NCBI GenBank assembly: GCA_021432635.1
Contig: MU270019.1
Span: 124,001-188,000, forward strand
DNA: 64,000 nucleotides
Source: Thozetella sp. PMI_491
Taxonomy: Eukaryota > Ascomycota > Sordariomycetes > Chaetosphaeriales > Chaetosphaeriaceae
Reading direction: 5' to 3'
Part shown: positions 1 through 64,000 of the stretch, piece after piece
How the letters are laid out: each line of letters opens with the position of its first letter
How positions within the stretch are numbered: position 1 is the first letter of the stretch
Program-made: the position numbers and the translations under genes
Notes under the pieces: generated by a model
Databases searched by the model: none
Told to the model about the DNA's origin: nothing
Seen by the model: only the letters and a program-made list of their open reading frames with translations

Positions 1-274
1 CGGGACTCTACCTGAGCTAAGAGATATAGACAAACTGTTGAGTGCAGCCGGTTTGGAGGACATCGAGTACAATGGCGGCGTAAAATTTACGAAAATGGAT
101 ACGGAAACTGTAATTCGCGAAGCGATGGCGTCACCCGGGCATACACAGCAAGCTCTCCTGGCAGCTTGTGGGCCAAAATTGCTGATGGATGCTGTGAGAG
201 ACTCGGCTGACGTCTGTCGGACCCAGTTATCCTGCAGGATAGATGTTCACTGTGAGGATTTCGGTAGCTGTTAA
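1..274 (+). CDS. Ferric reductase-like protein, C-terminal fragment
   Basis: The reading frame is open from the window edge and ends at the TAA at 272-274, so only the last ~90 residues are present. They contain the motif LLAACGPKLLMDAVRDSA followed by an acidic end (CEDFGSC). This matches the C-terminal NAD-binding lobe of fungal ferric/cupric reductases (FRE family, related to NADPH oxidases), where a CGP motif contacts the nicotinamide and the protein ends in E-x-F-aromatic. Such enzymes are multi-pass membrane flavocytochromes that reduce Fe(III) or Cu(II) outside the cell. The heme-binding membrane part lies upstream of the window. The terminal aromatic residue usual in the family is replaced by Ser-Cys. 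A shorter NADPH oxidase-like reductase is possible. Confidence 0.62.
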   Translation, partial: GTLPELRDIDKLLSAAGLEDIEYNGGVKFTKMDTETVIREAMASPGHTQQALLAACGPKLLMDAVRDSADVCRTQLSCRIDVHCEDFGSC

Positions 275-662
275 ACCTAGTTACATCCAGAAAGGCAGCT
301 GTGTCCACCTGGCTGGGCCAAGGCTAAATCCAAGCTGCCCGTTCCTACACCAGCGAGTGGTACGTTTCCACCCCTGCTACCCATACACCAACAGAGCATG
401 TACTTCCCGTCTAGTTACAACCCTCCGATTCACTTTCGCGACGGCCCCTCTACCAGGGAGCTCCACCAATCGCTAGCTAGCTTGTGGCGAACACCTCTTA
501 GCATGCAAGCGAGTGAAGCGACCCCTAATTAGCGTCCATTTAGTTCTTGCATCCCGCTAGCAGGGACCCCCTAACGAATGACCCATGCACACATGCATCG
601 GGGGCTTCTGTGGGTTCCCAGCCCACCGGCAGGCTCTCGGTGACTGCCAGCCGTGGCAAAAT
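275..662. other. Intergenic stretch
   Basis: I see no supported gene between the reductase fragment and the MFS transporter promoter. It should hold the 3' UTR of the reductase and distal promoter sequence. Confidence 0.5.
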
Positions 663-699
663 TTATCTGATCGATCAGATCAGATAAGATGGCATAAAA
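663..699 (+). promoter_or_regulatory. Paired GATA inverted repeat plus TATA-like element upstream of the MFS gene
   Basis: A perfect 10-bp inverted repeat, TTATCTGATC (663-672) and GATCAGATAA (678-687), is separated by 5 bp. Each arm contains a GATA core (AGATAA). An ATAAAA element at 694-699 follows, 116 nt before the ATG. Fungal GATA factors (AreA/NIT2 nitrogen regulators, SreA-type iron regulators) bind HGATAR and often act on closely spaced pairs. Which factor binds here is inference. The neighbouring ferric reductase makes an iron regulator as plausible as a nitrogen one. Confidence 0.55.
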
Positions 700-814
700 G
701 CCGTTCATTCGAACTGTCTCCTGTATTGTTTCTCTTGCATCCCGTTCTCCGTCCTTCAACTTGTTTCTGTTTTGGCCATTTTCATCCCCCCAAGAGACGC
801 CGTGATCCGCCAAG

Positions 815-2759
815 ATGGCTCTCAACGAACCCCTTCCTGCGCCTGTGCCGGCTTCGGACGAAGCCACCACCACGGCCGCTCACTCTGAGCCCGACGAGAA
901 GCGCATCGCAGAAGTCTCTAGCCATTCCACTGAGCAACCCGAGGGACTCAGGGACTTCCCATTATCATGGAAACTCACAGCTCTCGTTTGTGGCATCATG
1001 CTTTCCTGGGGCTCGTCGTTCTCCGAGAACACTCTCGGCCCCCTCAAGAGCACTTTGATCAAGCAGCTAGATATCAACAATGCCCAGGTTTGTATTTGGC
1101 ACCGGCGTGAACATTCGAGGCCGAAACTGATGCGGCTTAGTACGGAGCCATATCCTCCGCTACATCACTCGTGAATACCGTGCTCCCGATTATCGGTGGA
1201 TACGGCCTGGACTACTACGGTGTCGAATGGTAGGCTCATTCTCAATGTAAAATTGAAACATCTACAAGGCCGAGAAATTGTAGATCAATGTGTGAACTTT
1301 ACTAAAACTTTTTACGAACAAGGGGCTCAATGGCTTGCTCGATCGCAATCTTCCTCGGCGCTATCGTATCGGCGGCCGGTTCCAACCAAGACTCGTTCGG
1401 CCTCGTCATGGGTGGTCGAATTATCATGGGCTTCGGCAGTACCGTAATTGAGACATGTACTTCCAAGGCCAGTTACCGAATGAGGACATGCCATATACTA
1501 CCAAACTAACGCGCATATATAGATATTGGCCCATTGGTTCCAGCACAGAGGGATCGGTCTAGTTTACGGTTTGGACTTGTCGATTGGTACGTCAAAAGCG
1601 GTATAGATTCCATACATTTCAAGCTTCATGCTCTGACTATATTTTATCGGAATTTAGGCAAGCTCATAGTGCTAATGGCCAAGGCCACCGCGGTTCCGAT
1701 GCGAGATGCTTCCTCGTTCTGGGGCTGGGCGCTATGGATCCCCGCCATTGTCTGCTTCGCCAACCTGTTGCAGAACATCTTCTATGTTTGGTGGGCCTGG
1801 AGCCGTCCAGATTGGACACATATTCCAACGGGCCGCAAACTGGCGATCGAAGCACGTATTCGAGAGCAGTCCCGATCCGAGACAGGCGAAGTTGTCACCG
1901 TCAACACCCGCGCGAGCTCCCGACGAACTAGCGCCCTGCCCGACTGGAGGGTCCTTGGGCGTGTCCCGCGTTTCTTCTGGCTGGTCGTGTGCACCCAGAT
2001 ACTTCAAGCAGGAGTGGTCGGCAGCTTTAACGGCCTTAACGCTGACATCATCACCCAAACTCGCGGCTCCACCGAGCAGATCGCGGGCTACACCTCAGCC
2101 GTTCAGCAGGTCATTCCCGTGGTCTGCGCACCTATGGTCGGGGCCTTCTTCGATTCCTTCGGCTATAGGATGGTGTTTGTTAGCGTGACGTCGGCCATCT
2201 GGATTTTGGTCTACTGCCTTCTTGGGTTCAGCCAAGCCCACGCCCTGGGTGCTATGGTTGTCGCTTCGGTGGGATCGACCCTCAATGCTTTGCCATTTTT
2301 GGCTTCTATCCCGCTCATAGTGCCGAGCCAAGTTCAGCTGGGGCTCGTGTTTGGCATTTGGAAAGCATTCAACAACAGCGGAAGCGTTGTCGTCGACATG
2401 ATTGCCGGTAGGCTCCAGGACATAACCCCTGGTGGCACATATGAACGCGTCATCGCCTTTTTTGTGGCGGTGAAGGGACTGGAGTTTTGCCTAGGTCTCT
2501 TCTATGGTGTCCTAGACAGAAGGTATGTGAGAATGCGTGAGAACGTACTAAGAATCTCATTGCTAATGGCCGGTTGAACAGGTATCTCTCAGGCATACTT
2601 ACGATGAGCGAGAAGAAGCGCGTCGACATGGAACGTGAGGGTACACTCCAGGATCCCATTGGACGCAAACCTGCAAAGGTATTCACGACAGTCGGAATCG
2701 CATTGCTCTCCTCCCTCGTTGTTATTGCTTGGGTCTTGTTCATCAAGTACTCGATATAA
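815..2759 (+). CDS. MFS transporter, MFSD1-like, six exons
   Basis: Exons that join in frame are 815-1087, 1141-1229, 1323-1467, 1523-1586, 1658-2522 and 2582-2759, giving 537 residues. After a hydrophilic N-terminus the protein has alternating hydrophobic segments and an MFS signature region (GGRIIMGFGSTVIET). A central cytosolic loop (about residues 250-300) is followed by a second six-helix half and a last TM helix at the C-terminus. Sequence blocks such as SSFSENTLGPLKSTL, SATSLVNTVLPIIGGYGLD and AHWFQHRGIGLVYGLD are those of the fungal MFSD1-like group. In that group the known metazoan members are lysosomal/vacuolar solute carriers. The substrate here is unknown. The third intron appears to use a GC donor (aag|gccagt at 1468) because the conserved TCTSK-ILAHWF join needs it. 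Confidence 0.85.
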
Positions 2760-2950
2760 ATACAACTAGAGCGAACAGTGTATCATCTAGTAGATTGGAT
2801 TGCGCATATTAGCACATGCAGCTAATCAGACAAAGATGAGCAAAAGGGGAGTCAAAAGGTAGAAAGAGATATGTAGGCTAGAAGTGCCAATTATATGAAG
2901 GACGCTGGCAAGGTTCACCCACTGAGCTAGGATATTTCATCCAAACTCGA

Positions 2951-3595
2951 TCAAACTATTTGCTTAAACAATGAGTAATAAGCCTCCGACCTCACGACTC
3001 GGTCACCCGTGCATCTCGTACCCGCGGGCAAGTTGCCGCCCTTCGCTCCGAATCTTGTGAAGTACACTCCCACTCCCATATCGTACTTGCTGGCTTCCTT
3101 CTTTGGCTCGGATGCTTCAGTTCGCAACGACTGCTCCAGCGTGAGGTCAAGGGGGCTGCGTGCCAAAGGATCCTGAATCAGCATGGTGGTTTTTCCAACC
3201 CTACGTGTCCATCCAAGTTGGCTCGTGGCTCAGCACATGATGTCATTATTCACTCACCAGTAAGTAAAAGTATTGTTTGCCGTGTAAAACACTGAATTCC
3301 CTCCCTCAGAGTCACGCTGCAAGAGAAGAATGTGCTTTCCAAGGTTGATAATACGACCAGGGTCGGTTTCAGCGTCGTACAGATTGTAGTCGAACGACTT
3401 CAAACTGTAGACTGATGTGTCGTTCTTCGGATCGCAGGTGTATGTTCGGTCGCCATCAGCTCGAAAAGTTACCAGTCGGATAAAATGGTCTGCGGGCGTA
3501 GGCGCGACGAGGCTGTCCGTATATTGAAGACTAGATGAGAGGCCCATGAGGCTGGTTAGGATAAGGAAGACGTAAAACGACATGTTTGCCATCAA
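2951..3595 (-). CDS. Secreted DUF3455 family protein
   Basis: Two exons, 3595-3258 and 3200-2951, flank a 57-nt intron with a GTGAGT donor and give 195 residues. The first ~22 residues form a hydrophobic signal peptide (MMANMSFYVFLILTSLMGLS), so the product is probably secreted. The body shows the DUF3455 pattern. It has an early YTCDP, then a central segment giving the first-ligand-like W region, and a late R-x-GAKGGNLPAGTRC followed by YYSLF, equivalent to the family ending TxGGxxPxxxC...YxAxYxFY. DUF3455 has no established function. The start could also be Met5 (3583). The 56 codons lost at the join were resolved only by frame, so the intron end is the least certain point. Confidence 0.72.
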
Positions 3596-4266
3596 TTTCC
3601 GTTCGCAAGGTTGAGAAGACTTGTTCCGCCCCGTTATTTAGAAGGCCAGTTTCGACATTTGTATTTTTTGGAGATGGAAAAGCCAACTCACGTTTCTATA
3701 ATCTAGAATTTATTATTCCTTGGCATCTTCTCTTATGCATGGAATATTGAAGTGTTGGTGTCTTAATGGGAGAAGTGTTACTTGGCTGGAGCCTAGTCCT
3801 CAACACTTGGCCAGTGATACTGGATCGCTACATTTCGTGGCGTGCACCTCAGAGCTGAAGAGTGCGCGGGGTAAGAGCTGGTAGCACTGAAGGGTCACAT
3901 TCTGTGTCTCTGACGGAAATGGTAAGCGAACGGCGGGGTAGCTGTCTGACCGCTGGTTGTGGAAAGCCTGCACTGGGGTTGAGCCTTGAGACTAGACCAG
4001 TCGCTCCTCTGGGATTGAAATGGCACTCTAATGGACGAAAGGCTACGGTAAAACTTCTCTACCTTAGATATTCGTGATTTGTGTTGTTTCAATGCCATAC
4101 ACCTGTGCCCATTCTTGTGGGACTTCCTTGAAAAGTCGTGATAGCCGGCTTGCTGTAGGATTTAAACCATTATTTTGGGGCTATACAGTTAAGCAATTGC
4201 TTTCCTCATACTCTCAACACATCAGATCCCTAACCTTTTCCTCGAGCACCAGCGCTGCCCATTATT
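3596..4266. other. Intergenic stretch
   Basis: No supported gene. Open frames here are short, lack recognisable motifs and have no convincing splice-linked partners. The left part should contain the promoter of the minus-strand DUF3455 gene. Confidence 0.4.
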
Positions 4267-4392
4267 ATGTCTTCTCTGAACCTACCTGTCGATAGCGTTG
4301 ATAACGCCGCGGTGTATGTGTATAGCGAGAAGAGCGCACCGCGGCCGCCAAAAATAACAAGTCCCCAGCTACCTGGATTCGGTCTGTCCTAA
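4267..4392 (+). pseudogene. Relic of a DUF3632-gene N-terminus
   Basis: A 41-codon frame starts ATG at 4267 and opens with MSSLNLPVDSVDNAAVY. This is nearly the same as MSTLDLTIDSVDNAAAY at the start of the DUF3632 gene at 40203, about 36 kb away. The similarity then fades and a stop follows at 4390-4392. No downstream DUF3632 sequence is visible, and the next recognisable sequence lies on the other strand. I read it as a truncated copy. A short expressed peptide is possible but has no support. Confidence 0.5.
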
Positions 4393-4762
4393 TCAAGGAT
4401 AAACTGCCCCTGGGACAAACTGCCTGTCCCAGGATTAGATAGGGCCTCGGCAGTAAGACCACAGGAGATTTTAGACCCCAAATAGCAATACGTTACGTTG
4501 GCCAATGGATCTAGATCCAGGTCCGTATCTAGTACTTTGTCCTTCAGAGCAATCAATAAGATCTTATTCCTCCGAAGCCTAGTTGGAATTCCCAGATAAA
4601 ACCGGCTTGGTACTCGTCGTAGTACGGCTTGGTCGAGATCTTGGGGGACATTTCTCGCAAGCAATACGAAAGGTGTCTCTTTGGATTTCGCGAGGCCATC
4701 CATTTCCGGCAGCAGCTGATTCGTGTGGCTCTGCTCCCAGCCTATACAAGTATCACCCGTTA
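4389..4762 (-). pseudogene. AAA-family ATPase fragment (decayed)
   Basis: Reading leftward, the frame carries TNQLLPEMDGLAKSK, then PFVLLARNVPQDLDQAVLRR, VPSRFYLGIPTRLRR and a helical segment up to YLGSKI. This is the Walker B-proximal and second-region-of-homology part of an AAA ATPase, close to the Msp1/spastin-like group whose intact motif is ATNRP-DLDxAvlRRvPsR. The Walker A domain is missing, no start exon is visible, and the sequence diverges into unrelated residues right after the segment matching YSGSDIK. Only about 110 of the ~300 residues of an AAA module remain, so it is a dead fragment. Confidence 0.7.
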
Positions 4763-5520
4763 CCGATCTTTATCACATAATAGTACGGATTTTGATCAAT
4801 CTAGCCCCAAAGCTTGGATAATATTTGATTATTTTGCAACTCTAAAAATACTCCCTTAGTCCTGGCTCGGCAGTCAGGTCCAACGATGACTCGACATCTC
4901 GGGCCGCAGCCAGGGCTAGCGACGAGTCGAGAGCTGGACGGAGCCCAATGAAGACGCAGTGTTTCCCGAGTCTGCTACCTACTTGGGTAAGGCACCTGGG
5001 AAGCTGAGCCACACACTACAACAGACTATTATTAGATCATCTAACTGCCTGTATAGCCAACCAAGTTCTTCAAATTTCTATGTTTGCATTGGCGCTTGCT
5101 CGTCTTTGGCCATATACAGACCGAACAACAAAAGAAAGAAAGAGATTGGTAGTTACTCTATAATACGGCGCACTCTATGGCCCGTCTCATAACCAATTAT
5201 GAATCCTAAGTCCGAAGGAGCTAGAAAATGGCGCTAACATATACACACATTAATGAACCCCTTACCGATGGCTTTCACGGCCACGGAAAGTCTTTAAGTC
5301 GCGTTTACTTCTCATGCGTTCGCGCCCGGGGGAACCAGGCTCCGTCTTATGGCCAGACACGTTTCCACCTTCCGTTGCGGGTGTAGCGCTGTCTGCAGCG
5401 CTTGGCACTTCATATAAATCGTCTCGCCCGAATGCCCTCATCCCTTGATTTGATGTATCCTTCAAATCTCGCCTATCAATAGTATTGAAGTTTCGCCAGA
5501 TTCTTGATACAGTTTTTATC
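4763..5520. other. Intergenic stretch, likely decayed
   Basis: I see no gene. The right-hand 250 bp should serve as promoter for the GFA-domain gene. The left part continues the decayed region holding the AAA-ATPase fragment. Confidence 0.4.
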
Positions 5521-6104
5521 ATGGAAGAAACTGTGGACCTTGGTCCTCTGCCTAAAAGAATCGAAGGAGGTTGTCTCTGCGGTTCAATCCGCTACAAGGT
5601 CGAGTTCCCAGAAGACCATTCCTTCCAAGATGCCGTATGAGCCCTCCCATCCTTATTACTGGACGCCTAGTGACACCATTCGATCAGTCCGGCACCTGCC
5701 AATGCACATCCTGCCGGAAGAGCACCTCATCACTCTTCTTCATGTGGCATAACGTGCCGAAGTCCTGCGTTACCTGGACGGAAACCGGGAACACTCGAAA
5801 GAACTATTACTGCACTGAAGGCTGCCAGCGAGGATTTTGCACCAATTGTGGGACCTTCCTATACTTTTGCCGTGATGCCGGTGTTAGATATGGCCTCGCA
5901 ATTGGCACTGTGGATGCGCTGTACCTGTTTGGCGAGGGCTGGGAGAAGACGAAAGGTGAGGTTCCAGAGCACGGATTCGGGCTTGCCCTTGCCAGCTCCT
6001 ATGGCGGCCACTGTTATACTCGGAACGAGATCAAAGGCGTGACGGACAATCTCGCGCTATGTGGGATCGGGCGAGGAGAGCGACTAGAGACGGATGAGAC
6101 GTAG
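5521..6104 (+). CDS. GFA / CENP-V domain protein
   Basis: Exons 5521-5634 and 5688-6104 join in phase 0 (donor GTATGA, acceptor ATCAG) to give 176 residues. The protein shows the zinc-binding layout of the glutathione-dependent formaldehyde-activating (GFA) fold. This is GGCLCGSIRY near residue 18, then SGTCQCTSCRKS around residue 39, and GFCTNCGTFLYF around residue 85. The Cys pairs are structural and catalytic zinc ligands in the family. Bacterial Gfa was proposed to form S-hydroxymethylglutathione, but most fungal members have no assigned substrate. Length is typical. The gene is convergent with the permease gene to its right, about 90 nt between stops. Confidence 0.85.
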
Positions 6105-6191
6105 ATGCTAATCGCACATATTTCCAGGATAATGGGGGCTATCATTTCGCACGGAGACTAATACGGCATACTGTATTGGTACGAGTGTACT

Positions 6192-7954
6192 CTAGAATGT
6201 AACATAGCTCAAGAGACGCCTCCACATTGGCTTCTGGTAGTAATCATCCAGAATGGCAATCTCTTCCTCGGTGAGATAGCGTCTGCCGCTAACCAGATCT
6301 GCCGTCTTGGGGTCCTGCAGCTTGGTCTTGTGCCAAATCTTCCAGCCCAAAAACGCCGCGACAAAAAGGGGCAGGCATAACATCGTCTCGAAAAATGTCT
6401 CCGCGCTAGGGGGGTCGCTAATTGGGCTAGCCGACGTGTAGATGGTGCACACGAAGGCAAAGAGGGTGGTGAAGAAGAGGAAGAGCGGGGCAAATGGATA
6501 CCAACGGATGCGAAAAGCATGCTTTAGTTGCAGAGCCGGGTCGTTCTGAGCCTTCAGTGCCCGATGCATAAACCAGTTGGTAATAGGGATCGTCATCCAG
6601 GCGAAGAAAGTCGTAGTGGCGGACACGGAGCTGAACCAAGTGAAGGCCGTGGCACCGCCGGCGGAAGTATTAATGTACGTCATGACAATGGAAACCACCG
6701 CACAGGCTATGTTCGAGTAGATGGGTCGCCCTTGTGAGTCAATCTTTCCGAAGATGGCAGGCATCATTCCCATGCGAGCCATGGCGGTCTGGATGCGTGA
6801 TGCGGTGAACATGGATTCTGAACCAATGCCGGCGAGACCGATGAGCAGTACCACATTGACAATATCGGGCAGCACCTTGATGCCAACCTTTTGCATGGCG
6901 ATGACAAAAGGGGATGAAGCGATAGTTCCTGAAGAGTTCAGGAGCAGGGGGTCCGTGTACGGAACAAGGACAGTGATATAGATGCACGCCGAGAGATAGA
7001 TCAGGACGATGCGGATGAACAGGTTCTTGCAGGCGCGAGGCAGCTCCCAGCGCGGGAAGCGAGCCTCTCCGGACGAGATACCGATAATTTCCTGACCACC
7101 AGTAGCCCAGGCAGCCAACAGGAACACGATGGCGATGCCTTTAAATCCGTTCGGGAACGCCGAGAGGGCTTCGTAATTGTAGCCGCGTTCGACGGCGTCG
7201 CCGCCGTAGCCACCGCAGATGATGAGCATGACGAAGAGCACAATGAAGGTGATGGTAACCTTGAGCGCGCCAGTGAAGAACTCGAATTCGGCAAAGACTC
7301 GGTTGGGAAGCACATGCTGGCCAAGCACCACAACCAGATAAATTGTGTACCAGGCGGCATCTGGTACGCTGCTGTTCCAGTAAGATATGACGATGGGGAC
7401 CACAGAGCCTTCGGCCGCCACCACGGTCAGGGCGCCGAACCACTCGCAGAAGCCCAGGGCGAATCCAAGCGCGGGGTCGACGAAGCGGCTGGCATGGTCG
7501 ATGAACGAGCCGCTGGTGGGGAAGAGGCACTGGGCTTCTGAGAGCAAGTTCATCATGAACATCGCCATAGTGCAAATCATACCGTAGCCGATCAGCATGC
7601 CCGGGGCGGAGCCGTAGCGCAGGGCCTAGTTCACGTCACGTCATGTTAGCATCCCATTCTTCAGCAGAAATCTTGCTTGTAGGATTTATTGCTTACCTTT
7701 CCGCTAGAAATGTAGACGCCAGAGCCGATGTTCGCTCCAAGTGCAATCATCTGGACGTGACGTGTAGTGAACGAACGACGCAGTTGCCCCTTGGGGACCA
7801 CCGGCTCGCCACCACCCGCTGTCTCTCTTGCGTACTCCTCGCCCTGCTCATTCGGCACTAGGTTGACATACTGAGCACAACTGATGCTATTGACGTCTGC
7901 CGGCGAGGCAGAGTCTACGTCCGCCACCCCAACCTTCTTCTCCATGTCGGCCAT
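6192..7954 (-). CDS. Amino-acid permease (APC/YAT family)
   Basis: Exons 7954-7697 and 7625-6192 join in phase 0 to give 563 residues. A hydrophilic N-terminus of ~60 residues precedes RRSFTTRHVQMIALGANIGSG, the TM1 signature of fungal amino-acid permeases. About twelve hydrophobic segments follow, including FPTSGSFIDHASRFVDPALG, the family motif after TM2, and GQEIIGISSGEARFPR in the middle. The C-terminal tail has the usual DDYYQKP-W end. The start at 7954 (MADMEKK) is preferred because upstream residues in frame do not resemble the family. It is divergent from the Zn2Cys6 regulator across an 835-nt shared promoter containing three ATCGCCGA/TCGGCGAT octamers, which suggests it imports the substrate of the cluster. 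Confidence 0.9.
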
Positions 7955-8789
7955 GGTCCGAGCCAGGCAGGTCTGGGATGTGGAGTGAGAAATGAACAAT
8001 CCTCTGAGGGTGTTGGCAGTGTGCTGCACAAAGCTGGAGCAGCTCAGGGACAGGTCCTGGTGTATAATCTCAATGTACTCACTATATAATATTTCCACAA
8101 GGTTTCCGAGACCCTCGGCGTTCAGATTCCACGGTAAACGGCAGCAGGGCGTGCCTCTTGCTTCTTAGTAGCGAGTATCCTGGCTGTGTGATAACCTAGA
8201 CGGTTCCCCTGAAGCCCTTTGTCAAATGCGGAGAATAAGCGGACAATCTCAGCGTCTTGATTGGCTAGTATCGCCGAACAATCGCAGTGTGCTTGATAAA
8301 CTCGCGTAGGTGGCCCACCTCGATTCCAGGGCCAGGTGCTGAGCACGAGTCAGGCTCGATAAGCCCTGTTAGTTTCGACGCACCCCAGATTGTTAACTTT
8401 ACCGTGGAGTTGGGCTCTCGAAGGAGCCCTATCCCCTGGGTCCCCCATCACCTCCAACCCCGTCTCATTTCCGCAATCTATCTCCAGCCCGAGGGACGAT
8501 ACCGCTGGTCAGATCTACTCGTATCATCTGGGAAAGAGGCGCGCTAGTCAAGATTTATCGACTAGCTCGAGGCGATAGACATGCTGATATCTCCTATTAC
8601 GTAGGTCTATCAATGTCCGTCCTGACCCGCCAACTCGGGTAAGGTCGGCAAGAGGGGCCGTTGCTTGGGAGGGGCTCGGCGATGATTGCGACCGCATCAA
8701 TCGCCGAAAGTCCTTCCTACAATCCCCCCATCCGCCGACATAGCGTATACCGCGAATTTTGCAGTGGGATCGACTATAAGCAAGGCAAA
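7955..8789. promoter_or_regulatory. Bidirectional promoter, permease and Zn2Cys6 regulator
   Basis: This 835-nt gap separates divergent ATGs and holds no supported gene. It contains exact octamers ATCGCCGA at 8270-8277, TCGGCGAT at 8676-8683 and ATCGCCGA at 8700-8707. The last two face each other as an imperfect inverted repeat. A related CCGCCGA lies at 8732-8738. The same octamer recurs in the promoters at 16.4-16.75 kb and, with one mismatch, at 12.5-12.96 kb. CGG/CCG half-sites are what Zn2Cys6 proteins usually bind, so autoregulation by the adjacent factor is a fair inference. Confidence 0.6.
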
Positions 8790-11087
8790 ATGGCCTACAG
8801 GCATAGAGGCAGCCCGCAGCGGACAGCGTGGTACGTACCTCACCAGTCTAATTGCTTGCGGTCCAACTCGCATACTCATAAACTAGAGCAGCCGAAGGTG
8901 CCACGCTAGAAAGGTAGACAGACAGTCAATCCACGAGTATATCCGTCTCGGTATAGCTTATCGTACCTCGCGATGTACAGGTGAAATGCAACTCGACCTT
9001 CGGGCAGCCGTGCACCGGGTGTCTCGCGGCCGGCGTGGAGTGTGTAGCTCATGAGAAGAGGCGGCGGAATGTAGGGCACCTTAGTGTTTCCTGCCTTTCA
9101 CACAGCGAGTAAAATGTAACTGACCGTGTGCTCCAAAGCGCGGTCCTCCACGAGATCTCTCGGCAGCACTCCCCGGTCTACTGCCAGCGCAGAGATCCGA
9201 GCATATCTCGTCGCAATCGAGCCAAGACGCTGACCATGAGCGTACTGAAGGTTGGGTTGACTCACCTGCAGATATCGTACTCTCTCCCATGGAACCCATT
9301 GTGGAAACTGAGGCGGGGATTCTTGTGGAAGAGGGGGATGAGGTTGGCCAGGCAGCAGCAGCCCTGTCATCTCTGCAGGACTCGGGAGTCCAAAGGCATC
9401 TTGTGGAGATGCTATCGCAAGATGATATCGATCGCCGCGTTATCCAGAAGGGCGTCCGGGTGGTATATGTCGGCCAGGAGTTCAGCAACATCAACTACCT
9501 CATTCGCCATCGCGCTCGAAACGAAGCCGCCCATCACTTTCCTGCCAACCAGATATCGCGTCAATACACCAGCCACCACCTCGACAGAATACCAAAGGAG
9601 GCATTCCACCTTCCACCGTCGACGGTCGTAGACGACCTTTTAGAAAACTACTTTCGACTCGTAAATCCTGGGTTTCCAATCCTGGACCAGGAAGTCTTCA
9701 TGCGCCAGTACCGATCCCGAGACCCGCAAGACCCGCCATCGCTGCTGGTTCTCCAAGCTGTCTTGATGGTCGGCGCCCATGTCTCGCGTGACTACCCAGA
9801 CCGAGACGAGCTTAAGTCTGCCTTCTTTCGGCGTGCCAAAATGCTCTTTGATGCCCGGTTTGAGTGGAACAGGGACGTCATCGTGCAAGCCGCGCTCCTC
9901 TTGACTTGGCACTCGGAGGGCGTAGAAGATGTCGGTGCCAACTCGTACTATTGGATGTCGGTGGCGGTGCGCACTGCGTTCGGTCTGGGCATGCACCGAG
10001 ACTGTGGGCCGAGCACGCTGGTACCGCAAGACCGTCGAATATGGCGAAGGCTATGGTGGATCTTGGTACAATTCGACGTCTTAGTGACGCTTTCCTACGG
10101 TAGACCCCAGGCCATCAACTTGGACGATGCCGACGTGCCACTCCTGACAACACAAGATTTTGACGGCCTGCGAGACAATGTGGACGCCGAGTTCGTCATG
10201 CACCATTCGAGCCTCTGCATTGTCATCTCGAATATGCTACGGGAGGTATTCGGCCTCCGCATCTCATCGGAGCGACGAGCTGCCGCTGTTAGGCAGGCAG
10301 ATCGACAGCTGGCGCATTGGTTGACGAACCTGCCGCCGGATCTCCGTCCAGGGTCGTCGGGCACCCGCGTCAACACGTGGCCCGCTTCACTTCATATCAC
10401 CTATAACAACTTTTTGATACTCCTCCATCGGCCGGCACCTAACCTGGCCACGGCTCGTGCTGTAAAAACAGAAGACATTGGTGAGAGCCTTCTATCTCAC
10501 ACCATGTGCCATCTAAAATCTAACCTTGAGTCGCAGAAATTTGCACCTCCGCTGCTTCTAGTCTTGTCACTCTGTTTGAGACACTATCGCATCGAAACGA
10601 ACTTCGATGCCTAAACGTCTTCGCTGTGAATTCTCTCTTCACCACCTTGATTCAGCTAAGCGCGGAAATGCGCATCAAGAACCCACTCCTCAGTGCCAAT
10701 GCTACGACCAAGTTTGATACAGCCCTTGAAGTCCTCAGGGCGCTGTCAAATTTCTGGCTGAATGCAAGGATACTCCTGCGTCTGTTTGAGGACAGTTCCG
10801 AGCGTCTACAACAAGAACTCCGCATCGGCAAGCACAGGGCGGAGACTCGCCGAAATTCCCACTCTACGCCCGCCGCAGATGCGGCCACAGGCGTTAATAG
10901 CGGCTTCGAATTGGACGAGTGGACTGGCATGGATGACATCACCCTGGCGGATTCGGCGCAGATACCGCTCGAGGGGGCGGGTGGACAGATAGACTGGAAA
11001 TATTTGTACTGGGAGAACTCGGGGTTCAACCCTCTCAGCCCATTTGGGGACCTTGGTCTCTATCAGCTATCGACAAATATGAACTAA
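8790..11087 (+). CDS. Zn2Cys6 fungal-specific transcription factor, cluster regulator candidate
   Basis: The DNA-binding domain is split over three small exons: 8790-8830, a 22-nt micro-exon 8892-8913, and one starting at 8981. Joined they read ACRRCHARKVKC followed by CTGCLAAGVEC, a complete C-x2-C-x6-C-x7-C-x2-C-x6-C binuclear zinc cluster at residues ~14-41. The body runs from about 9250 to 10480 and then 10537-11087. It has the fungal_trans middle homology region (HLPPSTVVDDLLENYF, VAVRTAFGLGMHRD, RRLWWILVQFDVLVTLSYGRP). The join between the exon ending about 9083 and the body is uncertain. Donor GTGTTT at 9084 with acceptor at 9248 or 9271 keeps frame. An acidic C-terminus could be the activation domain. 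It sits between permease and aminotransferase and is the obvious regulator of both neighbours. Confidence 0.85.
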
Positions 11088-11104
11088 TTTCACCTTTACT
11101 TAAC

Positions 11105-12478
11105 CTATGATACGGTCATGATAGCGCTATGTCTCTCCAGAAACTTTCGGACGCATTCCACAAACCGATCGTACTCCTCCTCGGGGGTGCCCAGAATCAG
11201 GGCAATGGAGCCTCTCCTCGTAATCCAATATCCATCCTCCAGCATCTCCATCCAGAAGAGGTCCTTCAGGTCCCATCGCTCTTCGACGTCTTCTGTGCAG
11301 AGGATGTCCCTAACACCAGCATCGGTGAAATGCACGGCCAACATGGCGCCAAGACCTGTGAAGCATAGCTTTGTCCCCTCGCTGATCTCCTGCAGCTTTT
11401 CTCGGAGCTTGTCGCCCCTGGCGTTAAACTCGATGTTGACGTCGTCTGTATATACCTTCGATAGGCCGGCATAGCCGGCATGCATCGTCATTGTGTTGTT
11501 GTTGAAGGTTCCCGAGTGGGAGAGCGACCCGGGCACTCGGGGGTCGTAGACTGCCATAATGTCCGCCCGGCCGCCGAACGCCCCGATAGGGAACCCACCA
11601 CCAAGATACTTCCCGAACGTAGTAATATCCGGATTCAGGCCCAGCACTCTCTGAATACCGCCAGGCGCAACTCGAGAGGTCATGACTTCGTCTAAGATGA
11701 ACACGGCGCCGACCCGTTTCGTCTCTTCTTGGATCGTGTGCAGGAATTCCTTGGTCGCTCGGATACATCCACCGGCACCCTGCATACCCTCAACAAGAAC
11801 AGCAGCGAGGTCAGAGAGGGTTTGGATTAGTGTCTTTGCCGACTCGATGTCGTTGTATTTTCCAATAACCCAATCGTCTCTGTTGACGTTGTTCGGGGCG
11901 ACTTTGCCGTCTCCGAAGGAAAGTACGGCGCCGTGGAATCCACCGCAGAAGACCAGAACTTTATTACGGCCGGTAAACTTCCTGACTCCATTGAGGGCAT
12001 GCAGGTTTGCCTCAGTGCCTGTGTTCGCAAATCGAAGCCGCTCGAGACCGAAGCGAGAGCAAATTAGTTCGGCATGCTTCTGCTCCTGGATGGTGGTTGA
12101 TCCTAAGCTGAGTCCAACGTTGTCAAAGGTCGAGACTATGGCCTCACGTATGACCGGGTGCGAATGGCCGTAAATCCCGGCCGTCAGTTCGCCCACGAAG
12201 TCGGTGTACCTATGTCACTCGGATTAGAGAGCTGCTCCGAGTGGAACTCGAATATTTTTTGCGGCTTACTTGTGGCCATCTTCATCCCATACGAAAGGCC
12301 CCTTTCCGCATTTCATGCTAAGGGGGAACGGTGATGTATGGAGGAGGGTGCGGGTGTTGCCACCAGGTAAGATGCTAGCGGCGATCTCATGTTGCTTCCT
12401 AGATACTGGATTCTGCTCTTCGAATCTCTTTATCGCAGCGTCGACGGCTGCCTTCGCGGCGGCTTCAACGTCACCCAT
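11105..12478 (-). CDS. Class III aminotransferase, glutamate-1-semialdehyde aminomutase-like
   Basis: Exons 12478-12270 and 12209-11105 give 437 residues. It shows the class III (fold type I) layout: R-T-LLHTSPFPLSMKCGKGPFVWDEDG at the N-terminus, FANTGTEANLHAL, then GAVFILDEVMTSR with the PLP-binding Asp. The Schiff-base lysine sits in TTFGKYLGGGFPIGAFGG, and FNNNTMTMHAG follows. Closest familiar relatives are glutamate-1-semialdehyde aminomutases (hemL type). In fungi these proteins usually serve in secondary or catabolic metabolism rather than heme synthesis, because fungi make 5-aminolevulinate by the Shemin route. The substrate is unknown. No targeting peptide is evident. The stop lies 18 nt from the 3' end of the regulator gene, tail to tail, and the start is divergent from the N-demethylase-like gene. 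Confidence 0.88.
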
Positions 12479-12958
12479 GGTAGAGGTATCGGCGGCACCG
12501 GCAGTAGATAAATGTTTTAGGACAGCGAGTGCTACAGTTCTAAGAAGGGCTCGGGACTTTGTCGGGTGCCTGAACCGATGGAATCATGCAACATAAAGTT
12601 GATTGAGCCAGGATGGGAACCTTCTATGATACGTTCCTCTCTATTCATCGTTCGACTGCATCAAACTCTGGAGGGGCCATCGGCGTTGTGACGGCCGCTA
12701 TCTCAACTGCCGCCTCCTGCCTGTCGCCGAGTGTCAACCTCCCTGCATCGGCGTTATGGGCCAATGAGATGCGAGCCGAAATCTGATTTCGGCGCGACCA
12801 AGTAATGGTGGACCCCACGGCGGCTTAGGTCGAGTACGCGCCGAACGCGGTTCCTCGCTAGCCATTCCATGTAACACAGTCGGCGAGTATACAGGTAGTC
12901 GACTCGGCAATCCGTGCCCGGGGCGAGTCACAATTATGGGAACCCAGTTAGCAACACG
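12479..12958. promoter_or_regulatory. Bidirectional promoter, aminotransferase and DUF3445 gene
   Basis: This is a 480-nt shared promoter. It contains GTCGCCGA at 12723-12730 and TCGGCGAG at 12880-12887, each one base from the octamer found exactly in the two flanking bidirectional promoters. It also holds a perfect inverted repeat, GCCGAAAT and ATTTCGGC around a 3-bp spacer at 12775-12793. ATCGGCGT occurs twice more, near 12679 and 12747. No coding frame here is supported. Confidence 0.55.
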
Positions 12959-14231
12959 ATGGCAGCCCAGATCTTGTCCAACATGAGCTCTGAGTTTCAG
13001 AACGGGTGGCCCAGCGCCCTTCTACGTCGACTAGATTCGTCGCTAGCGCCAGAAATTCGCAACGTTGTATTGCTGGGCATCATCTGCTTCGTCGCAGCGA
13101 CTTGGTTGACAAAGTATGCGGTCACACAAGTAGGTGTCCTGCGGCTCTTATCGAAATCTCGAGAACTAATTCGCGACAGAATGGAGGCAAATCCAGGCTG
13201 CCCGACACCAAGCAATTCGACTGTATGGGTACGATCGAGGGACTAGATAAACTCAAATGGGAAGAAGAGAAGCCCGAGCGGATCTACAAGTTTGCCGACA
13301 CCTACCATCTTACTATGGGTGTGTCTAGAAGATATCCAGCCTGGAAAGCAGGATATGACTAACGAGAGGCTCAGGGCTGCGAAAAACGGATATCAACTGG
13401 ATAACACGAGTAGATCAGCAGTACCGCGAGCGAATCGAAGAGCGCAAGAAGATCATCGAGCAGTACCCGGGAGCCTTGGGATACGTGGAATCAGGAGTCG
13501 AGATGCTGAATGAGCTCTATAGCTTCATGTTCACACACTACCTCCCCAAGCGATACCCTACCATGTTCCGCATTGACGCCAAGAGGCAGACGTGCCACAA
13601 CCTTGTATTAGACAAATACGTCCCACTAAGCCCGCCAACCGACCACATCGAGGCGCTGCGCCATATTGCTCTCGCTATAGATGAAGACTTCCTGATGCTT
13701 CTCCCATCTCCGGACGGTGATGGGTACTCGCTCCAGGCCTTTGTGTGGCTGTACCCGGTCGGCTTTGACCCCCAGGCGAAACTCGGGATGAAGCTGCGGG
13801 ACGCACACAAGCCCGTGCCAAGTTACAAGCAGCACCTGCAAATGTCAATGGATCGATATTTTGCCAGACTGACGCCAGGAAACGTAGTCAATCGCGTCAA
13901 CTGGGCCGTCGCGACGAACTCGAGCCTCTGTGAACGCGGCGAGTACCACTTGTACTCAGATGAGCAGGTACCAACGGACACCAAGGTCGATATGAACGAT
14001 ACATGGGTCCGGTGCGAACTTCAAACGCTATTCGGTCTACCCAAATCCGGGGGCAGAATCCTTAGCGTGCACTTGTATCTGTACCCGATCCAGGAAATCA
14101 AGGACGTTGGGCTCGCGGAGGAGATGTGCCGCGCTATTGATGGTTATGGCGCAGGTAATGCGCCTGGGTTCAGCCGTTATAAGCGGATTCCGGTGTGGGG
14201 TGAAGTCGTCAAGAAGTTCCTCAGGAGCTAG
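12959..14231 (+). CDS. Heme-dependent oxidative N-demethylase-like protein (DUF3445)
   Basis: Exons 12959-13113, 13197-13318 and 13375-14231 join in frame to give 377 residues. Residues ~35-52 form a single hydrophobic helix (VVLLGIICFVAATWL), so the protein is probably membrane-anchored like an ER P450. The rest matches the DUF3445 / HODM alpha-subunit-like family: TKQFDCMGTIEGLDKLKW, DTYHLTMG, LPKRYPTMF, FLMLLPSPDGDGYSLQAF and RCELQTLFGLPKSG. Bacterial HODM uses heme and a PAS-type fold to demethylate dimethylamine oxidatively. Fungal members carry the same domain but are uncharacterised. Placed beside an aminotransferase and a flavin monooxygenase, it could remove an N-alkyl group from the cluster substrate. 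That role is inference. Confidence 0.85.
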
Positions 14232-14595
14232 GAGATGATCCTTAGATGCTTGGGCACCGCCCTATCCGGCGAGTATTTACGGGTTTCGTTACCTCTTGAG
14301 CCTAGGTGGTAGAAACGCGACATGGAGCCGGTGAAACTAGAAGCGGGGAGTGAAGCAGAAGGTTGAGATTTGATACCGCATCGAAAACGGAATAGGATAT
14401 GAGGTTACGCATTATTAGAAGGGGTATAGAATGACGAGGTAGATTCGAATCCTGCATGGTTTTCACTGATATGGTTCACGACCCGGCATAGCTAAGCACA
14501 CCTCTAACGAAGGGTCATTGAAAGAATTAAAGGAACTATTTCGCAAACAGATTGTTTGCCTATAAAATCGCATTGATAGTTCTCTGAAGACTACT
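14232..14595. other. Convergent 3' region
   Basis: This lies between the stops of the DUF3445 gene and the monooxygenase. I see no gene. A tRNA-like GATTCGAATCC near 14445 has no matching arms. Confidence 0.5.
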
Positions 14596-16399
14596 TCAAT
14601 ACACCAAGTCGTCGTACTCTTTCTCAGGCGCATCAAAATACCATGTGAGGTCTCTGCCTTCCCCTTCCATGATACTAAATCCATTGCCCAAAAATGCCCA
14701 CCGATTCTTATCACAAGTGTCCCACTCCCAGTCCTCGTATCGAACCTCTTTTAACAAGTGGAACCAGTGCAGCCTGCTCCCCGGGTACAACCCAACTGGC
14801 CCCGTTTCTTGGCCGTTCTTAAACCAGCTTCGGCACTTGCTAGCCCAAGCCATACGCGGTAGAAAAGTATCTGCGTGCTCTAAGAACTCTGAGATGGCAT
14901 CTGGCCGAGGAGTGAACGACTTATAGCGCTGCGTCTGTGTCTTATGGATCATCTTGAGCATGTATTTGGTCAGATGCTCGATGATGGGGATCGCAGACCC
15001 ATGGCCGACAGGAGCGTTGGGTCCCAAGAACACAGAATAGTTAGGCATATCTGCCACCGCGAGGGATAGATAGGCTGTGGGGCGGTCCTTCCATACTTCC
15101 TGGAGGTTGGTGCCGTTTCGGCCCACAATCGGGAATCGAGGCTTGTAGGAAAGATCGAAGCCCGTCGCACAGATGATGGTATCGACCTCTATCAGCTCAC
15201 CAGTCTCGGTTACTAAGCCCTTCGGCTCGACTCGCACGATTTCCTTGCCTGTGATCACATTGACGTTCGGCTGGCTCAATGCTTCGAGGTATCCGTTGCC
15301 AGGCGAAGGACGGCGGCAGCCGACGGCAAAATTAGGGATGATGACATCAAGGAGAGGGCTGTCCTTTCCTAGTCGTCTAGTCATATCCTCGGTGGAAAAT
15401 TTGACCGCCGCCGCCTGTTCAGGCGTCCCTTGATGCAGCATCTTGAATCGGGAAGAGAGTTCGTGCTCGACGCCTTTTCGATATGACAGGTACTCTTCTG
15501 GCTTGGATGCGAACGCTTCTTTCTGATCAGTAGGGAAATCGAAATTTAGGCCACCCGGAGCAGCATATTTGCTGCCGAAACCTGATGTAATCCACTGGAA
15601 GGGAAAGGAGTCAGTCCGAGTCCACAGGAGATGGTCTATGTGGGAGTTCATCGCTTACAGTAGGCCCGCGGATGAACGTAGTCAACGACTTAACCACGGG
15701 CTGGATCGCGGTCACAACTTGAATGCCACTGGATCCGTACCCAATGACTGCCACCGACTTCCCTTCGAGGGTTTTCTCTGGCTTCCAGGAGGCAGAATGT
15801 AGTAAATCGCCTGCAAAGGTATGAAGGCCCTCAATCTGGGGCCACTTCCAGTTGTTCAAATATCCCGAGGCGTTGATAAAGAAGTGGCCGTAGTCTTCAA
15901 AGACCTCGCCAGTATCCAGACGTTCGATTTTGAACCTCCACACCCCGGCATCCTCGTCCCATCGCGCATTGACCACTTTTGTACGAAATTGCACATACTT
16001 GAGTAAGCCATGCTTTTCGGCCGCTCGCTGGAAGTAGTCAAGAATCTCAGGCTGGGGGGAGTAGTAGCTTGTCCAATGCGGGTTCGGCTCCCAGGAGTAT
16101 TGGTAATTGTGACTCGGAATGTCGCAGGCGCATCCGGGGTATCGATTCTCCAGCCAGGTCCCGCCGACGGCGTGATTTTTCTCATAGATCTGGAGGGAGA
16201 CGTTTTTCATGTGCTTCGCCACATTCCTTGCGACATTCAAGCCACTCGCGCCGGCGCCAATGGTGATGATGCGCATCTCCCGGGCCGTCCCCATAGGCTG
16301 CTCGAGGACAGCATATGGCTTCGTCTTGTCGGAATTAGCCAAAGTTGCTGAGGTCGCCATCGCATTCGAGTTGGTCGCCAGATCGCTGTTGATGCCCAT
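14596..16399 (-). CDS. Baeyer-Villiger-type flavin monooxygenase
   Basis: Exons 16399-15659 and 15594-14596 join in phase 0 to give 579 residues. It has the first Rossmann motif GAGASGL (residue ~50) for FAD and GGTWLENRYPGCACDIPSH. The BVMO fingerprint F-x-G-x3-H-x3-W (FAGDLLHSASW) lies near residue 207, with a second Rossmann motif IGYGSSGIQ for NADPH and the ATGF motif (ICATGFDLSYKP). These enzymes insert oxygen next to a carbonyl or oxidise N or S atoms, and the fingerprint favours the Baeyer-Villiger class. A start at 16474 would add 25 residues. 16399 fits the family length better. It is divergent from the DUF1349 gene over a promoter with three exact ATCGCCGA/TCGGCGAT octamers. Confidence 0.92.
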
Positions 16400-16750
16400 G
16401 GTGGAGTATGACTGTCGTCGTGCGACTGTTGCCTCGAGCAGCGAGAGAACGACAACGATAACTTTGGGTCCCAACTTTGTTGTACGTCTTCCAACGGATC
16501 AAAGCCACCTTCAATCGCATCCCGCATCGCCGACGGCGCGAGCCTGAGGCGATAGATGCATCGCCGAGTTGGGCATGTGAGTGTGGAGGGGGGCTACCCC
16601 ATTGGCTGATAACGCCGAGATAGGTCCCGCCGAATGTATTCGGTGCGCTCGCCGGCGGGGGTCGGCGATCCTTTTATTTGACTGCATTCGGGAGCGACGG
16701 TTGGTTCAGGTCAGAAAATATCGAAAAAGAATTTGTCACAAGGAAGAGAT
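16400..16750. promoter_or_regulatory. Bidirectional promoter, monooxygenase and DUF1349 gene
   Basis: This 351-nt divergent promoter carries exact octamers ATCGCCGA at 16526-16533 and 16560-16567 and TCGGCGAT at 16662-16669. It also has the perfect palindrome CCGAATgtATTCGG at 16630-16643. The palindrome resembles the GCCGAAAT/ATTTCGGC repeat in the aminotransferase promoter. Confidence 0.6.
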
Positions 16751-17416
16751 ATGGCAGATTTCGCATGGGTTCATACGAATCAGGTGCGCGAGGCGGGTGA
16801 GAGCTTCGACCTGACCCGCTTTACCCTTGCGGCTCCGCCTAACACCGACATCTATGCCACGCCCCTGGGTTCGACGCTGCACGTATATTCTGCGCCGGTA
16901 TCGCACACGCAACTACTCAAGTCCAGTTTCAGCCTCGCTCGGGTCTCGTTCTCGTTCACACCTACGCTGCAATTCGATCAAGGCGGGTTGCTATTTACAG
17001 TAGCCCGTAAGGTCAACCCTGAGCCCACCGCCGAGAACTCCCAGGAAGCCGCGAGCCATCCGGCATGGATCAAAGCCGGAATCGAGGTCAACGACGGAGA
17101 GCCTTGGGTGAGCGTTTGTGGCAAAGCCAATCACGGTTGGGTCGATTGGAGCTTGGTTCCGCTGCCGACGAAAACTGGTCTAGGCAAAAAAGTATCCGCG
17201 ACAATCGAGTTCACTTGGTACAAAAATGCCTTGATGATCTATTCTATCCGGGGAGAAGAGCGAACTCTGGTCAGGAAAGTCCCTTGGGCGTTTCTGGACG
17301 ATGCGGAGTTGAGTGACCATGCCTGGGTTGGCGTGTATGCGGCAAGACCAGACCCAGACGCTCAAGCAGGAGCGGCCCCTTTGGTTCTCCATTTCGAGGA
17401 CCTTTTTATTGCATGA
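16751..17416 (+). CDS. DUF1349 family protein
   Basis: A single exon of 221 residues starts at ATG 16751. An in-frame TTG 18 nt upstream is not credible as a start in fungi. The protein has the DUF1349 concanavalin-like beta-sandwich pattern. This shows a W-V-H-T start, FTPTLQFDQGGLLFTV, then WIKAGIEVNDGEPWVSVCGK and a C-terminal WVGVYAARPDP with LHFEDLFIA. The yeast relative is described as a regulator of ENO1 expression, but a sugar- or ligand-binding fold is all that the sequence supports. No signal peptide, so it is probably cytosolic. It is the outermost member of the octamer-bearing cluster on the right. Confidence 0.8.
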   Translation: MADFAWVHTNQVREAGESFDLTRFTLAAPPNTDIYATPLGSTLHVYSAPVSHTQLLKSSFSLARVSFSFTPTLQFDQGGLLFTVARKVNPEPTAENSQEAASHPAWIKAGIEVNDGEPWVSVCGKANHGWVDWSLVPLPTKTGLGKKVSATIEFTWYKNALMIYSIRGEERTLVRKVPWAFLDDAELSDHAWVGVYAARPDPDAQAGAAPLVLHFEDLFIA

Positions 17417-18098
17417 CCGATTTTGTAATAGTTCTCAAGCAAATAAACGCTAAATACCAAGTAACGCACGTATAGATAGTGTCCTCAAATGATAGAGCCA
17501 TGCGTGAGACAAGTCATCATCCCCCGTATTAGATAGGTGAGCCGAGTTCTAAGGCGATGGGAAATTGATGTTCGAATTATAGACAGCAGTGAAAATAATT
17601 ATCAAAGGCCGTTATGAATCGAGTTGCACCGAACTAAACGCTATCGCTACCTCCTAGCCTTGGTGCAACCCATGGATGACTTTCCATCTAGTTTAAGCGA
17701 GACCTGCATCTGCTGACCTCATCATTCCGCTTCAACACCTTCTGTATTCGGTATCGATATAAGATACGGCAGTCAGAATTAGGTTACCATGAAGTATATC
17801 CCCTGCACAAAGCCTTCGTCTTCTGACTTACATAAGTTCCCCGCAGACCACTGGGTCACCTATGACAGGAAGAACATTTGACGGGCAACGGCAGATTTAT
17901 GTCATGCTAGCTTCTCACGCCAGGCTCTTCGAAGAGTACACTGTAATATTCTTTCATCACAACGGCGAGTAAGCTCGGTAGACAGCACGTGCTGCGCTCT
18001 TTAAGCCCAGCCGTCCTCAGACATGTCTCGTGAGAAACACATGCGTGGCCGTGAACTTTAAACCAGAAGCTAGCCTCGGCAGCATTCAGTAAGAGGTT
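17417..18098. other. Intergenic stretch
   Basis: Convergent 3' region between the DUF1349 and GNAT genes. I see no gene or repeat. Confidence 0.4.
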
Positions 18099-18828
18099 TC
18101 AGTTCGGCAAGTTCTTCTCTCTGCGCATAGACCAAGGTGAGGCCTGGGTGGTCTCTGGGATTACCCGGTAACCTAGGCTTTCGTACAGTGACTTCCCCGC
18201 GTCGGAAGCATCAACGTAACAAGCATAGCCCAGCTCATCAGCCAGTGTATTCCCCATAGCAACGAGCGCCGATGCGTGACCCTTTTTTCGATGGGCCTCG
18301 TGCGTACCTAAGACCTGAAGAACTATTTCGGCGGATTCCTAGAGTCAACGGCCGCAGGATCAACGGAGCTGCACTGGAAGCGGTAAGACTTACACAAGCG
18401 AGGTGCATCCTTGAATGCTCCCATCTGCCGATCCTCCATTGGGTTGTGAAAATTGTCGCATTTCTCCTCGTCTAGCCTACCCAGCAGGGCGGGCAGTCGT
18501 TTGCGCCAGGGCCAGCATCCTCCATCGTTGGGTCTGATGATATACCACATGGCGAAAGAAACTACTTTGCCTTTTCGCCGATGAGCCATTATCGTCTGTC
18601 AAGCCATCGTCACTCGCACTCACCGTCCTCCTTGATCACGTATACCTTGCTTTGTTGGTGGCCAGGTTCCGACTTGATCATTTGCCCGAACCAGTCATGC
18701 AGGTAATCTCGTCCCTCCTCGGTAGCAGGGAAAACGCGAAGGATACTCTCCATGGTGAATACATTGTAGTAGGTGTCCAAGATACTGGGAAGATCCTCCA
18801 GAGCTGCAAGCTCCACGGGGTTTGCCAT
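18099..18828 (-). CDS. GNAT family N-acetyltransferase
   Basis: Exons 18828-18624, 18570-18394 and 18322-18099 join in frame to give 201 residues. The start MANPVELAALEDLPSILDTY is the usual N-terminal GNAT beta-alpha unit. The middle reads FAMWYIIRP. The acetyl-CoA motif is represented by LGTHEAHRKKGHASALV, with the Q/R-x-x-G-x-G/A consensus present as R-K-K-G-H-A. The end is YVDASDAGKSLYESLGYRV, where family members have L-x-AS-x-x-G-x-x-LYxxxGF. It lacks a membrane segment. The substrate is not predictable. The first intron was placed at the GAAAAG acceptor because a nearer AG would make it only 28 nt. Confidence 0.82.
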
Positions 18829-19724
18829 GGTAATTAACGATCTCTGATTCCACAAACTCGAGATAAAAAGTAAAAAGCTGGTTCGGGACGATGAGCGCGA
18901 AGAATGGTGGTGTAACGGCCACAAAGATCACTTGGGCCCTACCAGATTAAATACCTACCCCTCAATGAATTTTGTAACTCGCGCCGGATTTATTTTGCCG
19001 GAGTTATGTAAGATATTTCCAGGCTGGTTCGCCTGCAGTCTCTCGTATCGAGACCCAATCTGGCATGGGTATTTGCGTTTTGAGCCAAGAGGGCATGTGA
19101 TAATCCGCCGCTTTCACCACATAATCTAGGACGGTATTGGGATAGTAGATAGCCCTAGCAAAAGTTATCCACAATAAATTCGGCTTAGAATATGACCAAC
19201 AACGGCGATATGCGAGCGCCGGCCAGGTACACGTCCACCATCACCACACACTGACGAGGAGGCCACCAAACGGCCGCTCCAGTCTCTGGTACTCGCACCC
19301 CATATTCGCGCAAGCCAGGCTAATTCCTCAGGATCATAGGACTCACGCGAATAATCGTATGATGATTGCCGTGCGCCTACCGCCTTCTCTAGAGCCGCCG
19401 ACTGACTAGCGTGATATCTTGGTGGATGAAGCTGAACTACGGTACAGTCTGTAAGCACCATTTGAAGGCACTGATAACGGCTCCCAATATTTCTCTAAAT
19501 AGCCATGAACTAGTAATATCATTCGTTGCTCGCCAAGTAGTCTAAAGCACCGAGATGGGGCTTCGAGAAGGATCTGTGCTTGTATTTCCGAGCTGCCATC
19601 TGCATCCGCTTGTCGTGCTGGATCGTTAGGTTTTGCCTCCAGGCACCAGGCGACCACTGCATATGCATATCATAGCCCAATAATAACCTCTTCTCCGGGA
19701 ATGGATTTGCCTCTGCAGCGATAT

Positions 19725-19769
19725 CGTGGGGGCTTCTAGACGTGGGGGCTTCTAGACGTGGGGGCTTCC
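19725..19769. repeat. 16-bp tandem repeat, nearly three copies
   Basis: The unit CGTGGGGGCTTCTAGA occurs at 19725-19740 and 19741-19756. A third copy from 19757 breaks off after 13 matching bases. It sits about 430 nt upstream of the DUF3176 gene. Confidence 0.9.
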
Positions 19770-20103
19770 AGCAGCTGGCGACTGAGTCAGCCCCTCATCC
19801 TATTATTTTTGCAGCGCTCAAGCCACTATAGCTGTTGATATCCGCTTTCCAAGTTGGCACAACGGGGCCAATGAGAGCACATTACTTTCAACCTCTTCGG
19901 ACGGTCCGATGGCGTCGAGGCAATAGAGACCCCAAATGCAACAAAACAATGTTAGAAAGCATGTTCGATAGCTGGCCTCAAACATGTATACGGTACGAGA
20001 TGATTGCCTGCCTTATCGGTTCAGTAATGCCACCGTCAACCAGTAACTGGGAGCTGCTGTCCCGCATTTTGGATATTAAAAGAGGGCGCTGGGAGCACAT
20101 ATC

Positions 20104-20110
20104 TATATAA
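20104..20110 (+). promoter_or_regulatory. TATA-like element
   Basis: TATATAA lies 93 nt before the ATG of the DUF3176 gene, within the usual range for a fungal TATA box. Confidence 0.45.
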
Positions 20111-20196
20111 GAATGGAGAGGTTTGAGGGCCGGTAGATTATTCTTCTTCCTCTTCGTAAACCAGCATTCTCGAATCCAACAAGTCTCTAACTCGTC

Positions 20197-22572
20197 ATGA
20201 CTGAACAGGAGCTCTCAATTACTCTCACTCGGGAGACTCCAGACAGCTCGGGCACCTTGGGGACAAGAGCTAGTTTTCCCGATTTCGGGACTGAAGTCCT
20301 CCTTCCATCGGACTCGGCTGAAGAGCTGATGGTCGATCTCGCAGTAGCGGCCCCTACTGAGTCTCAAGCAACAACTATATCCATCGCAGAAACTAGGCCA
20401 GACTCACAGCAGGGATCGCCCACCCCTGAGTCGGACGCTATTACAGTGGTCAAGCCCGAACTTGGTACCCTGTCACCAGGGGCGTTAGTTGGTAAAAACT
20501 CGCCCGATAATAGCAAAGCCGGTCTGAAAATCGGCGTGGCAGGGGACTGGATGTTGTGGGCACCAGAAACAGTTTCTATTCTCTTCAGCTTGGCCGCTTT
20601 GATGAGTGCGTGAACGCCAATCCCGTTCTGAGTGCTTAATACCTGACAATATCGCTCGCTATAGCCATTGTTGGATTACTTCGTTCGTACAATGATCGCG
20701 GTCTTCAGTCCTTGCCCTTCAACATCACCCTCAACGCCGTCATATCGTTCTTTTCTTCGATAAGCAAAGCTTGTCTGATGATCCCTATCGCGACATGCGT
20801 TGGTCAGATGAAATGGAATTGGTTCCATCATGGAAGTCACCCTCTCGCTGATTTTGAGCTGTTCGATGCTTCCAGTCGAGGAGTTTGGGGATCCCTCAAG
20901 CTACTATACAGGGTTAGATGGCGGTGAGACTACTACTCAATCCCTTGGGCCAAGTAACCGTGACTGACGGTGTTGCAGCCATATCGCAAGCCTCGCAGCG
21001 CTGGTCACCACTTTAGGGCTAGTCACCACGTCCGCTAGCCAGCTCCTCATCTCGTACGACACGCGATCAGCGCCGAGCGACGAGCTCGCCTTGATCAGAG
21101 CTGTAAAGAACTTCAAGTTTGCGCGCAGCTTTGACGTCTATTACGCGGCTCAATCTGGAGCCTTCTCGAGCTACCTAGAACCAGTCCAACCTCTAGCCCC
21201 CGTCTGCCGAACAGGCAACTGCACCTTCCCGACTGTCCAGTCGCTATCAATCTGCCACCGCATTGCCAATGTAACGCCGTCGGTGAACGTTCGCGTGATT
21301 GATCCCGCCCTTGTCCGCGCGAACGACTCCACAATCTCGGTTCCAGGCTTGTTACCGACCAACTTGACCGAATATAACGTCACGCTTCCCTATGGCCCGT
21401 ATATGGTCACCCAGTCATTGACAAGCGTGGCAGTGTTGCCCTTGAAGCCAACGACATCAATTGCATTCAACGAGGACGCTGAGCTGATGGCTACTCAGAT
21501 CCTGTCATTCGGTGTCATCTTTTCATCGCCCTACGACTGGGGGTCCACAAGGAATCTGTCTTCGTCCTTCTACGCCTTCGAAGTCATGTTTCATGCCTGT
21601 GTCAATTCGTATAACGCTTCGGTGGTCGATACCAACGTCACGTCCGACGTTGTTGCGTCTTCCTACCAGGTCTCGCCCCGGTCCTCAGGGGCCAAAGTGA
21701 GGGCGACGTGCTACATGCTGACCTTCCTTTCCGCCAATCCAACCTGCGAATTTTGGGACTATTTCGACGAGGAAAAGCCCAAACTGTATTTGAAAAACCC
21801 GGAGAGACCGGGTTCGGATTCGGTTGACGACCTCTATGGTACAGATTTATATGTCATGGGGTACCTAGCCAATGTTCTCGCGAATTCATTTTCTATGTTC
21901 CTAAGTTCCGACAACCGCATGATATTCGACTGGCAGGGGATACGGAGTAGCGGACTTTTGCAACGCACCTTTGAAGACCTACAGGTTGACGAGGTGGCCA
22001 CCACTCCAGAAGTAATTTATGACCAAATGAATGTGGCGGCTGGAAGCGTAGCCATGGCGATCAGCAATAGGTAAGCCACCTGTTCATGCTCCTCAGGGTC
22101 TATCGATAAAAAGTATATGCGGCACTTGCAAGACGGCTGTTCTACTTATTTTTTGGACTGGTGGTTTGATGAGCTGACGCGCGATTGCAGTATGCGTGCA
22201 CAACTTGCCCCATCCAATACAACCTCGTACCCTACCGAAAACATCACCTATGGATACGACGTGATGGGAATGGCCTTAGCCAATGAGACCTATGTTCGTG
22301 TGAACTGGGGCTGGCTCAGCTTTCTCTCCTCGCAGCTGGTTCTCGCTGCTGTGATCCTGGTCTTGACTGTCGTGGAGACGCAGCGCTCGCGAACTAAGGT
22401 GCTGAAGAGCTCGTCGATTGCGGCGCTAGTGATTCTGGAAGATGATGTCCGCGCGAGGATGGGAAGCAACGACATAGCCACTTATCGGCGCATGGAGAAG
22501 CGAGCGGCGAAGGTGCAAGCTCGTCTCGAGAATGGCATGCTAACGTTGGTGGAGAGCAACGCTAGTGGTTAA
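20197..22572 (+). CDS. DUF3176 family multi-pass membrane protein
   Basis: Exons 20197-20605, 20665-20923, 20979-22070 and 22191-22572 join in frame to give 713 residues. A ~120-residue polar N-terminus precedes TM segments around residues 125-160 and 230-245. The DUF3176 hallmark sits between them: FNITLNAVISFFSSISKACL, QMKWNWF, then PLADFELFDASSRGVWGSLKLL. A large extracellular domain follows with CRTGNCTFP, many N-x-S/T sites and paired Cys. Near the C-terminus there is one more TM helix (SFLSSQLVLAAVILVLTVVE) and a basic cytosolic tail. The family is common in filamentous ascomycetes and has no known function. Confidence 0.88.
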
Positions 22573-23537
22573 CGCTGAGAGAGTCAGACAGTAGTAGGAG
22601 ATAGAGAGTAGATAGACCCATAGGCGTAAGATGATTAGTGTCTGTATGTAAATGCCTATCAGATCTTAGTAAGACCCTGTTTTGGGAGAGAAACAAGTTT
22701 ACTATGATATAACAAGCACCAAGTGATGGGAGGAGCGCCTTGGTGAATAGACGGATCACGTGAGCATCATACCACAGCCACTAGAGGCCTAGCCAAGGTA
22801 TATCCCAGCAAGATCGCCACCCCGAAGTTTCTTTTCTTTCTGAGACCTTTATTTTAATCAATGCAAACCTCCCTATTAACCCTATCTCCCATTTTCCTTC
22901 GCGTTGCCCGCCGTTGTCGCGCTGAACTTCGCTCAGATGAAGGGCACGAGAGTGCTTTCACCAAAAGCTCACCGCCTTCCGTATTCTGAATATCTCAGGC
23001 CGATTCTGCCGGCAGAATGCAAGACAGTCCGTGCAGCAGAGGCGGTAATCCCCTTTTGGTCGGGTGTTACGCGTCAAGGCTTAACCGGAACTGGTAACCC
23101 CGCACGTGCCCGAGCCCCAGTCAAAGCTGATGTGGCACACGGCGGGAGACAGTGGCAGTCCAAATATGGCGGTGGAACCGTGTGGAGACTCCTGCACAGC
23201 CTTCCGGGCTCTTTGGCGCATCCGCAGGAGCTGAACCCTGGAGCCGCGGGAAGTTGATGACCAGTAGTAGCGCAGGAACCAGGGGCTTTTCGGGGCTTGC
23301 TGGGGCTGGGTGATTTCGCTTATCCTGCCCATGTTTGCCTCGCGTGTGCCGGCCCCCCTCCCCATTCCGCCCCTTTCGTCGGGCCCGCCGCCTTGCAACG
23401 TCTCCCTCGTACCTTCAGTAGTCGACACGCGCGCGGGTATTGCCTTGATTTACTCCGTATCCTGACTGTCGCCAAAAAAACTAGTCCACTTGGCTATACA
23501 GGACGCCTCTCGGTCTTTGGAGACCGACTGCGCGCCC
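22573..23537. other. Intergenic stretch / promoter of GT32 gene
   Basis: No gene seen. It is GC-rich and pyrimidine-rich near 23.3-23.4 kb, as expected for a fungal 5' UTR. Confidence 0.4.
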
Positions 23538-25064
23538 ATGGTGGCATTACAACGCTCTTGGCGTTTTCGACGTCGAGTCTGTCTTGTCCCGGTCGTCTTC
23601 ATCCTCGTCTCCCTGGTCCTCTCGTTCCAGAGCCGGGCATTCCACAAGCCGGTGCCCAACGACGAGCCACTCGAGCGCCGATTCCCTCTGGCCTGGAAGT
23701 ATATCCACCTGTCCAATGGCACAGGCGGCGGTAAGTTTTCTTTTCTTTTCTCTCCCCGCGCCCGGTGTCGCCCGCGTCATTGCCAATTGGCATCCGGCAG
23801 TACCCCTCCGGCTCGTTCTAACCTCGCCGTCGCCGCAGCTTGGTACATTCCCCCCGAGTGGGCGCCCGCTGGCGACAAGCAACCGAAGAACATAGTACAA
23901 GCCGCTCGGCTCGCTTCCGACGCCGCGAGAGAAAAACAGCAGAGGCAGATGAGCTTCTCCAACATCCCCCTTCTCGTCCATCAGACCTGGAAGACGACGG
24001 AAATCGAGACCTGGAGCGACGGCATCATCTCGTCGATCGAACGATGGCTGGAATACGCCGTATCCATCGAGAAGGAACCCATGGCATACTTTTTCTGGGA
24101 TGACGATGGAATGCGCTCTTTTGTGCAAGAGTTTGAGCCAGATTTCGTCGACGACTTCATGGGGCTGTTTTCACCCGTGACACGCGCCGACATCTTTCGC
24201 ATCTTGGTTTGCAAGTGGCTAGGAGGCATAGTAAGAACTCCATCAATCTAGCGTCGTTGCAATTCCCTAACAGATGTATAGTACGGCGACGTCGACACCG
24301 AACCTCTGAAACCCCCTGCAACCTGGGTTCGCCAATCGGACCTCAAGGATTGGAGCGACGAGAAAACCGGCACGACTTATGGATGGGCCGGGCCCGTCCC
24401 CGAATCAATGGCCGACTCAAGCTCGGTGCGGCCTGTAAATCTGTTACTGGGAATCGAAGCCGACACCGATCCTGATTCCGATACGTACTGGCGAATGGGC
24501 TATGGGTATCCTCTCCAGCTCACGCAGTGGGCGTTGGCGTCGGCTCCTCAACACCCCGTACTGAATCGATTCATGGACAACTTGGCCCGCGTAGTCCAGG
24601 CAACTCGCGATAAGGCCTCCACCTCGGACAATGTGACGGATGCAACGAGACAGGCTATGAAGAAGCTCGATCCCCTGTCACTCACTGGGCCCGAGGCTGT
24701 GACGCTTGCTGCCAAGTCCTGGCTTGCAGAGCAGGCCGGCCTACGATGGAATGCTCTGACCGGCTTGGATGACGGGGGCCGGTCAAAGCTTGTCTCGGAT
24801 GTCCTGATTCTTCCCATCACCGCCTTCAGGTACGTATTTGCCACGGGCCATCCCAAATCTCGACTGAATCACTAACCGAGACTGTCTAGCCCAGGAAGAG
24901 GGACGTACGGCAACATGGGCTCCAAGGACATACACGACCCAGACGCCCGACTTGTGCATCATGCCCAAGGCTCATGGCGGAAATTTAACTTCATGGTTGA
25001 GTACGGCAAGTTCTGCCGCACAGTTTTTGGGCTATGCAAGGACTGGTCCAAGGTCACGGCGTAG
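23538..25064 (+). CDS. Glycosyltransferase family 32 protein (OCH1/SUR1-like)
   Basis: Exons 23538-23730, 23839-24230, 24282-24829 and 24890-25064 join in frame to give 435 residues. Residues ~12-30 form a signal anchor (VCLVPVVFILVSLVLSF) after a basic cytosolic start, giving a type II Golgi topology. The GT32 core follows: NIPLLVHQTWKT, FFWDDDGMRSFVQEFEP, then SPVTRADIFRILVCKWLGGIYGDVDTEPL. That last block contains the DxD metal/nucleotide-sugar motif (DVD). The C-terminal block has GMGSKDIHDPDARLVHHAQGSW-type sequence. Relatives are Och1 alpha-1,6-mannosyltransferase and the Sur1/Csh1 inositolphosphorylceramide mannosyltransferases. I cannot choose between them. A TTG further upstream is not a credible start. 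Confidence 0.88.
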
Positions 25065-26410
25065 CAGTAGCGATGGTCTATAATATGTGGTTTCTAGCAT
25101 CTAGGGAGTTATCGGGGGGTTCACCAGGCATGGGTCGGGGACTGTGATTAATAGACACGACAACGAGAGCAAATCATAGAGCTACTCTAGCCGCGTTGAC
25201 GTTGAGTCGAGCGAGCACTTTGAACACATCAAGCCGACCTGCGCACTCGCTGCATCTAGTGAGTTCAACGCTCCCAGAACAGATAGACTGGTGACGTAGA
25301 GCGCGACACAGGTGGGGTAGAGGGTGCTGTGCCTCTTGGAGGGGGTTCGGTTTTACCCAGGTAGTGCGTACTAAGAGTAGTGATGCTACCTACGTAGACC
25401 CATGCCTAAAGGTTGTAACCGGGTCCGAAGCGACAGCCCAGTGATTGGTCGCCATTAGGGGCACGTGTTTGACCGGGGGTATAGAATCTCTAAAACCTAG
25501 CATCTGCGACACGGTAGTTTGGTGCTATCGAAGTATGGATACAGCAACATTTGCTTGGTACACATAGTAACAATCACATGAGGTATTGCTGTGCTCCTGT
25601 CGCTCCTCTTTGCCGAGTCTCGGGTCAGACGCTGGCGGCTTCGTCTGAGCACCACTGAAGTATGCCTAAGTCATGTAAGGCCGGATCCGGCACTTCTATC
25701 GGGTATCGCCACACTCCCATGTTTTGTAAAGAAACACCCCCAACGTGGTCCAGATCTGAATTCGAGGGTTCTTCATCAACCATGTCCGCCTGGCTCCCGC
25801 TCGGTAGACCGCAAGGTTGAGATGGGCGGCAAAGCACGACTCTTCGGCGTGCAGAGGAGCCTGGCTGCTAGAACAAGAATCGGCACTCAAGGCTTCTACA
25901 GCGTGATGAGGTCCGCAGCCGATTCGAAATACTAGTACCAGGAGCCGCCTCAGTGACTCCAAGCAATGGCTGTGTGTGCCAGTTGTACTATGCCCTATAG
26001 TTCTTCTTTCCCTCTACAGTAAAAGGCTTAATAGGTGTCGCTTCACGGTGACTATTTAGGTACGATCCACTTTTGACCCTCGTGGCTGAAATTGCCCCAC
26101 CCATCTGTACCCTTAAAGTACCTTTACTTCTACCACAACAGAGGAAAGGCCGATTCTGGCTGACTTGCTATTGTATAGATACTGTTTGTAACGTGCTAGA
26201 CAAAGCACACACATACACACACAATTTACTACGCACGGCAGACACGAGCTACACCGTAAAAGCCTTTCTCAGCCGCGCCAAGCCCTTTTTCAGCCGCCCA
26301 GCGCTAAGTTCTGAAGCCAAAGAGCGACCCCATGCCAGCCAAGCTTCTCACTCTCGCATGCCTCTCTCACCAGAGACGAGGACATTCAAGGAAGCGGCGA
26401 CCAGTCTGCA
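25065..26410. other. Intergenic stretch
   Basis: About 1.3 kb with no gene I can support. Frames near 25.6-25.95 kb on both strands have no motif. A short CA-rich run lies near 26205-26225. The right end is the promoter of the next gene. Confidence 0.4.
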
Positions 26411-27591
26411 ATGGATCCAATATCGATCCTATCCGCGCTGGGAACCAGCATATCCGTTACAAAGACGGTCGCGGAAACGCTCAACACGCTGATCTCGCAG
26501 ACAAAGAACTCGGACAGGGCACTGCAGCAGCTCTGCCGTGAAGTGACCGACTTTCAAAGCATTTTGCAACGTATGAAGGATGATTTCTCCGATCCAACCA
26601 TGAGAGTCGCCGCCTTCGAGTCGCAAACGGGCAGCGTCGGTGCGCACTGGACCGCCGTTCTCCACGCCATCCTCAAGTGCAATGAGAGACTCGATGAGTT
26701 GTATAGATTGGTTAAGGATCTGAGCGGGAGTTCGGCTTTCACTGCGAACTCTGTCTTGAGGGGCGTGAGAATCAACTTTGCTGCCAGCGACATCCAATAC
26801 TATCGCTCGGAGATCAAAGACTACAAGGATAATATTGCTTTGAACCTGCAGATGATACTGGTGTACGTCTACCCTAAAACGTACCATGAATAAGGCCTGA
26901 CGGGTACAACAGATGCAGGGTCATGGATTCTCGGACCGCGCCGTCAACCGCGCAGCCCAACCTGATAGAGATCGAAGACGAGATTCTCCGCCTGAGGAAA
27001 GAGGTTGGAGACATCAAGCAGAATCCGGGGCTGCCAGGTCAACCTTCAGTGCGGAGGAAGCCAGTACAAAACTCCACCACAGCCGCTGCCAACTCGAGTA
27101 CTACCAGAGACGAGGCACGCCCAAGGCTGGACATGGACACCATCAAGAAACGACGTCTGGAAACAGCGGCCGTTCTCGAGCCGACCCTCAACTACGCTTC
27201 CACCCTCTTAACCACGGCATCCACGTACAGCGCGCCTCGTCGTTCGCTCGACGACGACGTTCGCCTGCAGAACGCCCAGAGCAACCTTGCGTTACGTGAT
27301 TTCGAAGTCCAGGTTGCGAGAAGCGCTTCGCCAACCGGCCACAGCAAGGCCAAGCAGAAAGAGAGCTCAGCCAGGTCGGCGCTGCTCCTGATACCGCGCT
27401 TCATTGCTTCGCTACTCCTGTTTGGCGGGTTGTTGCTTTTGGTTGGACTGGGACTTGTCGTGCTCTTCTTTTGGTTGCTCGTTCAAGTCTGCACCGGATT
27501 CTCACGCTGGAATAACGACAGTGCCAGGATGAAACGAGACGGGAGAGCCGCTTTTGATTGGTTTGAGGAGCGCTGGAGGGATATATGGTAG
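26411..27591 (+). CDS. Fungal N-terminal-domain protein with C-terminal membrane helix
   Basis: Exons 26411-26862 and 26919-27591 join in phase 2 (donor GTACGT) to give 374 residues. The N-terminus, MDPISILSALGTSISVTKTV continuing through LCREVTDFQSILQRMKDDF, is the alpha-helical domain found at the start of many fungal STAND NTPases and ankyrin or prion-type proteins (HeLo-like / PF17111-type). Here it is not followed by NACHT or ankyrin repeats. A coiled-coil-prone EDEILRLRKEVGDIKQN, a disordered Ser/Ala-rich middle and a strong TM segment (residues ~320-350, LLLFGGLLLLVGLGLVVLFF) follow, with a short basic C-terminal tail. Assignment to a specific clan is tentative. A membrane-tethered signalling or self-recognition role is inference. 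Confidence 0.7.
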
Positions 27592-28343
27592 GGGAAAACA
27601 GAACTTTTGTCCCTTCAGAGACCGGGCCCGAGGATTGCCGACGCCCCAGTCTGCTGCCGTAGCATAGACAACCTGCGTAGATAGTACTTGCGCGTCACCC
27701 GCCTCCTGAGAAGCTACGGGTTACCTGTGGAGTTTGAGGCTATCGGTCATGGTCGTATCTATCGAGGTAGTTATAGCGAGGAAAAAACTGTCGTGGCTTT
27801 GCATTATTGGTTTCGATGGCTACGCCTGGCAAGAATCCCAATTCCTGATCAGCAAATGAACCAAATGTCAGAATGGGTCATAACCTCAGATGAGTGTGCG
27901 CGTACTTCAAATTTCCCGACAAGTCGCGTGAACAGAGAGGCGTTATGTTGGCTGATTAGTATGGAATTAGGCTATGGGCCGCGTAATCGCGACATGCCAC
28001 TAAAAGGTTAGCTAAATATTCGCGACACCCATTAAGCCTTTTACTGTACAGATGTAGGTAGCTCCTCCATCCTATAAGGAATCTACTGCTATTGCTCCAC
28101 ATGGAGACCCGCCAAGCCTACTCCACTGCTGCCCAGCTGCCCAGCTGCTTCACACCCTCCGCACCATCATCGTCCGGCGCTACGGGTGACGCTGGCCGTA
28201 GATTCGCCGCTAAGTCCTCGCCTCAGACCGCCGTCGTTCCCCGCATCAGGCTGGGCATAAGCCTAGGCTAAGCCGCACTCGAACCCACATACAACACGGC
28301 AAACTACGCAATCCTCGGATGGGTGCGAACACCTCGGACGATC
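27592..28343. other. Intergenic stretch
   Basis: No supported gene. A small direct duplication (GCTGCCCAGCTGCCCAGCTGC-like, 28131-28150) is visible. The right end is the promoter of the next regulator. Confidence 0.4.
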
Positions 28344-31051
28344 ATGAGCCTCGACCCCAGCGCAACGCCGCGATTCCGGAGGGCAACTTTAGCGTGTGAA
28401 TATTGTCGTGGGAAGAAGGTCAGCCCCATTTCCAATAGCCGCCTTTGGCAAAACATCCCCCTAGCCTCTCCTGCCTGTGGACTCCGCTGTGATGATGCCA
28501 CTCCGTCCGCGACCCCAACCCAGTGACGGAAGGGGGAACGAAGTGTAGTTGATCTAATCCCGCTTGGAATTATCTGGCTCTATGAACTACCCAAAGTTGT
28601 GACTCGTCTATCCCGGCTGCACTATATCGGCCTGTCTTCAAATTATGATACCTGACTTGTGGCCCATATAGCTTCGGTGTGACGGCGTAAAGCCGGTCTG
28701 CAGGACATGCCGGGTTCGTGGTCTGCGGTGCGCGCCGCAGACGATCTCCCCACAGCCAAGGCATGTACTCCAGATATCCACTCGTCTAGACCCATTCGAG
28801 CCGTTTCTTACCTTGACCGCAGACCAACCAACAAACGCATCAAGGAGTTAGAAGATGAAAATCGTAGGTTATCGGGACTCCTTAAACAGTTGTCGACGGC
28901 CGAGGAAGACAGCCGGGATGCCACACCGAGCATCCTACACGCATCCACAGCTTCCGGTCTCGAAAGCCAAACCATAGAGGCAGAGCCGAGTAGCAGCCGC
29001 GCCTTCGATCATGATCTTCAGCATCAGATAGAACATGAGACCTTTCCGGGCGAGATCAGAAGGGAGCACAGCGGCACAGAAGCAACTCCGGTGGCAGAAG
29101 CACCTCAAAACAACCACTCAAGCTATCATGGACCAACCAGTGTGCTGTTCGACGAGTCGTTGCGCATACAACAAAATTTCAGCGTTAATGATCGGGCTGC
29201 TGAAGACACAGAGCAGACGCGATGTAGACTGGTTGCAGAGACGGCGAGGCAGCGTAAGCGTGTTCACTAGGATATTTGTGGCTCTCCGCCAGCACTGATG
29301 CCTACAGTGCATGGTTGCTGACGTTGAATGGTTCAGGGCAGTTGGAAGTTGTCAACCTTTCGGAAAATCGCCTCGACTTCGACGGAGTCGAACCTGAACT
29401 TGGAATGCAGCTCCTCTCCATTTTCTGGACCCGCCAGCTTCACGCCGGGCTCATTGTCTACCGTACGGCGTTTATGCGCGACATGAGCTGCTCAGGCCCA
29501 TATTTCTCTAAGCTGCTTCTGAACGCCATGTATTACTCGGCCTCTAAGCATAGCTCAGACCCGTCCATCCGTCAGGATGCAGCAGACAGAGCGACGGCGG
29601 GATGGTCGTTTCGACGACGCTTCGAGCTATTACTTCGTGATACATTCGACAGAACCCACATTACGACTATACAAGCACTGCTTGTCATGGCGAGCTCGCT
29701 CTTCTCCCGTTGTGACGAGAGGAGTGTCTCGTGGCTCTATGCCGGTAATGCATTTAACATGATTTTTGATGCTGGTATCCATGTTGAGCCATTGTCGTCG
29801 CGGTCAGCTTCCAGTGAAGACCTCGAGATTCGACGGAGGGTCTATTGGGGCGCGTTCAGTGAGATTCCGCGACACGCCACCGAGCTGCATCAGCCCTAGC
29901 TAATGTATCCTGCGGATAGTGATTGACAAGATCCAATGTCTATACCAAGGGAGGCATCCGTGCCTTCGGATATGCGACACCAACGTCCCCCTAGGCTTTG
30001 TTGACGACTACGAGGAGCTTGAACTGTTCAATGAGGCCTTATTCTGCGGACCAGAACAACGAAAACCTTCGCCATCGTATCACATGACGACGCTCAGGAC
30101 CCTTTGCGCTTTGAGCATTCTCATGGAACGAATTCATAGCAAGATATACGCAGTCAGCCATCTTACCCAAACCTCTGAGAATCTCTGCAAGGAAGCGCAG
30201 GACCTGCAGCTGGAGCTAGAAGCATGGCGACAAACATTGCCGTCCCACCTCGATTTCATCTCCTCCAAAACAAAGTCGAACCCACTTCCATACAACTTGG
30301 GGATGCTGTGAGTTGGCTCAACCTGAAGTTTTCTGCCTCGTGGCATAGTGTTGTGCTAACATTATTCCCCAGGGCCGTCTATAATGCTCTCGTAATCCTA
30401 GTTCATCGATTACTCCTTTCCGACTCTGGCCTACCTTCGGGCCCAGTTGCAAGCCAAGCGCTTGCTAACTGCTGGAGATCCGCAAGTGAGATAACTCATG
30501 TTCTGCGAGTACATGAGAAGCTGTACAAGCCTCTCAGTGAGACATTCAGCCTTTGTTACGCAGCTTACATCGGGGCCACCATTAACATACATGTCCTCAC
30601 CCAATACGGTGACCAGTTTGGAGCTCTCGATTCGCTGAGGATCTGTTTAGGCTGCCTAGATAAGCACCAGGTAATCTACTCAGCAGCAAAACGAGCCAGG
30701 TCTATCCTCGAGAGGCTCATGGAACGAGTTGGTGTGAGTATTCACGACTATAGAAGGTTGCTGGAGCCATGCCAGCCGCAGAGCCATCGATTCCAGAGAA
30801 GTAACACTCCAAGGGCTGACCAAGAGCTTGGAAATGGCATCGACATCTGCCCAGGCACCCAGAATCCCGTAATGGACGAATCATTCGCTGCATTACCACT
30901 GCTCGCATCGCTGGACTTTGACGCAGGGGTCGAATTGCAAGACTTCCGAAGGTTGCAGGATGCGACGGAGACTAGGCTGGACATGGTAGATTATCCGATG
31001 TTCTATGATCTATATCATGACAATAGCCCATCCCAGATGCAGATGGAGTAA
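28344..31051 (+). CDS. Zn2Cys6 fungal-specific transcription factor
   Basis: Exons 28344-28418, 28672-28760, 28823-29253, 29337-29858, 29920-30307 and 30373-31051 join in frame to give 727 residues. The zinc cluster is split by a 253-nt intron and reads ACEYCRGKK-LRCDGVKPVC then CRVRGLRC, a full C-x2-C-x6-C-x6-C-x2-C-x6-C. A linker and short coiled coil (RIKELEDENRRLSGLLKQL) follow. The fungal_trans region has FSKLLLNAMYYSASKHS, RRRVYWGAFMIDKIQCLYQG and YNALVILVHRLLLSD. The second intron seems to use a GC donor (ag|gcatgt at 28761), because no GT donor keeps the Arg-Pro-Thr-Asn-Lys-Arg linker in frame. It is tail-to-tail with the dehydratase gene and may regulate it. Confidence 0.86.
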
Positions 31052-31221
31052 AGCCACATTAACCTTGTGCCTAGAGGATATAAGATACGTAGCCAACCAC
31101 TTTGCAACTATCCTTCTGGCAAGCGCTTTACAATCTTGCTAGAATGTAGCAATCTAAATATTCTCTGATCAGAATGAACTGAGTGCATTACGATGAAGCA
31201 TTGCATAGGTTGGCAATTTCG

Positions 31222-33274
31222 CTAAAACGCATCTGTGACTGCTCCATCAGAGGCACTAGAGACCAAGTGAGCATATTTAGCCAGGGTTCCCTTTCTCACC
31301 GGTAGGCGCGGCGGCTTCCAACTTAATAGCCTCCGTTGGATCTCCTCATCAGTAACATGAGGCATATCGATACGATTGCGTTCGGCATCGATGCAAATGA
31401 CATCGCCATCCTGCACAGCCGCGAGTGGCCCCCCAGCGGCCGCTTCCGGGACGACGTGCCCGACAATGAACCCATGGCTAGCCCCTGAGTACCTCCCGTC
31501 CGTGATCAGGGCCACGTTCTTGAATCCTCCGCCGATCAAAGTTCCCGATGCTCGTAGCTGCTCGGGCATCCCGGGTCCCCCCTTAGGCCCTTCGTATCGC
31601 ACAACCAGGACAATATTCTCGTCTTTTGGTATCTGCCCTTGATCAAGGGCTGTGCAGAGCTCGTGCTCCTTGTCGAAGACTCTTGCTCTCCCCTCGAAAC
31701 GCAGACCTTCCTTGCCCGTGATTTTGGCCACAGCACCTCCAGGAGCTATGTTGCCTCTGAGGATCACGATATGCCCACTTGGCTTGATCGGGTTATCAAT
31801 AGAGCGAATGATTTCTTGGCCCTGTGGCAGGGAGGGCCACGACTCAACATTTTCGGCCAGCGTCTTGCCGGTAACAGTCAAAGTCGAACCGTCCAGGAGT
31901 TTAGCAGCTATCAAGAGCTTCATGACTGAAGGTATACCGCCAATATTGAAGAGATCTTCCATGGTGTGTTTCCCACTAGGCACCATATCGGCGAGAAAGG
32001 GCGTCTTGTTGGAGACACGCTGGAAGTCGTCGATGGTCAAGTCAACCTCCGCTGTCCTCGCCATGGCAAGCACATGTAGGACCGAGTTGGTGGATCCGCC
32101 GATGGCCATTATCATTGTCAAAGCATTCTCAAACGCCTTGCGAGTAAGGAGATCCCGTGGTCGAATGTTTTTCTCCATGCAGATCCGAATGATCTCGCCC
32201 ATGCGGCTGCATTCTCGGTGTTTCGCTGGCGACGTTGCTGGGGAACTGCTGGAGCCTGGCACGGACAAACCAAGTGTCTCAATAATAGTCGCCAGGCTAT
32301 TTGCCGTATACATGCCGCCGCAAGCCCCGGCACCCGGGACCGAATTCTTCTCGATATCGGTGATTATTTCCTCGGCCGTGTACTTGCCATCCTTGGCCCA
32401 GTTGCTGAGGGTACCGAGGACGTATGCACCTCTTGCCTCAGAAGGGGTATTCATGTCAATCGGCCGCGCGAGCGTCTTACTGTAACCACCTCTCTGCGTG
32501 CCTCCATATACGACAATGGAGGGCCTATTGTGTCGGATGATGCCCATCACACAGCCAGGCATGTTCTTGTCGCAGCCTGGGACGACGATACAAGCATCAT
32601 GGGCCTGGGCACAAGTGACGGTCTCGATGCTGTCTGCAATGATCTCACGCGACTGCAAAGAGAATTTCATCCCTGAGAATCTAAGTCAGCTAAGCCGGGA
32701 ACCTGAGGAGGCACTTTGGGACTGGCGAGCTTGCCCTCGTTTCCCATCGTAATGCCATCAGATACGCCTATCGTATTGTATCGCCAGCCCAGGAACCCCT
32801 CACTTTCGATGGACTTTTTGATGGTCGCGCCTAAATCTCCTACTTTACGAAACTGTTAGAGGAGGACATCATTTTTAAGACGACCGGGGTAGATTCACAG
32901 TGCATGCTTCAAGGGCATATCAGTCAGTGAACGAGAAGACGTGGAGTGGCGATATGAGCTGTACTGACTTGCAAGGGTTGCCTTCCCACCACACTGAGGC
33001 AATGCCGACGTGCGGACTTTTCTGCATAGTCTCTTCGTCTGGGACCCCTGCCGCGTATAACATTGCCTGACTTTCAGTTAGATCTCAATGATACCAACTA
33101 TATTTGGGCCTGCTGCCGTGCCTTTGCGGGTGGGAAATCATGGTCACGAGTTATGAATGTCGAGTGGCGATTCAACACCACTTCTCCATCCCTCGTCGCA
33201 TCAGTTCCAAGGTGCGGGAATACCACATAGTCGCTAACCACGCCATCATTCATCTTCCCTCCTTCGTGAGGCAT
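31222..33274 (-). CDS. Dihydroxy-acid dehydratase paralogue (IlvD/Edd family)
   Basis: Exons 33274-33110, 33066-32969, an 8-nt micro-exon 32906-32899, 32842-32735 and 32672-31222 join in frame to give 609 residues. Family blocks are [100 protein letters not shown] and [12 protein letters not shown]. Cysteines in [12 protein letters not shown] and GACGG are Fe-S cluster ligands in the family. The real Ilv3 works in mitochondria in valine/isoleucine synthesis. This copy begins [10 protein letters not shown], with no presequence visible, so it may be a cytosolic paralogue, a sugar-acid dehydratase or a resistance copy. Two introns need GC donors (33109 and 32734). It is divergent from an epimerase gene. 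Confidence 0.86.
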
Positions 33275-33859
33275 GTTGTATGTCAGGAAGAGAGCTTATA
33301 GTTAATAGGATGCACGCCGACTATCAGCTTCGCAAGGTTGGGGAAATATGAGTGGCCGGTGTACGCAGACCCTGACGGACCCGGGATAAATAGGTTCTAC
33401 GAGAGCACTAATGTCGAGATTGCCCAGATGTTGATCTAACACAAGCTCTTGGTTTGATATATTGATCACGCGGGTCTTGAATTGCAGACACTGTGATTGG
33501 ATCTGTGTCGGACATTCAGCGTCCGGAGCTAGCTGAAGTCGGTGTTAGTGGGGAATGCTAGCCGATCCGGCCTTCGCTCGCCATGGTTTCATACTGTCAA
33601 CTCAAAGCGGTTAAATGCACAGAGTACTTGTGAACCATGAGAGGGAGAGAGAGTTACACAGACGCCGGTAAAGGCCGGTCACCTTTTACCCCGCTCCCCA
33701 GAGACAGCTAGCATGAGAAAGTTGGGAAAGTGTGGGGTATATTTTTGAAGAATTCATCATATGGTTGGGACGGATAGAACCCGATTCCATTGCTCCGGGT
33801 GCCTTGGTTCAGCAAAGTGTCCAAGTAATATCATTTAGTCTGAGGTCCTTGTCGGGAAG
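33275..33859. promoter_or_regulatory. Bidirectional promoter, dehydratase and epimerase
   Basis: A 585-nt gap between divergent starts. I see no gene in it and no clear shared motif with the 6-17 kb cluster. Confidence 0.4.
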
Positions 33860-34789
33860 ATGGGCAAGCGAATCATTGTTACGGGCGGGTCCGGAAAAGC
33901 TGGACGACATGTAATTCAGCAATTGCTGGACAGAGGCTACCAGGTCTTGAATCTGGACTTGGTATCATTGCAGGGGGACCTCAGCAAGAGTGTCCATACA
34001 CTCAAGGTCGACCTTACGGATGCCGGCCAGACTTACAGCGCGATATCATCTCATTTCCGACTGACTGAGCCCTTTTGGGAGCCGGTGAATACCCCCCCGG
34101 ATGCGGTAATCCATCTCGCTGGGGTTGCGAGAAATATGATTGTCCCCGATAACGAAACGTTTAGGGTCAACACGATCGGGGGTTATAACGTCATCGAGGC
34201 ATCCTGCCGGCTTGGTGTGAAGAAGATCATACTGGCTAGTTCAGTTTGCACCTACGGTGTCACCTTCGCTGAAGGTGATATCGACTTTCCATCCTTCCCA
34301 GTCGACGAGGAGGTTGATGCGAATCCTATGGATGCATATGCGCTTTCTAAAATCTGCATGGAGAAGACTGCAAGAAGTTTCGCAACCAAGTTCAAGGTCG
34401 ACATTTATGCGCTGCGTATCGGCGCGGTCATTGCTCCGGAAGAATACGCGGCAGCCTTTGACGGCTATGTCAGGGAGCCCGGAAATTGGAAAGTCCACGG
34501 CTGGTCCTACACCGATGCCCGCGATCTGGGGAAAATTTGCTCTCTAGGGATTGAGAAGGATGGCTTAGGCTTTCAAATATTCAATGCGACGAATGACGAG
34601 ATTACGAACCTGACAAACACGCCAGACTTCCTACGGGAGCAATGTCCGAATACCCCGTTCACTAGGACCCTCGGGGAACGTGAGGCTCCCATGAGTAATA
34701 GGAAAGTTAAGGAGCTTCTAGGATTTGAAGAGGATCACAACTGGAGACGTTACTATCTAGTCCAAGACCAGACAGAAGCATCCAGATAG
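33860..34789 (+). CDS. NAD-dependent epimerase/dehydratase (extended SDR)
   Basis: A single exon of 309 residues. The Rossmann nucleotide motif is at the very N-terminus (IIVTGGSGKAGRHVIQQLLD), with an acidic residue at the end of beta-2 (LNLDLVS) that favours NAD(H). The catalytic set follows the extended-SDR pattern: LASSVCTYG with the Ser, and YALSKICMEK with Tyr-x3-Lys. Substrate could be a nucleotide sugar, a uronate or a secondary metabolite intermediate. Uronate dehydrogenase-type enzymes have a similar start, and a neighbouring IlvD/Edd dehydratase would fit sugar-acid breakdown. That link is inference. No signal or membrane segment. Confidence 0.88.
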   Translation: MGKRIIVTGGSGKAGRHVIQQLLDRGYQVLNLDLVSLQGDLSKSVHTLKVDLTDAGQTYSAISSHFRLTEPFWEPVNTPPDAVIHLAGVARNMIVPDNETFRVNTIGGYNVIEASCRLGVKKIILASSVCTYGVTFAEGDIDFPSFPVDEEVDANPMDAYALSKICMEKTARSFATKFKVDIYALRIGAVIAPEEYAAAFDGYVREPGNWKVHGWSYTDARDLGKICSLGIEKDGLGFQIFNATNDEITNLTNTPDFLREQCPNTPFTRTLGEREAPMSNRKVKELLGFEEDHNWRRYYLVQDQTEASR

Positions 34790-35085
34790 AGCCGGCATTT
34801 AGCAAAGTACAAACATAACCACAATGCCATGAAGTTCAGTACTAGCATATTAACATCTCAAATATATGAGAATTCAGTGACCATTTAAAACTTTGTGATT
34901 TGCCTGTGTAAGATATCTATTTGATAGCGCCCCTGCTAATATAAAAAGACCACCTAGTTTCGGGCACCTTGCGCCTAGAGCTCTAATGAGCTTTCTAGCT
35001 GTCATCTGATTCCGCACGTCGCATAACTAACCAAAGTCATTGAGACTTGTAGACATAGAAAACCAAAAGACTAGTTATACTATGT
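34790..35085. other. Convergent 3' region
   Basis: A short AT-rich gap between the stops of the epimerase and the chitinase. Nothing else seen. Confidence 0.5.
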
Positions 35086-36714
35086 TTACTTTTTGGTAGT
35101 CGAAGATGATGTGCTCGTCTTTTTGGGAGAGGACGCGGTGGTACCCTTCTTGGATGATGTACTAGCCATCTTAGATGATGTACTTGTCTTCTTGGGCGAC
35201 GAGCTGATTTTCTGAGGCGATGAACTAGTCTTCTTAGATGTTGTCGCAGTCTTCTTCGACGATGTGGTGACTTTCTTAGACGATGCCGTAGTCTTTTTGG
35301 ATGATGTACTGCTCTTCTTGGATGAAGAACTAGCCTTCTTTGATGATGAACTGGCCTTCTTAGACGTTGTATTAGTCTTTTTAGACGATGAACTGGCTTT
35401 TTTGGACGAAACTAATTTCGTGGTGGTAGAAGGCGAGGTTGATGTTTGGGATTTTGAAGTAGCTGCCTTAGAGTTGCTAGATGTTGAGGTCTGTCCAATA
35501 AGTGTGAACCGTTCAGCCATTGTCTCTATTCTTCATAAAAGCAGCAACTTACATAGCAAGACAGTCTAGTATCTACGGCTGCTGAGTTTAGCCCTCTTTT
35601 AGCGTTTTGGTAAAAGTTATATCCATTAGATCCCGCATTGGACGCGGCATATGTCGCTTCCCAGATAGAAACCCCACCGAAGGTACGTCGACAGTAGTAA
35701 GCGTCGATCAAATTCTGAGATTCTGCGACAGTCACGCTCATACCGGCGTTTGCCGCGGCAGCCGAGCCTGGAAGTCCAATGAAGAGCAACGCGTTCTGGC
35801 TCGGAGTACCGACTAACCACGAAGCCCAAGCGTCGAAGGTAAAACCTGCATTGTTGACGTCACCGCCAGGCTGGTAATTCGGATTTGCATCAGCCCAAGT
35901 CCGAGCGGAACACTGAGGAGTGTTGTAAAACTGGATAAACAGCATATCAAACTGTGTGGAAGCGATCGTATCCCCTAAGTTGGAATCGGGTACCACGCAT
36001 TGAGGTGACGCTGTGAGGTAATATGTTGTCGATACCGACGAATACAAGAAGCGTAGAGTTGACACCAATGATTTGTAACCCTTAGAGTTGTCGGTCGACG
36101 GGAACTCGATGTCCAAATCGAAGCCATCAACTGAGAAAGGGGTACCGTTATAGTCAAATGGGCGGGGCCCGCCTTGTTTCACCCAGCCTGAGTCTAAGGG
36201 TCCAAACATTCTCCATAGATACCAGGCAAGATTTGAGCCATCGGTTTCACCGGTGAGACTGTAAGTTTGGGTAGCACCTCCTAACGAAAGAATAATCTTA
36301 GCCTTGGATGTCTGCCGGCACCTATTCAAATCCTGCTGCAGATTAGGACACACGTAGAGATGGTTGTTATCCGGATTATTCTGTCCGTTGTAGCCCGGAC
36401 CAGGATAAGTCTCGCCCCAGCACTGATTTCCAAAGTTGATTCCGGGATATCCATTAGCCTGCTGAGGGAACATATACACGAATGAGAGTATGATAATATC
36501 GATGGACGAGTCTGCGCAGTATGTGGTCAACCGCTGCTGATTCGGCCCTTGCCCCTATATGCTGGTTAGTTAATTTGGAAACCTAGAACACCGCGACTTT
36601 TCTCACGTAATAAACAGCGACATTTGTTTTTGAGCTTAAGCTGGCAACCCGCGAGAAAAGGGAAGAAAGCACAGTGAAAGATATTACATCCGAGGCACTG
36701 ATAGCCCTCAGCAT
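35086..36714 (-). CDS. GH18 class III chitinase with Ser/Lys repeat tail
   Basis: Exons 36714-36607, 36554-35553 and 35490-35086 join in frame to give 504 residues. A signal peptide (MLRAISASDVISFTVLSSLF, cleavage near residue 28) precedes NVAVYYGQGPNQQRLTTYC, the start typical of fungal/plant class III chitinases. The substrate strand SLGGATQTYSL and the catalytic motif DGFDLDIE (D-x2-D-x-D-x-E, Glu as acid/base) are intact. FIQFYNTPQC and SIWEATYA complete the barrel. The last exon encodes ~134 residues of low complexity, about twenty S/T-S-K-K units, in place of a carbohydrate-binding module or GPI signal. The enzyme should be extracellular and cleave chitin. The tail could tie it to anionic wall polymers. 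Confidence 0.9.
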
Positions 36715-37289
36715 TCTGGATATTATAAAATGAATTCGTTTTATTTGAGGGTAGCTCGGGAACGACAGCTAGGCGAATTTAGCGAGACGCATCCTGGATG
36801 TATTTAATGGTAGCTCCGATCTCGTCTAATAACCTGAATTTCCTTAGTCAGGCTTAGAACCATGCTATCGCTCGACCTCTTCGCTGGCGAGTCATGGATA
36901 GCCAAGCAATCTGGGCCTCTATTCATGCTAGTGAGCGACGAACCGCCAAATTACGGTAAAAAAGGCTTAGCGGCTCTTTGCTGAAAGAAAACCCCTGAAA
37001 CAATTGAGTCGAACGTTGCACTTGCACGTCATTCTGCACGTCAAATATATTTACGGAAACATTCACGATGTCGACCACCAAATTTGGCTTTTATTCTCCC
37101 CAGTAGGGAATTGGACAATAGCATCAATACCCTTTAAGCTAGGTAGGCTATCCATTCACTGGATTAGGTCGCTAAGATGAAATATCGACAGAGTAAAGAA
37201 GTATATACAAGGAATTAGCTTGGTATGGGATCACCATGTTTCTGGCAGCCATTGTGCCATAAAATGTCAGGAGTAGTCCCATTTTAGGC
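36715..37289. other. Intergenic stretch / chitinase promoter
   Basis: No gene. TTATAATA on the minus strand just upstream of the chitinase ATG is too close to be a certain TATA box. Confidence 0.4.
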
Positions 37290-37997
37290 TTACGCCTGGA
37301 ATGAAATCTCGCGTTTGTTGACAAATAGATCCTGGGGCTGGCAGAGATCGATCCAGAAATCTCCAGTGTTGAGAGGGCACCAGCGGGTCTTGACATCGTC
37401 GGGGTTCTGGTACGAGTCGACGCAAAGCTTGCCCGCAGGGCAACGGATTTTAACACAAGTGCCCTGACCCTCACCGGCGCCGGTGGGACTGATCTTAATG
37501 TTGTCGTTAAAAAAGGGCGAGCCCACCTGTAAGTTTCTTAGTCAATAATTTTCGGAAATAGACACATTTGAGTGCCTCTCGCGGGAGCACTGCTCACGAG
37601 ACGCGCCCGAAGAGAGAAAATCGACAGAAAAAAAAAGACTTACGATTCCTGCACCACGGCCATCAAGGTCGCTTAGGTCCCAGTACATGCCGTCGGTGAA
37701 GTTGTACTCGAACTGCAAAATGCCACTGTTGAAGTTGACGTCGCCCTTGGACATCTTGACGCTAGTGCCAAGACCGTTCTGGATCCAACCCAGGTTTCTG
37801 ATCTGACCGGGGGCCACAACGAACGGAGCCGCTCCCGCAGAACCCTGGCAGATCGCATTGGGTCCCGAGTTGCACTTGCCGCCGTTTGACTGATAGATAT
37901 ATACTGTAGTAGAGCACCAGTTGTTGATATTGAGACTGCTTGCGGCGGCCGTCGAAGCTAGCGCAAGGAGCGCGGAAATAGTAGATTTGGAGAACAT
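37290..37997 (-). CDS. Secreted BYS1-domain protein
   Basis: Exons 37997-37644 and 37526-37290 join in phase 0 to give 196 residues. The first 19 residues form a signal peptide (MFSKSTISALLALASTAAAS). The mature part starts LNINNWCSTTVYIYQSNGG and has GLGTSVKMSKG, then GILQFEYNFTDGMYWDLSDLDG. Cysteine-rich CVKIRCPAGKLC and WCPLNTGDFWIDLCQP end it. That order matches the BYS1 (Blastomyces yeast-phase-specific) family, thaumatin-like small secreted proteins of fungi. Function is unknown. Some members are discussed as effectors or wall proteins. The intron starts GTAAGTC followed by a poly-T run. Confidence 0.82.
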
Positions 37998-40202
37998 TTT
38001 GGTGCTTGCTAAGACGAAGTATCAAAATTGAAGCGGTTAAATGAATGACTACCAATTGCTTGGAGGAGTCTGTGGCCTGCCTCGACGTGTCGGCGGGAAG
38101 GAAGACTTTTAAGACCTTTCAAATAAGACCTTCAAAGGAGCAACTCGCTGCAGGATTACAAGCCATCACGGTGAGACGTCTATAAAGTTGGCAGGGCCAA
38201 CTTCGGCCAATACTGCGGCTACGCTCCCAGATGGGTATAAACGACACATCCTTGGGGCCAGTGGGAATATTGGCCGGTGCGGTGGGAAGGAAGGAGCTAG
38301 CTAGGGAAAAGAAGGGTAGAAACAGGGCAAACGGCCCGAGAGCACAGATCAAGGAGTCAATATTTAGCACGTGTAGTAGGTCTTCATGTTAAGCTAGGCG
38401 CTTGGGTGTCCCCCATTTCGTAGTGCTATGTAAGCGATGCGGAAATCAGCCAAGGGGGGGCTGAGAGGGCTTCGCGGTCCTCTCTCGCGCTAGTGAGCTA
38501 GTCGGGATAGCTTAAACGCTCACGTTGCACAGCGAGTGGCCATTTATAATGCGAGTGCTAGGGCAGGGCACTGGGCGTGTAACCTATTCATTAGAGAGGC
38601 AGTGTGTTTGGAAATTCTATGAAACGCTAGGTTTATAGTCCAAGCTTGTAGGGATCCAATAGTTCGGATTGGCATGGGCTGCGCGTACTTTGCTGTCGCG
38701 GAAAGGATTTCCCAACTACTTAAGCGAGCTCTAGCACAGCCATACCCATCTTCAATGAGACCCTAGCTAGGTATGTAAACAGGCACGCGTCGCATTAGCA
38801 TCCTAGGCTGCATTTTCTAAATAACCAGAACTCGGCTAGCGGCCGCCATATTGGCTGGGCTTACTTATTAGTGCTTCCTATTGCAACCACGTTAGAAGCT
38901 AGCATTAAGATAACGGCCACTCATGTTGCCACGCAGATCCCTTAATTACAAGAACCTTTTCAAGGGAGAATTATTCGCCCTGGCATGTATTAAAATTAGA
39001 GAGAAGTGAGAAGGATCATGGTTTTAGGCTCGAGACCTATTAGAAGCGCAGCTTCAGCTCCTGGCTAAATAATGAAGTTGCCCTTATCTTCTTCATAATG
39101 CGACGCAGACCGTCAAACTTACTACAAACTACAACACTGTTAAACAAATGCAGATAGAGGCTTCTAATGGTAAATCAGTGCTAAACGTCGTCTTTAATGG
39201 CTACTTTTTGACATTGAAGGTTTGCGAGTGGCTCCATAGGGGACATAGCCCTCGGCAACCCTAGAGTAGGAACATCTACTAGGGGAGACGGCCTTGGAGA
39301 GGTTAAAATATTGCAGTGAGCAGGGCAGACTTGAACTGCGATTCCCAACAATAGATTTCGACTAACCCCAGATTTCGCTTTATCCGGTGGGAAGTTAAGG
39401 CCACAAGGCTGAGCCTATTCCTCCCCTTGAGCTAGAGTGGGAAGGCAAGGCGTCATAATAAGGAAGATGGATGTGGAAGCCCCCTCCCCGGTAAACTTTG
39501 TGGGACGGAAGGTTCTGATTTAACTCTGCGGAATGACGGCAACCGTTGAGGGAGATGGAGCAAGCAAGCTCACCAAGAGCATTGGCTCAGCTTTATGTAC
39601 TCCATTTTGTCCAAAGCCACCCATCCATAGATTCGCATCCGGCTACGGTACCTAGGCCGTCTCCATTCTAGTCAAGAAGCCCTGCGATTGACAGCATTTG
39701 ATCCGGAGGCAGTCCGTTAACTGTGCCGGTAACGTCTCCCACATATAGGCCTAAGAGCTGGCTATGGTCTGGTCCTAGAGTGGCTGCCGCTTCTGCACCC
39801 GGGAGCACGTTCACACTAGGTGGGACAGCCGGTAGGTTAGGCGGCTCGGACTTAAGCAGCTCCCAAGTTTTTGAGCTCTATCTTTCGGTATCCTACAACT
39901 GAGTCGCCATTCTCAACCATGCAATCAAGAAGCTCAAACGTGATGCTAATATACTAACCCACCCTCGCATTAAGCACGCCCTGGTGGAGGAGTGTCTTGC
40001 GCATAGGATTACAACCAACTTCTCAGCGACTAATGAGCCAACATTGAGGGCGAATGACCGTCTGATAGCAAGAAGCCTCCTAAGAGGCTGATTAAGGCGG
40101 GGTAACTCACGTGCTTGCTAGGAACAAATGACAAAAGCTGAGCACCCCGCCGAAAACTCAATGGGAACGATAAACACATCTCTCCAGCAGCCTCCTAACG
40201 CC
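37998..40202. other. Long intergenic stretch, probably decayed
   Basis: About 2.2 kb with no gene I can support. A 64-codon frame ending at 40093 on the plus strand reads NHAIKKLKRDANILTHPRIK and looks like a fragment of a mobile-element protein, without a recognisable catalytic motif. A possible pol III B-box (GTTCAAGTC, minus strand near 39330) lacks a partner A-box and stems. The left end should contain the BYS1 promoter. Confidence 0.4.
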
Positions 40203-41278
40203 ATGTCTACTCTTGATCTCACCATCGACAGTGTGGATAATGCTGCAGCTTATGGCATTGGCGGCGCGCATAAAAGAGAAAGTAAAAGTCTTAGCCCTTG
40301 GATTAAGTCCGTTTTCAGCTCAAACAAGCCACTCCGGCGAAATGTCTTTGTTGGTGGCACCGACTACTCCGAGGCTGGCGTCGCTACCATCTTACGAGAC
40401 TTCCTTCAACCAAATACCAAATTATCACCCCAGGACGCTGCTAAATCTCTCCTTACTCTGATACCGGCCAACGCCCCAGGAAATGCCGAAGTCTGCTCAT
40501 TTGGGGAGATTTGTGTGGAGCTTGCTGAGCAGATTCCCTATCACCATCCCTCGCAGCTTAAGTTCACCCAGCTTCTCCACGTTCTTGCCATGTCTCCAAA
40601 GTTTATGTATAAGTATTCCTTGATAGTAAGTATATCAGAGCTTAATGGAAAATAAACTATTACTGGTGCATATTAATTCCGGCGTAGCCTGGAGAAGAAG
40701 GCCATCAACCTTTCCAGCTCCTTTGGGAGTCTCTTAGTGACAGCTTTAGTGGTATGAATCATATGCTACATCTTCATATAACCCAATTAACACTTCTCCC
40801 TCATGATTTCTAACCTTGGTGATGGCGTGTAGGGCCGGATATTGACAAACCCACCGTGTGGATAAATCTTAATGCATTCATGGCCAACCTATTCGCTACT
40901 GGCATTTGGGGAGATTCACTGGGGAAAGCTGTTGAAATGTTGCGCGAGGCATTTGAATCGCAGATTCCAGAAGAGGTCTGGGAGCGCGACTGCAATACCA
41001 TGGCCGCTGCCCAGTGGATATTGTGGCACGGGCAATCCATTTTCAAGTTGGTCATATATGACTATTTCGAGATAGATGCGAGCGAGAAATGGCGATGGCG
41101 GCTTGGAAACGCCTTCCCAGGCCCTCCGATAGAACCGCGCTCTATCGGAAGATGGCGCTTCTGGAAGGCTGGCTTCGAGGCTGTTGAGAACGCTTCCAAT
41201 GCGAGCGAAGAATGTAAAACCACTGCAAAGAGAGCCGCTCGGATGATGGCTTCTTTAGAAGAGGGGATGCTGTTTTGA
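40203..41278 (+). CDS. DUF3632 family protein
   Basis: Exons 40203-40625, 40688-40751 and 40833-41278 join in frame to give 310 residues. The DUF3632 pattern is clear: YHHPSQLKFTQLLHVLAMSP, the splice-linked PGEEGHQPFQLLWESLSDSFSG, WINLNAFMANLF, AAQWILWHGQSIFKLV, RWRFWKAGFEAV and a C-terminal helix with RAARMMASLEEGM. The family is confined to fungi and has no known function. It is probably soluble. In-frame ATGs at 40128 and 40161 could extend it by up to 25 residues. I chose 40203 because the truncated copy at 4267 begins at the same point. Confidence 0.82.
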
Positions 41279-41957
41279 GGATACATTGGTTGAGTTGCCA
41301 GCTATAGTGTATGATAGCTGTGGGGTGGTGACGAGACAAACAATCCGGCGCCTACTATAGCAAGAGTCCTCGTGGAATTGGCACCGGGGGTAGCGGTAAT
41401 CGGTGTGTTGGGGCGAGGTTGTGCGAGGACAAGACATCTAAGAGGCCAGCCTTGTAGTACTGGGCAGAAGACAGGTTCAAAGAGAGGTTGTAGTCACTGT
41501 GATTTGGGCTTACTACTTTGGGTAACCGAGGGTCTGAGCGTTACCTACGTTAGACTCTCAAGTATATAGAGGGCTAGAAAGGAGTAGGACAGGTGAAATT
41601 TGGTATATAAACCAGGATCAGATTCTTTACAGGAATAGTAATACAAACTGGCATACTCTCTCAGAGGCTTACATTATGATATCTTTACATTGTACTATTT
41701 TCACATTGCAAGGCCTTATTCCGTATATATATAGGTACCTAAGGGCAGAAGCCATGGCCTAATAAGGTGACAGTGCTAGGATATATTGCACGTCCCGCTC
41801 GATCAGCCGCAACTTGTTGAATACTCGCTGCCCGTTAACGGGGTTCTGCCCATTGTGGATTGCCGTCTGTTACAAGCGGCGTGCGAGCGCGAAGTTAGAG
41901 CGGATCCAGTCTCGCGCCCAACCTCTGCAGGTTGCCCAGGTCAGCACACTCGGGGAA
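41279..41957. other. Intergenic convergent region
   Basis: No gene seen between the DUF3632 and GH55 stops. Confidence 0.45.
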
Positions 41958-44900
41958 TCAGTAGCAGTCTTCATTCAGGTGAGCGTTCGTCTTGTCCACA
42001 AGATCGTCCAGTTCGTTCTCTGTCTGCGTGTCCGGCTGCGGTGCTGTCGCCAGCGGCGTGCCGCCGGGGCTATACGACACGATGTCGGACCAGAACGGGG
42101 GTATGTTGACGGCGAGGTTGTCCTTTGACCCAATCAGTTTGCCGTCGGCGTTAATCATGTTGGTAGCTCCGATGGTGATGAAGTTGTCGATCTGTATCCC
42201 ACCGTGATTATTCTTGAACTGCGCCATGACCTTCTGGCAGTTGGACTTTGGCACTGTAGGCACGTTGGCATATTAGAGCAGGTTCAGTTCCCACGCTATT
42301 TGGTTCTCGTATCATCTCTTCGACTGAACTTACCGCACTCCTGCGTGTACGTTTCGAACAAAGAATACAGGCTGGCCCCTATAATGTGAATATCATTTGA
42401 GTCGATCATCCTGAGCGCCCAACCCTGGTCACACGGCTCCGTGTCATTACAAGAGAAGGTCGGGTCGGCATTGAAGGCGCCGACGGCGTCCTTAAATGGC
42501 TCCGGAGGTGTGGGGTTTGGCTGGAAATACGGCTGTTCCGTCTGTATGATGCCAGCGACTAGATTTGCAGCCTGGAAGAACTGGTACTGGTAGAACACAG
42601 AGTGTTCCGAGGCCGTGCCGTAGAGCCATGTAGGACTCTTGCTCTCGATCAGGAATCCTCTGGCATTGTACACAGATGTTTGGACCTGATACCAAACAAG
42701 CCGTCAGCAAACTTCTTATGGGGGCAGGGTGGTATGCTAGCACCCGTTTCACGTACCAGAGTATTCATATTATCGACCGTATCAGGGTCGTCAAGGTCAC
42801 TAAGAAGTGACGTCAGTCAGCTTGTCCAGATTCGAAAACTGCTTGCCAGGGCATATGATAGAAATATTTACTGATCTGCGGTCCAGAGCCAGACATTCTC
42901 GAGATACGCACCCCCTTGCTTGGTCAGGTGCATCATCATGCTGCCGCCCTGGCAGTTAGGGTTAATACCGGAACTTGACGGTGGACACTCCTTGGATGTG
43001 AGCCCGGTGCCGATAGCACCGCCAACTCGCACATGGCAGTCTAAGTCGAGAAGTAAGCCATTAACCCAGTGGCACTAATACAAAACCTAATCACAGGGAC
43101 AAGACTTACCCCACATGCCAGCAGAACCAGGCTGGCCTTTGTAGCCCTGGATGTTCCATTCCACAAACACGGCGCCGGGCGTGGGGCCTTTGGATGTGAA
43201 GACTAGGTCTTGGATCTCCAATCGGCCCACGTCGCCGGGTTGGCCCATTCTGAGCATCACATTGGGCTCCTTAACATTCCCGAACTTAGGGCCAGAGGCG
43301 GCCAGCTGTGCCCAGGTCTCGCCGACTATGCGGGATCCTTTGGGCACGACAACCGTGTCGGTCAGGATGTATGTGCCGGCGTCGACGAAGACAATCTTGT
43401 TGTCCTTGTTATCGTTGAGCACCTTCTGGAAACATGCCGTGTCATCAGTGACGCCGTCGCCTGCAGCACGTCAGCATACTGGTTCGTCCGCGTCCATATA
43501 CTCCACAAAGTGTTGGAGCTCAAACAGACCTTTGCATGAATCCTTGACGTGCACGAAGTCGCTGACATGGAAACTCTCATACTGCGGCTTCGCACGCTCA
43601 GCGTACGGCTTCTTGGGCAGGCCCCACGGGTTATTCGCGTCGACGAGGCTATCAATTCTCGGGTTCGAAAACTCACGGGCCCCTTTCTCGTCGTTGAGCT
43701 TGGTGTCGGAGTACGCCCGCCCTATTGTGAGCACGTCAATGGACTTGTGGTTCCCGGGCACGCTGCTGTCCTTGGGCGCATCCTTAACGTTCTGCTCGCG
43801 CAGCCATGTCGTGACGCCGTCGAGAAGAACGTTATCCAAGCTTACCGAGGTCCGTCCAGTGTCCGACACGTTTGTGTTGGCGATGAGCACCGCGATGTCG
43901 CAGTTCTTGAAAACGGAGTCAACCACTGTGATAGAGCCCACGTGGCCATCCCCGATCCCGTTGGTCAGGTTGAACCCGATATGCGAGTTCTCAATCCTGA
44001 TACTTTTCCACGTCTGAAAATAACGGTTGGCTCTCCGCAAGGGATAGGATAGACATGAATTTCCTCACCCATCCCCAGTCCCATACCATCTCCACCGCCG
44101 TCCGGACATTGAGGAACGAGAGCCTTTGTGCTGTGAATTGTTGATTACCTCCAACTGCTCTAACGTCAAAATCGGGCTCTGTCACGAATGTGGGTGAGTA
44201 TCTCTGGCCTGGGGGCCTTCTTACAAATGCCTGTTTTACCAGCGATGAAGGAAAGGTCGCTCATAAAACCACCGCTTCCATTCTCAGCATCTGTTAATTT
44301 GAGAGGGGGGATATCAGCAATCACTCGCGTTCATATCAACACGCAAAACATACAGATAGCGACTTGTTCCGTAGCGGCGCCTGACGAGAGCTTGAACACA
44401 ATGTTTTGTAGACTAGTTGCCTGTGCAACTTGGTAGTGAAGCGCGGCCATGGCTTTAGGTCGCACTGTGCCTGATGTATCGATGACAAAATTGCGAATCT
44501 GGCGGTGGAAGTTGGCCTGTCTCCATGCGTTAGTCTAAATCTCGCCATTCGGATGGAGTCTGGCGAGTCATACCGTATTAATAAAGTACTCGTGATCATG
44601 GTTGTCTTCCCCCTTCTTGCCGTCGCCCCAGTACGTATCTGTCGACAGCACGCCCAGGCCGAAGAAGTTCTTGTCTGACTTCAGCGTAGGTGGGCTATTG
44701 GCCTAGGCATCTCTCTGTTAGCAGTGTGTAGGGCAGAGAATGACTTGAACTTAGCTAAATCAAAACGCACGTCGCCGATCACTTGCATGCCATAGCTGAT
44801 CTCGATCGCACTTTTGACAAGGTAAACCCCGGGCGGAAAGTATATGATGGCGCCCGTAGTCGTAGAACCGTAGCATGCCCCGCTGCATTGGTCTTTTTCT

Positions 44901-45718
44901 GCAATGGCCTTATTGATAGCGTCTGTGTCGTCCTGAATTGGTGGAGCAATGAAGTCGTGAGCTAGTGACTCTAAGTCGGGGGGAATAAAAGGGGAGCCGC
45001 TTTCACCCTATAGAGAGAGAGAAGGGGGGGGGGGGGGAGGGGTTTACCGTTGTCCCATCTCCTTTTGCCCCGTAATTTTTGACATTTCGAAAGACCTACA
45101 ACGCATGAGCTCCTCAAACCTCAAGAGGTGCACAAATGCCTGCCCACTTGACGTCAAACATACCTTGTGGCTTGGGTTGTTTCCCCACGGCCATGCGCCC
45201 TTCCGTGCAATGCTTTCCATCCAAAAGGTCCCTTCTGCCTCTGCACGGGTATCAAGCGGACCGAAAGTCTGATTCCCCCGACTGGTGAGAGGCTGGGGTT
45301 CGTTGAGGGCGTCGACTCTGGCGACCAGGGCGGCAGCGTCTTTCAGTTCCTGGGTCATCTTGAAGCGGCCTGTCTGGGGCTTTGACCGGTCCGCAAATGC
45401 GGTCTCCTCCTGACTGCCTCCTCCTCCCCTCTGGCGTGAGCCATAATAATTTCGAGAAGGCGACGCAAATCTGGCCTTGTTGATCTCCTCAACCTGGTCC
45501 AGAGCCGTGTCGACCATCGCTCGGGCGGCTACATACTGCGACTTCGTGACATTCCCCAGCTTTAAGGGCACTGCTACGACTCTTCGGCTGAAAAATGATT
45601 TTCTGCCATGGATCGAAGCGTTACGCTCCCCCGAACCCGACAGGTTGTCGAAGGAGGGCGCTGTGAGGGCGAAAGGCGGGGCAGCAGCGATAGCCGCCAG
45701 TATCACGCACGGCCGCAT
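41958..45718 (-). CDS. GH55 exo-beta-1,3-glucanase, about 13 exons
   Basis: The first exon is 45718-45164, with a signal peptide (MRPCVILAAIAAAPPFALTA) and a ~150-residue linker region. Further exons include 45095-45048, 44932-44771, and the last two 42685-42334 and 42253-41958. The total is roughly 940 residues. Two pectate-lyase-3 beta-helix domains start with YGAKGDGTTDDTDAINKAI and KGDGVTDDTACFQKVL, the double-domain layout of GH55. ENGSGGFMSDLSF, GNQQFTAQRLSF and GGAYLENVWLWTADHD are family blocks. The enzyme should be secreted and release glucose from beta-1,3-glucan. One splice near 44230 is difficult. The GT donor would create a stop codon, while a GC donor (acag|gcattt) restores frame. 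Possible damage there should be excluded. Confidence 0.85.
45023..45040. repeat. Poly-G run inside a GH55 intron
   Basis: A run of at least 14 G (GAAGGGGG... to ...GAGGGG) lies between exons 2 and 3 of the GH55 gene. Such runs are prone to slippage and sequencing error. Confidence 0.8.
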
Positions 45719-46522
45719 CTCTCAGGTGACGCTGTCGCGCTGGCTTGTGATTCACGGGAACTTGCTCTCGTGTTAATAGGCGAAACTCGAGCTGTCGTTA
45801 GAATACACGGCTTCCCTCAAAGGGGTGTGGAGGGGGGGGACCTGCTCGAGATACCTCAGATACGCACATCTTCCTCTACTTCCATCAACTTGCCGCGGGA
45901 TCATGTTTACCCCAGCAACTTAGGTTCCTCGTCTGGCATGGTTGTTGGTACTATCAAAAGTCCTATCCTAGAAGCGAATATTAATTGCGGGTAGTAATTG
46001 CGGCTGACTCCCTGCGGAGGCGCAGACTCGTGAGGTTGCAGAGTAATATTCGGTTGCCTGCTATCTGGAGGCTAAATCAGAATCTTTTGGGCCCCTATCA
46101 ACAAGGCACATGCTTCCTCCATTTCTCCCAGGCCACGGCATAGCGACCACGCTTGACAACGCAGCCCCAGTCTACCAAGCTCGCAGGGGTGGCAACAATT
46201 GCATCCCACCACGGATCTCGACACTACCGGATGTCATATTCTGCTCCGGCTCATATCCCAACGTCGCCACACAAAGTACAAACAAAGACAGGTATTACAC
46301 ATCATTCGAATTCTGCCTTGCGAGATATATTGGTTCCTCATCTAGTTCGGTAACCCCGGTGGCTTTCAGCCCAACGTACGGTAAGCACAATGAGCCCCAA
46401 ACAGAACCACCTAATACATGTTGCATACATTATACCTACCGAAACTTTCCATCCTACACCGCCGGAGGCTGTTGATAGAACTACGGTCTGGTCCAGGCGT
46501 CGTGGTTCTCACACAAAATGTC
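45719..46522. other. Intergenic stretch / GH55 promoter
   Basis: I see no supported gene. The left part is the upstream region of the GH55 gene. Confidence 0.4.
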
Positions 46523-46985
46523 TTAGATAGCATCAGTAACCCCCAGATCCACGTACTGCCAGCCCACGTCAAATGTGGTCTTGCCCCCGATGGGATCAAA
46601 TTCATCCTCCTCCAAACTTTCCTCCGATGGGTCGCCGGCCGCAATCTCCTCCCGGTCGTACTCGTCCACTCTCTGTTGGTTCAAAAACTGCTCGCCATAC
46701 TGGGTGTCAATCAGGACAAGTTGCCCTTTGACCTTGAGGAAGAAGCCAGTAGGGTTGACGACAGAGGGATATCAGTCAAAGTAGCATACTCCATTACCTC
46801 CCTATCGGCGTATAAACAGGCCCGGTAGCGTGGGGACCAGTCGGTCAGGTGGGGATTATCAGCGCCAGGCCCATCCCGTTCTATAGAGCGCGTATCAATC
46901 CAGCCATGGAAGGACACCCTGATAGCGTCCTTCGGGGCGCCTTCGAATACTGTGCGATCTATCGACCGTTCGCCCGAAGGTGTGG
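46523..46985 (-). CDS. Unrecognised gene, 3' part (5' exons unresolved)
   Basis: Two pieces join well. One is open from about 46985 to 46798 and the other runs 46732-46523, across an intron with donor GAG|GTAATG and acceptor CTCAAG. The joined protein reads RVSFHGWIDTRSIERDGPGA, WSPRYRACLYADRE-VKGQLV, LIDTQYGEQFLNQQRVDEYD, EEIAAGDPSEESLEEDEFDP and ends GWQYVDLGVTDAI-stop. The composition and acidic tail look like real coding sequence, but I do not recognise the family. No start codon is in frame. A weak 5' exon starting near 47258 could splice in with a GTCCTT donor. It may be a decaying gene beside the AT-rich tract. Confidence 0.45.
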
Positions 46986-47269
46986 CGTAGGAGAGAAAGG
47001 ACCGAAATGAAATAGATTAGATTTGATTTCATTGTCTGATATCCCTATGCCGTCGTGTAAGAAGGCTGGAACTTCTGGCCGACGTTTTGTCGATTGGGGA
47101 CTGGGCTTGCCGGGAAGTTTCGAACGGTCAAATAGTTGAGCTGGGTGGTTGGCGAGAGACGCCCTTCTAAGGCGCAGTAAATTGTTGGACCCCCCTAATG
47201 TAGGACGAAGCACTTTGGAATATCTAGCATTTAGCCGTCTCCTGGTTAGGTTACACATCTTCGAATGCA

Positions 47270-48020
47270 GTCCGTTACACTTCTTTCTTTAATAAGCTAA
47301 GCCTAAAAGGATAAAATAGTAGCTGTTATATAAGCTATTTTAAACCTAAAACAACCTTTACACGTACTATTATCTTAGACTTTGAACAACTTCTTTATAT
47401 ATATTACTTTACTTATTAAACCTTATCTAATATAATTAAGTGTACCTATTACTAAGATAAAACCTATTCTGATCTCTTTTTTTTTTTTTTTTACCTCTAA
47501 AGGCTAATACTATATTAAGGAGACTATCTTTAAAGCTCTAGCTAATATAAATAAGATTATAGGCTAAGTAGGAGATTATAATATGCCTTAATTTCCTCAA
47601 GAAAAAGACACTTAGGCTTTAGATTATTATATTATACTTGAAGAGGATAGCTTATTAATACTACGAGTTTAGTCTATCTTATGGTTAAGGTGGAGGTTAA
47701 GGTTTGAGTGCACAACATCTAATCTCGCATGTGGGCGAGCCACTATGGTGTTAAATATTGCTGATTTATAGTTACTGTGCAGAGGCGTTGGGTACAACGT
47801 TTCCACTGAGCTTTTTTCTTTGCTATGTATCTACTACTTGGTTGCTTTGATCTACCTCGCGGTTTGGAATAAGGCTTTGTCTACCTAATAATAATAATAG
47901 ACTAGTTAAGGCTATAATATACCTATGCATTTGTCAACTCTAAGTTCTGATACCGTTTGATACTAATTGAAAAGGACTAATGACTACCTGAGAAAGACTT
48001 TAAGAACAGATAGGCCTTAG
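47270..48020. repeat. AT/TpA-rich tract, RIP-like relic
   Basis: The base composition drops sharply. Long runs read TTAATAAGCTAAGCC, TATAATTAAG, CTTATCTAATATAATT, with a poly-T run near 47480. Stop codons fill every frame. TpA is very common and CpG nearly absent, which is the footprint of RIP on old repeats in ascomycetes. No element type can be named. Confidence 0.6.
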
Positions 48021-49065
48021 CATAAGGAAACCTCGACCACCCAACGCCTTGCCTTATGCTAAGGCGAAGCACCCGAACCCTCGAGCGCTGGATCTACGAA
48101 GGACAGGCGCTGGAGAATATTGGGAGCTTGCTATAGAAAGAGAATCCCTCGTCTTCGAGCTGTGGGGTTGGACAGGAGCAACGAGGTCCCAAAACAAATA
48201 AGCCGCGATCACCTTCGCACACAGTTTCTGCAGTGTATATGAGGTCAATCTGCTATAGCGTCTTGCGCACGATTTGCGGATGTGCTCCATCCAAATTCTT
48301 ATTGCCGCCACTAGGGCTATAGTCATCGTGCAGCACACGGGCTTACATCTTCTCTGGCGGCAGTGCGCAAGTCTCTCAGTTAACATGGCACGAAGGCGCT
48401 TCAAAACTGACCACCTATTTGCCGGAGGTGAATCTCGCCATGTCTGTCTGGCCCATTGGCATAGAACCTAAGCGTAGCTCATTGGCCGCTATGTCGTTGG
48501 CGAACTAGTTTTGACGTTCCAGACCGAGTCATTGTGGCCATCTGTGGCATCGTTAATCAAAATAAGCATCACTACATCCAGGGCTTTCCAAAAACCATTT
48601 GCCTAGAGCTACCTATGAGCGATGTCTCCACAAGAATACGACTTGTTGCCTTGTGATACCTCAAGTCATTTCTTACTTCACAGTTCTCCATATTGGCTCG
48701 ATATGTATGAGTGCGCGTTACCGTAGCTTCCTAGCTGAACCTGCGGGACTGGAGTAGACAAGAATTTGAATTGGCCGATGTTTGTATATCTGGGTTAATT
48801 TTCTTTTTGTATAGTTATGGTTTGTGAAATGCTAATGGAAAGGCTGCTGCGGATTAGTGTTCTTTTGGAGCCAGCGAGGCTTAGTTGGAAGGCGCGCGCG
48901 TGGCTGCAGTGGAAACACGAGACTCGTGGCGCTATGCAAGTGCTTGCTGCCCAACTTCTCCGCAATGTCAGGCAAAGGCGAACACGTCAAGACCGATCCC
49001 ACTGAAAAAGGTAGCATTCCGGATACTCTCGTCCAGCCCGCTCTGCCATACAAAATAGCGATACC
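48021..49065. other. Intergenic stretch left of the HET gene
   Basis: Normal base composition returns, but no frame shows a family motif. Minus-strand frames at 48054-48404 and 48832-49326 are unsupported. The second overlaps the HET first exon. Confidence 0.35.
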
Positions 49066-51320
49066 ATGGTCAATAAAGCAAAGGATAATTATCAATGTCC
49101 GGCTAGCCATTCCAGCCAGATACCGCTCGCCAGAGCTAAGCTGGCCGGGGAAAGAAATTGTATTTCGTGCAAGCTCATCTACGAGGCTGTTGAGGCATTT
49201 AAGCCCAGCTGGGCACAAGAAGGCCTGGACACGAAGTTCGTCCACATTCGCGGCCGAAAAAGCGGAAGAGGGGCGAGCTGGCAACTTTTTGAACAGCAAC
49301 ATCACGTCGGAAGCTTCAATACCCAATATAGGTCAACAGGTACGGCCGCGAAGATAACAGAATAGCCCCATTTCTCAGAGCTGATAATTCGGTCCTAGAC
49401 GATCATAGTTACGAGCGATGCCGCCCCTTCCCAAGGACAATGATCGAATCGTGTTTTGGGATGACTTTGTCCGTGGCTAGTGATTCTACTTCCCGAGTCG
49501 CCTTCGATCGGGCACGGCATTGGCTGTCCTCGTGCGTCGAAAATGATGTGCAGTGCAGGACGGAAGAGCTAGGAACCAGACCCCGTAGGCTCCTTCGCTT
49601 GGGACCTGCCGAGCTCGTGGTGCATCTTTTCGAGACTGAGGAGCTGGCCGGTTGCTCAGAATATGCTTGCCTTAGCTACTGCTGGGGACCCGATACTGCC
49701 GACGTCTTGAAAACCACCTCAAGTAACATCCAGGCGCACTACGACGGAGTGCAAGTAGAGAAACTCCCAAAAACAATAGTTGATGCTATCAAAGTATGCA
49801 GAGAATTGGGGATATCTAACCTGTGGGTGGACTCTCTCTGTATCATACAGAATGACCCGCACGATTTTGCTGCTGAGGGATCTAAGATGGGTGCCATCTA
49901 CAGCGGCTCTCACCTAACCATATACGCCAAAGCACCGTCATCTTGCAAACAGGGATTTCTCGGCCCACAATCTCTGGGCATCACCCAGTGGCTTGCCCCA
50001 GGCAGCGCGCCAAACGGGATGAGATTCTATATCCGACCAGAAGAAGAGATCGGTGCCGACACTGCGGAGAGCGGCCTAGCTCTGGACAGTCGCGGATGGT
50101 GTCTGCAGGAGAGCATCCTTTCCAAGCGCCAGTTGATCTATTACGGTACAGAAATGGGCTGGAGCTGCAATTGCCGTCGCATTTGCGAGTGCGGTCATGT
50201 TCTCACGCCTGACTTTCTGTCTTATCTCTGCGAGGACACGTACGCCCCCGAACATGAACGGCTTTTACACCCGTCCACTCCTCTCCATCCGTATGAGGTC
50301 CTCCATGCTTTCGACCACGTTAAGCAATGGAAGGATATCGTACAGGATTACTCGTGTCGGCTGCTCACCAGATCAACGGACAAGCTCCCGGCCGTGTCAG
50401 GCCTTGCCACACGGTTGCTCGAATTGGCTAGGGAGCGTAACGGGATTCAGGACAGCTACCTCGCTGGCCTCTGGGAGAGCGCGCTTCTTGATCAGCTCTG
50501 CTGGACGGCAGCCGGTCAGCTCGAGGATGTCGTCTCCTTTGTGCGCCTACTCGGGAATGGGCGCCGACTCGAGAATGGGACGCCCACCTGGTCCTGGGCA
50601 TCTATTGAAGGTCATGTTAAGTATCTTGATGACCCAGAAGCCAATAGCTTTCGGCGCAGAACAGGGCACACACACGCCCGCGTTATTGAAGCCCGATGCC
50701 ACCCCCTTCACCCCGGGAATCCGATGGGTTCAGTGGACGAGGGCTATATCGTTCTCGAAGCACCCCTCGTGCCTGTGGAGCTGGCTATCTTTGAAGAAGA
50801 CTTTGGCGAAGGCTTAGGCCCCGAGACTTCTAGTATTGGCGGCAACATTCAGACTTATGCTCTAGTGCGTGGCAAAACCTCGGCCGCGGTTGACATAATA
50901 CTCGATATCAGGCTAGAGCCAACGTTCCATCTTGACAGCCCGTGCGTTAAGTGCTGGGAAAGCCGGACAGTTTGCGTACGAGAGGACTGTGCTTATAAGT
51001 CCCTCAAGGATAGGACGCAGTATTACTGCTGTCGGCTGCAGACGTGGCTCCAGGACGAGGAGTATCGCCGCAAAGTAGCTCGGTCTTTCAACCAGGATGG
51101 AGGGAAAGTATCTTTTTTGAAGGACTCCCCAGTAACCCATTTTCTTCTCTTAGAGAAGACCACAGGCGGCGATGCATATCGGAGGCTTGGATTTGGATCT
51201 TTTTCGTCGGCGATTAAGCCGGAGGATGTAGAGGGCAATAGTCTGCTCCCCTTTATGAATCACAGAGCAGTGTGGCCGCTATTTGACGGCCAAGTCATGC
51301 AAAAGGTTCGAATTATATAG
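49066..51320 (+). CDS. HET-domain (heterokaryon incompatibility-type) protein
   Basis: Exons 49066-49339 and 49399-51320 join in frame (donor GTACGG, acceptor CCTAG) to give 731 residues. The N-terminal exon has CISCKLIYEAVEAFKP, a Cys-pair region common before HET domains. The HET domain spans residues ~150-300: EYACLSYCWGPD, LPKTIVDAIKVCRELGISNLWVDSLCIIQND, SKMGAIYSGSHLTIYA and SRGWCLQESILSKRQLIYY. A later TPTWSWASIEGHVKY is the usual third block. HET proteins trigger cell death after non-self recognition in some fungi. Which allele system, if any, this one serves cannot be told. A Cys-rich stretch (CVKCWESRTVCVREDC) lies near residue 600. The gene lies between two AT-rich relic tracts. Confidence 0.9.
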
Positions 51321-51406
51321 CAAGGACATAGACTAGTGCTATACACGGCCGCGCTAATATGCGACTGTGACTCCTAGCCAGTTGCCACTTCTGTTGTGGA
51401 CGGGCC

Positions 51407-51435
51407 GTCAGGTCGGGGCGCCAGGTCGGGGCGCT
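51407..51435. repeat. Short direct repeat (GTCGGGGCGCCAG/GTCGGGGCGCTTC)
   Basis: Two adjacent copies of CAGGTCGGGGCGC at the 3' side of the HET gene. Confidence 0.6.
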
Positions 51436-51540
51436 TCCAGACTTCGACCTCTCCGCCGTCTCGGACAATACCAGCGCGTATATTTGACAGCAAGTTGTGG
51501 GCAGCAACTATTACTATCCTTGTAGATCTCGCCTTTAAAC

Positions 51541-52090
51541 ACGGTAGTAGTAGTATTACTCGCCGCGGATGATATTAGTGCTTTATCTCTAACTAACTTA
51601 AATAGCCACTCTTTAATACTCTCTAGTTAACCCAACTTAATACACTCTTTTACTGCTATTACAGGGCTTCGATCTGTCCATTATGCCTTGATCAGAGCTC
51701 AGGAAGCTTCTTTTGCCCTTTGCTTTGTCTGCTTCCCACTGTACCACGAGACTCAAGTTGCTTCAGTGGCCCTGCTAAACGCATCACGTTGGCGGAAGCA
51801 TTGGTTCTACGCTACGGCTACTAGACTAAGAGGGTCTTTTGGTTGTGTGTGTGTGTGTGTGTTTGTGCGGTGTGTGTAAGGATACTACCTGTTTTCAAAG
51901 ACTACAGAGTCCTCCCCTCTTTTAATAGCCCAACTTTTAACGCTTACTAAAGATAAATTACCTTGAATACTACTTCCAAGTAAAAAGTCCTCTATATTAA
52001 TATAATCTAAAGCTAAGTTAACTACTTAAAACGCTCGTTAAGCAGCCCTCGGCCAATTATATAGATCCTCCACCTAATTAGCTAAGGTCT
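51541..52090. repeat. AT/TpA-rich tract, RIP-like relic, with TG microsatellite
   Basis: This is a second TpA-rich tract (TAACTAACTTAAATAG, ATATTAATATAATCTAAAGC) broken by a less degraded part. It includes a (TG)n run at about 51845-51862. Stops in all frames. Similar in character to the tract at 47.3-48.0 kb. Confidence 0.5.
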
Positions 52091-53081
52091 CTACAACGTT
52101 TGCCAGCGCTCCTAAACCTCCATTACTGGATCAATAGCGCTGCGAAACCACGATCCAACAATGTTACAAATTGTCACGACGACCTGCAGAGCCTGCGGAC
52201 TAGGATCATGTCGACTTGAAATCAGCAGACCAACCTGATAGTGTTCGGGGAGACCGCCTGTCCAGCCACATTCATCCTCGACCTCTACATTTACCATCAC
52301 GATATTTCCTGCTATACAGAAAAGCATGTCTCGCACCTATCGCTGGTGGGGATTCTGTGCGCATATGCCGTGCGCCAATGACACAATGGCCATTGACAAT
52401 AATACACTACGCTCAGCTTTGGGTTAGGGAGGGGGTTTCGGTCTTAACTCGGCGTCGACGCACTACAGGAATAAATTACGATGAACATAGTGCAGTAGTT
52501 GGAATTTAACATTGTGCAGGTGTCCATGTATGCTCAAGTCTACTGTACCTAATATCAAATTTTGAGGGGCACCAAGGCGAAAGACTATTCGATATTGTAA
52601 CTTGTAAAGCCAGAGTTTCTCATTTGTAAGCTCGATATATTACAGAATAATCCATTCTGCTATGAGCCGGTAAGCTCCAATTATATAAATTAGCCTATTT
52701 TCGTGCGCCCGACACGATATGATTGCCAAGGACTGTTGGTCCTTTGCCAGGTGAGCCAAATCGGTCGGGACTGTGGCGAAGCCTAGGACCCGACTATCTG
52801 CGGTGTAGCCAGATAATAAGAGTGTAAAGTATCAATCGGCCCAGGCTAATGTTATGGCAAGAAGGAAGGAATTTAATCGGCCGCCGACTTGATTGCCTTA
52901 AGTACATGTCGTACTGACGGCTGAGCATCCCACTAAGCCAGAGGCTACAGGGGAGTTCGTGATATAGCACGAGTACTATTCACAGCTCCTGCGAGGGTCT
53001 TGCGCCATGTGCCTTGTATTTTCCCTTAGCGACCAATGTAGGATCGCCCCTCTAATGTCTTGGAATTTGTTGGCCCGTAGG
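52091..53081. other. Intergenic stretch
   Basis: No gene supported. The last ~200 bp serve as promoter for the secreted protein. Confidence 0.4.
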
Positions 53082-53088
53082 TATAAAT
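53082..53088 (+). promoter_or_regulatory. TATA-like element
   Basis: TATAAAT lies 111 nt before the ATG at 53193, in the expected range. Confidence 0.45.
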
Positions 53089-53192
53089 CGACCATCTCTG
53101 AATTCATCCGGCTTAGTCGTTAGAGAGCAAACTGAATCTCGGACAATCAAGTTTATCCCAGGCGCGCTTTGTCTTGCATCATATCCTTCAAA

Positions 53193-53732
53193 ATGTCCAC
53201 CCTCTTCAAGACAGTCTTAATCACCCTACTCGCATGCTCGTGTATAACGGCGTCCCCCATGCTGGAGGCGCGTCAATCGTGCGGCGAGGGCACGCAACAC
53301 ATCTGCTACGGCGCGCCGGACGGCCAGGCGCAGAACATCGACCCAGACGACCTCGACTACCTCGTGGCCAACATCCGCCACGTTGCGAGCAAGGATCCTA
53401 GCAAGCCCGCCTTCTTTAATATGCCGCCCAACTCGAACCGCCAGTGCGAGGAATGGACCATCGCATCCGAAGGCACCGTCCTCGTGCTCGCGAAGCACAC
53501 GTCGGCGCAGCTCAACACGACGGTGCTCTACCAAGATATCGCCAACACGCTCGACGGCGGTGAGAAGGCTACAGCCGAACAGAAACAGAATTCGATTCTT
53601 GGCTGTGGTAAGAATGGTGGGCAGTTGGGCTTGGTCTATGATAAGAATAATACGGTGTATAATACTGATACTTACAAGACCTGGAAGGCCACTCCTTCGG
53701 GCCTCGTCATCAAGGTCGTGCATGCCGCATAG
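53193..53732 (+). CDS. Small secreted cysteine-containing protein
   Basis: A single exon of 179 residues with a signal peptide (MSTLFKTVLITLLACSCITA, cleavage near residue 20) and a possible pro-site (LEARQ). The mature part has four Cys in the order CGEGTQHIC, RQCEEW, ILGCGKNGG, and blocks NIRHVASKDPSKPAFFNMPP and NSILGCGKNGGQLGLVYD. I do not recognise a family. Size, secretion signal and paired cysteines are those of apoplastic effector-like or wall-associated proteins. An ATG 24 nt upstream on the same frame would lengthen the N-terminus by 8 polar residues and spoil the signal peptide, so 53193 is preferred. Confidence 0.78.
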   Translation: MSTLFKTVLITLLACSCITASPMLEARQSCGEGTQHICYGAPDGQAQNIDPDDLDYLVANIRHVASKDPSKPAFFNMPPNSNRQCEEWTIASEGTVLVLAKHTSAQLNTTVLYQDIANTLDGGEKATAEQKQNSILGCGKNGGQLGLVYDKNNTVYNTDTYKTWKATPSGLVIKVVHAA

Positions 53733-54260
53733 TTCTGAGTTAAGGGGCGCTCTTTTGCTTTGTTACTTATAAGAGAATGCTCTTCCGTACGTATTTACCT
53801 TGGGTAGATTATACGTAGATGGTCGTGAGGGGATTTCGGAGGTTTCATAGCTTGTCTGTTTTGGGGTATGGTAATGTATTTGCTCTCGCCCACCCCCACC
53901 CATCAGGGTTAATCCAGAGTGCTGCAATGTCGTATCGTTTATTACTCATGGATATCGTCTTTGAGCCGAAGTCCCAGATACCAGATGTCGCGGGTCCGTC
54001 TCCTGGCCGCACTTCAACTGACATCATTCTTGATATCAATAGTTTGATATGATAGGCATATGCTCTATGACACGGCTACCGGTAGCCGGACGGCACCGCT
54101 TGTACCAGCCCCGGAATAGAATGGCCGGCTTGCTTCTCTTGCACTTGCTAACCGGACCAACATCGACGAAGGAGCAAATTGCCTTGCTTTGGAAATGCCG
54201 CCTTTCTAGCGGTGTCAGAGCTCTAGTTTATATTCTACTTCTACGCGGCCACTATGATAT
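53733..54260. other. Intergenic convergent region
   Basis: Nothing supported between the two stops. Confidence 0.45.
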
Positions 54261-55496
54261 CTATTCAATGTAGGTGATTTTATCACCCCCAACCCCCAAT
54301 GGCAATATCTGGCTCGACGTCCCGCGCCGACCAACATATTCTAGCGTCGGATCTATCTCAGCTGCCGGGTCGTCCACCGACATCCCTCCTCTCCTACGCA
54401 AATCTTGAAGCCCCGATAGCTCGTACCTGAGTACAACTCGACAGGCCATGACCGATGCCATGTATCTCGTGATTACCGGGACTGCATCTTCGGGACCAAC
54501 GAACAGCGTGCTCGAAAAAAGGAGCGTCCCGAATAGAATATGAGTAATGGTACTGGCCGAGAGTATCCATGCCCAGACGGCATATAGCCTTGTCTCGGGA
54601 AACACTCTGAGGTGGATGTCAGACTGGCAGCCCGCGATCCTCGGCTCAGTATCAGCGCAGTCTAGGAGACGCTGGGGCAGCTGTAGCCACCACCGAACGA
54701 AGCCGATGGTCTTGGTCTCGCTAGGCATACCCCCGCCTTGCTTCTTGATCTCGTTGCTATGGAGCCTCCGCACGCGCAAGCGCAGCGTGATTGCCCCAAA
54801 TAGGTGAACAGCGACCCCTAGAATAGCCAAGAGAAGCGGAGTAAAGGTCCAGGTCGACATGAAGATGCAGATGCTTTTGAGTCCGAGCTCGTAGCTCACA
54901 TGGGCGATATTTCCCACGGATGCAATGGCTATCACGTACTCGCCCACCGTGAGAGCAGCTCGGAACAGACCGGTGGGCGGGCTTCGAACAAGACGGTGGC
55001 CGCGATCTTCTAGAACCTTGAGAGGGTCGGAATACTCGAATGCACGCGAGAAGAAAACCGAGGGAGAGCTGGAAATTATGAGCAGGTATAAGAGCGGCCG
55101 CCGAGCGACGAGCAGGAGAGTGGCGGTCTCATCGGTACTCGGACCGATCAAGGCTAGGATGGTCGGCGCAACTCCAAGAAGCACTTGGGAAGCCGATAAC
55201 TGAGTCTTGATATACTCGGAGGTGCTTGTGAGGATGCAGGTTATGACAGGCTGCGTGAGCGCACTCCGGAGGCCGCCTCCTCCCAACTTGTCGATCTTGG
55301 ACACGTCCCGAACCCCCGTCAGATAGTTGTTGTACTCGTTTGAGCAATTCTGATGCAGGATGGTCTCAAAAACCCAGCCGTATTGTGGGTACCATAGCTG
55401 GAACTGCTTCGTGGACACTACCACGTCAAACCCGGATACGTTCACGGCAAAGAGGGCAACCACAGCCAGAGAAAGCATACATCGACGCGAATACAT
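54261..55496 (-). CDS. Unrecognised multi-pass membrane protein
   Basis: An intronless frame of 411 residues. It starts with a signal-like stretch (MYSRRCMLSLAVVALFAVNV) and an extracellular segment with LWYPQYGWVFETILHQNCSN. Further hydrophobic segments lie near residues 110-145, 180-200, 225-250, 305-330 and 335-355. The C-terminus is hydrophilic and acidic. I know similar orphan membrane proteins from filamentous ascomycetes but cannot name a domain. Its length, hydrophobic pattern and lack of stop codons support a real gene. Confidence 0.72.
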   Translation of the reverse strand: MYSRRCMLSLAVVALFAVNVSGFDVVVSTKQFQLWYPQYGWVFETILHQNCSNEYNNYLTGVRDVSKIDKLGGGGLRSALTQPVITCILTSTSEYIKTQLSASQVLLGVAPTILALIGPSTDETATLLLVARRPLLYLLIISSSPSVFFSRAFEYSDPLKVLEDRGHRLVRSPPTGLFRAALTVGEYVIAIASVGNIAHVSYELGLKSICIFMSTWTFTPLLLAILGVAVHLFGAITLRLRVRRLHSNEIKKQGGGMPSETKTIGFVRWWLQLPQRLLDCADTEPRIAGCQSDIHLRVFPETRLYAVWAWILSASTITHILFGTLLFSSTLFVGPEDAVPVITRYMASVMACRVVLRYELSGLQDLRRRGGMSVDDPAAEIDPTLEYVGRRGTSSQILPLGVGGDKITYIE

Positions 55497-56386
55497 TCTA
55501 GCAGACAGCTGACGAGGTGGTGGCGGAGTGAATTCAAGTGCTTGTGATGAAAAACGAGCAAAGGAGGGAGGCAGTGGAAGGGGGGGGGTATTATTTTACT
55601 CTGTAGCCTGATTTTCCGAATGTAGTAAGAATACGTTTTCCACATGCTTCAGCATTAGTGGTGTATAGCACGGGACTTTTGGGGGCTAGCGTCAAAGCGA
55701 GACCTAGCGCCAATCAAATCACTGGAAGTGTGGTTGCCCCTGGTCCTGGCCTCCTACCCGAGGCGACGACAGGGACGGATTGACGCTTTGCCACCTTGGC
55801 ACCTCGCAGCGCGTTTTGCATAATTGGCGAGCTGAACCCGACCTCTAATTGAGCATAGAGGGATGCGGAGCTCATGAACAGAGTGCCGCCTATCTTAGCA
55901 TAGAAAGTGCTGGAAAGTGGGCGATCCCGGTCGGAAAGGTGGGTCTGTCTTGGTTTTTCATGGGATTGGATACTGCCTATAGTTATATATAGTAAAGCTC
56001 TTCCCCCTTTTTGCCGTTTTGGATAACTGGCGCTGGGCTCGGCCACAATAGCAGCTCCCTAGCCACAACATATCGAGACTAGTGGTACGGTCCTGCGGAC
56101 AATTGTACGCAGTATCAGCCCAAATCGAGTCGATATTGACTGTGTGTACCTAAGTAGCTACTTGATATGCCTGCTTATCTTCTCGTCCTTAAGCCGTAAC
56201 CAAGAGAATAGTACTCGAGAAAGCTGCTCTTATACCCGTTGATAGCTAATGAGTCATGAAGCGGCATGAACCGATACTTCAAGGGTTACATACATTATGC
56301 TGGCCAATTCACATTTATTCGAATGATGTAAGGAAAGGCCTTGGAAATGCCGCTTGTCACAAATTGCTTATCTCGTTGCGGAGGTC
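55497..56386. other. Intergenic stretch
   Basis: A poly-G run near 55580 and the upstream region of the membrane protein gene. No gene seen. Confidence 0.4.
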
Positions 56387-56674
56387 CTAACCAGCCTTGA
56401 TTTTCGCAATTGCAGTTTTAAACATGCCTTCGATCCTAGCTGCTCCGGCATTGGAATTTATTGTATGATTGGAGGCTACCAATCGAGCGATGCTTTTGCT
56501 GTATCTAGTCGTCCCCGCACTGAAACCTCCGACGGTGGCAAGGACAATCGATGGGACGTTGGGCATCTCGTAATTTGGCTTTTTGGAAATAATATCTTCC
56601 AGAAACACTGACAGGTTGGGGTCAAATGTCCTTGTCATGTACGAAATAACCTCTGCTGAGTCTTGACCACTCAT
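56387..56674 (-). CDS. Possible small hypothetical protein
   Basis: A 95-residue frame with an ATG start, MSGQDSAEVISYMTRTFDPN, and an ordinary amino-acid mix. It has no signal peptide, membrane helix or motif I know. It may be a short gene or the last exon of something decayed. It lies 3' of the SDR gene in the same orientation. Confidence 0.3.
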   Translation of the reverse strand: MSGQDSAEVISYMTRTFDPNLSVFLEDIISKKPNYEMPNVPSIVLATVGGFSAGTTRYSKSIARLVASNHTINSNAGAARIEGMFKTAIAKIKAG

Positions 56675-56890
56675 GCTATTGGCTGTTTCCTCATCATGGG
56701 TATTGGCAGCGGATTAGTGACGTTGCCAGCGGTCTACTACTAGTTATATTCAAGGATCGAGCTGCGTTTCAAAGGAGAACTTCCAACGAGATGGTGCGTC
56801 ACCGAACAAGTTTTTTCGATGATACTTTGCCATTCCAGCATCTTCTCCGTTAAAACACTAAATTGTTACTTAATAGCTTAATTGTAGTGG

Positions 56891-57961
56891 TTAAAGCCAC
56901 TTGCTTGATCCGGTATATGAAATGTAACTTCCGGCGTCCCCGTTTTCCAAGCTCGAGTTCTTAATCACGGAGAGAACAGCAGATATGGAAGCTTCCGGGG
57001 TTTGGGGACCATTCCAGTCCGGCTTATACTTTTTGAACTTGACGGCCATGTTGTTGAACTTTTGGACTTCGACGTCAGAATCTGCCACAAGGTTATTATC
57101 TTCCGTGTTTATTGTGATTTTATATCATAAATAGGGGCGTTTCAACCTACCCAGTTCGATAACATCAGTGGCCACTACACCGGGACAGATACTCATAAAT
57201 AGAACCCCTTCACTGCGATACTGCGCACTGAACTTGGCTATAACCATGTTTAAGGCGGCCTTGCTGAGGCCGTAAGGTCCAGACTCAGAGAGATCAGTCA
57301 CTCTGGTGAAGTCGAGATCCCCCATGCACGAAGAAATAGCTATGACCTTCTTAGCTCTGCCATTCAGAATGAGCGGCACAAAAAGACAAAACAGATGAAT
57401 AGCGCCAATAGCATTGACTTTGTAGTGGTCCAATAGCTCCTCTTCAAGCCTCTCTGGTTCGGTAGAGCTAAATAGAGAGGTTAGGTCTACTCCAATAAAT
57501 CTCCTGTGGCTTTTATTTTTCCAGGGTGTCAACCTACAGGTCTGCCATGCTAGTCATCATGGACCACTTTCGACCAATACCAGCATTAGAGATAAGATAG
57601 TCTAGGGTTCCTCCGGTTATTTGAGAGACAGTTTCCGAAGCTTTCTAGAAAACGGCCGTGTTAGGTGCAGCTCAGTCGTACCGCAAAGTGACCTCACCTT
57701 CAATGCCCCGTGCTCCGTCACGTCGGCTTCGAGAATGTGGATGTTCTCCCGTCGAATCTCAACTGCCACCTTCTTCTCAGTGGCATCTTTGTCTCGAACA
57801 AGGCCGATAACAGTATTATCGGGGTTCTCTGAGAGTTGACGCATGAATTCGAACTGGAAGCACCTATCCATCAGTTTCTAGCCACCTCAGTACTATACAA
57901 CAGCATTGGACTGACTTACCCCTAAACCACGCGCCGCACCTGTAATAAGATAAGACGGCAT
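56891..57961 (-). CDS. Short-chain dehydrogenase/reductase, five exons
   Basis: Exons 57961-57920, 57853-57698, 57644-57538, 57467-57151 and 57081-56891 join in frame to give 270 residues. The first exon encodes only MPSYLITGAARGLG, the TGxxxGxG cofactor motif. The rest has EADVTEHGALK, LDYLISNAGIG (NAG), KVNAIGAIHLF, ISSCMGDL and the catalytic YGLSKAALNM (Tyr-x3-Lys), followed by ICPGVVATDV. This is a classical SDR of the kind often found in secondary metabolism or lipid carbonyl reduction. The substrate is unknown. It is divergent from the Zn2Cys6 regulator at 58681 across about 720 nt. Confidence 0.88.
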
Positions 57962-58680
57962 TTTCAACTCTGACTTCGGCAATAATCGGGAAAATTGGTT
58001 CAAGGCTGGCCTGCACGTGATGCGTGAAGTAGTGAGTATCGAATGGGTCTCGCCTGATTGATGCTCGCTGATACAAGATCCTGTCTTGAAAGGGGCAACA
58101 GTTCGCACTTATATACTCGATTAATGCTCAACAAGCTCTCCTGGTGGCTTATAGCGGCTCGACGGATGCTGCGGCCTTTCTTTAGATTACATATCTAGGC
58201 TTCTGTGTTGCCCCGAATCCCGTTAATCAGGGGAACCTTAATCTATCCGGGTATGGGAATCGCACATAGTTGCTATAATTACGGGATCGGGAAGACCATA
58301 GTAGGATGCAGAATAGGCCCGTGACGATTCTCGAGGAATCGCCCACGATGCTCGTACACTAACTCAAGGCAGGGAGTTTCACTAGGAAGGAAGTGGGTGG
58401 CGGGGGTCGGGCCACTAATCTTCTCGGAGTGAGTGGGTCATCGCGGAAAGTTGACCACATTACCAAAAACAATTTAGCGGCCAGCCAGGGTATGTCCCGA
58501 ATTTCCGTCGTGGCATTTCCTGAACTATGTAGAGTCCATTCCCCGCGAGGATGGGGCAAATTGTCAGCTTTCCCGAGGCAAGCTCTGGCTTTCAAAGAGA
58601 GGATCCATATCACCGCGACCGACTCGCCACGCAGTTCGCACCAGTTTGGAATCTGCAGATTGTCTGTCCTTAATTTAGAG
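57962..58680. promoter_or_regulatory. Bidirectional promoter, SDR and Zn2Cys6 regulator
   Basis: A 719-nt divergent gap, no gene seen. I found no exact octamer of the 6-17 kb cluster in it. Confidence 0.4.
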
Positions 58681-60732
58681 ATGGTCTCGGCTGCTTGCTG
58701 GGCTTGCAAAGGTCTGGGAGCAAACAATCTTGAGGGTCTTCGCGATCTTATCCACGCCCTTTGGATGCTGTGGACTAATACCTATATCCATCAGGCAGTA
58801 AGGTGCGCTGTGATCGAAGATATCCTTCCTGCTCAAGGTGCACCAGATCTAAAACGGCCTGCCAATATGGTCTCCGGCTATCCTGGCCCAAGTTGAATGA
58901 CAGTAAGAGAGATCTGTTGGTAGCCGGACACTCTGCTCCAACATCCCATTGGCCTGAGCCCCTGAGATTCGTCAACGCTGGGTACCGGGACATCTGGCTC
59001 CATAGCCACCTCTCACCTTCTCCGGGTTAGTTGCCCCCTCTCCTTCCCCCCTCCCGCGACAAAACTTTGGCTGTTGTGAGATTGGGTGGTCTTCAAGGCG
59101 CCGTACTTACAATCCTGCAGTCTTCCTGGCGCCCGGACACGCCGGAATCTGGAAACTGCCTGCGCCATCTGCCCCATTATCTAGCACGCCAATTTTATTG
59201 CAGAGCACTGAGAGCCATCTTTTTGAATACTGTGAGTGAAGTTAATATAGTAAGATCGCGATAGGCATGGCTTACATTTTATAGTTGAACTACACGCGTC
59301 CAATATCCTCGCAATTTTTGATCACGATAAAAAACCATTTCAAACGCTTTTACTGCGCCTCGCGATATTCGATACTTCGCATGCAGTCCTTTTGGCCATC
59401 TTGGCTCTATCATCACTACATCGATATGGTCTTCAACCCGAGACTCTTCAATTAAACTCCCGGGTCCTCCATGCACTTGGACATTTGGGTAACGATCGCG
59501 TTGATGCCAGTAGTGCCATCCGACATATTGCTACTCTAATGATACTATGTCACTTCGAAGTATGGTTCATAAGCTCTCCCCCGTTCCTCCTACCTCGCCC
59601 CCCAGCTGTGCCTTGGACACAGGGCGCGTCTGGTTTCTTCCCTTCGGCAGCTCCATCTTCCCACCGGTCTCCTTTGTTTCGAAGTTACAGACGTACTAAT
59701 TCTACTTGCTTTCAAGGTTCATGCCTCTGCATACACTGACTCTGTCCAATGGATCCGTAGGTCACGACTTTGTCAAAATGATTTCTTTACATCTTTCATG
59801 TGCCCTGGAGCCTTTAGGGCTTACCGAACACCTACTGACACTTGAGTGTGTTTTCAGGGTACTTGTGCGGGTCGAAATATCTAATTCATAAGACGGACAT
59901 GGAGAGCTTGTTAGGAACAAGCGACTTCTCGGCACTTTTGGACTGGGTAAACTATCACGTAATAATTAGCCAGTTTAGTATACGACATTGGCATAAAAAG
60001 CGATGCTATAATCTTCCACGGCAGCTTTCCAACAAACCAACCCAATACGAGATCGAAGCTAGTTCACCTGCACCATCCATGATTCACGAATATGATGTAG
60101 TGAGTATATGCTGTCATTGTCTTGGCTGAGCGGTGTTCCAATAAAGGGTCTTTTAGGTTGTCGACAATCTCACCTGCCGCCAGGGGATGCTCCGACTTCT
60201 CCAGGATCTGTTTAGAGGCATTCTGCGACCGTCAGATCGTCGGTTCTTTACGGACGAATATGAACAATGGCTGAACTCTCTCGAGACTAGAATATCTAGT
60301 GCAAAACTCGCCGCCGACAAGACCTCCAAAGCCTCAGGACAGTCCATCTTCTTGGAGATATATCAACTAGCAGCTTTGACGTATCTGGCACGGGCATCAC
60401 GGGACTTCTCAGGGCAATCCGAAAAGATTAATCGGCTACTTCTTAGAGCATTCAAGATATTGGGGAGTTTAGACACATTTTCGTACCCTTCGTACCCATT
60501 CCCGCTACTGATCTTTGGCTGTGAGGCTCGAAATGACTCCCAAAGAAGGCTAATTTTGGACCTTATTGAAGGCGCCATGCAAACCTCCTCGTCGGCGGGA
60601 CTAGGGGCGGTGCAGGAAGTTGTCCAGAAAGTTTGGATACAAGACGATTTTGCAACTGAGCATGGGCTGAGCTACGTGTCAAAGCTGGACACTATCATTA
60701 CTTCTTGTACCACCATGCCGAACTTTGCTTAA
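58681..60732 (+). CDS. Zn2Cys6 transcription factor (fungal_trans_2 type), seven exons
   Basis: Exons 58681-58711, 58795-59025, 59121-59231, 59285-59559, 59717-59756, 59858-60099 and 60157-60732 join in frame to give 501 residues. The zinc cluster sits at the extreme N-terminus and is split after ten codons. It reads ACWACKGSKVRCDRRYPSC then CTRSKTAC, a complete C-x2-C-x6-C-x6-C-x2-C-x6-C. The C-terminal part has LLLRLAIFDTSHAVLLAILA, HIATLMILCHFEVHASAYTD and LEIYQLAALTYLARASRDF, typical of the C6 factors with a fungal_trans_2 domain. The 40-nt fifth exon is small but fits frame and homology. Its likely target is the divergent SDR gene. Confidence 0.84.
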
Positions 60733-61432
60733 TATTAGAAACATCGATGCCTAGACACGTTTTTTAATAGACTTCAACGAGGAAAGGAAATTTGCTTACA
60801 CTTATGCTCGCGCTGCATTCTGATTTGGCACTCTTTGAGACTCGGCAATGACCGTCAAATTGGGTCTTGTCTAGGGGTACCCCATCTCTCGTATAGTGAA
60901 CTGTTCTCTGGATGGGATTGACACGGCATCCTATTATCTGGGCCGTTTCTTACGACCCATATTCTTAGGGTACCACGCGCTAAGGGCTCGCATGGAACAT
61001 ACAGCCATCGTCTCCGTGATACCGCCAAGAGTGCGCGTCCCAACGAGGCATTATGTTGCGCTCGGCGCTCTTGTGACAGATGCCAACTCCGACGGCCCTA
61101 TGTTGTGGTGAGTATGCGTGTTAGTGCAATTCCTCAGTGTATCGTTACTCCTTAACAATATTATTCAAGCATATCCTACGTCTCTATCATTGGTACTCTT
61201 TACTTTGAAGTATAACTCTTAGAAACTTGGGAGGGGGTGGTCTACGAGGATGAGAGCAACATCTAGGATAACCCTTTAGTACATGTATCAACAGATCCCT
61301 TATGAGATAGGGCCGCTGCCATAAACTGTGAATAATTGCATCGAGATTCTATCGTAATTCGTTTCCGTCCATCTAAGTCTAAGCTTACAGGCTGGTTCCA
61401 GTTACCATCTTCATTTCGAGGATCATGAAACA
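60733..61432. other. Intergenic convergent region
   Basis: No gene I can support. Confidence 0.4.
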
Positions 61433-63660
61433 TCAGCGATGCCCACTGTCAGAGGGTCTAACGTCAGGCTTTTTCTCCTTGTCCATATCGGCTTTTCCTA
61501 GTTCGGAGTCCTTGTCTGTGGTGAAAGTATCGCTCGCCCGACCTATCGTTGTGGCATTGGAGTCCACACGACGGACCCATGATCCGCAGCCCATACTCTC
61601 AAAGCCCATCCGCTGCAGATGTAGGATCTCATTGGTTTTCCACTCGAGACTGCCGTGCCCCTTGCACTTCCGACGACGCTCGAACCATTCGAAGATGCTG
61701 TCTAGCGCGTACGACATACCGATGATGGCGGCGCCAATGAGGAATATGAAGCACAGGCCAAAGAGGCTGAAGGAGGCGTATTCGGTACTTTGGATTTTCT
61801 ACACGTTGTCTCGGATGTCAGCTTCTCGCGCCAATAAGTTTGAAGCAAGTGAAGTAGCATAAGATCATTGGGCTTACCTGGCTGTTGCACATGGCCAATT
61901 GAGTTGCATCCCCGGGAAGGATTAAGAGGTCGTCCATCACTGGATCCTGCGGCCCCGTAGCAGTGCTAGCGTATCCTGCCTGCAGAGACGCCAGCCACGT
62001 AGACCACCAATGCGTTACGTCGAGCTTCCATTGATCCTTGGGTAGCTCTGTCTGATACCCGTCGTGAAGAGTTTGCTGAGACAGCAGCACCCTGGCTCCG
62101 AGAGCCTGGATGATAGACGGCGGGAGCGTTGCAGATGAGGACAAATAATTAGCTAGCCAGATATACCGGCTACCCATCGGGTCGTCTGCTGTCATGTTGT
62201 TCATGAGATCCTCGGGAGTCAGACCAAACATTGGCGCGGCCTGCAGCGAAGCATCATAGAAGCTGGCGAGAGGCCCGCACCGGCGATCTTCTGGGAGACT
62301 TGGGTTGCAGTACTGGAACTGCTCGACACAGCCCATTGGCGATGCCGCCTCATCGGATTGGTACTCTTGCGTCAGGCCGGCAGTGAGACCGTAATAGGCC
62401 TGCGCTCCAGGAGTGTGCGCTTGATACCACGCATCATCCGTGGGTTCATCGAAATACACGCCGTTCCCGACAAGGAAGATGACTTTCACGTCGCCATCGG
62501 ACCGATGGATCTCTGGCCCAGGGATGAATCCTGATTCGGATCTTACGACGGTACCATTCATCGATACAGAGTGTATATGACTAAAACGCGCAAATCTTTA
62601 GAAGCAGTAGCATGTATAGAGGAGATAGTAGCACTTACACAAGAATAAAATTTCCGCCATAGTTTGACTGGGGGTTGCTCTTTTTTTTCGTGTACTGGGT
62701 ATCCAGAGATTGGGCTTGGAATGTGTAGTTCGACAAAGTTAGATTATCGCCTGGGCCGCTTATCATGGAACCATAGTAGTACTTTGTGTAATCTTCTCCG
62801 TCGATGGTGACATTTATACTGCGTCCTTCCGTCTTCAGCGGCGCACAGTGATAGACATGTCTGAATAGGATCCGTTCATCCGGTGGAGCGTTGAGTCCTA
62901 GATGTACATGGCTATCAAGGTATCCGGTGTCCAAGAGGAGATTAGATGTATTGCTACGGCAAACGTCGCTGTCGAATGGACACGGCGCATTTTCGTTGAT
63001 GGATATCGGTAGCTGATTGACGACGAATCGATCACAATCGAAGATGCCGGAACCTTGACCAGCGGGTGAGTAGCACTGCCGTGCGTAATTCTCGGCATCG
63101 CGTACAAGTCGTGCCCGGTAGGCATTTATTAGATTTACCCCCGTCACGTTTGCAGGCCCTGCCGTGGCGTCTCTGTTGGGCAGGCCACAACCAGCTCCTT
63201 GTAGGAGGATTTCATTTCCAATGCCGGTTGAAATCCGCGATGAGAAGCCACTGGCGGTCGCGAAGGCGCAGACGCAGAATACTGCCGTGGAGACGGTAGG
63301 GAGGCTTCGCATGAATGGCTGCCGGGATGAGCCGCGCCAAGATAGGTAGAGAGCGCTGAATCCCCAGAGGCCTGATTCTGCTGTCTCGGAATTTCGCAGG
63401 ATGGCTAGGCGCTGGTGGTGCAGCGCGTCCCGGGGGTCGCCAGTTGAGTAGTACTGATGAAACAAACGGCATACGATCCTCCAGAAGCGCGAGGCCACCC
63501 AGCCAACAAAGAAGGCCGTGAAGGCGATGAGTAGGTCGCCATTACTCCGCGTGACACTGAGCGTAGCTCCCAGGACCTTGCCTCGCGACCAGTTGGTCCA
63601 GACTCCTAACTGGACGTTATACTGGATCGTGAACCGGGAGGTTGTCCAAGACGTATCCAT
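61433..63660 (-). CDS. Large unrecognised membrane protein, three exons
   Basis: Exons 63660-62639, 62580-61878 and 61798-61433 join in frame to give 696 residues. An N-terminal TM helix near residues 42-60 (LLIAFTAFFVGWVASRFW) and another near 112-130 precede a ~430-residue extracellular domain. That domain has Cys in regular spacing (GCGLPNRDA, ARQCYSP, CPFDSDVC, YHCAPL, VEQFQYCNPSLPEDRRCG) and many N-x-S/T sites. A last TM helix (ASFSLFGLCFIFLIGAAIIG) leads to a basic-then-acidic cytosolic tail. Its architecture resembles the DUF3176 protein at 20-22 kb but the sequence does not. I know the type from other filamentous fungi as uncharacterised. TTG at 63723 is not a credible start. Confidence 0.78.
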
Positions 63661-64000
63661 AATACAAGATGATAATATGTGTCGTGGTGGAGACGAACGG
63701 CGCAGTTGGCTGCCTTGCCGCAAAAACTAGTCCAATCTCATGCTCATATAGAACCAACGCGACTGTCTCGAACCATCCCCGGGGGGGTATAGAAGCCGAT
63801 GGGAAATGCCTGTGGCCGGTACGGAGTAGTGCTACCCAGTTCCTATCAGGACCGGACCTGCATCGGAGGTATCCGCATTGCAGTCCAGCTAGTCCAAGCG
63901 CGCGTAACCTTGGGTGCCAGTTCGGGCTAAATTTGGGGACCCAGATCGGCGCCATTGCGGCACAGTCGGTTCGATACTACCTCATATTGGACAGGTCCAC
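63661..64000. other. Upstream region at window edge
   Basis: This should hold the promoter of the minus-strand membrane protein. No gene seen in the 340 bases. Confidence 0.4.

Follow-up and report, generated by a model that had tools for sequence, protein, structure and literature searches.

A CCAAT-linked AWCGCCGA element in three divergent promoters of a six-gene fungal cluster with an AmdR-like regulator

Genes of the cluster

The window (the whole stretch of DNA analysed, 64 kb) holds six clustered genes arranged around three divergent promoters (Table 1). The regulator has an N-terminal zinc cluster, and two of its domains score over the family cut-offs (PF00172 Zn_clus with 34.4 bits against a cut-off of 21, and PF04082 Fungal_trans with 110.4 bits against 23). 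The frame is open with GT-AG introns. A pseudogene reading, in which the first two cysteines are seemingly missing, was rejected: two tiny spliced exons, with introns 8831-8891 and 8914-8980, restore the zinc cluster, so the regulator is not a pseudogene on present evidence. In a quick tree of 44 rows it falls in an 18-row clade (SH-aLRT 100), and Aspergillus AmdR falls in a separate 18-row clade (95). The regulator lies outside the AmdR clade, in the sister clade, and is thus AmdR-like and not AmdR. The stretch CHxRKV(K/R)C of its zinc cluster also occurs in Aspergillus unguis and A. falconensis proteins that bear the name AmdR.

The transaminase matches PDB entry 4ao9 over nearly its full length (391.5 bits). 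The carboxylate-binding Arg and the supporting Glu (R41 and E75, with roles as given in the excerpt of PMC9850050) are kept as R43 and E77. Both positions are kept in 27 of the 27 closest proteins, its own included, and of 120 aligned sequences 110 have the Arg (the other 10 are gaps) and 113 the Glu (with 5 gaps and 2 Asp). The ring-contacting V43 and Y76 are not kept. Both are Leu in the cluster transaminase, so its substrate may not be aromatic; among the 27 closest proteins, Leu occupies the Y76 position in all and the V43 position in 25. The VpAT-type motif also serves non-aromatic substrates, according to the available text of PMC10589169. The N-demethylase-like protein covers the HODM alpha-subunit domain completely (PF11927, 265 bits, profile 1-273 of 273) and matches PDB entry 5lte (E 3.6e-12). 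PDB matches of the monooxygenase include cyclohexanone and phenylacetone monooxygenases. Homologues of the regulator, the transaminase and the N-demethylase lie on shared, equally long contigs in five other fungi, and in Stylonectria norvegica they carry consecutive locus tags. Protein matches make Seiridium, Xylariales sp. PMI_506 and AK1849, Stylonectria norvegica, Geosmithia morbida and Sporothrix candidate bearers of orthologous promoters.

Table 1. Genes, divergent promoters and CCAAT composites of the cluster (window coordinates)
Feature	Position	Strand	Size	Details
Amino-acid permease (PF00324)	6192..7954	-	563 aa	2 exons; gene model and Pfam
Divergent promoter 1 (permease / regulator)	7955..8789		835 bp	CGCCGA at 8115-, 8272+, 8676-, 8702+, 8733+
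Composite 1, ATTGG-CTAGT-ATCGCCGA	8260..8277	+		305 bp to permease ATG, 512 bp to regulator ATG
AmdR-like Zn2Cys6 regulator	8790..11087	+	663 aa	5 exons: 8790-8830, 8892-8913, 8981-9070, 9193-10480, 10537-11087
Class-III aminotransferase, beta-phenylalanine aminotransferase type	11105..12478	-	437 aa	100% to deposited protein
Divergent promoter 2 (transaminase / N-demethylase-like)	12479..12958		480 bp	CGCCGA at 12489-, 12680-, 12725+, 12748-, 12789-, 12839+, 12880-
Composite 2, ATTGG-CCCAT-AACGCCGA	12748..12765	-		269 bp to transaminase ATG, 193 bp to N-demethylase-like ATG
Haem-dependent oxidative N-demethylase-like (PF11927)	12959..14231	+	388 aa	100% to deposited protein
Flavin monooxygenase, Baeyer-Villiger type	14596..16399	-	579 aa	2 exons; Pfam
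Divergent promoter 3 (monooxygenase / DUF1349)	16400..16750		351 bp	CGCCGA at 16528+, 16562+, 16613+, 16628+, 16662-
Composite 3, ATTGG-CTGAT-AACGCCGA	16601..16618	+		201 bp to monooxygenase ATG, 132 bp to DUF1349 ATG
DUF1349 (PF07081)	16751..17416	+	221 aa	Gene model and Pfam

The repeated promoter element

Six exact copies of the octamer ATCGCCGA/TCGGCGAT lie inside the three promoters at 8270 (+), 8676 (-), 8700 (+), 16526 (+), 16560 (+) and 16662 (-), all where the original prediction had placed them, within 1,666 bp in total (given there as about 1.7 kb). The only exact copy outside the cluster, at 51207 (-), falls inside a HET-domain ORF (PF06985), and with it all seven copies of the window are accounted for. 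That the octamer is repeated across the cluster promoters holds for promoters 1 and 3 with three copies each; promoter 2 has none. The two one-mismatch copies cited there, 12723 (GTCGCCGA) and 12880 (TCGGCGAG), are both present and carry little weight, because they are two among 60 one-mismatch matches (27 + 33) in the window. Since promoter 2 lacks an exact octamer, the whole octamer was dropped as the definition of the element in favor of the CGCCGA core with an AW prefix. The octamer is a partial view of the real element, which has the core CGCCGA/TCGGCG and the preferred form AWCGCCGA. The core is found five, seven and five times in the three promoters (17 in total), and AWCGCCGA four, two and four times (10 in 1,666 bp). 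The middle promoter carries AACGCCGA in place of the exact octamer; copies of this word at 8115 (-), 12680 (-), 12748 (-) and 16611 (+) had been overlooked. A literature search found neither ATCGCCGA nor TCGGCGAT as a word.

The clustering of the octamer in the three promoters is far from chance. Over 5,000 random triplets the background maxima are 6 for CGCCGA and 2 for AWCGCCGA (mean 0.12 per triplet), compared with 17 and 10 observed. When the most frequent word is taken in each case, which allows for word choice, none of 300 dinucleotide shuffles and three of 2,000 random background triplets attain the count of the top promoter 8-mer (6 copies); for the top 6-mer, CGCCGA with 17 copies, no shuffle of the 300 and no triplet of the 2,000 does so. 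The sites might still reflect CpG-rich composition and chance in promoters rich in CGG/CCG: the G+C content of the window is 51%, and the 72.3-Mb genome has 3,491 octamer copies, a rate of about 3.1 per 64 kb and not the two that had been put down to chance (the pattern read backwards has 1,838 copies genome-wide). This is highly improbable, as none of the dinucleotide-preserving promoter shuffles attains the maxima seen at k = 6, 7 and 8 (0/300 each) and the promoter G+C of 0.54–0.55 is ordinary.

Around the 17 core sites the flanking bases agree little except at positions -2 and -1. Promoters 1 and 3 have small strings of up to 11 bp in common, as might be left by a recent duplication among the three promoters of which the motif is a residue. 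Such an origin is hardly credible, since the longest common promoter strings are 8–11 bp, the flanks are so little alike, and the six genes served by the promoters belong to different families. The bases directly before CGCCGA are AA or AT in 10 of the 17 copies and GC in one. The URS1 consensus has GC at this place, and URS1 also ends in CGCCGA. A URS1-type (Ume6-like) repressor site instead of an activator site is very unlikely from these counts, and the pairing with CCAAT favors activation over repression.

The CCAAT composite

A single CCAAT box is found in each promoter, and the three boxes all stand in the geometry ATTGG-N5-AWCGCCGA, which was absent from the original prediction. The composite is present in all three promoters, against 0 in 100 window shuffles. 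GATA and plain CGG words were also counted in the promoters, and the CCAAT spacing was spotted post hoc among four word classes; with site numbers fixed, positions random and spacings of 0–20, one geometry common to the three promoters arises in 6 of 2,000,000 simulations. Genome-wide (72.3 Mb) there are 95 ATTGG-N0-20-AWCGCCGA pairs, five of them with N5 spacing. Three of the five are these promoters; the other two, on C32 and C104, are both within long open frames and were set aside as regulatory targets.

The claim that a cis element common to the promoters delimits the six-gene module is supported by the composite, of which the 64-kb window holds no fourth copy. To the left of the cluster there is no CGCCGA from 1369 to 6987. 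To the right CGCCGA appears again from 18267 (18267, 18328, 18576, 19396, 20531 and on), and the AW form is absent among these cores up to 24000.

A genome ranking of AWCGCCGA arrays, based on direct pairs alone, includes a second dense array on contig C2, where six AWCGCCGA fall in a stretch of some 700 bp that lies upstream of a transporter gene. The octamer is common genome-wide and this array exists as well; therefore the octamer alone is not specific, and the spaced composite is. The proposed refutation, that the octamer is equally common elsewhere, was checked in part, through the genome-wide count and the C2 array. With five matches in 72 Mb, ATTGG-N5-AWCGCCGA is a sharp genome-wide predictor; the octamer alone is none.

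The C2 array also bears on which protein reads the sites. An unlinked Zn2Cys6 (or other) regulator could read both the cluster sites and the C2 array, with the cluster regulator gene as just one of its targets. The array adjoins other Zn2Cys6 genes, and a search for AmdR-like segments found no AmdR-like gene on C2. The 10 kb around each of the three regulator paralogues, on C12, C49 and C111, contain 2, 2 and 0 AWCGCCGA, without an array. TCGGCG is, moreover, read by another Zn2Cys6 factor, Mca1 of fission yeast, which is of a different kind, so the family of the reader cannot be told from the core by itself. We nevertheless consider an unlinked reader unlikely: on C2 the CCAAT/site geometry is opposite and the 5-bp spacing occurs only once, and the repeated fixed-spacing composite is confined to this locus, beside an AmdR-family gene. 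Of six N-demethylase paralogue loci, on C82, C62, C20, C5, C88 and C23, the first three were examined for the sites and have 1, 2 and 0 AWCGCCGA and no array.

Proposed regulation and pathway

We favor with some confidence the reading in which AWCGCCGA is the predicted site of the linked activator, a Zn2Cys6 protein of the AmdR/IntA superfamily, which with the CCAAT-binding complex would drive all six genes. One such site lies 5 bp from the sole CCAAT box, in fixed orientation, in each promoter, so that the two factors probably sit side by side at each composite and act jointly, as is reported for AmdR/AnCF at A. nidulans amdS. A gene for a CCAAT-binding subunit (PF02045) is present in the genome. 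Additional single AWCGCCGA sites may give higher occupancy. The original prediction pointed to one regulator. Its Zn2Cys6 candidate is intact and of a plausible family; the fixed CCAAT spacing points instead to two partners, the AmdR-like factor and the CCAAT-binding complex. The observation behind that prediction is confirmed and its interpretation partly supported. One inducer, presumably the pathway substrate or product, would set off uptake by the permease, autoregulation of the regulator and expression of the four enzyme/accessory genes.

The cluster probably functions in beta-amino-acid catabolism, with a substrate and an order of reactions that we infer from the enzyme families. The HODM-like enzyme would demethylate or oxidise an amine and the transaminase would make a beta-keto acid from a beta-amino acid, after which loss of CO2 would give a ketone; the Baeyer-Villiger-type monooxygenase could then turn the ketone into an ester. 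The term 'oxidative N-demethylase' is absent from the papers listed in a literature search for this enzyme combination. What had been an anonymous six-gene stretch can now be tested as a regulon: it has candidates for the regulator and for its partner, and its list of substrates is short.

A broader reading is possible, and we hold it only tentatively. An AmdR paralogue whose host species fall in several filamentous fungal classes may have kept a rigid two-part ATTGG-N5-AWCGCCGA code shared with the CCAAT-binding complex and been rewired from GABA/acetamide to an undescribed N-methyl-beta-amino-acid pathway of demethylation, transamination and Baeyer-Villiger ketone opening. Yew-type N,N-dimethyl-beta-phenylalanine would be a conceivable substrate class for it. 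The locus would then be a natural experiment in which an AmdR-type regulator moved between nitrogen pathways and retained its CCAAT partner.

Comparison with known systems

In A. nidulans amdS, the AmdR binding sequence is reportedly adjacent to that of the CCAAT factor, and the CCAAT complex (AnCF) is said to be needed for AmdR action. The AmdR site footprinted at amdS/gatA is reportedly described, for amdS, by van Heeswijck and Hynes (1991), and the passages that a literature search gave on it show no sequence of the site. The present locus resembles AmdR/IntA with AnCF at amdS in having an AmdR-family Zn2Cys6 candidate activator with a CCAAT-adjacent site, here at the level of sequence only. 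It differs in its regulator, which is of a sister clade, lies inside the cluster and goes with a different enzyme set. The AmdR regulon comprises acetamide, omega-amino-acid (transaminase, permease) and lactam genes in the excerpt of PMC8016842, and AmdR is poorly conserved among filamentous ascomycetes according to the available part of the survey PMC3998117. At three GABA-transaminase-like loci of this genome, taken from among 20 matches listed (L036 and L037 exceed the family cut-off, L038 does not), there is no ATTGG-N5-AWCGCCGA in the locus or in its flanks of about 1.5 kb, which may be a further difference.

In CASSIS-type methods, a motif common to the promoters of contiguous genes marks the borders of a cluster. 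The marker here is, in contrast, made of two parts always 5 bp apart, and the six genes include no polyketide or peptide synthase backbone.

The hexamer TCGGCG of the cluster core is the same as that of fission yeast Mca1, a Zn2Cys6 protein that binds it in vitro and occupies the mfc1 promoter in vivo (PMC6080790, in excerpt). The Mca1 site has two direct TCGGCG 13 bp apart and acts under copper starvation in meiosis, and the excerpt mentions no CCAAT partner, whereas the cluster copies are many and stand at variable distances, and in each promoter a single copy is tied to CCAAT.

For bacterial beta-phenylalanine catabolism, an acetophenone route and a Baeyer-Villiger step are discussed in the available part of PMC6150868. 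The present cluster is like the Variovorax/Paraburkholderia systems, for which a Baeyer-Villiger step is proposed, in its 4ao9-related transaminase with the Arg and Glu kept and in its Baeyer-Villiger-type monooxygenase nearby. The fungal cluster differs from them in its Leu residues at the V43 and Y76 positions, and adds a haem N-demethylase-like enzyme and a permease.

Genes of the cluster

Splicing by hand gives six genes in three divergent pairs, and the resulting transaminase and N-demethylase models are identical over their full length to deposited Thozetella sp. PMI_491 proteins. Just outside the cluster lies a GFA-domain gene (formaldehyde-activating-enzyme-like, PF04828; 5556-6104, +). 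Formaldehyde is expected from N-demethylation, but the region around this gene, 1369-6987, is without CGCCGA.

Genes and divergent promoters of the cluster (every gene has a Pfam match above the cut-off; site counts cover both the core and its extended forms)
Feature	Position	Strand	Pairing or sites
Permease	7954-6192	-	paired with regulator
Regulator	8790-11087	+	paired with permease
Transaminase	12478-11105	-	paired with N-demethylase-like gene
N-demethylase-like gene	12959-14231	+	paired with transaminase
Flavin monooxygenase	16399-14596	-	paired with DUF1349 gene
DUF1349 gene	16751-17416	+	paired with flavin monooxygenase
Promoter 1	7955-8789		CGCCGA 5; AWCGCCGA 4; ATCGCCGA 3; CCAAT box at 8260
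Promoter 2	12479-12958		CGCCGA 7; AWCGCCGA 2; ATCGCCGA 0; CCAAT box at 12761
Promoter 3	16400-16750		CGCCGA 5; AWCGCCGA 4; ATCGCCGA 3; CCAAT box at 16601

Among solved structures, the transaminase scores best against beta-phenylalanine and beta-transaminases (391, 370 and 369 bits; the next scores 205). Because it retains the Arg that binds the carboxylate and the Glu that supports this Arg, and has Leu for both ring-contacting residues, a beta-amino acid is the likely substrate as judged from sequence, and an aromatic one is less certain. Passages of PMC6150868 describe decarboxylation of the beta-keto acid to acetophenone, for which they discuss a Baeyer-Villiger monooxygenase. Given the N-demethylase-like enzyme, the substrate may be an amine, N-methylated or of another kind; the order of the pathway steps is as we infer it.

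Core site and CCAAT composite

The original prediction of an octamer repeated in these promoters, ATCGCCGA, was right in all its coordinates on a search of the window, and the sole exact copy beyond the cluster is indeed inside the coding part of the HET-domain gene (49440-51320, +). Across the genome (72.3 Mb in 157 contigs, with the window at C5:124001-188000), the octamer has 3,491 copies on both strands, and the reversed pattern used as control has 1,838. The shorter core CGCCGA occurs 17 times in the 1,666 bp of promoter, against a maximum of 6 in random same-length background triplets (5,000 draws); for AWCGCCGA the numbers are 10 and 2. The background comprises 122,600 bp, namely the window beyond the cluster and seven loci chosen on grounds other than the motif, with rates per kb of 0.75 for CGCCGA, 0.073 for AWCGCCGA and 0.049 for ATCGCCGA. 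With correction for word choice, none of 2,000 triplets and none of 300 shuffles reaches the best 6-mer or 7-mer count; for the best 8-mer count, 3 of the triplets and none of the shuffles do so. AA or AT precedes the core in 10 of 17 promoter copies versus 3 of the 50 copies that the window has outside the promoters. To the right of the cluster, cores appear again from 18267 on, none of them in the AW form up to 24000. AWCGCCGA is a putative binding site of the cluster regulator.

Counting both strands, there is a single CCAAT box in each promoter; this count was not blind, being prompted by the title of Steidl 1999. In the ATTGG reading of the box, AWCGCCGA comes after it with a gap of five bases in all three promoters. 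This composite has three matches in the window and none in 100 shuffles. One geometry common to three promoters, at any spacing of 0-20, arose in 6 of 2,000,000 simulations that kept the numbers of sites and boxes and randomized positions and strands. Genome-wide, ATTGG-N0-20-AWCGCCGA gives 95 pairs (reversed pattern, 46), five of them with N5: the three cluster promoters and two in long open frames (contigs C32 and C104). The looser ATTGG-N7-CGCCGA has 42 matches and its reversed control 21. CCAAT-N0-20-AWCGCCGA matches 124 times, with none inside the cluster among the first 100 matches listed, which include the cluster contig; AWCGCCGA-N0-20-ATTGG matches 98 times in the genome-wide search, again with none inside the cluster. 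AWCGCCGA followed by CCAAT within 40 bp is absent from the window, and the composite was not found at three GABA-transaminase-like loci examined in the genome. A CCAAT-binding subunit gene is present. Going by their titles, two papers on A. nidulans AmdR (van Heeswijck and Hynes 1991; Steidl 1999) report that it binds next to the CCAAT factor and needs this factor.

The regulator and its linkage

The zinc cluster of the regulator is spread over three short exons (8790-9070), and two very short exons are needed to complete it. No identical protein is found among the best 120 of 236 homologues, so the public model may differ. Several of these 120 have no Zn_clus domain in precomputed annotation, perhaps through short exons missed by gene callers, and many are named acetamidase regulatory protein or AmdR. 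An alignment of the zinc clusters shows CHxRKV(K/R)C as a common stretch. A quick 44-row tree, with 41 rows chosen from the same 120, places the regulator in an 18-row clade apart from another 18-row clade with Aspergillus AmdR proteins. An AmdR-like paralogue on contig C12 falls in a third group, and one on C49 is too long-branched for placement. The C12 paralogue (loci L003/L026) is divergent to a frame resembling, by eye, a TauD/TfdA dioxygenase, a possible sister module for another nitrogen source.

The comparison with other fungi took in the transaminase (best 120 of 1,801 homologues), regulator (best 120 of 236) and N-demethylase (94 of 94). Within each of at least five other genomes (Xylariales sp. 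PMI_506, Xylariales sp. AK1849, Stylonectria norvegica, Geosmithia morbida and Mollisia scopiformis), homologues of all three lie on contigs of equal size, equal size being no proof of adjacency on long contigs. The S. norvegica contig is 19.8 kb and the tags are g8998, g8999 and g9000. Capronia coronata, Cosmosporella sp. VM-42, Sporothrix thermara and S. bragantina have regulator and N-demethylase tags that directly succeed each other or lie close together. Many of the 120 transaminase homologues have no partner among the matches listed. In the tree, the regulator from Mollisia groups in the clade on the AmdR side, and therefore the linked regulator is not from one clade everywhere.

Specificity of the site and known systems

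The genome has 36 direct pairs of AWCGCCGA within 60 bp (reversed control, 17), three in the cluster and two in an array on contig C2. Upstream of an MFS transporter gene, this array has six AWCGCCGA over about 700 bp (L015:6421-7129; C2:160420-161128), and a seventh precedes a nearby tannase/feruloyl esterase gene. One site is 5 bp from CCAAT, but in a geometry opposite to the cluster composite. The array is probably a separate regulon. An identical 76-bp stretch with two AWCGCCGA occurs at C7:59930-60005 and C7:504696-504771, probably as part of a repeated element. TCGGCG, the promoter core read on the opposite strand, is described in passages of PMC6080790 as a binding element of Mca1, a fission yeast Zn2Cys6 factor. 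Because of the C2 array and Mca1, the site alone does not name the cluster regulator. According to passages of PMC8016842, AmdR/IntA of A. nidulans has acetamide, omega-amino-acid and lactam genes under its control.
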